37,755 bases of DNA, taken from contig JAQWKM010000090.1 in NCBI GenBank assembly GCA_029247845.1, positions 1 through 37,755 of the forward strand. The letters are read 5' to 3'. Below are positions 1-37,755 of the stretch, piece by piece (positions within the stretch are counted from its first letter, which is position 1; the number at the start of each line of letters is the position of its first letter). Below the pieces are notes generated by a model. It ran no database searches and was not told where the DNA came from. It saw only the letters and a list, made by a program, of their open reading frames with translations. The translations under genes were made by a program, and so were the position numbers. Source of the stretch: Paracoccaceae bacterium. Lineage in GTDB: Bacteria > Pseudomonadota > Alphaproteobacteria > Rhodobacterales > Rhodobacteraceae.

Positions 1-1
1 C

Positions 2-127
2 ATAGACTATGTAGATGGGCCGCATAATATGATCGAAATGATTGAGCATCTTTGCGTTCGCTATGACACGGAAAACGTCTGCAGAGCCTATTCAGGTTCC
101 ATCGCACATCAGGAATTTGGATCCTGA
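2..127 (+). CDS. 3' end of an unidentified gene (partial)
   Basis: An open frame runs in from the left edge for 41 codons (beginning IDYVDGPHNMIEMIEHLC) and stops at TGA 125-127. The composition (acidic, with spaced Cys and His residues) looks like real protein, but I do not recognise the family. It could be the end of an intact gene or part of a decayed one, since the next 350 bases hold a gene remnant. The upstream part lies outside the window, so the start cannot be judged. Confidence 0.4.
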   Translation: MDYVDGPHNMIEMIEHLCVRYDTENVCRAYSGSIAHQEFGS

Positions 128-251
128 GAGGATCGTCCTAAATTTTGTGTCTTTAAAACTTAATCGAGTGCGTCCAGATGAAATCTAAGCGATTAAGCAG
201 AACTTATATATATCTACTGAGTGAGCGGAATGAAAACTTATGTAAATTTCA

Positions 252-483
252 ACCATGGCGACAGGTGGAATTATCCTTTCAAGTTCAATTGTAGATGAAA
301 ATTGGGCCTTGATAAAAACTCTTTTGTCAAGCGTGCATGCCTCTACTGCAATCGATCTTGAAAGAAAGACGACTCGCGATTGAGTGGATATCAGGGACCG
401 TTAAATGGTTAGCCGAGGAAAGTGGTATTGATACACATTTGAACTCTACGGTCTAAGGCTTAGTTTTGACGCTCAAACATAGT
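252..483 (+). pseudogene. remnant of a ketopantoate-reductase-like (ApbA/PanE C-terminal domain) gene
   Basis: Translation gives pieces of the PanE/ApbA C-terminal helical domain. Frame A (about 255-383) reads MATGGIILSS...DENWALIKTLLSS...STAIDLERKTTRD and then stops. A one-base shift at about 381 continues as EWISGTVKWLAEESGIDTHLNSTV. This resembles the family pattern of a TE-D-W-I-SG stretch, a helix, then a G-I-x-x-P-x-N-x-T-V motif. A TAA at 454-456 sits where the family usually has Tyr, and the same frame continues as GLVLTLKH. The N-terminal NADP-binding half is absent. The frameshift, nonsense codon and truncation mark it as dead. The family call rests on pattern memory, not an alignment. 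Confidence 0.5.
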
Positions 484-894
484 CGTAGTCGATAATCTTA
501 AAAAAATCATATCAAAATATTCATAAAAAACTAAATTTCTTGTGCCTCTATCTTGCCGCGCCTCTTGCTACGACATAGCCTACCTTGGTACCGAAGGAAT
601 GTGCCTTTATCATTTGGCGCCAATAACGATAATTCCACTGCATAGATACTCCTGACAAGATAAGAGCCCTTCTGGAGCCTGACGCTAATTTTCACAGCAA
701 GCTGAGAAATAGTACTCTATATTCTTAAAGAGACAACTTATGACTAAAAAGGAGGATCATTCACCTATTATTATCGTGAAGTCTTCCGTTACGTTTAATT
801 AGCAGAAATCCAAACTGCCATTGAATAAAATATTTCTCTGTTCTTTAGTCTGTTCTGCCTGTTGGCGAATAATTCTCGCCCAAAAGGAGATCGC
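484..894. other. AT-rich stretch between the panE-like remnant and the MFS gene
   Basis: About 410 bases with no recognisable long gene. It holds one short minus-strand frame with a good ribosome binding site (548-643, listed separately). It also holds an isolated AAGGAGG at about 750-756 that has no ATG, GTG or TTG at useful spacing, and the leader of the MFS gene. The isolated Shine-Dalgarno-like site may be what remains of a lost gene. Confidence 0.5.
548..643 (-). CDS. candidate small protein of 31 residues
   Basis: On the minus strand an ATG at 643-641 follows an AGGAG (CTCCT at 649-653 on the plus strand) with a 5-base spacer, which is near ideal. The product is 31 residues (starting MQWNYRYWRQMIKAHSFG), basic and rich in Trp and Tyr, ending GAAR before a TAG. 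No family is recognised. The well-placed ribosome binding site and skewed composition argue for a real small gene or the start of a decayed one. At this length chance cannot be excluded. Confidence 0.25.
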   Translation of the reverse strand: MQWNYRYWRQMIKAHSFGTKVGYVVARGAAR

Positions 895-2076
895 TTGTCC
901 CGTTTTAACGCTTTCTTAGGAGCCTTTTTTACCCAATTTACGGTCATCGGGTTGATGTTCTCTTTTGGCGTCTTTTTTAATGAATTTGAAAAAGAATTCG
1001 GTTGGTCGCGGACATTGCTGTCGAGTTGTGCGGCAATCGCTTTCTTTATGATGGGCATTTTAGCACTCATAGCGGGTCGCGTAAGCGACCGATACGGTCC
1101 TCGTCTCGTCTTAAGCTTTACTGGTATTTTATATGGTATCGGCTTTGCTATGATTTCACAGGTCTCACAACCCTGGCATTTAATATTAATTTTTGCCACA
1201 TTCATCGGTTTGGGCATGGGCACACATGACGTCGTCACCCTCTCAACAATTGCCCGATGGTTTCCCAATGGCCAAGGTTTAATTACTGGTCTTGCAAAAG
1301 TGGGTACAGCTCTGGGCCAGATGATTTTGCCCCCACTTTCCGCTCTTTTGATCTTATATTATGATTGGCGCATAGCAGTTATTTGTCTGGGCATTCTGGC
1401 AGCGGCTCTTTTGGTTTTTTCAGCTTTGCTAATGACACATCCTGAAGAAAAGAAAGAAGAACTAGGCGTCCACGCCCAACCAGATCCAAGAGTGGGTAAT
1501 CCACGCCAAACTAGAGCTTTCAAACAGCTTTGTCTGATCCAGTTTTTATTTTTTCCAACATTAATGACAATCCCAACGCATATCGCAGTCCATGGGATTG
1601 ATTTAGGTATGACACCCGCAAAAGCTGCACTTTTTTTAACATCTATTGGCGGCGCAAGTATTGCAGGTCGATTAATAGTTGGTTTATTCTTAGATCATAT
1701 GGGCAGTAAGAAAGCCTATGTTGCCTGTTTCATTCCAATTATAATGAGTTTGTTTGCGCTCTTAAAAATCAACCAGTATGAATTCCTATTTGGAATTATG
1801 GCACTCTATGGGTTTGGGCATGGAGGATTGTTTGCTGTGGTTTCGCCAACTGTCGCAACTTATTTTGGCATGAAGGAACATGGCGCACTTTTTGGCACCA
1901 TACTATTTTTTGGAACTATTAGCGGTTCGATAGGCCCCATCTTTACCGGCTTTGTTTTTGACCACTTTGGAAGTTATGACATAGCTTTCTGGAGCCTGCT
2001 TGGACTGATGTTGACCGGATTAATCTTGGTTCTAACTTTACCATCAAAAGGCATTGACGTTGAGAAGGACCAATAA
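895..2076 (+). CDS. MFS transporter, monocarboxylate/oxalate-formate type
   Basis: Inner-membrane carrier of the major facilitator superfamily with about 12 hydrophobic segments. It has the loop 2-3 signature G-R-x-S-D-R-Y-G-P-R near residues 60-70, and a related GRLIVGLFLDHMG motif in the second half. A loop beginning HPEEKKEE lies between the two six-helix halves. The N-terminal FNAFLGAFFTQFTVIGLMFSFGVFF resembles monocarboxylate-carrier-like bacterial MFS proteins, so an organic anion is a reasonable substrate guess. The frame is open from a TTG at 862, but I place the start at TTG 895, six bases after AAGGAG (884-889); the 862 TTG has no such site. From TTG 895 the protein is 393 residues, normal for the family. 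It stands alone between a decayed remnant and an unrelated secreted protein. Confidence 0.85.
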   Translation: MSRFNAFLGAFFTQFTVIGLMFSFGVFFNEFEKEFGWSRTLLSSCAAIAFFMMGILALIAGRVSDRYGPRLVLSFTGILYGIGFAMISQVSQPWHLILIFATFIGLGMGTHDVVTLSTIARWFPNGQGLITGLAKVGTALGQMILPPLSALLILYYDWRIAVICLGILAAALLVFSALLMTHPEEKKEELGVHAQPDPRVGNPRQTRAFKQLCLIQFLFFPTLMTIPTHIAVHGIDLGMTPAKAALFLTSIGGASIAGRLIVGLFLDHMGSKKAYVACFIPIIMSLFALLKINQYEFLFGIMALYGFGHGGLFAVVSPTVATYFGMKEHGALFGTILFFGTISGSIGPIFTGFVFDHFGSYDIAFWSLLGLMLTGLILVLTLPSKGIDVEKDQ

Positions 2077-2100
2077 AATTTTCAATTGCTTACAAAAATA

Positions 2101-2127
2101 GGTTTATATTTTATCTAAACCCCTTTT
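2101..2127 (+). terminator. weak stem-loop after the MFS gene
   Basis: GGTTTA (2101-2106) can pair with TAAACC (2115-2120), closing an AT-rich 8-base loop, followed by CCTTTTAG. The stem has only 6 pairs and the T-run is short, so this is a modest candidate for a Rho-independent terminator lying 25 bases after the MFS stop. Confidence 0.25.
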
Positions 2128-2317
2128 AGTTAGCTAATAAGCACAATGTTTTAAAATAAGTCTGCTTAAGGACAGATCAGTCAACAAACTAGATAGTCCT
2201 TTTAGAAAGAAGAAAAAAAGAAGGCTCATTTCTATTTGTGAACTACAAAATTCATTTACATTTTGACAGTGTTAAGTCTGACAAAATGAGCTAGTATGTT
2301 AGGTAAAAGGGTTAGAA

Positions 2318-2701
2318 ATGAAGAATACTCAGGACCATTTCATGCGCATTATTCTCACCGCACTTTTGCTTATCTTTGCGACGCAAGCTTCGTCAGATTA
2401 TAACGACGGCGATAAGTTTCGATGTAAGTCTCAACTCGCAGTGAAGGTGTTTCAAAAACCCCATCAACTTAGTGAAATGAAACCTCAGGAGTTTACTTTA
2501 ACCATTGCTGCAACCTCGATTAAAATTTATTCTAAGGCTCATTTTTCGTCGACAAATATGAAAGTACACTACCTGGTCAACAGCTCCTTAGCAGCTTACA
2601 ACGAATACAGCAGCTTTAGCCTTGATCTAGGGAAATTCCACTATGCCGACGCCTATTCGTATGGCGCGGCTTTGATAACGGGAACCTGCGAAAAGCTGTG
2701 A
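2318..2701 (+). CDS. small secreted protein, function unknown
   Basis: A 127-residue protein. After a short N-region it has a hydrophobic signal core (MRIILTALLLIFATQA, residues 9-24) with likely cleavage after QAS or ASS, so it is probably periplasmic or secreted. The mature part has two Cys residues, one near the start (FRCKS) and one near the end (GTCEKL), which could form a disulphide closing a single beta-rich domain. ATG 2318 is preceded by AAAAGGG at about 7 bases; an internal ATG at 2342 would also give a good signal peptide. A TTGACA hexamer at 2263-2268 lies upstream, but I see no well-spaced -10 element. The signal peptide resembles that of the broken YceI gene at 4174, but the mature parts do not obviously match. 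No family recognised. Confidence 0.6.
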   Translation: MKNTQDHFMRIILTALLLIFATQASSDYNDGDKFRCKSQLAVKVFQKPHQLSEMKPQEFTLTIAATSIKIYSKAHFSSTNMKVHYLVNSSLAAYNEYSSFSLDLGKFHYADAYSYGAALITGTCEKL

Positions 2702-2935
2702 TCAAACTAAACTGCAAATGCCGCTTTAATACAAATAAACAATGCGCGTTATAAACGGCGTAATCTGGGCAAATAACGATAGTTACAGGATATATTTTTC
2801 CAACGTCTTTTTAGCGCAAAAAATTAAACCACTACTTCCATTAATTTGATTGAAGCTCTCCCCAACTAGGTTTAAGGCACGGAAAATGTTTGGTATATGC
2901 GATCGGCTTGAACGTCTCGTCACAATGGAGAAAAA

Positions 2936-4075
2936 ATGCAAACAGACAAATTTGGTTTCGGGACCCAGATCCGTAAGTCTCCCTTTTTTGATGCTACCAT
3001 TCGTTGGGGTGCAACAGAGTTTTCTGTCTATAATCATATGTATATTCCTCGCGACTTTGGATCTACAGAGCAAAACTTCTGGAACCTAATCAATGACGCT
3101 ATTTTGTGCGACGTGGCAGTTGAACGTCAGGTCGAAATTACTGGACCAGATGCCGCAACTTTCATGCAAATGTTAACACCGCGTGACCTTTCCAAGTTGT
3201 CCGTCGTTCAATGCAAATATATACTTGTCATAAATGCAGACGGCGGTATTTTGAATGACCCTGTGTTGCTACGTTTAGCCGAAAACCACTTTTGGATGTC
3301 GCTGGCGGACAGCGATATTTTACTATGGGCCCAAGGCGTTGCTGTTAACTCAGGACTAGACGTAAAAATCTGTGAACCAGATGTCTCACCTCTCCAATTG
3401 CAAGGTCCAAAATCAGGTGAGATCATGACAGCTTTGTTTGGTGAAAGAATTATGGAACTGCGGTATTACTGGCTTATCGAAATTGAGCTAGATGGTATAC
3501 CGCTCGTTGTATCAAGAACAGGTTGGTCCAGTGAACTTGGATATGAGATATATCTCAGAGACGGATCACTTGGCGACACTTTATGGGAAAAAATCATGGC
3601 GGCAGGAGAGCCCTTTGGTCTAAAACCTGGGCACACATCCTCCATAAGGCGTATCGAGGGTGGAATGCTATCCTATCATGCTGACGCAGATATAAATACG
3701 AACCCATACGAGCTTGGTTTGGATCGGCTTGTCAATCTTGATATCGAAGCCGAATTTATAGGTAAGGCTGCACTGTCGCATATCCGCGATAATGGTGTTA
3801 ACCGCAAACAGGTTGGACTGTTCATTGAAGGCGAACCGTTATCAGGTCCAAACACAACGTTCTGGCCATTAATTCAGCGCGGAAAAGTCGTTGGGAAAGT
3901 AACGTCAGCAATCTATTCACCTAGGCTGAAACAGAACATAGCTTTGGCTATGGTTTCTACCGGCTGTGCCAAACTGGGGACAAAACTGGAAGTCTCTATG
4001 TCATCTAAATCTGTGCAAGCAACTATTGTCCCGAAACCATTCTATGATCCCAAAAAGAAGATTGCTAGCATTTAA
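2936..4075 (+). CDS. DMSP-demethylase-like protein (GcvT/aminomethyltransferase family)
   Basis: A 379-residue cytoplasmic protein of the GcvT family, which transfers a methyl or methylene group to tetrahydrofolate. It follows the pattern of roseobacter DmdA (dimethylsulfoniopropionate demethylase). The N-terminal region has the VYNHM motif and a W-x-L-x-x-x...W/C-DVA-ERQV block, then GPDAATFMQ, the TPRDLSKL motif, the DGGILNDPV motif, WLSLAD-like WMSLADSDILLW, EPDVSPLQLQGP, RTGWSSELGYEIYL, and RRIEGGMLSYHAD in place of the usual RIE-x-G-L-LSY. The C-terminal barrel domain (IGKAALSHIRDNG onward) is complete. ATG 2936 follows GGAG (2928-2931) with a 4-base spacer. There are no coupled neighbours. 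It could instead be another GcvT-like demethylase acting on a related sulfonium or N-methyl compound, so the substrate is inferred, not shown. Confidence 0.7.
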   Translation: MQTDKFGFGTQIRKSPFFDATIRWGATEFSVYNHMYIPRDFGSTEQNFWNLINDAILCDVAVERQVEITGPDAATFMQMLTPRDLSKLSVVQCKYILVINADGGILNDPVLLRLAENHFWMSLADSDILLWAQGVAVNSGLDVKICEPDVSPLQLQGPKSGEIMTALFGERIMELRYYWLIEIELDGIPLVVSRTGWSSELGYEIYLRDGSLGDTLWEKIMAAGEPFGLKPGHTSSIRRIEGGMLSYHADADINTNPYELGLDRLVNLDIEAEFIGKAALSHIRDNGVNRKQVGLFIEGEPLSGPNTTFWPLIQRGKVVGKVTSAIYSPRLKQNIALAMVSTGCAKLGTKLEVSMSSKSVQATIVPKPFYDPKKKIASI

Positions 4076-4173
4076 GACAATATGCAAACTAGCTTTGTAC
4101 AGAGATTGATCCAAAATGTGATAACAAAAAGATTGCTCAAACTACTCCTTAAGAGCGATTGAGGATTAGAGGA

Positions 4174-4702
4174 ATGTTTGGCAAAAGAGCACTATTATTG
4201 ACGTTTTTAATTTTTGCTGCATCGCAAGCGCATAGCACGTCCGATTATGAAATACGTCCCAGAACACTGACAGGTTTAACTTATAAAATTACCAGTGTGC
4301 CTTTCCACGCGAAATTTTTTTATCTAACAAAGCAAATTTTTAATAAACTTCAAGCATTCGAAAAAATCTAAGCTCGCGCTTGAGTTTGATACAACAAAAA
4401 GCTCAGAAGGGTTTTATCTTGCAACACAAGCAATGCTTGGCAACACAGTTTTGGATTCACAAAACTATCCAACCATCAATTTCTTCGGCACTGATATTAG
4501 TTTAACAGACGGCCAATTTCTACTCGCCGGAATGGCAACAATTAAAGGCATCACAGATCGTATAGAAATTTCAGTTTATCTCAAAGAAGACATTAAAAAT
4601 ATCAGACAGCACCAAAAGAAATTTCATTTTTATTCAGTGCATCTTTCAGTAGAAAAAGATTTAAAGCAAATGGCTATTCAAACCTTTTTGAAGACACAAT
4701 AG
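4174..4702 (+). pseudogene. frameshifted YceI-family secreted protein
   Basis: The first frame starts at ATG 4174 (GAGGA about 8 bases upstream). It encodes a signal peptide (FGKRALLLTFLIFAASQAHS) and the beginning of a YceI lipocalin-like domain (DYEIRPRTLTGLTYKITS...), then stops at 4369-4371. The +1 frame continues from about 4345 as KHSKKSKLALEFDTTKSSEG, then LGNTVLDSQNYPTINFF, ISLTDGQFLLAGMATIKGIT, which is the hallmark YceI core (YP-x-I-x-F, a G-x-L-TI-x-GIT strand), and ends at 4702. The break lies near A-rich and T-rich runs, so either a real frameshift or a sequence error in a homopolymer is possible. YceI proteins are periplasmic beta-barrel carriers of isoprenoid or amphiphilic ligands. 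A cytochrome b561 partner, often adjacent, is not present. Confidence 0.65.
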
Positions 4703-4966
4703 AATTGCGTGACGAGGTTGTGTTGAAGTTAAAGAAGGACTGAGTCAATCGCTAGAATACCTGATTTTAGATGGATGTTCTCAATAGATTATAATGGCAA
4801 GGTCAATTCCATATTTAAAATATTTGCACTCAGGTAATGTTACCATCGGCTCAAACTTATTTATACCGATGAATAATAAACTATAGAAGTTAATTTTCTT
4901 TAAAAATCAAAAAAAAATATAACATGATACCAGCCAAACGCTTACTCAATTTTGGAAGTTCAGAAG

Positions 4967-6197
4967 ATGTTAAAAGACCAAGCTCTAAAATTATTTCGTC
5001 AGCTTAACAGAAAAAAGACTGCTCAAGTGATATCGCCATTAGCAGTATTTCCTCTCACTGCTTGTGGGGGTACAGGTTCGGATAAAGCTGATGACAGTAC
5101 CTCAACGGGTAGAAATCAAACATCCTCATCTGCTTCAACGAACAGTTTGTATTCTAGCGGTGATTTCGTCAACGTATCGATTGGTTCAAATACCCAATTA
5201 TTTGATAGAACCTTGGAGACGTACGGAATTAAGCTGGTAATAAGTGGCGATGTTGGATCCCAGAAAGCAGTTCCGAATGAGTGGGCATATAAAACTGCTC
5301 AAACAATTAAACTGATGCTCAATCCAGATGCAGAGGGCATAAACAAAGTTGCTCAGGAAAATGTGGTGCGCACGCTTAAGGGGGAGGACGGTACTTGGCA
5401 TGAGGGTATGCCCACTCTTCAACGGGTGATGAAAGGCGGAGGAGATGACTATGCTCCCCAATCCTTTAAAGGATTGGGGAGCATATGGTGGCGATATTGA
5501 TACCTTATTCAATACGCACATGGATAATGATATGGTTTGGTATCAAAATAGCAGTCACGGTGCAGTAACTACTGAAGGCGACATTGACATACAGGAATTA
5601 ATGGAACACTTAATGCATATAATTCATTTGTATGGTGTTCGCGGCGGCGTGGAAGGATCAACCGCAGCTTTAAAAGGAACAGAAGAAACCGATATTAATT
5701 ACGAAACAAGCGAACTCTGGCTGACTATGCAGGAAGCAATCGCAAACGGTGTTTATGATATAAGTGGATATGGAGATGCGCCTGCACATTTCGTAATCAC
5801 AAAAGAATATACTTATTTGCTCAATTTTAATATGTAGGAGTTTGGTTCTGAATTTTGGCCTGATGGCGGTTCCCTTGCCCCTGAATGGGCCGATAGCGCT
5901 CGGACAGTTGATGGTATTCAGGCCAATAATCCATTGGGCTACGCACTCTTCCAGAAGTATTTTGATCCAGTTCTTTCCAAACCCGACGCAGGGACTTTGC
6001 GAAATATGTTTCAAGATAACGACAGTGGGCTTTCTGGCTATGTACCCGACAGCGCTTCCTCATCATCGTATATAGTTCCGTCAAGTGGCTACCAAAACCA
6101 AGTAATAAGATCAGATAACGTCGAAGAAGTTTCCCAAAACGACGTTATGTTCACAGAGATGGGTATTATAGACGGTCCGTCGTCCATAATTATGTAG
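4967..6197 (+). pseudogene. broken lipoprotein gene of a marine conserved family
   Basis: ATG 4967, with GGAAG upstream, begins a lipoprotein-type N-terminus: basic helix, then FPLTACGG with a lipobox Cys and a Ser/Thr-rich linker. The conserved body starts at NEWAYKTAQTIKLMLNPDAEG and runs through LKGEDGTWHEGMPTLQRV. The frame is lost at about 5465, inside a perfect palindrome (5450-5485), and ends at 5500. The +1 frame resumes as LKDWGAYGGDIDTLF, NDMVWYQNSSHG, ELMEHLMHIIHLYGVRGG, ELWLTMQEAIANGVYDISGY, KEYTYLLNFNM. A TAG at 5835-5837 interrupts it, and the same frame continues EFGSEFWPDGGSLAPEW...NNPLGYALFQKYFDPVLSKPD to TAG 6195-6197. The TAG probably replaces a Trp codon (TGG). Function is unknown. 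Two independent lesions make it very likely dead. Confidence 0.7.
5450..5485. repeat. perfect 36-bp palindrome at the frameshift
   Basis: The arm TATGCTCCCCAATCCTTT (5450-5467) is followed immediately by its exact reverse complement (5468-5485), with no loop. It is too long to be chance. It sits exactly where the reading frame of the lipoprotein pseudogene shifts by one base. No T-run follows, so it is not a standard terminator. A template-switch event that made an imperfect inverted repeat perfect would explain both the palindrome and the frameshift. Confidence 0.9.
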
Positions 6198-6231
6198 CAA
6201 TGAGACCATTTAGAGCAATAGACTAAGCTCT

Positions 6232-9200
6232 CTATCCGGTATCTTCTATTAGTGATTGGCTGGCGTGTCGCGTAAATATTCTACGCTTTATTCGCTTTTT
6301 AAGGGCATCCACATTTGCTCCAAGCACCAATAATGCAGGCGTTGCTAGTAAAGTAAGTATGGTTGCAAAAGTTAACCCACCCGCAATTGTACTAGATAAA
6401 TCTGTCCACCACTGCGAAGACGGTGCTCCTGACAAAATACTTCTATTCCCGAACTGGATAGTCAACCCAAACACCATCGGCAACAGCCCCATAATAGTAG
6501 TTACAGCCGTCAGCAAGACAGGTCTGAACCGTGCGAGACCCGCATGAAATGCAGCATTCTTTGCCTCGTAGCCCTTTGCACGATACTCATTAAACGTATC
6601 GATCAAAACTATATTGTTATTCACGACAACGCCCGCCAATGCGATTATCCCCAAGCCTGACATAACAACGCCAAAAGGTCGATCCATCAGCCATAATCCT
6701 AAGATTACACCACCAGAAGACAAGATAATCGCCGACATTGTTACAAACGTTTGCCACACAGAATTAAATTGGATCATCAGCACTAGGATCATCAGGCACA
6801 TCGATAAAGAAAACGCCTGAGCAAAGAATGCGCTTGTTTCCTCAATATCTTCGCTTTCACCACCAAAAACAATAGAACTGGAAAGAGATATGTCCGGACT
6901 GTCCACTAAAGCGCCTTGAAGCGTTTCCAATTGTGTGGCCGGCAAAAGACCTTCTTCCACATCAGCATCGATAGAATAAAATCGCTTGCCATTCTTGCGC
7001 TCGATATCACCGCCCTTAGGCCGCGGCATCAATTTAGCAAAGACCGACATCGGTACATAATCGCCAGAAGCGGTCGGAATACGAAGATCTTCCAAATGAT
7101 CCAGATTACGTTGATAGCCTGGGAAACGCAATTTTATGTCCAATTCGTCATCGATATCATCAGGTCTATAGTCAGAGATACTTACACCTTCCGTGAGTAG
7201 CTTAATCATATTTCCAAGCGCATCTATCGATACTCCATGGCGGCTTGCTGCGTCACGGTCAAATTCTATGGTCCACTCGATACCCGGCAATGGGCGCGTA
7301 TCTTTGATATCTACAAATCCTCCGATTTCAGCCATTAAGCGAACAACATTGTCTGTAGTCATTGCAGCCTGTTCTAGATTATTGTCAAATATCTCAATAT
7401 GGATCGGCGCCCCACCACCTGGCCCGCCTTCTTCTGCCTGAATGTTAACTTTAATGCCCGTTACGCCTTCTAGCCTTCTGCGCATCTCATCCATTAAAAT
7501 GCTTGCTTTTTCTCGTTTTTGCCAGTCGTCAAATACAGTCCGTATGGACCCAATTGAGTCCCTGGGAGCCGAGTCATCAGATCCTAATTTTGCATATTTC
7601 GCAGAAACACCCTCCAAATCGAGCACTCGACTTTCTGCCTGACGCAAAAGATCGTCGCGTTCATCCGCTGCGAGATCACCCCGTGCCAACACTTGAATTG
7701 CAGCTTGTTCTGGTTCCACATCGGGGAAAAAGGTCACCCCTAACCCAGCCGAAAAATACCCACCGAAGGCCACAACCATAAAGCCCACGACAAACAATAC
7801 CACGAGCATGGGGTACCGAATAGCCCGCTTGAGAATCCAGCGGTAGGAACGCGGGGCTGAGTGCAGTGTTGCGCTACCGACCATCACCTTTTTACCAAAT
7901 ATACCTCCCAAGACGGGGATGAAAACTAACGCCATCAGCAAGGATGCAGAGAGGACACAGATCACAGTAATTGGTAAAAATTTCATAAAGCTGCCAACGA
8001 TGCCCGGCCAAAACAAGAGCGGCAAGAACACCATTAACGTCGTTACAGTTGATGCAATGATTGGCCAAGCCATACGCACCGCACCTTCGCGATATGCAGT
8101 CGCGCGATCCACCGACTGAGCAATCCTTCGGTCGGCATATTCAACAGTTACTATAACCCCATCTACAAGCATACCCGCGACAAGAATGAGCGAAAACAGC
8201 ACGACAATATTAAGCGTAATACCCATGTTGTAGAGAAAAGCTATCCCTATTAGAAAGCTGCCGGGGATAGCTAATGCAACGAGGGCGGCATTTTTTAAGC
8301 CAAGGCTTGCCACCACGACAATCATAACGATCAAAACGGCCGCAGTTACGTTATTGCCAAGATCACTGAGGGTTGATCGCACATTCTTAGATTTATCCAA
8401 AAGGTAATTTACTTTGACATCGCCAGACATCAACATAATTTCCGTATCGATAATCTTACGCGTCATCTCTGCAACTTCTATTAAATTGGCTCCAACGCGC
8501 TTCTTAATATCCAAAACCAAAGAGCTCTCACCGTTGACACGCGAACGGTTATCTGCATCGACAAACCCACGGCGGACTGTTGCAATATCATTGAAATGGA
8601 TAGTGGTCCCATCACCAATTTTTATCGGCAGATTCATTAGATCTTCGATAGTTTCAATAACACCAGGAACTTTGAGTGCAAGCCGCCCGGCGCCAGTGTC
8701 GATTGAGCCTGCTGTGACGAGTTGGTTGTTAGCAGCCACTAAGCCAATGACTAAAGCGGGATTAAGACCATAACTTTCCATCGCCCCAGCATCGATGAGA
8801 ACTTCGACCATCTCTTCGCGGTCCCCGCCAATCTCGACTTCCAGAACGCCGTCAACCGCTTCCAGTTTATCCTTTAAGTCTCGCGCTGCTAAAATTAGCA
8901 ACTTTTCTGTCACATTTCCATAAATAGCCGCTGTCAAGATTGGAAAAAGTGAAAGAGAAATCTCAGTAATCTTGGGATCATCCGCATTTGGAGGCAAATC
9001 TGATTTAGCGTCATCTACGGCTTTACGAACGTCTTCAAGAACCAAATCAATATCTTCACCAGCTAGAAATTCGAGCGTGACTGAAGCATATCCTTCGGTC
9101 GCAGCGCTGGTCATTTTATCTAGGCCAGCAACCGAGCGCAGTTGTTTTTCCAGCGGCTTAACTAAAAGCTTTTCCGCATCAGTGGGTGAGATGCCCGAAT

Positions 9201-9357
9201 AACTGACCGAGACATATGAGATAGGGATATCTATATCAGGCTCTGCTTGTTTTGGGATATTGATCCAGGCATTCAATCCAACGCCAAATATTATCATGAT
9301 CATAAAAATAATGGCGCCAGGCCGTTTAAAGGCCGCATGAATGACAGCTTGCATCAC
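6232..9357 (-). CDS. RND efflux pump inner-membrane transporter (HAE1-like)
   Basis: A 1041-residue proton-driven pump of the AcrB/MexB superfamily. An N-terminal TM1 leads into a porter domain (PDIDIPISYVSVSYSGISPTDAE, EKQLRSVAGLDKMTS), then a TM2-6 block, TM7, a second porter domain with a G-rich loop (EEGGPGGGAPIHIEIFD), and TM8-12. In TM4 the motif is GMLVDGVIV: one Asp of the usual DD pair is kept and the second is Gly. In TM10 the usual Lys position in GLSAKNAI reads Asn (GVVVNNNIVLID). This is typical of a distant HAE1 clade and implies an altered proton relay. It is translationally coupled to the adaptor gene upstream by an ATGA overlap. No outer-membrane channel gene is nearby. Substrates cannot be predicted. 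Confidence 0.9.
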   Translation of the reverse strand: MMQAVIHAAFKRPGAIIFMIMIIFGVGLNAWINIPKQAEPDIDIPISYVSVSYSGISPTDAEKLLVKPLEKQLRSVAGLDKMTSAATEGYASVTLEFLAGEDIDLVLEDVRKAVDDAKSDLPPNADDPKITEISLSLFPILTAAIYGNVTEKLLILAARDLKDKLEAVDGVLEVEIGGDREEMVEVLIDAGAMESYGLNPALVIGLVAANNQLVTAGSIDTGAGRLALKVPGVIETIEDLMNLPIKIGDGTTIHFNDIATVRRGFVDADNRSRVNGESSLVLDIKKRVGANLIEVAEMTRKIIDTEIMLMSGDVKVNYLLDKSKNVRSTLSDLGNNVTAAVLIVMIVVVASLGLKNAALVALAIPGSFLIGIAFLYNMGITLNIVVLFSLILVAGMLVDGVIVTVEYADRRIAQSVDRATAYREGAVRMAWPIIASTVTTLMVFLPLLFWPGIVGSFMKFLPITVICVLSASLLMALVFIPVLGGIFGKKVMVGSATLHSAPRSYRWILKRAIRYPMLVVLFVVGFMVVAFGGYFSAGLGVTFFPDVEPEQAAIQVLARGDLAADERDDLLRQAESRVLDLEGVSAKYAKLGSDDSAPRDSIGSIRTVFDDWQKREKASILMDEMRRRLEGVTGIKVNIQAEEGGPGGGAPIHIEIFDNNLEQAAMTTDNVVRLMAEIGGFVDIKDTRPLPGIEWTIEFDRDAASRHGVSIDALGNMIKLLTEGVSISDYRPDDIDDELDIKLRFPGYQRNLDHLEDLRIPTASGDYVPMSVFAKLMPRPKGGDIERKNGKRFYSIDADVEEGLLPATQLETLQGALVDSPDISLSSSIVFGGESEDIEETSAFFAQAFSLSMCLMILVLMIQFNSVWQTFVTMSAIILSSGGVILGLWLMDRPFGVVMSGLGIIALAGVVVNNNIVLIDTFNEYRAKGYEAKNAAFHAGLARFRPVLLTAVTTIMGLLPMVFGLTIQFGNRSILSGAPSSQWWTDLSSTIAGGLTFATILTLLATPALLVLGANVDALKKRIKRRIFTRHASQSLIEDTG

Positions 9358-10628
9358 TTTGTTTCCCCGACGATTTCGTAGGCAACTTTTATCCCATCAC
9401 TCACAAAGGCCTGCCCCATGCCCAAGATCAATGCACCATCTTGCAGGCCAGATACATAAGCGGCGTTACCAACGGTTTGTGTCACGATTACTGGCACGGT
9501 TTTGACAACCCCGTCAGCAGCCACTGTTTTAACGCTGAGCAAACCTGCCTCATCCACGTTAAGATGCGCTGGAGATATTTTGAAAGCGGGCACATAAGCA
9601 ATGATAACACTTACGCCAGCACTCATTCCAGCGCGCAAAGTCCCGTCAGAATTGTCAAGTAGTATTTCAACATTAAAAGTTCGCGTTGCTTGGTTGGCAG
9701 AGGTCGCAATTTTATTCACTTGTCCCTTTCTCTTACCAGCACCATCAATGTCTAGATCAACGTTATCGCCAATCCTTATTTTACTGATCTGGGTCTGGGG
9801 TATTGGGGCATCCAGAATAAGCGACTTCAACCCAATAAGACGGGCAACAGGAGCGTTTTCGCCAACAGTCTCTCCAACTTCGACATGAAATTCCTCCAGC
9901 CAACCACTTTTGGGCGCTTTCACCGTGGTAAAGTTCATTTGTTCTTGGAGCATAGAAATACGCGCATCAACAGCTTTTATACCGGCGTAAGATGTCGAAA
10001 GTTCAAATTCTTCTGACAAACTTTGCAACTCGATCAACCGCATTTCTGCTGCTTTAAGCTCGGCCATTTGCTGCAGCTTAGCAATCGGTTTTTTAACCCC
10101 CCGCTCAACCAGCTTTTCAGTCGCTTCATAATTGCTACGGACCGCTTCTAGGTCTGCGCGCGCGGCTGCAAGTTGTGCGACCCACGCGCCATCTTTACGG
10201 AACCGTTTCTTTATCTCTTCGTAGGCTGCCACTGCAGCTCTGCGTTCCGCGCGAGCCGCATCCAAATCAGCGTTCAAAGTTCCTTTATCAAGCTCAAGCA
10301 AAGTTGCGCCGGTCTCAACCCAGCCACCTTCAATGGCTGTGCGCGCCGCAACAAAGGCATTTCGCCGACTAATAACGTCAATATCAAAACCAGTACGGGT
10401 TACACCACGCGCCCTGATTTGTATTGGGACACGCTGATTGACCACTTTTAGCGCTTGAGTAATCAAGTTCGGCACGATCTTTTCATCTTCTCCCGTTTCA
10501 GAAAATGCAAAATCGCTCTCAAAGGGAACAACTTCTTCAGAAACCCCAATTATATTGTCTGAGTACATCCAACCGACAACGAGACCAGCTATGATAAACG
10601 CCGAAATATATGACATACGAATCTTCAT
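9354..10628 (-). CDS. RND efflux adaptor (membrane fusion protein)
   Basis: A 424-residue periplasmic adaptor, probably anchored by an N-terminal hydrophobic segment (YISAFIIAGLVVGWMYS). The order is typical: a first lipoyl half (RNAFVAARTAIEGGWVETGATLLELD), a long alpha-hairpin (about residues 125-225, rich in Ala, Glu, Arg), a second lipoyl half (TVKAPKSGWLEEFHVEVGETVGENAPVA), then beta-barrel and membrane-proximal domains (LRAGMSAGVSVIIAYV). It links the inner-membrane pump to an outer-membrane channel of the TolC type. There is no lipobox Cys. It is first in the two-gene operon; its stop overlaps the start of the pump gene by 4 bases. The ATG has only a weak purine-rich stretch before it (AAAGAAAAATAA). 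Confidence 0.85.
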   Translation of the reverse strand: MKIRMSYISAFIIAGLVVGWMYSDNIIGVSEEVVPFESDFAFSETGEDEKIVPNLITQALKVVNQRVPIQIRARGVTRTGFDIDVISRRNAFVAARTAIEGGWVETGATLLELDKGTLNADLDAARAERRAAVAAYEEIKKRFRKDGAWVAQLAAARADLEAVRSNYEATEKLVERGVKKPIAKLQQMAELKAAEMRLIELQSLSEEFELSTSYAGIKAVDARISMLQEQMNFTTVKAPKSGWLEEFHVEVGETVGENAPVARLIGLKSLILDAPIPQTQISKIRIGDNVDLDIDGAGKRKGQVNKIATSANQATRTFNVEILLDNSDGTLRAGMSAGVSVIIAYVPAFKISPAHLNVDEAGLLSVKTVAADGVVKTVPVIVTQTVGNAAYVSGLQDGALILGMGQAFVSDGIKVAYEIVGETK

Positions 10629-10974
10629 TTATTTTTCTTTAATCCTGAATTTAACAATACCAGATACCCAGTATAACGCCGAAACCAAAAATAGAATTCC
10701 GACTATCCTAGTTTACATTTGCATCTAACAGATTGAAGAACAGAAAAAAAGCCGATCTGCGATTTTCTATATTTTGCTTCAGAGATATCTTATTTTGCTG
10801 CATCATCCCAAATACCTTTTATCATATCGCGGTTTTCAGACGCCAGCGTGAATATATCATGGCCCCATTGCAAACTGATCATCCCAAAAAACGCCGGTTA
10901 TATCAACTTGGTATACATGTGATAGAGTGCATATAGTGGTTTGAATACCAAACTCAAGTTCACAACATGCTCCA
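10629..10974. other. intergenic region upstream of the RND operon
   Basis: About 350 AT-rich bases between the end of the G3E GTPase gene and the start of the adaptor gene, both on the minus strand. It must carry the RND operon promoter. A GTTTG-5-CAAAC inverted repeat occurs near 10941-10955, but it lacks a T-run. I see no clear -35/-10 pair and no adjacent TetR or MarR regulator gene. Confidence 0.5.
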
Positions 10975-11886
10975 TTATATTTTGAGCAAGTGTAAAAGGC
11001 GCTTAAAATGTCGCTTGCGCAGAGTCTCACCCAAGCCAAGACAGACAATACCGTCAGGCAATTCTTTAGAAACAATCGATGTGCTATAACGCGATCCGAC
11101 AACTTGAATTAGAATTTTTTCCCCACTTTTATTTGTTGCAAAACCCTTTGCGCGAGCAATATTTGGGTAGTCTTTGGCTAACGTCTGAGCCAACTCAAGA
11201 ACATCAATATTATGCTTTGGAAGCAATGTCAGCGTAGATGGCCCAGCAGCATCTTGGTGCGCACCCTTGGCATAAATTCTCTGGACACAATGGCCCAAAA
11301 CGATGTCGCGTTCCACTTTGCCATAGGTGATAGGTATAATTGGCGCATTTTCATTTTGCAAGGCGAGCCAACTAGATGTCACCCGCACTTCTTCTTCTGT
11401 TACAAGATCAATTTTGTTCAAAATCAACAGATCTGCAGCTTGGAGTTGAGCAAGTATAGTATCGCTCATGTATTTATCGCGCGCTGCTTTTTGGATGGTC
11501 TCAGCATCTGCCAAAATAACAATCCCATCCGGTAAAACGCCGCTTACCAACCCAACAGACCACATAATTGCCTCAGGTCTAGCAACTCCAGAAGCCTCAA
11601 TCAGAATGTGGTCAATAGGTTGGTTCATCGCGCTCAGCTGCGATAGCGCAGCTGAAAGATCGCTACCAAAAGAGCAACAGATACAGCCACCTGCGATCGA
11701 GATAACCTCGTCGTCAGCGGCTTCGATTAAATCTTTGTCAATTGGCAAAGCTCCAAATTCATTTACCAATACCGCCAACTTCTGGCCGTCGGCATTGCGT
11801 AACAAATGATTGACCAATGTCGTTTTACCAGCACCAAGATATCCACTTAGCACTGTAACTGGTATTCCAAGCCCAGCCAAATTCAT
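10975..11886 (-). CDS. G3E-family GTPase (CobW/COG0523 metallochaperone type)
   Basis: A 303-residue P-loop GTPase. Walker A is SGYLGAGKTT (residues 14-23), followed by NEFG, the metal-binding motif GGCICC (Cys68, Cys70, Cys71), an EASG switch and the NKID specificity motif near residue 155. The family uses GTP hydrolysis to deliver or insert metal ions (Zn, Co, Fe, Ni) into client enzymes. The C-terminal CobW_C domain looks short, and there is no long His-rich tract. The start overlaps the stop of the upstream amidohydrolase gene (ATGA), so the two are co-translated. A metal-dependent amidohydrolase is a natural client, so metal loading of that enzyme is a reasonable inference. A Zur-regulated role is possible, but I see no Zur box. 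Confidence 0.85.
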   Translation of the reverse strand: MNLAGLGIPVTVLSGYLGAGKTTLVNHLLRNADGQKLAVLVNEFGALPIDKDLIEAADDEVISIAGGCICCSFGSDLSAALSQLSAMNQPIDHILIEASGVARPEAIMWSVGLVSGVLPDGIVILADAETIQKAARDKYMSDTILAQLQAADLLILNKIDLVTEEEVRVTSSWLALQNENAPIIPITYGKVERDIVLGHCVQRIYAKGAHQDAAGPSTLTLLPKHNIDVLELAQTLAKDYPNIARAKGFATNKSGEKILIQVVGSRYSTSIVSKELPDGIVCLGLGETLRKRHFKRLLHLLKI

Positions 11887-13526
11887 AATTTTTTCGCTTG
11901 GAAAACACGTCCACCTTGGACCGTGCCCCAGATTTCGATATCCTTAATGTTTGCACCACCAATATCTATGGGGTCTTGCTCTAAAACTGCAAAGTCAGCC
12001 TTTTTACCAATTTCTACAGACCCGATTTCACCGTCCAAATGTAGGGTGTAGGCCGCCCCCAAAGTGATTGCATAAAGAGCGTCTTGAATAGATATTTTCT
12101 CACCATCGCCCTGAACGCGTCCTGAGAGGGTAAGACGATTAACTGCGCACCAAGCAGTAAATAAGGGCGCTAGCGGTGTGATGGGCGCATCGGAGTGAAT
12201 AGCCATAGGTACACCCATCTCTAGTGCTGTGCGACAGGCGTTCATTCTTCTTGCACGTTCCGGACCAACAGTTAAACGATAATGCTCATCCCCCCAATAA
12301 AAATGATGGTTGGCAAAAAGATTCACGCACATTTTCATGTTTCTCATTCTACGAAATTGCGCCGCATCGGCAAGTTGGCAGTGTTGAAGCGTAAAGCGGT
12401 GATCTACACTTGGGACCTCGTTAAGCGCTGGAGCCAGAGTATCAAGCGCCATTTCAGTCGCTTCGTCGCCATTGGTATGTGTGTGAACTTGAACACCATT
12501 GGCAAGAGCCAAACGATAAAGTTCTCCAAGTTGTTCTGGCAAAGTATACCAAAGCCCGTTGGGCGCACCGTTAAAATACCCCGGCCATCTCATACGCGCT
12601 GAAAATCCTTGAATTGAACCATCTGCAACTGCTTTGATCCTTCCTAACCTAAGCTGGTCAGTCGACCGCTCTTTCAGCGATAACACCAAATCGATAGTGT
12701 CTTTGGCAGAAGCACCCATAAAAATGCGCAATGGCACTATGCGCGCTGGAAAAGTAGGATGCTCTGTAACTTCGAGCATCTTATCAACGCTTTCCTCTGT
12801 GATGCGCGCGGCAAGATCAGTTATCGTGGTCACCCCACTGCGTACACAGATTTTACCGAAAGCGCGCAGCGCATCTGCGTCTCCCTCCATTGAAGCACGG
12901 TCAAATCCAACATATTTGCTTACCGGGCCAATAGCATCAGGTCCATAAAGTTCACCTGTAGGCAATCCATCCTTATCCAAAGGAATCCCAGGATGATTTA
13001 TACCGGGTCTTAAAAGGTCGGCTAGTTCCAAGGCTTTGCTATTTACATTCAATATGTGACCGGAGGCATGTAGAACACCCACCGGCCGTGTGGCAGAGAC
13101 TTGATCTAAGTCGCTGCGTGTCACCCGTTGATTATCCATGTAAATTGGATCGAATTGCCAACCTGCCAGTGGAAGGGCGGGGTATTTCAATTTACTTTCC
13201 GCCACCTGCAGGAGTTCGATCACATCAGCAATCGTTTTGCTCCCCTGCCACATATTTCCATCTGGGTCCGCCCGATCAAAATATCCACAATACACATGTC
13301 TCCAAAGTGCGCCTGCCATCACATGTGCATGGCCCTCGACTAATCCCGGTATCAGGATTTTATTATGAAATGTTTCATCCAGCGTATAATCGTCCCAAAT
13401 GGCAAGTTCTTCCAAGGTTCCAGTACTCAATATACGGCCTTCCCGAACGGCAACATGGGTTGTTTCAGGTTGGTTTGGATTCATAGTAATAATTTTTTTT
13501 GCGCTAAAAATACGTATCTTGCCCAT
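11883..13526 (-). CDS. YtcJ-like metal-dependent amidohydrolase
   Basis: A 547-residue enzyme of the amidohydrolase superfamily, subgroup of YtcJ and N-substituted formamide deformylase. Visible features: an N-terminal composite beta-sandwich (KKIITMNPNQPETTHVAVREGRI), the metal-binding HxH in VEGHAHV near residue 65, a Lys in IKAVADGSIQG that may be the carbamylated bridging residue, HTHTNGD, a conserved LQHCQ, and the C-terminal metal Asp in HSDAPITP. There is no signal peptide, so it is cytoplasmic. The substrate is probably an N-acyl or amide compound. It is followed with a 4-base overlap by a G3E GTPase, suggesting help with metal loading. A short frame of unknown nature lies about 90 bases upstream. 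Confidence 0.85.
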   Translation of the reverse strand: MGKIRIFSAKKIITMNPNQPETTHVAVREGRILSTGTLEELAIWDDYTLDETFHNKILIPGLVEGHAHVMAGALWRHVYCGYFDRADPDGNMWQGSKTIADVIELLQVAESKLKYPALPLAGWQFDPIYMDNQRVTRSDLDQVSATRPVGVLHASGHILNVNSKALELADLLRPGINHPGIPLDKDGLPTGELYGPDAIGPVSKYVGFDRASMEGDADALRAFGKICVRSGVTTITDLAARITEESVDKMLEVTEHPTFPARIVPLRIFMGASAKDTIDLVLSLKERSTDQLRLGRIKAVADGSIQGFSARMRWPGYFNGAPNGLWYTLPEQLGELYRLALANGVQVHTHTNGDEATEMALDTLAPALNEVPSVDHRFTLQHCQLADAAQFRRMRNMKMCVNLFANHHFYWGDEHYRLTVGPERARRMNACRTALEMGVPMAIHSDAPITPLAPLFTAWCAVNRLTLSGRVQGDGEKISIQDALYAITLGAAYTLHLDGEIGSVEIGKKADFAVLEQDPIDIGGANIKDIEIWGTVQGGRVFQAKKL

Positions 13527-13612
13527 TACATTTTTCCTAAAATCATATCTTGTATATTAAATAGCCGACATCAATCCAAAGATCTTAATTTTCATATTTA
13601 TTGAAATAAGGC

Positions 13613-13798
13613 TTACTCAAGGTTGATCGCATTATTAGCATTCATTAATATCAGTTTTCCATCCGGTGTACTGAGCGGTATCACTTTATCTTCTGAGACA
13701 GCGCACAACGCGTGCGCATTTACATTGCCATCTTCTACGTCGACTTGTAGATCAACAATACAGACTTTCAACTTATCTAGTACTTTGAGCACTCGCAT
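13613..13798 (-). CDS. candidate small protein of 61 residues
   Basis: The minus-strand ATG at 13798 is preceded by GGGAA at about 7-8 bases. The product is 61 residues (starting MRVLKVLDKLKVCIVDLQVD), alternates hydrophobic and charged residues like a small beta-rich domain, and shows no motif I recognise. It lies between the amidohydrolase gene and another small gene on the same strand, so a three- or four-gene transcript is possible. It could also be a random frame. Confidence 0.35.
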   Translation of the reverse strand: MRVLKVLDKLKVCIVDLQVDVEDGNVNAHALCAVSEDKVIPLSTPDGKLILMNANNAINLE

Positions 13799-13860
13799 GA
13801 ATTATTCCCATTGCTACCACTTATAATGTTTGCCTTTAGCAAAAGGCTAAGGCTTAAGTC

Positions 13861-14151
13861 TTAATTCTGCTTATGAAAACTGTATGACATGTCTCCTAAA
13901 TAATAAAATGAACCCCTGTGCGTTGCATTAATCTGATCATGAAACTTGATAAGAGACTCTAAATTTCGCACCGCGGGCTCATAGCTCGGATAAAAAGCCT
14001 GTGATATAAGCGACGTGGGGCCTTTCGGAATATTGACTACAAGCTGCGCCGTCAGAAAAGCAGCTTCCCTAATATGATGGTAATAAGTCTGACATTCGGA
14101 AACAACTTCTTCGTTTGCAAACTCACGCATACTTACACGACCAATACTCAT
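13861..14151 (-). CDS. small conserved protein, NIPSNAP/dimeric alpha-beta barrel-like
   Basis: A 96-residue cytoplasmic protein. It reads like roseobacter small hypotheticals with a ferredoxin-like alpha-beta fold: an initial strand (GRVSMREFAN), a helix, a hydrophobic strand (AAFLTAQLVVNI) followed by a GPTSLISQAFYPSYE block, a helix (LESLIKFHDQI) and a final strand with FYYLGDMSYSF. The GPT-S-L-x-S-x-x-x-YPS pattern is the best recognition mark. ATG 14151 follows GAGGGT with a 4-base spacer. Members of this fold act as small monooxygenases or ligand-binding dimers; which applies here is not visible. Confidence 0.55.
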   Translation of the reverse strand: MSIGRVSMREFANEEVVSECQTYYHHIREAAFLTAQLVVNIPKGPTSLISQAFYPSYEPAVRNLESLIKFHDQINATHRGSFYYLGDMSYSFHKQN

Positions 14152-15143
14152 TAAACCCTCAAAATATAACTGTGTATGATATACAGACTATATTTTACAG
14201 CAATCTATTAAAATGGATCCTTTTGGACCAAACTGCGCTTTTCACATTGTAGTGAAATACAGATATTCAATATAAAAGACTAGTTTTTAAACCATCTTGT
14301 TGATTTAAGATTTTGCCGCATGGAAAATCTACTATTCTAGTATATCAATTTAGGCCACATTATATATGTTTTTAAAGATATAAATATGTGAATAGTAATA
14401 TCAAAAGTAAGTTTTCAAAATAACTTTTTAAAAAGTTGTGAAAAATTCACTGTCCACTCCCACTTTCATAAGTCTTAATAATAGTATTGCCGTCTATAGA
14501 TATTCTTGCTCACCATAGAGCTTGGTAACATTGACCAAAATACTTCAAGTCTATTTGTCATTATTAGGTGTGCATGGTGATCACTATTATAGAAAACTGC
14601 AGATTATCAAAGTGTTTTTAACTAAAATTCCGGAGCCGTATGAACGATCACAGATTCTAAACTGTTCAGATACATATATGGGTAATGTCTGATAATTATA
14701 TCAGTTAAGGCAGTGCTATCTTGTCGCATGTAAGTATCGCCCCTAGCCAACTAAGTATTTGTCATGAATAATAAAAAACCCATAGTTATTAAAAAAACAG
14801 CAAGGGAAATTTCAGAAGAATTTGTGATGAATCTGAAGAAGTATTTTGCGGTTTCTCTCACCCTCATTCTAATTATTGGCATGCTGTTTGGGTTTGTCGT
14901 TCTATATTGGTGACCTCGAGGCCAAAGGAGATCTGAATAACTATAATAAAGCACGGTTAGCTACGCTGGAAAAAGTTAACATAATATAAAATTCACCAGC
15001 CGCGATCTCTCCGTCACGCCAAGAGTATAGAAGATGTGATAAGGGGCGTTCCTATTTCAACGGAAATATTAACACTAGGTAAAATTATTATAAATCAGAC
15101 TCGGCAGCCACCAGAATTATCCCCAAAGCGTTTGCAGCATGTA
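14152..15143. other. long AT-rich intergenic region
   Basis: Nearly 1 kb between the 96-residue gene and sbmA. It is strongly AT-rich from 14152 to 14760 with no recognisable gene. A short membrane-protein frame lies at 14764-14913 and is listed separately. Between 14914 and 15143 I see only the possible frame continuation of that gene and the region downstream of sbmA. Confidence 0.5.
14764..14913 (+). CDS. candidate single-pass small membrane protein (49 residues), possibly a broken gene
   Basis: ATG 14764 opens a 49-residue frame: a basic, charged N-terminus (MNNKKPIVIKKTAREISEEF), then one clear transmembrane segment (about residues 27-49, YFAVSLTLILIIGMLFGF), and TGA 14911-14913. Removing one base at the stop lets translation continue as DLEAKGDLNNYNKARLATLE for 25 codons to a TAA, so the present end may be a frameshift in a longer gene. 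No clear ribosome binding site is seen. Charge distribution suggests the N-terminus lies in the cytoplasm. No family is recognised. Confidence 0.4.
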   Translation: MNNKKPIVIKKTAREISEEFVMNLKKYFAVSLTLILIIGMLFGFVVLYW

Positions 15144-16397
15144 TCACATTTCGATAGATCCAGCTTCGATAAACTCTTGGTCCAAAGCTGGTAGCGGTTG
15201 CTTTTGAATAGCCGCTTCGAATGCCTTAAGCCTTTTGTGGATGGATATAAGTTCAATAATTGTCGTCCAAGAGAACACCAAGAATTGGAAAGATGACGCG
15301 ACCTGACCAAAAGCGCGCAAGATTTGGTTCATTATTCCAAGTGTTATCTTTCCGGACACAATTGTGGGTATAAGAATTATATACGCAATTACATTGTCCG
15401 CTTGGAAGTACATATACCGGAACAGATTAAAGTAGGTGTAGTGCACATAAATTCTGAAATAGTTTTTTCGGACATTTTTAAACAGCTGATCAAGTGTGGG
15501 TGGGCTAGCCATTTCAGCACTCTCCTCGCCAAGCACAAGTTCTTTGCGAAAGGCAGCTTCGACCCTCTGGTTTTTAAATTCAAGGCCAGGTAGTTTTATG
15601 CCTGCAATAAAGAGCATACCAGTTCCAAAAAGTGACCAAACAATTGAAATCATGACCAAAGGATAAGGGATTGCTCCCAGTATTGGGATGCTTTCGACAT
15701 GGATCGACAGCGCTGCGAGTACGGGCAAAAACGCAATTAACGTCATAATGGAATCAACAAAAGCGACCCCTAACCCTTCCATGATCGCAGCAAAACGCAT
15801 TGTATCTTCCTGAATACGCTGCGATGCCCCCTCTATATGCCGCACTTCTGACCACCTTTTTACATAATGATCATTCATAGCGTTCCGCCATCTGAAGATA
15901 TAATGCGAGGTGAAAAACCTATTCGCTATTATAAAACCTATATAGGGGAACGCGATTGTACAGAACAAAATTAGATGGCCGTACAAAGTAAATGCTGTCA
16001 CTTCGTCCGTTCCGGCCAATCCTTTTTGGATATCATCATAAAAAGGGCCGTACCAAGCATTGATAACAACTGAGACCTGAACAGAGGCATAAGACAGCAA
16101 GACCAACAAAGCTGACCCTAAAATAGACCAAATCTGCCATTGATGGGGATTGTAATATCTCCAAAATCCGAAAAATATGAACGTTCCAATGATATAATAA
16201 AGATCAAACCAGAGGAATTCTGGAGTGATAAAATGCCCTAACCCAATTACCGGCCCTAAGCCGCCTTCGGTAAGGTTAAAACCGACCAGCAGACCCAGAT
16301 CATACCCTACCACGTACCACCCGGCGATCAGACACCCTACCCAAATGAGCAAAGAAGAGAAAAATAGATTTGGTTTTGGGAAGAAAGATTCAAACAT
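15144..16397 (-). CDS. sbmA: SbmA/BacA-family peptide transporter
   Basis: A 417-residue inner-membrane protein of the SbmA/BacA family, which imports proline-rich antimicrobial peptides, microcins and some modified antibiotics, driven by the proton gradient. It matches the family in length (E. coli SbmA is 406 residues) and in motifs: MFESFFPKPNLFF at the N-terminus, NAWYGPFYDDIQ, YIFRWRNAMNDHYVKRW, HIEGASQRIQEDTM, GLGVAFVDSIMTLIAFLPVL, and a C-terminal SFQFLVFSWTTIIELISIHKRL. There is no ATP-binding domain, so it is the SbmA type, not the SbmA-like ABC type. In rhizobia and Brucella BacA matters for survival in hosts. It stands alone. Confidence 0.9.
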   Translation of the reverse strand: MFESFFPKPNLFFSSLLIWVGCLIAGWYVVGYDLGLLVGFNLTEGGLGPVIGLGHFITPEFLWFDLYYIIGTFIFFGFWRYYNPHQWQIWSILGSALLVLLSYASVQVSVVINAWYGPFYDDIQKGLAGTDEVTAFTLYGHLILFCTIAFPYIGFIIANRFFTSHYIFRWRNAMNDHYVKRWSEVRHIEGASQRIQEDTMRFAAIMEGLGVAFVDSIMTLIAFLPVLAALSIHVESIPILGAIPYPLVMISIVWSLFGTGMLFIAGIKLPGLEFKNQRVEAAFRKELVLGEESAEMASPPTLDQLFKNVRKNYFRIYVHYTYFNLFRYMYFQADNVIAYIILIPTIVSGKITLGIMNQILRAFGQVASSFQFLVFSWTTIIELISIHKRLKAFEAAIQKQPLPALDQEFIEAGSIEM

Positions 16398-16600
16398 AAT
16401 CAGTGGTCCACTTAGGCTGGGATATATTTACACAAGTACTGGATGTAATTCACTTCGCACATTTTTCCAATATGTTTGGTGCTATTTTAACAAGATTATC
16501 TTCCATAAATATTTTGTTAGCACTCTTATGACCGTGCTGCTTTCCTCTTCTCATTCTGTGGTATATCATTCACCAATTATCCTAAGCTGGGATCAAAAAC

Positions 16601-16930
16601 ATGATACTTTACGGAATACCGACCTGCGACACTTGTAAAAAAGCACGCAAAACATTAGAGGCAGCTGGCTATGATGTGATCTTTCGCGATGTCCGCAGCC
16701 AGCCACTCTCTGAAGAGGAGTGGGCGGTGTTACTGACCGAATTCGGTTCTAACCTAGTAAATCAACAATCGACCACTTATCGAGGCCTTTCGATGTGGCT
16801 GCGAGAGTCCGAGGCAGATGCACAATTGGTTGCACACCCTACGCTAATGAAGAGGCCCATCTTACAAGACGGCGATAGATTAACATTGGGGTGGAAGGAG
16901 GACGTCCAATCTTTTTGGCTGCCCTTATAG
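16601..16930 (+). CDS. ArsC/Spx-family thioredoxin-fold protein
   Basis: A 109-residue thioredoxin-fold protein of the ArsC/Spx/YffB family. The N-terminus is ILYGIPTCDTCKKA with a CxxC (Cys9, Cys12), as in Spx-type members; YffB-type proteins keep only the first Cys. The usual helix and RDVRSQPLSEEEW follow, then the conserved LMKRPIL motif and GWKED near the end. These proteins act as glutathione-dependent reductases or redox regulators. It is unlikely to be a dedicated arsenate reductase because no other ars gene is near. ATG 16601 has a GGGA about 8-11 bases upstream. Confidence 0.8.
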   Translation: MILYGIPTCDTCKKARKTLEAAGYDVIFRDVRSQPLSEEEWAVLLTEFGSNLVNQQSTTYRGLSMWLRESEADAQLVAHPTLMKRPILQDGDRLTLGWKEDVQSFWLPL

Positions 16931-17070
16931 CCAAATGTGGCTGTCTTGGATCTATTCAGTAAATAGAGTTTGTATTCAGACATCTATTGCCCATCTTAAC
17001 TTTATTAGCGGCACCACTGTATGGCCTCATACCTTGACATCAATACCTTTATTTCCCCGCGCGGTATGCT

Positions 17071-17887
17071 ATGGGATTGATGGTTTTTAAATCCGTTATC
17101 ATACGCTGTACCAGACCCATAATTCACGGAATGGAAGGGACCGAAGCGCTGCAAGTGAACTTTTATCGCGGACTTGTTCTTAGTGTGACCATTTTCAGAG
17201 TTATGCTTTGACTTTTCGGGTCCCAAGCACCAAAAAAATTGTGGACGTCGGGAAACCTGGTATTCTGGCTGGTTGCTTTTTAGCTGCCGCATGTCTGTGC
17301 CTATTGCAAGCCACCACCAACACACCAGTTGCCGCAACATTATTTATATGCAGCTCAATCCCATTTATAACCACTGCACTTGCCTCAATCATTTTGAAAG
17401 AAACCCCCTCAAAGTCGACAATAGCTAGGATGTTTATTGCGGCATTCGGGATCGGCGTTATGATAATGGCTGGCTTGGGAGCTGACTCTTTTTATGGAAC
17501 CATCATGGCCTTGTTAACGGCGAGTGTTTTTCTGCGCTTGCAATTATCCTACGTCGTAGTCGAAATATTAAATGATCCCTGCTCTTTTGATTTCAGTTAT
17601 AATTATCAGTCTGTTAATCCTTAACTGTCTTTAAGGCAACCTCGGTATTTCATTACCAGACTTGCTACGATGTATTTTGCTTGGCAGCTTTGTCTCAGCT
17701 GTTCCAAATGCGCTTTTCGTTGCAACATCGCGATATTTAATCGCTGCAGAACTCACACTTTTTATGTTGTTACAATTTGCCCTTAGTCCCATTTTTTTGG
17801 CTCTTTATAAACAAAGTACCAGCCCAAGCCACTCTCATCGGTGAAGTATTGATGATCATTTCCGTTGTAGTGCATTTTTGGTTTTAA
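17071..17887 (+). pseudogene. decayed EamA/DMT-family transporter
   Basis: Pieces of a drug/metabolite transporter occur in order in different frames. At 17071-17211 is GLMVFKSVIIRCTRPIIHGM...LQVNFYRGLVLS. At about 17211-17560 are VGKPGILAGCFLAAACLCLL, TPVAATLFICSSIPFITTA, LASIILKETPSK and AAFGIGVMIMAGLGADSFYG. At about 17640-17820 are LRCILLGSFVSAVPNALFVA and AAELTLFMLLQFALSPIF. Then NKVPAQATLIGEVLMIISVV runs to TAA 17885-17887. At least three frame changes are needed, and the first transmembrane helix is missing. The family fold (10 TM, two EamA repeats) is recognisable, but no product could be made. Confidence 0.8.
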
Positions 17888-18025
17888 ATGCGCCACAGCA
17901 AAAAACCTTAAGGTGCTATTATTCTGAAAATGCAGATTGCTTAAAACTCGTATATCATCAAAATCTGAATAGTTTTTACAAATATATATGAACCTGATTA
18001 CAATATCAGCGACCAAAGGCTTAGA

Positions 18026-18479
18026 TTGATATTTAAACATATAAAGAACGTTTTGCCAGAGTGGATAGATTGTAACGGCCACATGCAAGATGCGTATTAT
18101 GGCCTTATTTTCAGCAAAGCCGTTGATGCCTTACAAGATGATCTTGGGTTTGATCAGGCCTACCGTCAAAAACGGGCTGCCCGATCTACCTTGTAGAAGA
18201 ACACAAATTCTTTTTAAGCGAGTTAACAGAAGGGGTACAGCTTAATATTAAAATTCGTGTTCCGGATATGAGCAAAAGTTATACCATATCTATGCCCTTA
18301 TGGTAAGCGAGGGGCGTGATGTCTGAATCTCTGAAATGGTGCAACTGCATGTTCGTCAAAAACCAACACCCAAAGGTGTTGCTATTCCATTGGGCATCAG
18401 ACATCGACTTAGGACGTATGTTGTGGACCCGCAAAATCAGTCCGAGCTTAAGCACCGCGCCCGTGCAATGTCTTTGTAA
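18026..18479 (+). pseudogene. decayed acyl-CoA thioesterase of the carnitine-pathway type
   Basis: The hot-dog thioesterase signature appears as VLPEWIDCNGHMQDAYYGLI, with the catalytic Asp in the W-I-D-x-NGHM motif. It is followed by FSKAVDALQDDLGFDQAYRQ and a frameshift at about 18177. The next frame reads GCPIYLVEEHKFFLSELTEG and then VQLNIKIRVPDMSKSYTISM. A third frame gives SEMVQLHVRQKPTPKGVAIP and ends at TAA 18477-18479. The closest remembered relatives are thioesterases of L-carnitine breakdown (fused to, or next to, carnitine dehydrogenase). No other carnitine gene is seen here. The gene is clearly dead. Confidence 0.65.
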
Positions 18480-18557
18480 AATCGGGAGAAACGTGACAAA
18501 CTCAGGATCCTTCGGTAAGGTGTACCCCTCAGAGCCAAGCAACTTTTTCACCCTATA

Positions 18558-19070
18558 TCAACTCAAGACTGAACCGTTCGGAAATTCATGATCATCTAAA
18601 GATTGTGGCTTCATTTCAATGCTGTAGCTAAGCGCTCGGGGCGGCATGTAACGCCCGTTTCTCATTAACACAGGCTCATAGAAATGTTCATGCAGATGAT
18701 CCACATATTCCACAACATTATCTTCCATCATACCCGAAATGCAGATGTAGTCGATCATTGCGAGATGTTGTACATATTCGCAGAGCCCCACGCCCCCGGC
18801 ATGCGGACGCACTTTGATATTGAACTTTGTAGCCATGAGTAAAACTGCGATGACGTCACTGACGCCGACCATTCCACAACTATCTATCTGACAAAACTCG
18901 ATTGCATCCGCCTGCATGAACTGCTTGAAAATAAATCTGTTTTGGCAAGCCTCACCTGTCGCAACGCCAATAAGAGCAACCGCACGGGCAATATTTGCGT
19001 GCCCCAGAGTATCGTCCGAGTTAGTCGGCTCCTCAATCCACCAAGAATAAACCTCTGTGAAACCTTGCAT
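18558..19070 (-). pseudogene. fucD: C-terminal fragment of L-fuconate dehydratase (enolase superfamily)
   Basis: This 170-codon frame encodes the C-terminal barrel half of an L-fuconate dehydratase: WWIEEPTNSDDTLGHANIAR, GVATGEACQNRFIFKQFMQA, AIEFCQIDSCGMVGVSDVIA, the catalytic-His segment RPHAGGVGLCEYVQHL, then SGMMEDNVVEYVDHLHEHFY and RYMPPRALSYSIEMKPQSL. Intact enzymes are about 430 residues. The whole N-terminal capping domain and the KxK catalytic Lys strand are missing, and the upstream 400 bases contain no trace of them. The fragment could not be active alone. It is a relic of the non-phosphorylative L-fucose pathway, whose upstream enzyme types (dehydrogenase, lactonase, mutarotase) survive 4-15 kb away. 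Confidence 0.8.
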
Positions 19071-19485
19071 GTTTCAATTTAGCAAAAAATCTCTTTCCCG
19101 GCCTGCGACGCCCTGAACCGCCCTCAGACAGTTGATCACGGAATCGCCGGTTCATACCGATCAGGCAACCTGTAAATAGTTTATTAAAAGGTTGATATTT
19201 GACTATAATTTCTAAATCGAAAAACTGGAAAATTTAGAATCTGTCAGCGAGCCAAGCACTGCGCCCCTGATAAATGTTTTACTCCAACACATTTTTCATG
19301 AGTAATAGGCATCTTATCTCGCTAATTGCCATATGTTAAGGTCTTGCCAGATAAAAAAGATTTGAAGGTACCAGCACCTGCAAATAGCCACTTTGATATG
19401 GCAAAATAGCTTATGTTTAGGCTATAGAAAAAGGTCATGACTGGATTTGATACTCCATACGCGCGTGCCTTAAACGATATATAAC
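19071..19485. other. non-coding stretch between two pseudogenes
   Basis: About 415 bases between the truncated fuconate dehydratase and the AGE-family pseudogene, which diverge from here. I see no protein similarity to the missing dehydratase N-terminus on the minus strand, no RNA gene and no IS ends. It is probably eroded sequence. Confidence 0.5.
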
Positions 19486-20681
19486 ATGGATACCCAACAA
19501 CTTGCCGACGTAATCTTTAAAGACAGCTGGTGGACGATCCAGTGCATCAGGCAATCCTAATGAACGATGCGCGAAAACAATTCACAATCTTTGACAAGAG
19601 TTTAAGGGCCAATGGCGGCTTTGATGTAATAGACATCAATGGACCTGCTTTGCCGTGTGTAGGTTAAGAGCTGCATACGACAACACGGCTCATTTACTCA
19701 TATAGCCTAGGAATGGCGATTGAGCACCCACAGAGTGAGCGTATGATTGAAGCCGGCATTCGTATCTCTGGAATAAGCATCGCGATCAACAACACGGAGG
19801 GTTTTTCCGGTCCGTTGATGAGATGAATATATTAGACACCGTAAAACTTGCGTGTGGTCATGTCTTTGTCATGCTTGCCGCGTCGAGTGCCAAGCTCGCA
19901 AGCCACCCTGACGCCGACCATCTCCTTACATAGGTCACCGACATACTCGATAAACACTACTGGGAAGACCAAGTCAGTCTATATCGCGATAAGTTCACCC
20001 ATAACTGGTAACCAATTTCAACCTATCGCGGCATGAACGCAAACATGCATGCAGCCGAGTCGATGCTCGGCGCATTTGAAGCGACGGGAGAAACCTTGTG
20101 GCTGGATCGTGCTGGGCGCATCCTAGATTTCCTCACAAACCAGATCGTTCCAAAACATGAATGGCGGCTTCCAGAGGATTGGCAAGTTAATCCAGATTAT
20201 TCTGGTAATCCAATGTTTCGAACTATGAGGTGCACACCGGGGCATTCCATTGAACTCTCGGCTTATTCTTCAGCATTACGATCTGTCAGGTCACGGTGAT
20301 GCCACGGCGCTTACTCGGGCAAGTCCTTTGGTCATACAAGCTTTCAATGATGCCTGGCTTTCCAATAGCGGTCTCGCCTATACAACGCGGCAAGATGACA
20401 ACGTTGATATTGCAGATCGCTATTGGTGGCCCATGACTGAGGCGATCGGAGTTTTTGCCGACCTGCAAAAGCTTTATAAAAATCCAGAATTTGAAAGCCT
20501 ATACCGACAGACCTCGGCCTTCGCACACTCGCAGCTAATCTACCACGTAAATGGCGGTTGGTTTCGCGAGCTTGATATTAGTGGACAACCCTTGTCAAAA
20601 CAATTTTTGGGTAAACCTGATATATACCACTCGGTGCAGGCGACCCTCTTTCCCTTGGTGCCAAAATTTGTAACCGCATAA
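19486..20681 (+). pseudogene. decayed AGE-family sugar epimerase/isomerase
   Basis: The remains of an N-acylglucosamine 2-epimerase/YihS-type alpha6/alpha6-barrel enzyme. The start MDTQQLADVIFKDSWW is followed by a frameshift and then DDPVHQAILMND, FDKSLRANGGFDVIDINGPA, TAA, ELHTTTRLIYSYSLGMAIEH. Next come TVKLACGHVFVMLAASSAKL, TAG, ILDKHYWEDQVSLYRDKF, TAA, STYRGMNANMHAAESMLGAF, PGHSIELS, and after another shift LILQHYDLSGHG, YWWPMTEAIGVFADL and GKPDIYHSVQATLFPLVP. The conserved NANMH-x-x-E and PGH-x-x-E motifs identify the family. There are at least two frameshifts and three nonsense codons. The last piece (20250-20681) is open for 143 codons but would not fold as an enzyme. Confidence 0.8.
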
Positions 20682-21050
20682 CGCAACTCTTAGGGATCTT
20701 ATAATCTAACTTTTGTTATAGTAAAACACTATCATATTCCAGCTTTGAAGTGCTCACACCCATCGAAATCCATAGATTACAATTGTGTTTGGAGATATTT
20801 TTTTTGAAGAAAACAAAATTAATGCAATGTAGCTTTTCAATGGCTTCTCGGTTGCTTCTATATTTTTAATAAGTTTATAAACAAAGATCATATTTCCAAA
20901 CGCTTTATAAAGTGTAGATCTTGACGCCGTGGCTCGGCAAGTGATGCAAAAGGCCGCAATTATGCTAAGCGTTAGATATATTTAAATTCACCAAAAATTG
21001 GCTGTCAGATGAAAGTTGCATTCTTGATATGATGAAGGTTATGGTTCGGG
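20682..21050. other. intergenic region upstream of the sugar locus
   Basis: About 370 AT-rich bases ahead of the isomerase gene. A TTGACG occurs at about 20919-20924 but has no convincing -10 at 16-18 bases. The promoter of the isomerase-kinase pair should lie here. No regulator gene or clear operator palindrome was seen. Confidence 0.45.
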
Positions 21051-22037
21051 ATGAATGAAAATGATATGCCTCGCTTTGCAGCTCGTCTCAATGCTTTCAA
21101 AATTGGTTCTGAGGCCTATTGGCCGGGACGGAATTCAATTACTACTGCTGATATTTTAGCGCGTGCAGCCACGGCTGGTTTGAATGCTGCCGATCTTAAT
21201 TATCCAGATCATTTTGTCGCCGAAAGCCCAATTGAGCTGCTACGCGCATTGAGTGATAACGGAATGATACTTAATGGTATAGCAATGCGATACTATACCG
21301 AACGTGGCTACAAACTTGGTGCATTCACTAATCCAGATCCATGTGTCAGGCGCGCCGCGATTGACGAAACAAAACGTGGCTTAGACGTCTTGGCGGAAAT
21401 GGGCGGTAACCTGATGACGCTTTGGATGGGGCAAGACGGATTTGATTATTCATTTCAGATGGATTACCAGCATGCGTGGTGCAACACAATTGATGCTATG
21501 ATTGAACTAGCAGAACACAACCCTGCAATCGATATTGCTTTAGAATATAAACCTAATGAGCCGCGGGCGTTTGCGTTGATGCCTGATGCGGCGACAACGC
21601 TATTGGCCATCAAGGAGATAGGGCGCGATAATACTGGTGTCACTTTAGATTTTGCTCATGTGCTGTATGCGGATGAAATGCCTGCCTTTGCTGCCGCCTT
21701 GATTGCACGACACTCGCGCATCCTAGGGGTGCATTTGAATGATGGTTACGGCAAGTGGGATAACGGATTGATGGTTGGTGCGGTGCATCCGATCCAAACG
21801 ATCGAATTGCTCATCGAGTTAGAGCGTTCGAACTATGATGGTACTATTTATTTTGACACTTTCCCCGACCATTCTGGCCTCGACCCTGTTGAAGAGGCGC
21901 GAACAAATATCGAGGTTTTACAACGGCTGCGTACGACGGCTTCCAAGCTGGTGGATAATGGCGAATTAAGAGCCGCAATTGCACGACAGGACGCGCCCAA
22001 CGCGATGCGCCTAGTTCAGTCAACAATGCTCGCATGA
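21051..22037 (+). CDS. sugar isomerase/epimerase, xylose-isomerase-like TIM barrel
   Basis: A 328-residue cytoplasmic protein of the AP-endonuclease-2/xylose isomerase-like TIM-barrel group, which includes L-rhamnose isomerase-type, tagatose epimerase-type and inosose enzymes. Metal- and substrate-binding features are visible: ALEYKPNEPR (Glu and Lys), GVTLDFAHVLYADE (Asp, His), GVHLNDGYGKWDNGL (His, Asp), and a C-terminal IYFDTFPDHSGLDPVEE. The set matches L-rhamnose-isomerase-related proteins of the RhaI type, so an aldose-ketose isomerisation of a deoxy- or pentose sugar is likely. Its stop overlaps the next gene, a PfkB kinase (ATGA), implying the kinase acts on its product. ATG 21051 has no strong ribosome binding site. 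Confidence 0.8.
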   Translation: MNENDMPRFAARLNAFKIGSEAYWPGRNSITTADILARAATAGLNAADLNYPDHFVAESPIELLRALSDNGMILNGIAMRYYTERGYKLGAFTNPDPCVRRAAIDETKRGLDVLAEMGGNLMTLWMGQDGFDYSFQMDYQHAWCNTIDAMIELAEHNPAIDIALEYKPNEPRAFALMPDAATTLLAIKEIGRDNTGVTLDFAHVLYADEMPAFAAALIARHSRILGVHLNDGYGKWDNGLMVGAVHPIQTIELLIELERSNYDGTIYFDTFPDHSGLDPVEEARTNIEVLQRLRTTASKLVDNGELRAAIARQDAPNAMRLVQSTMLA

Positions 22038-22879
22038 GCTTGTTAGTAGCAGGCTCACTGCATTTAGATGTCGTATTGTGCGCGCCGTATTTGCCGGGAC
22101 TTGATGAAACTGTGTCAGGTAGTTCAGTCAACTATGTATTCGGTGGGAAAGGCGGAAATCAGGCTATTTCTGCCGCGCGCATGGGAGCCAACGTGCATTT
22201 TGCGGGGCGCGCAGGCAGCGACCATTTTGGAGATATGATCCGCGAAACCCTGACGGCAAGTGGTGTAGAGGTATCACAATTGCAGCGTGATATAGGGCCC
22301 AGCGGAATGAGTACTGCTATCGTAGATGCTAATGGTGAATATGGTGCAGTGATCGTTTCAGCAGCCAATCTCAATATTGTGGCAAATGATATAATCATGC
22401 CGCAAGGGACATCGCTGGTCATTTTGCAAAATGAGATTCCCCAAGAGGTAAACTTGACGTTGGCCCAAAAGGCCAAGGCGGCTGGATCAGAGGTTTGGCT
22501 GAATGCTGCACCGGCGCGCGAGTTGCCAAAGCGCTTAGCTGAAGCGGTTGATTTACTGATTGTGAACCGAGTGGAGGCCGAATTCTACGCAAACTCACGA
22601 CCTACAAAAAACGTTTTAACAACACTTGGTGAGCGTGGTGTTTACTATAATGGTGTTCAGTATGCGGGATTTCCAGTTGATGTGGTCTCGACCCACGGGG
22701 CGGGGGATATGTTCGTTGGTACGCTGGCCGGGCAAGTGGTACGTGGTCAAACTATGGTCGATGCGATCAGGTTTGCGCAGGCAGCCGCCGCTTTGCATGT
22801 CTCCTGTCAAGTAGAGCAGCGCAAAGATCTAGGCCCTCAGTCCGTCAAAGCATTTTTAGCAGATCAAGACAGTCTGTAA
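22034..22879 (+). CDS. PfkB/ribokinase-family sugar kinase
   Basis: A 281-residue kinase. The N-terminal signature is FGGKGGNQAISAARMGANV (PfkB signature 1). Signature 2 reads THGAGDMFVGTLAG at residues 220-233, with His221 where most members have Thr and the catalytic Asp225 kept. A predicted substrate loop (LPGLDETVSGSSV) is present. It is slightly shorter than typical ribokinases (about 300-310 residues). It would phosphorylate a sugar, probably the ketose made by the isomerase whose gene overlaps its start by 4 bases. Its 3' end overlaps the convergent lactonase gene by 16 bases. Confidence 0.85.
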   Translation: MSLLVAGSLHLDVVLCAPYLPGLDETVSGSSVNYVFGGKGGNQAISAARMGANVHFAGRAGSDHFGDMIRETLTASGVEVSQLQRDIGPSGMSTAIVDANGEYGAVIVSAANLNIVANDIIMPQGTSLVILQNEIPQEVNLTLAQKAKAAGSEVWLNAAPARELPKRLAEAVDLLIVNRVEAEFYANSRPTKNVLTTLGERGVYYNGVQYAGFPVDVVSTHGAGDMFVGTLAGQVVRGQTMVDAIRFAQAAAALHVSCQVEQRKDLGPQSVKAFLADQDSL

Positions 22880-23730
22880 AATCTGGTAGCAGTGCCACCA
22901 AAAATTTCGGCACGCTCAGGCTTGGACAAGCCTTGCATTAAGTCCTGAGCGATGTCGTGCCAATCGCCGTATCCTGCCTGCAGACGGCAAACGGGCCAAT
23001 CTGATCCCCACATAATACGATTTGCGCCAAAGGCACTCAGAACATGCTCTGCGAAGGGACGTAAGTCGTTTATTGTCCAGCCGTCTCCAGCCTCAGTGAT
23101 AATTCCAGAAAATTTGCAAAAGCCGCGCGTCTCGTTAGCCAGTCGGGAGATATCATCGGCCCATCGCGAAAAAGCATCCTTACCTGCACGTTGATCATAA
23201 ATTTGTGGCTTCATGCAGTGATCGTAGACAGTGCGCATCTCAGGGTAATTCGTGACCAGTTTCAACAAATTGGGAAGGTGCATAGGAAAACCAAGTGCAT
23301 CAAATGTTATGTCCAAATTGATTATAGCGCGAAATGCCCATTGTACGTCCTGGCGGAGCATCCAGTTTACATCTGGAATATCTTGAATCATTGGCCGGAC
23401 ACCAAGAAACTTGGGATGTGCCGCAAACCGTTCCAGAATTGTAAGGTCGCTTGGGTTTTCAAAATTAATCCAGCCTACAACTCCTTTAATGGATGGCGTT
23501 GCATCGGCCAATCCTAGCATGTATTCAGTTTCCTGAGCGGTTGGTGCGGCTTGTACTACAACAGTGCCGTCGATGTCATACTTTTCCAAAGTTGGTTTAA
23601 GGTCAGATGGGGCATAAGGACGGTTCAAAATAAGGTTATCTCGCGGCATCCAATCGTAATCACCTCGCAGCGGTTGCCAAAAATGTTGGTGTGCGTCAAT
23701 TTTCAAATTGGATTTCAAGGCGAGGTTCAT
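22864..23730 (-). CDS. amidohydrolase-2 family sugar lactonase, L-fuconolactonase-like
   Basis: A 288-residue metal-dependent hydrolase. Motifs: KIDAHQHFW with His14 and His16; FFGV-like SIKGVVGWINFE; FLGVRPMIQD; the conserved CKFSGI strand; and the C-terminal metal Asp in IMWGSDWPVC. This pattern is shared with L-fucono-1,5-lactonase and L-rhamnonolactonase. I chose ATG 23730 because it overlaps the stop of the aldo/keto reductase gene (ATGA); the frame extends further upstream, but only within that gene. Dehydrogenase followed by lactonase is the classical first half of oxidative sugar breakdown. It would hydrolyse the lactone made by its partner to the aldonic acid. Confidence 0.8.
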   Translation of the reverse strand: MNLALKSNLKIDAHQHFWQPLRGDYDWMPRDNLILNRPYAPSDLKPTLEKYDIDGTVVVQAAPTAQETEYMLGLADATPSIKGVVGWINFENPSDLTILERFAAHPKFLGVRPMIQDIPDVNWMLRQDVQWAFRAIINLDITFDALGFPMHLPNLLKLVTNYPEMRTVYDHCMKPQIYDQRAGKDAFSRWADDISRLANETRGFCKFSGIITEAGDGWTINDLRPFAEHVLSAFGANRIMWGSDWPVCRLQAGYGDWHDIAQDLMQGLSKPERAEIFGGTATRFYRLS

Positions 23731-24755
23731 GTTGGAGCATCCTCGCGCATCAGACCTGCATCCTTCAAATCTAGCCAAAGTGATTTAGGGATATCTGCCT
23801 TTGCAGCTTGCAAATTTCCTGCCATTTCGGCCACTCCTTGCCCACCAGGTATCACAGCAACGTGGGCTGGATGCAAAAGCGGAAACTGGAAAGCAGCATC
23901 AACCATGCGAACTCCATGACCTGTGCAAACCTCTTCTATCGCGTTCACGCGCTCAATGATTTCTTGGGGAGCGGGACCGTAGTTGTAGAACGATCCAGGC
24001 TTTGCTCCTGTGGCTAGGATGCCCGAGTTATACGGACCACCCGTGATAATCCCAATTCCACGAGCCTCACAAAGCGGCAAAAAACTATCAAGCGCTTTTT
24101 GCTCTAATAGAGTATAGCGCCCTGCCAGCAGAAAGAGATCAAAATCACCACGCTCGGCTAGGGCTTGGCACACCTCCCACTCATTCACTCCACCGCCAAT
24201 CGCTTTTATAACCCTTTGATCACGCAAAGAGATCATTGCATCATAACCACGCCCACCAAAGAATTCTTCAACCCGCATATCCGAGGCGACTTTTGACCCA
24301 TGGGAAAACGCACAAAGGTCATGTACATAAAGAATATCGATCCGATCTACGCCAAGACGTGAAAATGAATGTTCAAAAGAACGCATAACGCCGTCATAGG
24401 TGTAGTCAAAATTCTCACGACGTTGTGGCACGTCAAACCATTTACCGACGCCTGCGCGGTGTTCTAGGCTGCAATATTCAATCAGACGGCCAACCTTACT
24501 AGATAAAATGTAACTGTCGCGCTGCTTGTCACGCAAAAACGAGTTCAAACGAGTTTCGGACAATCCCAGCCCGTAAAGTGGTGCGGTATCAAAATAGCGT
24601 ACCCCCCCTTCCCATGATGCATCAAGCGTTGCACGCGCCTCATCATCCGAAATCGCCTTGTATAGGTTACCCAATGGTGCCGTTCCAAAGCCCAATTCAG
24701 TAAATGTAAGACCGCCATTTCCAAGCCTGTCCCAGTGCCGTGTTTGTAACCCCAT
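23727..24755 (-). CDS. aldo/keto reductase, L-fucose / D-threo-aldose 1-dehydrogenase type
   Basis: A 342-residue NAD(P)-dependent oxidoreductase. The tetrad is visible: Asp56 and Tyr61 in YFDTAPLYG, Lys87 in ILSSKVG, and His in ILYVHDL. The C-terminal cofactor site includes PGGQGVAEMAGN. The sequence resembles D-threo-aldose 1-dehydrogenase (L-fucose dehydrogenase) and pyridoxal 4-dehydrogenase. A TTG at 24779 and an ATG at 24767 are in frame, but ATG 24755 has a GGAG 6 bases before it and gives the normal N-terminus (MGLQTRHWDRLGNGGL). Its stop overlaps the lactonase start. It likely oxidises the C1 of a 6-deoxy-sugar or pentose to its lactone. Confidence 0.8.
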   Translation of the reverse strand: MGLQTRHWDRLGNGGLTFTELGFGTAPLGNLYKAISDDEARATLDASWEGGVRYFDTAPLYGLGLSETRLNSFLRDKQRDSYILSSKVGRLIEYCSLEHRAGVGKWFDVPQRRENFDYTYDGVMRSFEHSFSRLGVDRIDILYVHDLCAFSHGSKVASDMRVEEFFGGRGYDAMISLRDQRVIKAIGGGVNEWEVCQALAERGDFDLFLLAGRYTLLEQKALDSFLPLCEARGIGIITGGPYNSGILATGAKPGSFYNYGPAPQEIIERVNAIEEVCTGHGVRMVDAAFQFPLLHPAHVAVIPGGQGVAEMAGNLQAAKADIPKSLWLDLKDAGLMREDAPT

Positions 24756-24797
24756 CCCGATCTCCATTAGTCGTGACAATAACTATGCCAATTTTGC

Positions 24798-24825
24798 TTT
24801 GCATGAACAGAATAGCAGATATAAC
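24798..24825 (+). promoter_or_regulatory. candidate promoter of the BtpA-M42-FGGY operon
   Basis: TTTGCA (24798-24803), 16 bases, then TATAAC (24820-24825), 23 bases before the ATG of the BtpA-family gene. The region is the 93-base divergent gap with the aldo/keto reductase gene, so both promoters must lie close together and could share a regulator. Confidence 0.35.
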
Positions 24826-24848
24826 GTTTAGACAAGGGAGAAATAATT

Positions 24849-25649
24849 ATGACCAAGAATTTCAAAAATGTCTTTGGGGAGATCAAACCAGTCATCGCTA
24901 TGGTTCATATTGGCGCGTTACCCGGATCACCACTTTTTGATCCAGCTTTTGATTTGGTTTCAAGCGCGCGCGCTGATCTGCTAGCTTTGCAAAAAGCAGG
25001 CGTTGACGGCTTGATGTTTGGCAATGAAAATGACCGCCCCTATGAGTTCGATGTCGACACAGTCTCAACCGCGACAATGGCGGCGATTATTGGACAGCTT
25101 AAATCTGAAATCACCGTGCCGTTCGGCGTCAATGTACTTTGGGATCCTATGGCAAGCATTGCATTGGGTGTGGCTACGGGCGCAGCTTTTGTGCGTGAAA
25201 TTTTCACCGGCACCTATGCATCTGATATGGGACCTTGGACACCTAATGCCGGACGGGCGATGCGATACCGTGATCGGTTGGGACGCTCTGATATGGCTAT
25301 GCTTTACAATGTTTGTGCTGAATTTGCACACTCGCTCGATCAACGCTCTCTGCCCGACCGTGCTCGCAGCGCCGTGTTTTCGTCAATCCCAGATGCCGTC
25401 CTAGTGTCGGGCCAGATCACCGGTGAGGCAGCGCCCCTATCTGATTTAGAGGCTGTGAAATCCGTGCTGCCTCAAACTGCTGTTATGGCAAATACTGGTG
25501 TAAAGCATGAGACCGTGGCAGACGTTTTGGCCATTGCAGACGGCTGCATCGTAGGATCATCTTTAAAGGTTGATGGAGATACGTGGAACAGTATCGACCC
25601 AGAGCGGGCTTTGGATTTTATGGACCGCGCGCGCGCGGCACGAAAATGA
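24849..25649 (+). CDS. BtpA/SgcQ-family TIM-barrel protein
   Basis: A 266-residue protein of the BtpA family (PF03437). Hallmarks: the initial IAMVHIGALPGSPLF, GVDGLMFGNENDRPY, PFGVNVLWDPMASIALG, GAAFVREIFTGTYASDMG, DAVLVSGQITGEAAPL, VMANTGVKHETVADVL and DGCIVGSSLKVDGDTW, which is a C-terminal phosphate-binding type GS loop. Despite the name (a cyanobacterial photosystem I biogenesis factor), proteobacterial members such as E. coli SgcQ sit in sugar operons and look like (beta/alpha)8 enzymes with a sugar-phosphate site. The gene has AAGGGAG about 9 bases upstream. It overlaps the next gene, an M42-type protein, by ATGA. This pairing repeats the sgcQ-sgcX association of E. coli, but here beside ABC genes, not PTS genes. 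The reaction is unknown. Confidence 0.8.
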   Translation: MTKNFKNVFGEIKPVIAMVHIGALPGSPLFDPAFDLVSSARADLLALQKAGVDGLMFGNENDRPYEFDVDTVSTATMAAIIGQLKSEITVPFGVNVLWDPMASIALGVATGAAFVREIFTGTYASDMGPWTPNAGRAMRYRDRLGRSDMAMLYNVCAEFAHSLDQRSLPDRARSAVFSSIPDAVLVSGQITGEAAPLSDLEAVKSVLPQTAVMANTGVKHETVADVLAIADGCIVGSSLKVDGDTWNSIDPERALDFMDRARAARK

Positions 25650-26740
25650 AAGACCGTATCAAGCGCGATTTAATGGATCTGATGAGGATACCAGGATTGT
25701 CTGGGCATGAGGACCGCGTGCGCCGGGATTTACGTAACCGGTTGGATGCAATTGGTGTTGAAAGTAGATCAGATCGTTTGGGTAATCTGGTTGCGCATTT
25801 TCCCGGTGATGGGCCACGGGTTATGCTGTTCACACATATGGATCAGCTAGGGTTCATCGTGCGCAAGATCGAGACAGATGGCCTCATCCGTTTGGAGCGG
25901 CTTGGGGGAGTACCGGAACGTGCATTGACCGCTCAAGACGTTTTGATTTGCGTTGGTAAAGGTAGGGATGTATCTGGTGTTATTGCCAATAAAAGCCACC
26001 ACGCAACCACTGCTTTGGAAAAATATCAGGTAACTCCCTATCCCGATCTTTATGTCGATACCGGCCTGTCGAGCGCAGCCGAGGTTGAGGCGGCGGGTAT
26101 CCTTATTGGTACGCCGGTCGTTTATGCGCCTCAAGCCAAAGCGTTTAGCGATGATTTTATTTGTGGAACCAGTGTTGATGACCGTGCCGGCTGTGCTGTT
26201 TTGCTTGAGGTCGCGCGTCTCTTAAAAAACCGGACAAGTGGTCCCCCCATAGATTTAGCTTTCACGGTACTTGAAGAGTTCAACCTTCGCGGTGCCCTGC
26301 CGCTAGCTCAGAAGCTGCTACCTGACATTGCGATTCAGCTTGATTTGATGCTTGCAACCGACACGCCGGATATGGGAGCGCGCGGGGAAATGGTGTTAGG
26401 TGGCGGTCCAGGGATGAGCCTATATTCCTTCCACGGACGAGGTACACTTAACGGGGTGATTCCACATCCGGCGTTGGTTGATCTGTTTGAGCGAGCCGCT
26501 AATGCTGAAAATATTCCTTTACAGCGTAGTGCCCAAGTAGGGATATTGACGGACCTATCGTATGTGCAAATGGTTGGCGAAGGTGTGGCCTCTATCGATA
26601 TGGGGTTTCCGATGCGGTATTCCCACTCGGCGCGAGAGCTTTGCAATTTGGAGGATTTAGTTTCACTTGCCAGGTTGTTGGAGGCCGCTCTTGGTCATAT
26701 CGGGCCAAAGTTTTCTTTAAACCGGGATGATTACACTTAA
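25646..26740 (+). CDS. M42-family metallo-aminopeptidase-like protein (SgcX/FrvX type)
   Basis: A 364-residue cytoplasmic protein of peptidase family M42. Metal ligands are present: His64 and Asp66 in FTHMDQLGFI, Asp in SVDDRAG, Glu-Glu in VLEEFNLRGA (peptidases usually read EEVGxRGA), Asp in ATDTPDMG, and His in YSHSARE. So it should bind two metals and be active. I chose ATG 25646 because it overlaps the BtpA-family stop (ATGA); an in-frame ATG at 25583 lies inside that gene. Relatives SgcX, FrvX and YpdE occur in sugar operons, so the substrate may be an amide-linked or glycosyl-amino acid compound, or a sugar derivative, not a peptide. The next gene, an FGGY kinase, starts on the last base of its stop. 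Confidence 0.8.
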   Translation: MKDRIKRDLMDLMRIPGLSGHEDRVRRDLRNRLDAIGVESRSDRLGNLVAHFPGDGPRVMLFTHMDQLGFIVRKIETDGLIRLERLGGVPERALTAQDVLICVGKGRDVSGVIANKSHHATTALEKYQVTPYPDLYVDTGLSSAAEVEAAGILIGTPVVYAPQAKAFSDDFICGTSVDDRAGCAVLLEVARLLKNRTSGPPIDLAFTVLEEFNLRGALPLAQKLLPDIAIQLDLMLATDTPDMGARGEMVLGGGPGMSLYSFHGRGTLNGVIPHPALVDLFERAANAENIPLQRSAQVGILTDLSYVQMVGEGVASIDMGFPMRYSHSARELCNLEDLVSLARLLEAALGHIGPKFSLNRDDYT

Positions 26741-28227
26741 TGACATACACACTTGGAATTGATATCGGGACCTATGAGACCAAAGGCGTTTTGGTGGACC
26801 AAACTGGTGCGATCCATGCTCAAGCAGCGCGTGGCCACAAAATGCAGGTGCCCAAACCTGGCTGGGCAGAGCACAGTCCTGAGCAAGACTGGTGGGGTGA
26901 TTTTGTCTTTATTTGCAAAACGCTATTAAGCGAAAGTGGTGTTGATGCATCTCAGATCAAGGCAGTTGCATGCAGTGCGATTGGTCCATGTATGCTTCCG
27001 GTGGATGCAAGCGGCAATCCGTTGATGAACGCTGTCTTGTATGGCGTTGATGGACGTGCTGAAGCCGAAGTGCGCGAACTCACAACGCGCATCAGTGAAG
27101 AGACAATAATAGCGCGCTGTGGCAATGCGCTGACATCGCAATCTGTTGGGCCGAAAATACTTTGGCTTAAGCGGCAGAGACCTAAAATATATTCAGAAAC
27201 ATCCCATATTTTGAGCTCAACTAGCTTCATTGTCATGCGCCTCACAGGTGAAGTAGTGATTGATCATTATACAGCAGCTAATTTCTCACCACTTTATGAT
27301 ATCACAAAACAGGCATGGGTGGATGATCTGGCTGACGATATTTTGCCACTCAAAAAACTGCCGCGATTGATGTGGTCGGGCGAAATTGCCGGCCACATTA
27401 CCAAAGAAGCTGGGCAGATGACTGGCCTTGCGTTTGGCACCCCTGTTACCGTGGGCACTATAGACGCTGCTGCAGAAGCACTTTCTGTCGGCACAGATAC
27501 TTATGGCGATATGATGATGATGTATGGCTCAACTATTTTTATCATTCTAAAAGCTCACTCTATGGTGACTGATCCCCGAATTTGGTATGCACCTTGGTTA
27601 TTTGAAGGCGAGCATGCATCCATGGCGGGGCTTGCTACTTCCGGTACTCTGACCCATTGGTTTCGGGACCAAATCGCGCGCGATCACTCGGTTCAGGATG
27701 CGTTCCCTGCCTTGGCTGAAGAAGCGGCCAAATCGCCGCCTGGCGCCAACGGTCTGTTGATGCTTCCATATTTTTCAGGCGAGCGGACGCCTCTTCATGA
27801 TGTTAATGCGAAGGGCGCCATGTTCGGATTTAACCTAACCCATACACGTGGAGATATGTACCGCGCGTTAATCGAAGGAATTGCCCACGGCACACGACAC
27901 GTGACTGATACTTTTGCGGAGCTGGACCAAGCCCCCAGGAGATTACTTTCAGTTGGTGGGGGAACTAAAAATAGTCTTTGGCTGCAAGCAACATCAGATA
28001 TTACTGGCATTGACCAAATTGTGTGTGAAAAAACAACTGGTGCCAGTTATGGCGACGCATTTTTAGCGGCTATGGCCGTCGGGTTAGCAGATCGAGCAGA
28101 TATCGCGCTGTGGAACCCTATAGTAAAGACAATAACTGCTCGGCCAAACGCCGTCTATGAAAAAGCACACGGCTTGTTCCGCAGGCTTTACGAACAGACC
28201 AAAGATATTGCTTCAGAGCTTACTTAA
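26740..28227 (+). CDS. FGGY-family carbohydrate kinase
   Basis: A 495-residue sugar kinase with both FGGY domains. The N-terminal ATP site is LGIDIGTYETKGVLVD (DIGT at residues 8-11). The catalytic Asp lies in GTIDAAAEALSVG. The FGGY signature region is MYRALIEGIAHGTRHVTD, and the adenosine motif is SVGGGTKNSLWLQATSDITG. It resembles xylulokinase-like members, but the substrate (xylulose, ribulose, fuculose, erythritol or other) cannot be read from sequence. The ATG overlaps the last base of the upstream stop (TAATG), so the three genes form a tight operon. Its 3' end overlaps the convergent permease gene by 8 bases. Confidence 0.85.
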   Translation: MTYTLGIDIGTYETKGVLVDQTGAIHAQAARGHKMQVPKPGWAEHSPEQDWWGDFVFICKTLLSESGVDASQIKAVACSAIGPCMLPVDASGNPLMNAVLYGVDGRAEAEVRELTTRISEETIIARCGNALTSQSVGPKILWLKRQRPKIYSETSHILSSTSFIVMRLTGEVVIDHYTAANFSPLYDITKQAWVDDLADDILPLKKLPRLMWSGEIAGHITKEAGQMTGLAFGTPVTVGTIDAAAEALSVGTDTYGDMMMMYGSTIFIILKAHSMVTDPRIWYAPWLFEGEHASMAGLATSGTLTHWFRDQIARDHSVQDAFPALAEEAAKSPPGANGLLMLPYFSGERTPLHDVNAKGAMFGFNLTHTRGDMYRALIEGIAHGTRHVTDTFAELDQAPRRLLSVGGGTKNSLWLQATSDITGIDQIVCEKTTGASYGDAFLAAMAVGLADRADIALWNPIVKTITARPNAVYEKAHGLFRRLYEQTKDIASELT

Positions 28228-29134
28228 CTGCACCCGCCGCCATGCCCTTAATTATGTACTTCTCAAGCGCGATTGCTACTATCACCAAGGGAAGTATTGC
28301 GGCTGAAGATAGTGCCGCCATGGACCACCAGTTGATCCCCTGCGACCCAGTTTGAGACGCAACCATGACTGGCAGTGTCGTGGCATTAGTCGAGGTTAGC
28401 AGTGCGGCAAAGAAGTATTCGTTCCAGCACAATACCAGCGATAAGATAAAGGCTGCGACCATACCGGGCAGCGCTATAGGCATCACGATCTGCATGAATG
28501 CCCCCCAGATACCAAGGCCGTCTACAAGTGCAGCCTCTTCCAACTCTATTGGTATACCTTGAAACTGATCGCGCATAATCCAGATCACAATTGGCAGAAC
28601 CATTAAAGTATAAAGCAAAATCAATCCAATGCGGCTGTCAAGCAGTCCCAAAGATTTGTATAAAACAAGGAATGGCAAGGCCAGAACTACAGGTGGCAGG
28701 ATCATTTGGCTAAGGAAAAAAAACGATATGTCAGAATTTTTCATAAAACCAAACCGGTAGCTGAATCGCGACAGACCGTAAGCGGCGAGTGATCCTAATA
28801 TAACTGCGAGCAGCGAAGCAGAAATTGAGACCACAGCGCTATTCCAAAAGCGTTTAAAGAATTCCTCTCTGACGGTTGAGACCTCTCCAATCAATCTGGG
28901 GGAGAGTCCAATAGATTCCCAACCCTTCCATCTTGGTGTAAAATCCCACCACGGGATCAGGTTGCCCTTCATGACATCAGGGGCCAGTTTGAACGATGTC
29001 GTGATGGTCCAGAAAATTGGAAATAGGCAAACCACCGCCCATATTGATAGGGTCATGTAAATTGCGGTACGGCTAGCCCACCATTTGGTTTGGACACGCA
29101 GGCCTGCTTCGTGGTCTTTGAAAATCACACTCAT
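28220..29134 (-). CDS. ABC sugar transporter permease (MalG type)
   Basis: A 304-residue inner-membrane protein with about six transmembrane segments and the EAA loop (ELEEAALVDGLGIWGAFMQI...PIALPG) that docks onto the ATPase. Start ATG 29134 overlaps the stop of the other permease gene (ATGA); a longer in-frame start at 29152 lies inside that gene. It forms a heterodimer with the MalF-type permease encoded just upstream. It is the last gene of the binding protein-permease-permease operon. Confidence 0.88.
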   Translation of the reverse strand: MSVIFKDHEAGLRVQTKWWASRTAIYMTLSIWAVVCLFPIFWTITTSFKLAPDVMKGNLIPWWDFTPRWKGWESIGLSPRLIGEVSTVREEFFKRFWNSAVVSISASLLAVILGSLAAYGLSRFSYRFGFMKNSDISFFFLSQMILPPVVLALPFLVLYKSLGLLDSRIGLILLYTLMVLPIVIWIMRDQFQGIPIELEEAALVDGLGIWGAFMQIVMPIALPGMVAAFILSLVLCWNEYFFAALLTSTNATTLPVMVASQTGSQGINWWSMAALSSAAILPLVIVAIALEKYIIKGMAAGAVK

Positions 29135-30234
29135 GCCGGCCGCTCCATCCATCGGCTTACCAGCTTTAAAAAAAGGGTCACGAAGATCACAATAAGAACC
29201 AGATAAACCATTGCGAGCAATGTACCGTAGCCCACGTTTGAGCGGTCTCTGTATTCGCGGAAGATAAAGCTAGTAACACTGTCAGTCGCCCCGCCTGGCC
29301 CACCAGAGGTTACGTTGATAATGATATCAGCGAGCTTAAGTTTAAAAATAATCCGGATTACTACGGCTGTGACCGAAACCGGCAACATCAGTGGGAAGAT
29401 AATTTCCTTAAAGCTTTGCCAGCCAGATGCACCATCAACTTTTGAAGCTTCAAGAACTTCACTCGGCATCGCCTGAAGACCCGCCAAAAGCATTATCATA
29501 ATAAAGGGAATAAATGTCCAGGCATCCATCGCCATGATCATAAAACGCGCTATTTCCGGATCGCCAAAGAACGTTGGCTCGCCCCCAAGGTCGCGGATAA
29601 TGCGAGAGATTGGGCCAAAGCGAACCTCAAGCATGGATTTGCCAATCATCCATGACACGGCTACCGGGCTGAGCATTAGAGGCAGCAGGAAAACTACACG
29701 GAAAAACTTACGCGCTCTAATTTGCGCATTCAGCAAAAGAGCTAATCCAAATGCAATAACGTATTCCACGCTTACGGCTAGCACATAGTAAACCATATTC
29801 GTCAACGCGTTCCAGTAAAAGCTGTCGTTCCACATCTGCACAAGATTATCCCAACCATTGGGCTGTGGCCCGTTTGGCGACGCAAGATTCCAATCGGTAA
29901 AGGAGATATAAAGCGCAAAAAGAAGTGGAAAGACAACAAGACTTATCACAAAGAGCGCAGCTGGTAGCACAAAAAGAGTGCGCTTGCCTTTCTCTCCATT
30001 CACAATGACCTGTGCAGCACAAAGAGCAGTTGCCCAAAGCATATAAGCGTAGAGAATTGGGCGCCAAGTTTCAAAACCAATGCCAATGCTCCCAGCCTGA
30101 TAAATGGCCTGCAGTAGGGCAAGCATCACGCAAAACAATGCGGTGCCCCAGACCATTAACTTGCCAAGACGCTTGCGGCTGTCTGAAATATTGTCGGCAG
30201 TCACCGTATGTAGAAGGTCACCATCTGTGTTCAT
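29131..30234 (-). CDS. ABC sugar transporter permease (MalF type)
   Basis: A 367-residue inner-membrane permease with about eight hydrophobic segments. It is longer than the usual 300-residue form because of extra N-terminal helices (LMVWGTALFCVMLALLQAIY and a second pair). The EAA loop reads LEASKVDGASGWQSFKEIIF. It pairs with the MalG-type permease whose gene overlaps its stop. It lies 124 bases after the binding-protein gene, with a stem-loop in the gap. Confidence 0.88.
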   Translation of the reverse strand: MNTDGDLLHTVTADNISDSRKRLGKLMVWGTALFCVMLALLQAIYQAGSIGIGFETWRPILYAYMLWATALCAAQVIVNGEKGKRTLFVLPAALFVISLVVFPLLFALYISFTDWNLASPNGPQPNGWDNLVQMWNDSFYWNALTNMVYYVLAVSVEYVIAFGLALLLNAQIRARKFFRVVFLLPLMLSPVAVSWMIGKSMLEVRFGPISRIIRDLGGEPTFFGDPEIARFMIMAMDAWTFIPFIMIMLLAGLQAMPSEVLEASKVDGASGWQSFKEIIFPLMLPVSVTAVVIRIIFKLKLADIIINVTSGGPGGATDSVTSFIFREYRDRSNVGYGTLLAMVYLVLIVIFVTLFLKLVSRWMERPA

Positions 30235-30300
30235 ATTCGGTCTCTAGCAAGATGAGAGATGTCTGCAATGGGGTTAGTCACGCAACTCTTAAGGATATCC

Positions 30301-30338
30301 AATTATTAAAAACAGGCGGCGTCCAAGCACCACCTGTT
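30301..30338 (-). terminator. stem-loop after the binding-protein gene (partial terminator or mRNA stabiliser)
   Basis: Read on the minus strand, AACAGGTGGTG (30338-30328) pairs with CGCCGCCTGTT (30321-30311). This gives an 11-bp stem with two G-U pairs and a 6-base loop, followed by TTTAATAATT. It lies 21 bases after the solute-binding protein stop, inside the operon. Such elements commonly let the binding protein be made in excess over the permeases. Confidence 0.6.
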
Positions 30339-30358
30339 CCAAGTTCATCGCATCACAA

Positions 30359-31984
30359 TCACATGCCAAGCGACGCTTTGTACACAGTAATCTGGCTGTC
30401 ACGGCCAATCTGGTCGGTGATCTTTTCCCAAGCTGCCGCAATGGCATCTGCTGTTTCTTGCGCGGAGCCATATTGACCAGCATAACCCTTAGCCAACTCG
30501 TCTTCCGCCACAGAATAGTATTGAAAAATACCCGGGATGCGTGGTTCGATCGCTGCATTAGGATGGTTGTAGCTGTCTGCGTTAGAACCAAGATAATCCT
30601 CAACATATGCGCGGTCGTAACCTGCTTCTTCCCACTCGTCATACTGGAAATGTGAGTTGCGGTAAGGCTGGAACCCTGATGGATAAGCAGAGGCCCAAAG
30701 CGAAAGGTCCTTGCCCCCAAGGTGGGCTGCAGCAGACCATGCCGCTTTTTTCTTCTTCTCGTCGCCTTCAACTGTAGCCATGACGTATACGCCCCAGCCA
30801 ATATACGCCATATTTGGTGCTTCGTTTCTGGTCTCCTCCCAAGCGCCAGCTTTTGCGTTATAGACACGTTCGGAGGCCGGATTTACTCCAAACCCTGCAA
30901 CATCACCAACAACTGATGTATCGGATGTTCGTGCGTTAGAGCCCACATCGCCCCACCACATTAGCATAGAACCAGTGCCAGCAAGAAACTGTTGGAACGC
31001 CGTCGTACCAGGGTCTGCGTTAATTTGGTCGGTGGGGTATGCGCCCGCATCAATCAAATCCATAACGTCTTGGATAGCTTGGACCCAAGCCGGATTATTG
31101 ACCATCGGCTTCATTGTATCTGGCTCAAACAGCCATGCTGGACTATTTGGATGCTTGGCATAGGCTGATGCGCGATTTTCAAGGAAGTAGAAGCCAAAGC
31201 CCCCCCAACCCTTGAGCGGATCAAGATAGCCATGCGCTGGAAGTCCAGTAAGGGGGTCTTCTTTACCAATTAGGTCCTTAGACACTTCGTTAATCTCTTG
31301 CCAAGTCGTGGGAACATCGCGCCCAGTAACTGAGCCTTCGCCGAAGTAATCTTTGCGGTAAGCGAACGTATGGCAATCGCCATCAATTGAGACACGATAT
31401 GTTTTTCCACCCCATGTACCAACTGGAGCTTTTAGGTAATCCACATAGTCATCCATATCGATCTGTTCTTTGACCCATTGAGGCATTTCTGAGGCCATAC
31501 CCTTGCCAAGAACATCTCCCTCGAAAGGAGCTCCCATCTCGATGATATCAAAATCAGCAGTGCCCGTCGCGATTGATTGTTGAAGTCGAGCATTATAATC
31601 CGCTTGTGCTAGATCGATCCAATTGATCTTCGCTCCGGTGTACGCCTCCCAAGGCTTCAAGAACCCTCGGAACAGGAAGTTGTGCAGGTTTTGGTTGTTC
31701 AATCCCATAAAGGTCAACTCAACCCCTTCAAACTCACCCTCACCGACGTTACCTTTGGTCGCTCCAAGGCACATTTCACCAACTTTTTGCCAATCGCTGT
31801 CGGTGGGAGATCCTGCACCAACGCCAGGAATTTTTAGGATTTCAGCCCGAACATTTCCATGCCCGTCTGCCAATGCCGCTTTGGGCATCATCGCAACGGC
31901 TCCAATTGCTGCAGAACCTTTTAGAACCTGACGTCGATTCATTTTCTGCGCAGCTTTTATGTAATTATAAAGGTCGACTTTCAT
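30359..31984 (-). CDS. ABC sugar-binding protein, Tat-exported
   Basis: A 541-residue periplasmic solute-binding protein (family 1). The N-terminus has a 16-residue leader followed by a twin-arginine signal, MNRRQVLKGSAAIGAVAMMP, and an ALA cleavage site. Domain features are GVELTFMGLNNQNLHNFLFRG, FLKPWEAYTGAKINWI, DFDIIEMGAPFEGDVLGKGM, YRVSIDGDCHTFAYRKDYFG and a long Trp-rich second lobe. At 541 residues it is larger than most sugar-binding proteins (about 400-430). The start is set by GGGAGG 6 bases before ATG 31984; the frame is open upstream to 32005. Export through Tat suggests folding or metal or cofactor binding before export. It is first in its operon. Confidence 0.88.
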   Translation of the reverse strand: MKVDLYNYIKAAQKMNRRQVLKGSAAIGAVAMMPKAALADGHGNVRAEILKIPGVGAGSPTDSDWQKVGEMCLGATKGNVGEGEFEGVELTFMGLNNQNLHNFLFRGFLKPWEAYTGAKINWIDLAQADYNARLQQSIATGTADFDIIEMGAPFEGDVLGKGMASEMPQWVKEQIDMDDYVDYLKAPVGTWGGKTYRVSIDGDCHTFAYRKDYFGEGSVTGRDVPTTWQEINEVSKDLIGKEDPLTGLPAHGYLDPLKGWGGFGFYFLENRASAYAKHPNSPAWLFEPDTMKPMVNNPAWVQAIQDVMDLIDAGAYPTDQINADPGTTAFQQFLAGTGSMLMWWGDVGSNARTSDTSVVGDVAGFGVNPASERVYNAKAGAWEETRNEAPNMAYIGWGVYVMATVEGDEKKKKAAWSAAAHLGGKDLSLWASAYPSGFQPYRNSHFQYDEWEEAGYDRAYVEDYLGSNADSYNHPNAAIEPRIPGIFQYYSVAEDELAKGYAGQYGSAQETADAIAAAWEKITDQIGRDSQITVYKASLGM

Positions 31985-32097
31985 GTTAATCCTCCCAAGA
32001 ATCATCTTAATCGATTATAAGCAAGAAACGGACGAGCGCCGAATTTAAGTAGTTATTTTAGTGCTCTACGCACTGGCAGTCCTTCCGTATCAAAATT

Positions 32098-32125
32098 ATT
32101 ATGATCCAAAATGACCTAAAGTCAA
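32098..32125 (-). promoter_or_regulatory. candidate promoter of the binding protein-permease operon
   Basis: On the minus strand, TTGACT (32125-32120), 16 bases, then CATAAT (32103-32098): five of six matches to each consensus hexamer. It lies about 115 bases before the binding-protein start, in the divergent gap with the ATPase gene. I see no clear operator palindrome beside it. Confidence 0.5.
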
Positions 32126-32198
32126 CAAAAGCCATGTGTTGGGCGTGGACAGCGTAAAATGGTTTGGCTAGCATCATAGTCTAGGGAGGCGTCGCACA

Positions 32199-33236
32199 AT
32201 GGCAAACGTCAAGATACAAGAAATTCGAAAGTCTTATGGCAACTTGGAGGTGATCCACGGACTGAACATTGAAATTAAGGATGGTGAGTTCGTAGCCCTA
32301 GTTGGACCGTCTGGCTGTGGGAAATCCACATTGCTCAGGATGATCGCGGGTTTGGAGCCTATCGACAGCGGGAACATCGCAATTGGCGAGCGTGCAGTGA
32401 ACAATCTTCCCCCCTCTGAGCGCGACATTGCAATGGTGTTTCAGACTTATGCTTTGTACCCGCATAAAACGGTTGCAGAAAATATGGGCTTTGCGCTTAA
32501 GGTCGCAAAAACTAGTAAATCTGAGATTGATCGCCGAGTAAAAGAAGCCGCTGAAATTCTCAGCCTGACAGGGTATTTGGACCGGAAGCCACGCCATTTA
32601 TCCGGTGGTCAGCGCCAGCGTGTTGCAATGGGCCGCGCGATCGTTCGTGATCCTCAGGTATTCCTGTTTGACGAACCACTATCTAATCTTGACGCCAAGC
32701 TGCGCATTCAGATGCGTACTGAAATCAAAGAATTACATCAGCGCTTAAAGACCACGACGGTCTTTGTGACACACGACCAGATTGAAGCAATGACATTGGC
32801 AGATAGGATTGTGGTGATGCAGGGGGGGCGCATAGAGCAGATTGGCACACCGCTTGAGCTTTATGATCATCCAGCCAATGAATTCGTCGCAACATTCATC
32901 GGTGCGCCATCGATGAACCTGCTTGATGGCATTCTGTCTGACGGTAATGTACGTATTGGGGAGCAATTTTTTGCCGGTCCAAACGGGACTGATAGGGTTA
33001 AGCTTGGTGTCAGGCCAGAGCATCTGATTTTGGCTGAAGAAGGCGGTCTGCCTATGCAGGTCAAAGTTGTTGAACCAACCGGGGCAGAAACGATGGTTTA
33101 TTTGAGTTATGAAGGTCAAGACGTCACGGCTGTATTCCGAGAACGTCATACTTTTGAAAGTGGCCAAACGATCCATCTCAAGCCGGACCGAGACCATCTT
33201 CATATATTCGATGCAAAGACCGGTGCGCGAGTTTAA
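32199..33236 (+). CDS. ABC sugar transporter ATPase (UgpC/MalK type)
   Basis: A 345-residue ATP-binding subunit. Walker A is GPSGCGKST (residues 36-44), Q-loop MVFQTYALYPH, signature LSGGQRQRVAMGRA, Walker B VFLFDEPLSNLDAKLR, and His switch VFVTHDQIEAMTLADR. A C-terminal TOBE-like regulatory domain (VKLGVRPEHL onward) is present. It is transcribed away from the binding protein and permeases, heading a second unit with the mutarotase and kinase. A strong GGGAGG precedes the ATG. It very likely energises the importer encoded on the opposite strand, since no other permease pair is near. Confidence 0.92.
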   Translation: MANVKIQEIRKSYGNLEVIHGLNIEIKDGEFVALVGPSGCGKSTLLRMIAGLEPIDSGNIAIGERAVNNLPPSERDIAMVFQTYALYPHKTVAENMGFALKVAKTSKSEIDRRVKEAAEILSLTGYLDRKPRHLSGGQRQRVAMGRAIVRDPQVFLFDEPLSNLDAKLRIQMRTEIKELHQRLKTTTVFVTHDQIEAMTLADRIVVMQGGRIEQIGTPLELYDHPANEFVATFIGAPSMNLLDGILSDGNVRIGEQFFAGPNGTDRVKLGVRPEHLILAEEGGLPMQVKVVEPTGAETMVYLSYEGQDVTAVFRERHTFESGQTIHLKPDRDHLHIFDAKTGARV

Positions 33237-33257
33237 AAATAACATCAGGAGACCTGA

Positions 33258-33704
33258 ATGCTTAGAGGAATAGATCCAATTTTGAATGCTGACGTTCTGT
33301 ATGCATTGCGCGCGATGGGACATGGCGATGATTTGATCATTGCCGATACAAATTTTCCGTCCGACAGTATTGCACGCGAAACCGTGTTGGGAGATGTCCT
33401 GCGGATAGACCGCAGCGCTGCTGAAGTTATCAGGGCTGTTCTTTCGGTTTACCCAATTGACACATTTGTGGATGATGCCGCTGCCAGAATCGAAGTGGTC
33501 GGAGAGTCTGACAAGATCCTACCTGTGATGCAGGAGGCTCAAGTCCAAGTGAGTGCAGTAAACGGCCCTAAGTTGATCGGTATCGAACGTTTCGCTTTTT
33601 ACGACCGTGCAAAGAAAGCCTATGCGGTGATCCAAACTGGTGAGCCACGTTTTTATGGCTGCTTTGCCTTTCGCAAGGGCGTCATTCCGCCGGATCAGGC
33701 CTAA
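33258..33704 (+). CDS. fucU: RbsD/FucU-family sugar mutarotase, closest to FucU
   Basis: A 148-residue protein of the RbsD/FucU family, which interconverts the anomers of L-fucose or ribose. The catalytic His22 lies in AMGHGDDLIIADTNFP and the second site in FYDRAKKAYAVIQTGE. Tyr133 is kept, but the family Asn two residues later (usual YGN or YAN) is Cys135 here (FYGCFAFRKGV). FucU-type length and the FYDRAK block favour FucU over RbsD. It lies 21 bases after the ATPase gene with AGGAG before its ATG, and 2 bases before the kinase. It would feed the correct anomer to a dehydrogenase, isomerase or kinase of the locus. Confidence 0.8.
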   Translation: MLRGIDPILNADVLYALRAMGHGDDLIIADTNFPSDSIARETVLGDVLRIDRSAAEVIRAVLSVYPIDTFVDDAAARIEVVGESDKILPVMQEAQVQVSAVNGPKLIGIERFAFYDRAKKAYAVIQTGEPRFYGCFAFRKGVIPPDQA

Positions 33705-33706
33705 CC

Positions 33707-34618
33707 ATGGGAAAGGTTGTTGTCCTAGGGGTGTTTGTTGCTGATACCGCTTATCGCGCGGCGCGGATGCCAAATATGGGAGAGACCATCATGGGTACCT
33801 CTTTTGCTCTTGGTCCTGGTGGAAAAGGCTCGAATCAGGCTGTTGCCTGTGCCCGTATGGGTGCTGAAACCCATTTGATTACAAAGCTGGGCCAAGACGA
33901 TTTTGCTAAACTAGCGCTTGGTACTTGGGAGCAGGCAGGGGTTATCCCGCATGTAGAGCAAGTCAGTGACAGTTATACAGGCGCGGCTCACATCTTCATT
34001 GAAGACGCCACAGGTGATAACGCTATTATCGTCGCACCAGGGGCAGCAGCATTAATTGATATTGCAGATATCGAGGCCCATGCCGCGTTGATCGCGGACG
34101 CAGATGTCTTTGTAACGCAACTTGAGCAGCCGATGGCCGCGGCCATGCGAGGGCTGGAAATTGCACGTGCAGCCGGCGTGACCACAGTACTCAACCCTGC
34201 GCCGGCGGCAGTCTTGCCGCACGGCATGCTAGCCCTATGCGATTACGTAACCCCGAATGAAACTGAGTGCGAAGCTTTAACTGGTATTGCCGTGCAGACA
34301 CAGACACAAGCAAAACAAGCGTGTAACGCTTTGCGCGATCTTGGCGTTGGAACCCCGATAATTACCATGGGAGACCAAGGGGCATTTTTATATGGTCACG
34401 GGCTTGTGCCAGCGGTGGGCGCAGGTGCCGTTATTGAGACAACTGGTGCGGGAGACGCATTTAACGGTGGTTTTGCTGCAGTTTTGGCTGAAAAAAAATC
34501 TTCTTTAGAGGCTGCACGCTATGGATGTGCAACAGCAGGTATCTCCGTAACGAAAGCCGGAACAGCACCCGCAATGCCTAGTAGAGACATGGTAGACGCT
34601 TTGATCAGATTGATCTAA
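33707..34618 (+). CDS. rbsK: ribokinase-like PfkB kinase
   Basis: A 303-residue sugar kinase with full ribokinase signatures: PGGKGSNQAVACARMGAE near residue 38, NPAPAAVLP, PNETECEALTG, and ETTGAGDAFNGGFAAVL with the catalytic Asp. It is the second PfkB kinase of the locus and more canonical than the one at 22034. The gap to the mutarotase gene is only 2 bases, so it is co-translated. The substrate is probably ribose or a related sugar, but an RbsK name is only family-level. Confidence 0.82.
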   Translation: MGKVVVLGVFVADTAYRAARMPNMGETIMGTSFALGPGGKGSNQAVACARMGAETHLITKLGQDDFAKLALGTWEQAGVIPHVEQVSDSYTGAAHIFIEDATGDNAIIVAPGAAALIDIADIEAHAALIADADVFVTQLEQPMAAAMRGLEIARAAGVTTVLNPAPAAVLPHGMLALCDYVTPNETECEALTGIAVQTQTQAKQACNALRDLGVGTPIITMGDQGAFLYGHGLVPAVGAGAVIETTGAGDAFNGGFAAVLAEKKSSLEAARYGCATAGISVTKAGTAPAMPSRDMVDALIRLI

Positions 34619-34708
34619 ATCAACAGTATTGGAAATGGTACTGATTCTAACAAGCTCAATGCAAACTAAAGGAATGGCCAACAGGATTTAAGCTTCACGG
34701 AATAAGTC

Positions 34709-34725
34709 GGCCAATCCCATTGGCC
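34709..34725. repeat. perfect 7-bp inverted repeat after the kinase gene
   Basis: GGCCAAT-CCC-ATTGGCC, about 90 bases after the kinase stop. On the minus strand it follows TTTT; on the plus strand it is followed by AAAAC. It could be an operator or part of a terminator for a minus-strand transcript. It lacks a downstream T-run for the plus-strand operon. Confidence 0.35.
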
Positions 34726-35078
34726 AAAACACAGAACCGCTATAAGTTGCTCTTTTCGGAGACTTCCCATAAAAAAATAGGCAACATTCCCCATGTGATA
34801 AGACACATTAAAGATCACTCGATTTCTAGTATCCTTCAATAGGTATCTATCAGAAATGTTGTTCTGTCTGGGTTGATTCTGTTGCGGGGGAATAGCGAGG
34901 CAGACTATACCGTTTAATCACACGCGTCCGTAAAATGGTCAAAATACTCCTCTCGCGTATCGGACTTTGGAAGCGAATAAGCATTTAATTAATTCTATCT
35001 CTATATATTCAAATGAACATTATTCTCTTTAAAAATTTTGATTTGCCACGAAATTGGCTGATTTAAGCGGAAAATCTA

Positions 35079-35108
35079 TTGCTTTCCAGTTGATTATGAG
35101 CATAAAAT
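35079..35108 (+). promoter_or_regulatory. weak promoter candidate for glpR-glpD
   Basis: TTGCTT (35079-35084), 18 bases, then TAAAAT (35103-35108), about 45 bases before the glpR start. The surrounding region is so AT-rich that chance matches are likely. Confidence 0.3.
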
Positions 35109-35153
35109 AAAATAAAGAACAAAAAAAAGGTTCATTTAAAGATAGACGTTAAA

Positions 35154-35936
35154 ATGGCATTTAATGATCGTCAGGAAGAAATCCTTAAGTCACTTTACCA
35201 GTTTGGAGCAGTTGAAGTCGAAGCGCTCTCACTTCAGTGGAGTGTTACAACGCAAACCGTTCGCAGAGATTTGGCAGAACTTTGCGGCTCTGGTTTGGCG
35301 CTTAGGACGCATGGTGGTGCTAAGCGTATGAACACGAAAGCTGTGGTTGCATATGCAGATCGCAGACTGAAACACACTTTGGCAAAAAGATGTATTGCCG
35401 AAGCTGTTTCAAATCTTATTCCTAATGGCGCGTCACTTACCTTAAATATTGGAACAACCACCGAGATGGTTGCAGAAGCTCTGCGGTTACACGACGACCT
35501 GACGGTTATATCAAACAACATAAATATCGTTCAAATTCTGAGAGCCTCAAGGCTTAAATCTCTTGTTCTGATTGGGGGTGAAGTACGTCTCTCCGACGGT
35601 GCCGTTATTGGAGAAGATGCAATTAAAGCTATTTCAAACTTCAAGGTAGATTTCGCAATCATTGGTGCTTCCTCTATCGAGCCAGACGGCTCAGTCTTGG
35701 ACTTTGACCAACGTGAAGTCGCCGTTTCCAGGGCCATTTTAGAAAATGCGCGACATAAGATACTTGTCGCCGATGTTTCAAAATTTGACGTTTGCGCTCA
35801 TGTCAAAATCTGTGACGCAAAAGATCTCGATTACGTCATATTAAATTCACCTGCCCCACCAAGCTTTGAGGCCGTATTACAAGAGAATTCCACCAAACTT
35901 ATTATTGCAGACGAGAAAAATGTCAGTTCAAACTAA
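35154..35936 (+). CDS. glpR: DeoR-family transcriptional regulator, GlpR type
   Basis: A 260-residue DNA-binding repressor. The N-terminal DeoR helix-turn-helix has RQEEILKSLYQFGAVEVEAL and the recognition helix TTQTVRRDLAEL, then LRTHGGAKR. The C-terminal DeoRC sensor domain carries LNIGTTTEMVAEAL, ISNNINIVQIL and LIGGEVRLSDGAVIGEDA. It probably senses glycerol-3-phosphate, because its 3' end overlaps the start of glpD by 17 bases. It could also control the sugar genes upstream, which lack their own visible regulator. Only a weak ribosome binding site precedes ATG 35154. Confidence 0.85.
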   Translation: MAFNDRQEEILKSLYQFGAVEVEALSLQWSVTTQTVRRDLAELCGSGLALRTHGGAKRMNTKAVVAYADRRLKHTLAKRCIAEAVSNLIPNGASLTLNIGTTTEMVAEALRLHDDLTVISNNINIVQILRASRLKSLVLIGGEVRLSDGAVIGEDAIKAISNFKVDFAIIGASSIEPDGSVLDFDQREVAVSRAILENARHKILVADVSKFDVCAHVKICDAKDLDYVILNSPAPPSFEAVLQENSTKLIIADEKNVSSN

Positions 35937-37518
35937 TAATGTAGATATTTTCATCATCGGCGGCGGTATAAATGGCTGTGGTATTGCACGGGACGCCGCT
36001 GGTCGGGGTTATAAAGTGGTCTTGGCTGAGATGAACGATCTGGCATCTGCAACGTCCTCTGCCTCGACAAAGCTATTCCACGGTGGTCTTAGATATCTGG
36101 AATTTTTTGAATTTCGGCTAGTTCGAGAGGCACTCATCGAGAGAGAGATTTTACTCAGAGCGATGCCACATATTTCTTGGCCGATGCGATTTGTTTTGCC
36201 ATTGCATAACCAGATGCGCTTTGTGAGTGATACGCCAACATCAAAAATTTTGTCATTCTTTATGCCTTGGATGAAGGGTCGGCGCCCGGCTTGGCTCATT
36301 CGGTTTGGGCTTTTTCTCTATGATAATTTAGGGGGCCGAGAAATTTTACCAGGAACAAAGACACTTAAGCTTCGCTCTTGCGACGAAGGCGCACCTCTTG
36401 TGTCAAAATTTGAAAAAGCCTTTGAATATTCTGACTGTTGGGTTGAAGATTCCCGACTTGTTATTTTGAATGCGCGTGATGCCCATGCCAAAGGCGCCAC
36501 TATTCATGTGCAAAGTAAGGTCATCTCAGCTACTTTCACGAGCGGCTTGTGGCATGTCGTAACGCAAAACTCTGACGGATTTGAACAGACGACAACTGCT
36601 AAAATGATCATAAATGCAGGGGGACCTTGGGTTGAAGACATCATTCGAAACACTGTTCGTCTGAATTCGACGGAGGGTGTCAGGCTCGTCCGTGGCAGTC
36701 ACATCGTAACTAAGAAGTTATATGACCACGACAAATGCTATTTATTCCAAGGGGCAGACGGAAGAATAGTTTTCTCGATACCTTATGAGGATGACTTTAC
36801 TCTGATTGGAACGACAGATGCCGATCATGATGACCCCAGCGTTAAACCCGTCTGCACACGGAAAGAGACGCTATATCTGATCGATTTTGCGAATAAATAT
36901 TTAATGCGTCCGATCTCTACAGACGATGTAGTATGGACCTACTCTGGCGTGCGTCCACTATACAATGATGGCGCGAGCTCTGCGACGGGCGCAACTAGAG
37001 ATTATGTCCTAAAAGTAAACCACTCAGCGGGCGGACCTGTATTGAATATCTTTGGTGGAAAGATCACCACATATCGTAAATTGGCAGAGTCCGCATTAGA
37101 ATTGATAGATGCTGAATTTATGCGTAAGACGAATAAATGGACAGCAAAAGCCCCCATGCCAGGTGGCGACTTTCCGGTAACCGGCGCGAAGAACCTTTGC
37201 GATAAACTTGGTAAGAATCTCCCGTTCTTGTCTAAAAAAACGATAAAACGTTTGATCCGGCAATATGGCACTGAAGCAGCGATTATCTTTGGGGGGTGCA
37301 CTTCATTAGAGGACCTCGGTAAAAACTTTGGCCATGGGATCTTCCAACAGGAATTAGATTGGACAATCGCACATGAATGGGTCACGCAAGCCGATGACTT
37401 CCTTTGGAGACGATCAAAACTTGGCCTGCGTCTGCGCGATGAAGAGAAAGACGAGATCAATGCCTATATTACCAAATACAAGGCAGAACAGCGTACAAAG
37501 CCCAAAAATCGATTGTGA
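35920..37518 (+). CDS. glpD: aerobic glycerol-3-phosphate dehydrogenase
   Basis: A 532-residue FAD-dependent membrane-associated enzyme that oxidises glycerol-3-phosphate to dihydroxyacetone phosphate and passes electrons to quinone. The Rossmann FAD site is VDIFIIGGGINGCGIARDAA (GGG at residues 14-16). The family block SSASTKLFHGGLRYLE and the C-terminal WTYSGVRPLYND and NIFGGKITTYRKLAE are intact, and a C-terminal helical domain follows. I place the start at ATG 35920, inside the end of glpR; an earlier in-frame start at 35866 would add 18 residues that lack homology. No glpK or glpF is in the window. Confidence 0.92.
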   Translation: MSVQTNNVDIFIIGGGINGCGIARDAAGRGYKVVLAEMNDLASATSSASTKLFHGGLRYLEFFEFRLVREALIEREILLRAMPHISWPMRFVLPLHNQMRFVSDTPTSKILSFFMPWMKGRRPAWLIRFGLFLYDNLGGREILPGTKTLKLRSCDEGAPLVSKFEKAFEYSDCWVEDSRLVILNARDAHAKGATIHVQSKVISATFTSGLWHVVTQNSDGFEQTTTAKMIINAGGPWVEDIIRNTVRLNSTEGVRLVRGSHIVTKKLYDHDKCYLFQGADGRIVFSIPYEDDFTLIGTTDADHDDPSVKPVCTRKETLYLIDFANKYLMRPISTDDVVWTYSGVRPLYNDGASSATGATRDYVLKVNHSAGGPVLNIFGGKITTYRKLAESALELIDAEFMRKTNKWTAKAPMPGGDFPVTGAKNLCDKLGKNLPFLSKKTIKRLIRQYGTEAAIIFGGCTSLEDLGKNFGHGIFQQELDWTIAHEWVTQADDFLWRRSKLGLRLRDEEKDEINAYITKYKAEQRTKPKNRL

Positions 37519-37617
37519 AACTAGTTATTTTTTATCAACCAACGGGTGGAATTTCTGATCGCATATCAATTCTTTTTGTAGTCATCACTTAAGTTTTAAG
37601 CATAAACCTCGACCCCT

Positions 37618-37755
37618 TCAACCGCACAACTGACTGCGCAAAGCTTGATAAACCACAGCCGTCGCAACGTTTGACAAATTAAGTGATTTGACCAGAGGAC
37701 TGCGCATTGGCACATGGAAGGTCCGATCCTCCATGCCATCTAAAATCGCAATTGG
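37618..37755 (-). CDS. SpoU/TrmL-type tRNA 2'-O-methyltransferase, C-terminal part
   Basis: The last 45 codons of a minus-strand gene running off the right edge. Visible are FHVPMRSPLVKSLNLSNVAT, the SPOUT knot motif that binds S-adenosylmethionine, then VVYQALRSQL and TGA (37620-37618). This is the pattern of TrmL (tRNA wobble C/U 2'-O-methyltransferase), but another SpoU-class RNA methylase is possible. It is convergent with glpD; the gap of about 100 bases shows no strong shared terminator. Confidence 0.7.
   Translation of the reverse strand, partial: PIAILDGMEDRTFHVPMRSPLVKSLNLSNVATAVVYQALRSQLCG

Follow-up and report, generated by a model that had tools for sequence, protein, structure and literature searches.

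The window, by which we mean the whole 37,755-nucleotide stretch of DNA analysed here, carries three intact open reading frames that follow one another on the forward strand. The first (24849..25649) encodes a BtpA/SgcQ-family TIM barrel, a predicted phosphosugar enzyme that passes the family cut-offs of Pfam PF03437 (242.7 bits; cut-off 30) and TIGR00259 (244.8 bits; cut-off 153.4). The second (25646..26740) encodes an SgcX-type M42 metallohydrolase (Pfam PF05343, Peptidase_M42, 234.3 bits; cut-off 23.2) with H64, D66, D178, E210, E211, D239 and H327 all present, residues which we take from family knowledge to be metal-binding or catalytic. The third (26740..28227) encodes an FGGY carbohydrate kinase, with FGGY_N (154.6 bits) and FGGY_C (99 bits) both above cut-off and an Asp, presumably the catalytic base, within GTIDAAAEALSVG (motif at 239). 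BtpA and M42 overlap in an ATGA at 25646-25649 and M42 and FGGY in a TAATG at 26738-26742, so that the preliminary description was right both about these overlaps and about the retained metal ligands of the M42.

Genes and importer around the triad

Divergent from BtpA on the minus strand lies a sugar dehydrogenase-like aldo/keto reductase gene (23727..24779; Pfam; present in 55 of 80 loci), whose closest solved structure is L-galactose dehydrogenase 9w6y (104 bits), together with a sugar lactonase-like amidohydrolase gene (22864..23778, minus strand; 41/80 loci) that scores 210.8 bits with the L-fucono-1,5-lactonase model, under its cut-off of 400. Further out, on the plus strand, are a xylose isomerase-like TIM barrel (21051..22037; Pfam AP_endonuc_2; 3ktc at 193.5 bits; 50/80 loci) and a first PfkB, or ribokinase-like, kinase (22034..22879; 40/80 loci). 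An oxidation of L-fucose or L-galactose would fit the reductase and the lactonase, and we nevertheless rejected it as the triad's role because triad loci without both genes exist (for example L031, L062 and L069) and because in the window the neighbouring dehydratase is broken.

On the other side, two ABC importer permease genes run convergent with the triad on the minus strand, the nearer presumably of MalG type (28220..29152; homologues in 63/80 loci) and the other presumably of MalF type (29131..30234; homologues in 62/80 loci), followed by the gene for an ABC solute-binding protein with a Tat signal (30359..32005, minus strand; SBP_bac_1 37.9 bits, TAT_signal 26.2 bits). Back on the plus strand are an open reading frame that we take to encode the importer ATPase (32199..33236; homologues in 50/80 loci), a member of the RbsD/FucU mutarotase family (33258..33704; Pfam 115.8 bits; 52/80 loci) and a second PfkB kinase, ribokinase-like (33707..34618; 40/80 loci), which at 284.8 bits falls slightly below the TIGR02152 cut-off of 299.65. 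An ABC binding-protein or permease gene is found in 45 of the 49 full-length loci, and an isomerase, PfkB or RbsD/FucU gene likewise in 45 of 49. The association of the triad with an ABC importer, as first proposed, thus stands as one of adjacency; the genes at 28220-32005 are convergent with the triad and so are probably not on its transcript. We looked for an operator shared among the divergent promoters of the cluster and found none. The predicted structure of the binding protein (mean pLDDT 73) shows a general likeness to proteins that bind sugars and glycosides, and a sequence search at E 1e-5 returned no solved structure for this protein. A ligand class drawn from the model was dropped, since the VIA matches within 1 Z unit differ widely in the sugars that they bind.

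Conservation of the triad and its kinase

The order BtpA-M42-FGGY is retained in 71 of the 80 named loci; in 70 of these, neighbouring genes lie at most 400 bases apart by the edges of their reading frames, and the exception, L079, has a gap of roughly 1 kb. Five loci have BtpA-M42 without FGGY and with an ABC ATPase gene next (L030, L036, L037, L042 and L044), three are interrupted by a contig end (L029, L046 and L068), and one lacks M42 and keeps BtpA-FGGY (L047). Among 390 genomes of the same taxonomic order as the window, its own genome counted in, 39 have an M42 as the next gene after BtpA in the same direction, the edges of the two Pfam matches standing 129-247 bases apart; in one of the 39 (G531) BtpA is a fragment only. 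The arrangement is not due to chance, and the three-gene unit occurs in many marine and soil bacteria. The search across genomes that the preliminary description had called for therefore takes the triad well beyond one strain, while its definition as a three-gene unit proves too narrow, FGGY being dispensable in five of the 80 loci: the more constant core is BtpA, an SgcX-type M42 and some sugar kinase. In two clusters in which BtpA is deleted or shortened (L256 and L257), another full BtpA lies elsewhere in the genome in both cases. No BtpA was found in the viral contigs and phage records searched.

Kinases also accompany BtpA more widely. Of 39 further BtpA loci, 33 have a sugar kinase or a PTS in the vicinity of BtpA: FGGY or PfkB kinases in 30 and a PTS in three. 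The kinase count was 25 of 39 on a first pass and reached 30 when loci without a hit were looked at again and five of them scored; the closer inspection in this second look covered five loci and ten chosen proteins, and the loci already scoring were left as they were. In L103 and L104 the FGGY gene lies just past the 6 kb limit and was scored; PfkB adjoins BtpA in L158 and L164 and is one gene away in L246. The genome of the window holds just 10 FGGY/PfkB kinases in 2.6 Mb. Together with a barrel model of phosphate-binding type for BtpA (see below), this company supports the proposal that BtpA may act on a phosphosugar, and the related suggestion that FGGY could supply here the phosphate that a PTS supplies elsewhere holds up as well.

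An altered M42 active site and a predicted phosphate-type barrel

Beside a metal ligand, the window M42 has Asn213 (codon 26282..26284, plus strand) where the Gly of EExGxRG normally stands. This position is N in 109 of 111 aligned BtpA-linked or sgc sequences and S in two, and G in 43 of 44 unlinked M42 sequences and S in one. An inserted loop, HGRGTL (26432..26449, plus strand), is matched exactly in 111/111 linked or sgc sequences and is absent from 44/44 unlinked ones, in 42 of which the insertion is missing altogether, and all seven metal and catalytic positions are kept in every BtpA-linked sequence. BtpA-linked M42s and E. coli SgcX thus share an altered active site, which we report here as a new finding. 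The window enzyme accordingly lacks the features of the known aminopeptidases (Gly in EExGxRG and no loop), and its scores with the models PRK09961, PRK09864, lysyl aminopeptidase and glutamyl aminopeptidase (165, 138, 143 and 110 bits) all lie under the NCBIfam cut-offs of 412-700. The M42 (TET) aminopeptidases belong to the same family and have the same metal ligands; those compared by sequence, which were YpdE, FrvX and two solved M42 structures but not CelM or TmPep1050, have Gly at the position of Asn213 and lack the HGRGTL loop.

By blastp the window M42 scores 233 bits with SgcX, 152 with FrvX and 114 with YpdE, and 234 bits, as close as SgcX, with an unlinked Deinococcus enzyme (L115), which falls within the M42 group in free trees (support 96/81 in one tree). 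In a second tree, whose starred branches force two changes, the ABC-linked and sgc enzymes come together in only 2% of bootstrap trees; a single clade of the two is not rejected (p-AU 0.133).

The AlphaFold2 model of BtpA (pLDDT 88, pTM 0.89) is predicted to adopt the fold of a phosphate-binding TIM barrel, its nearest folds being TrpF, TrpA, HisF, RPE and ThiE and its nearest solved structures mostly phosphosugar or phosphoribosyl TIM barrels. The model matches TrpF 4aaj with Foldseek probability 1.00 (E 2.3e-8) and MJ1099 4rc1 with a VIA Z of 19.6 (rmsd 2.8, 209 aligned). Identity to TrpF, HisF, RPE, ThiE and MJ1099 is just 8-20%, the likeness being one of predicted fold, and a sequence search at E 1 gave no solved structure. 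Across all 31 of the diverse members compared, nine residues never vary (H20, P25, G26, N59, P64, G93, R116, G128 and G217), and the model puts H20, N59 and R116 at the C-terminal tips of barrel strands or close to them. The family spans bacteria, cyanobacteria and archaea in our control genomes. In the BtpA tree, cassettes that we label type II (BtpA-FGGY-SDR-DeoR, in Rhizobium, Salipiger, Shinella, Labrenzia and Thermus) fall between the window group and sgc, which implies repeated loss or gain of M42; simple co-inheritance of BtpA and M42 is thus only partly borne out.

A candidate pathway weighed against other readings and known systems

We favour, at a probability of about 0.4, a stepwise reading in which the triad would supply the central enzymes of a conserved locus that breaks down an amide- or N-linked sugar conjugate. 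The lactose/maltose-type ABC importer would take up this conjugate, from which the SgcX-type M42 would remove the amide- or N-linked group by hydrolysis, FGGY would phosphorylate the sugar, probably a ketose, and BtpA would isomerise or cleave the phosphosugar; the isomerase, mutarotase, ribokinases and dehydrogenase-lactonase pair would then feed carbon to central pathways. The phosphate would come from another donor elsewhere, perhaps a ribokinase-type kinase in relatives without FGGY and the PTS in E. coli. What the analysis itself establishes is the conservation and order of the genes, the predicted fold, the M42 signature and how often a kinase or PTS is nearby, whereas the amide chemistry, the order of the steps, the BtpA reaction and the substrate class are what we infer. 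For the amide we draw only on neighbouring genes and on family chemistry, measured M42 enzymes hydrolysing aminoacyl amides, not cellulose (PMC3511314). Counting against this reading, M42 chemistry is not always needed with a window-type BtpA, since L103 and L104, type II loci without M42, have a BtpA nested in the window-type clade.

The type II cassettes also bring in the first alternative, which we consider unlikely: a plain ketose or polyol pathway, in which FGGY would phosphorylate a ketose, BtpA would be an epimerase or aldolase and M42, altered and no longer an amidase, would cut some other bond such as an ester, lactone or glycosylamine. In the type II cassettes, BtpA and FGGY stand together with an SDR, which is the classic polyol-ketose-kinase layout; the best NCBIfam model for the window FGGY is xylulokinase TIGR01312 (281.1 bits, below the cut-off of 380.25, so that it is not assigned to XylB), its best named solved relative is a xylulose kinase, and the M42 active site is altered. 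However, the full set of metal and catalytic positions is kept in the linked M42s, and where M42 is missing near BtpA, other amide-acting hydrolase or transferase genes recur (6/10 plasmid regions, a count with no chance control).

Catabolism of a nucleoside or other N-glycoside, with a ribose-like sugar and a nucleobase or ureide as leaving group, strikes us as improbable. Genes for 8-oxoguanine deaminase, allophanate hydrolase, HpxZ, AtzE, isochorismatase or XdhC lie near some type II/III loci, the genes around the triad include two ribokinase-like kinases and RbsD/FucU, and a 2026 study reports higher expression of the E. coli sgc genes on nitrogen-containing substrates and when hypoxanthine accumulates (PMC13343008). 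Yet the authors of that study allow that this induction may be a general marker of slow growth (PMC13343008), the tables for the Shinella, Labrenzia and Thermus cassettes, which are incomplete, show no purine-catabolism gene next to them, and there is none among the few annotated window-type neighbours.

We likewise give little credence to peptide scavenging, in which the M42 would be an ordinary aminopeptidase merely travelling with sugar genes. Characterised M42 enzymes are aminopeptidases (PMC3511314), and the closest unlinked M42, that of Deinococcus, sits in a peptide-type operon with dipeptide epimerase and NlpC/P60 genes. Against this reading, the linked M42s have a distinct signature and position in common, the E. 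coli M42 genes sgcX, frvX and ypdE each adjoin PTS genes, and few genomes of the class (13 of 142) have an M42 scoring at least 170 bits, so that it is not a housekeeping enzyme here. That BtpA is an assembly or regulatory factor, like its cyanobacterial namesake named photosystem I biogenesis protein by NCBIfam NF045918, is very improbable given its 154.3 bits against a cut-off of 400 and the invariant residues that the model places around the barrel strand ends.

Our search of open-licence PubMed Central papers found no description of the triad, consistent with its having been called undescribed, and none of an enzymatic role for the BtpA family. The window-type locus has an importer, kinase and downstream enzymes of its own and occurs in cultured, named bacteria such as Tateyamaria omphalii KCTC 12333 (L012), Litoreibacter meonggei DSM 29466 (L021) and Hoeflea olei JC234 (L053). 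It offers further pointers to the substrate and brings both the role of BtpA and the substrate of sgc within reach of testing, and the M42 signature could offer an easy means of separating BtpA-linked M42s from ordinary peptidases in annotation.

Like the window locus, type II cassettes bring together BtpA, an FGGY kinase (30-33% identical to the window FGGY) and a lactose-type ABC importer, whereas they have an SDR instead of M42. A HAD gene is also present in those of Salipiger, Shinella and Labrenzia. In Labrenzia, the isochorismatase-family gene lies within a siderophore cluster.

The closest parallel is the sgc locus of E. coli and Salmonella (sgcXBCQAER), whose substrate and functions are still called unestablished in the 2026 study (PMC13343008). 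The window holds its core, an SgcQ-type BtpA and an SgcX-type M42: SgcQ is 46% identical to the window BtpA and SgcX 35% to the M42, and SgcX has the same Asn and HGRGTL. By tblastn at E 1e-3 against the whole window, SgcQ and SgcX match and SgcA, SgcB, SgcC and SgcE do not. The two loci differ in layout, sgc starting with M42, which sgcB and sgcC separate from BtpA, whereas M42 lies directly behind BtpA in the window, and in supply, sgc combining PTS uptake with a ribulose-phosphate epimerase-like gene where the window has an ABC importer, FGGY and ribokinases. The sgcQ-sgcX parallel is therefore stronger than first proposed, both M42s carrying the same altered active site, and this common signature suggests that we are probably dealing with one module that is served by both PTS and ABC uptake. 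It is possible, if doubtful as a whole, that BtpA and the SgcX-type M42 form a transferable module for a class of amide- or N-linked sugars outside every described pathway, fed by PTS in enterobacteria and by ABC importer and FGGY in alphaproteobacteria; BtpA would then represent a new lyase or isomerase of phosphosugars, and the M42 a sugar-amide hydrolase and not a peptidase.

The triad and its conserved neighbourhood

The preliminary description placed a BtpA barrel, an M42 metallohydrolase and an FGGY kinase at 24849-28227, with ATGA and TAATG overlaps. An ORF check bears this out, with BtpA at 24849-25649, M42 at 25646-26740 and FGGY at 26740-28227 on the (+) strand; in a Pfam search all three proteins score far above their cut-offs. 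The genes of the ABC importer (28220-32005, (-) strand) are transcribed towards the triad and an aldo/keto reductase-lactonase pair (22864-24779), separated from it by some 70 bases between ORF edges on the upstream side, runs away from it, so that the triad is likely a separate transcription unit. Adjoining the cluster are broken remnants of an enolase-superfamily dehydratase gene (18279-19070, (-) strand; MR_MLE_C, 96 bits) and a GlcNAc 2-epimerase-family gene (19848-20681, (+) strand; 74 bits), and a dehydratase homologue also lies next to the cluster in locus L063. The window's genome, alphaproteobacterial to judge by its nearest named relatives, is 2.6 Mb in size and 76% complete.

A search for conserved BtpA-M42-kinase neighbourhoods, as the same description had proposed, found them. 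BtpA-M42-FGGY is kept in 71 of the best 80 of 318 BtpA relatives from a scan of genome contigs; in one of the 71 a gap of roughly 1 kb intervenes. A BtpA over the cut-off is present in 70 of 390 genomes of the window's order, and in 39 of them, counting the window's own, M42 follows immediately after it. Carriers are mostly Rhodobacterales- and Rhizobiales-type alphaproteobacteria, with some Granulosicoccaceae, which are gammaproteobacteria. The 49 full-length loci (each 20.7 kb or more) commonly include ABC binding-protein or permease genes (45), an isomerase, PfkB or RbsD/FucU gene (45), an aldo/keto reductase (38) and a lactonase (33). Near window-type clusters we also observed an amidase gene (L065) and a creatininase-family gene (a cluster of 15 loci).

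The triad's kinase is dispensable, since five of the 80 loci have BtpA-M42 without FGGY; a PfkB gene lies in the sampled stretch of four of these, and the remaining one (L030) comes from a contig of 5 kb. The best model for the window's kinase is xylulokinase, at a score far below that model's cut-off, and its nearest solved structures are 3ifr, an FGGY protein without assigned function (225 bits), and then xylulose kinase 2itm (152 bits); judged by sequence, a ketopentose is a plausible candidate substrate. BtpA itself is absent between reductase and M42 in L256 and cut down to about its first 73 residues in L257. Both genomes have full BtpA elsewhere (G467, contigs C16 and C5; G531, C2:598991), which suggests, though two cases are few, that BtpA's role is still required there and that a copy at another site in the genome can fill it.

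An active-site signature in the linked M42 proteins

All seven metal and catalytic positions are kept in every aligned M42 from a BtpA-containing cluster. In these linked proteins the near-universal Gly of EExGxRG is replaced by Asn, mostly as EEFNLRG, and an HGRGTL loop is inserted. Counted over 111 linked or sgc rows (79 with the window included, 28 further and 4 sgc), on part of which the signature was defined, HGRGTL occurs in all, with Asn in 109 and Ser in 2. The 44 unlinked rows, many of them closely related sequences of the same order as the window (among L186-L215) and two pairs of them single genes (L167 = L251, L169 = L252), have Gly in 43, Ser in one (L115) and HGRGTL in none; L115 and L235 have other residues in its place. 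L083, a window-type locus (G272) with the same gene as L147, was not counted as unlinked. Throughout the collected set HGRGTL is found in 117 loci, all window-type clusters or sgc.

The ABC-type BtpA-linked M42s form one branch (support 100/99, 38 rows). L115, the closest BtpA-less M42, matches the window protein at 234 bits, level with SgcX, and falls inside the combined ABC-linked and sgc group in free trees (96/81 in one). In the second free tree the starred branches force two changes and the combined group appears in 2% of bootstrap trees; a tree constrained to unite the ABC-linked M42s with those of sgc is 3.2 log units worse, a difference too small for rejection (p-AU 0.133). L115 lies on a Deinococcus peraridilitoris plasmid, beside dipeptide epimerase, NlpC/P60 and dipeptide-type ABC genes.

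The BtpA barrel and its company elsewhere

A sequence search found no solved structure matching BtpA. An AlphaFold2 model from 55 sequences (mean pLDDT 88) has among its closest solved folds N-(5'-phosphoribosyl)anthranilate isomerase, tryptophan synthase alpha, HisF, ribulose-phosphate epimerase and thiamin phosphate synthase, and aligns with MJ1099 with PRPP at Z 19.6 and rmsd 2.8 over 209 positions (VIA-align). Since many fold rows are tied, dihydropteroate synthases and aldolases among them, the model gives the superfamily and not the reaction. Nine residues are invariant in 31 diverse members (H20, P25, G26, N59, P64, G93, R116, G128 and G217), and the model places H20, N59 and R116 at the C-terminal ends of barrel strands or close to them, the usual position of active sites in TIM barrels. 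For SgcQ of E. coli K-12 the annotation reads putative nucleoside triphosphatase, and Pfam matches the protein to BtpA only.

Outside the 80, we compared 39 further BtpA loci (12 plasmid records and 27 genome stretches; L160, without BtpA by BLAST, was left out), which are interrelated, so that their counts are not independent, and which include three window-type loci (L147, L245, L248) among the stretches. The cassette includes an FGGY- or PfkB-type sugar kinase in 30 (25 from the first pass, five added on re-inspection) and PTS occurs in three; neither was detected in L112, L114, L159, L161, L162 and L249, of which L159 and L162 are shortened stretches. In the 2.6 Mb of the window genome we counted 10 PfkB or FGGY genes, of which three belong to this cluster, and by a rough estimate a random gene would lie within 6 kb of one with a chance of about 5%.

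We distinguish four cassette types: BtpA-M42-FGGY-ABC (I); BtpA-FGGY-SDR-DeoR-ABC, with HAD in some (II); BtpA-PfkB with variable phosphotriesterase-like, glutamine amidotransferase, TenA and M20/Zn-hydrolase genes and mostly another type of ABC (III); and sgc (IV). In the BtpA tree types III and sgc are separate, and type II loci from Shinella (L103) and Labrenzia (L104) are nested in the window's clade, which implies the same kind of BtpA with or without M42. Type III cassettes are apparently a second uncharacterised BtpA pathway. Type III sets with a ribokinase-type kinase recur (L111, L113, L163, L165, L243, L244). In L249 (G467, C16) an SgcQ-like BtpA lies near a DeoR regulator, a thiamine-pyrophosphate enzyme and an iron alcohol dehydrogenase, and BLAST and three scanned neighbours yielded no kinase. 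The BtpA-FGGY cassettes of two Rhizobium plasmids (L107, L108) lie near questin oxidase-family and gamma-glutamyltransferase genes, with an 8-oxoguanine deaminase gene near that of L107.

Possible substrates and relation to sgc

The earlier idea that BtpA and M42 act on a sugar phosphate or phosphorylated conjugate remains the best available frame, and the evidence for it is now better. From neighbourhood and family we propose an amide- or N-linked sugar conjugate, because characterised M42 enzymes hydrolyse aminoacyl amides but leave cellulose uncut (PMC3511314) and because amide-acting genes lie near BtpA. The latter, a lead given regions 19-29 kb wide, occur in 6 of 10 plasmid regions without M42, as an amidase (L106), gamma-glutamyltransferases (L107, L108), M20/ArgE deacylases or a Zn-hydrolase (L113, L111) and a PIG-L deacetylase (L114). 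Purine genes in some M42-less BtpA regions leave room for a nucleoside-type compound instead.

Among open-licence PubMed Central papers we found none describing the triad. According to a 2026 E. coli atlas, sgc is induced on a subset of nitrogen-containing substrates, with accompanying hypoxanthine accumulation, its mutants have no growth defect, and its function is called unestablished (PMC13343008); weak binding and repression of the operon by SlyA are reported in a further source (PMC5797941). In E. coli K-12 sgcX, frvX and ypdE (L232, L233, L234) each adjoin PTS genes, a possible sign that M42 enzymes are more widely tied to sugars. SgcX is the nearest E. coli M42 to the BtpA-linked proteins (233 bits with the window's M42 as query; FrvX 152, YpdE 114), and the unit is a new version of the sgcQ-sgcX pairing, itself known though uncharacterised.
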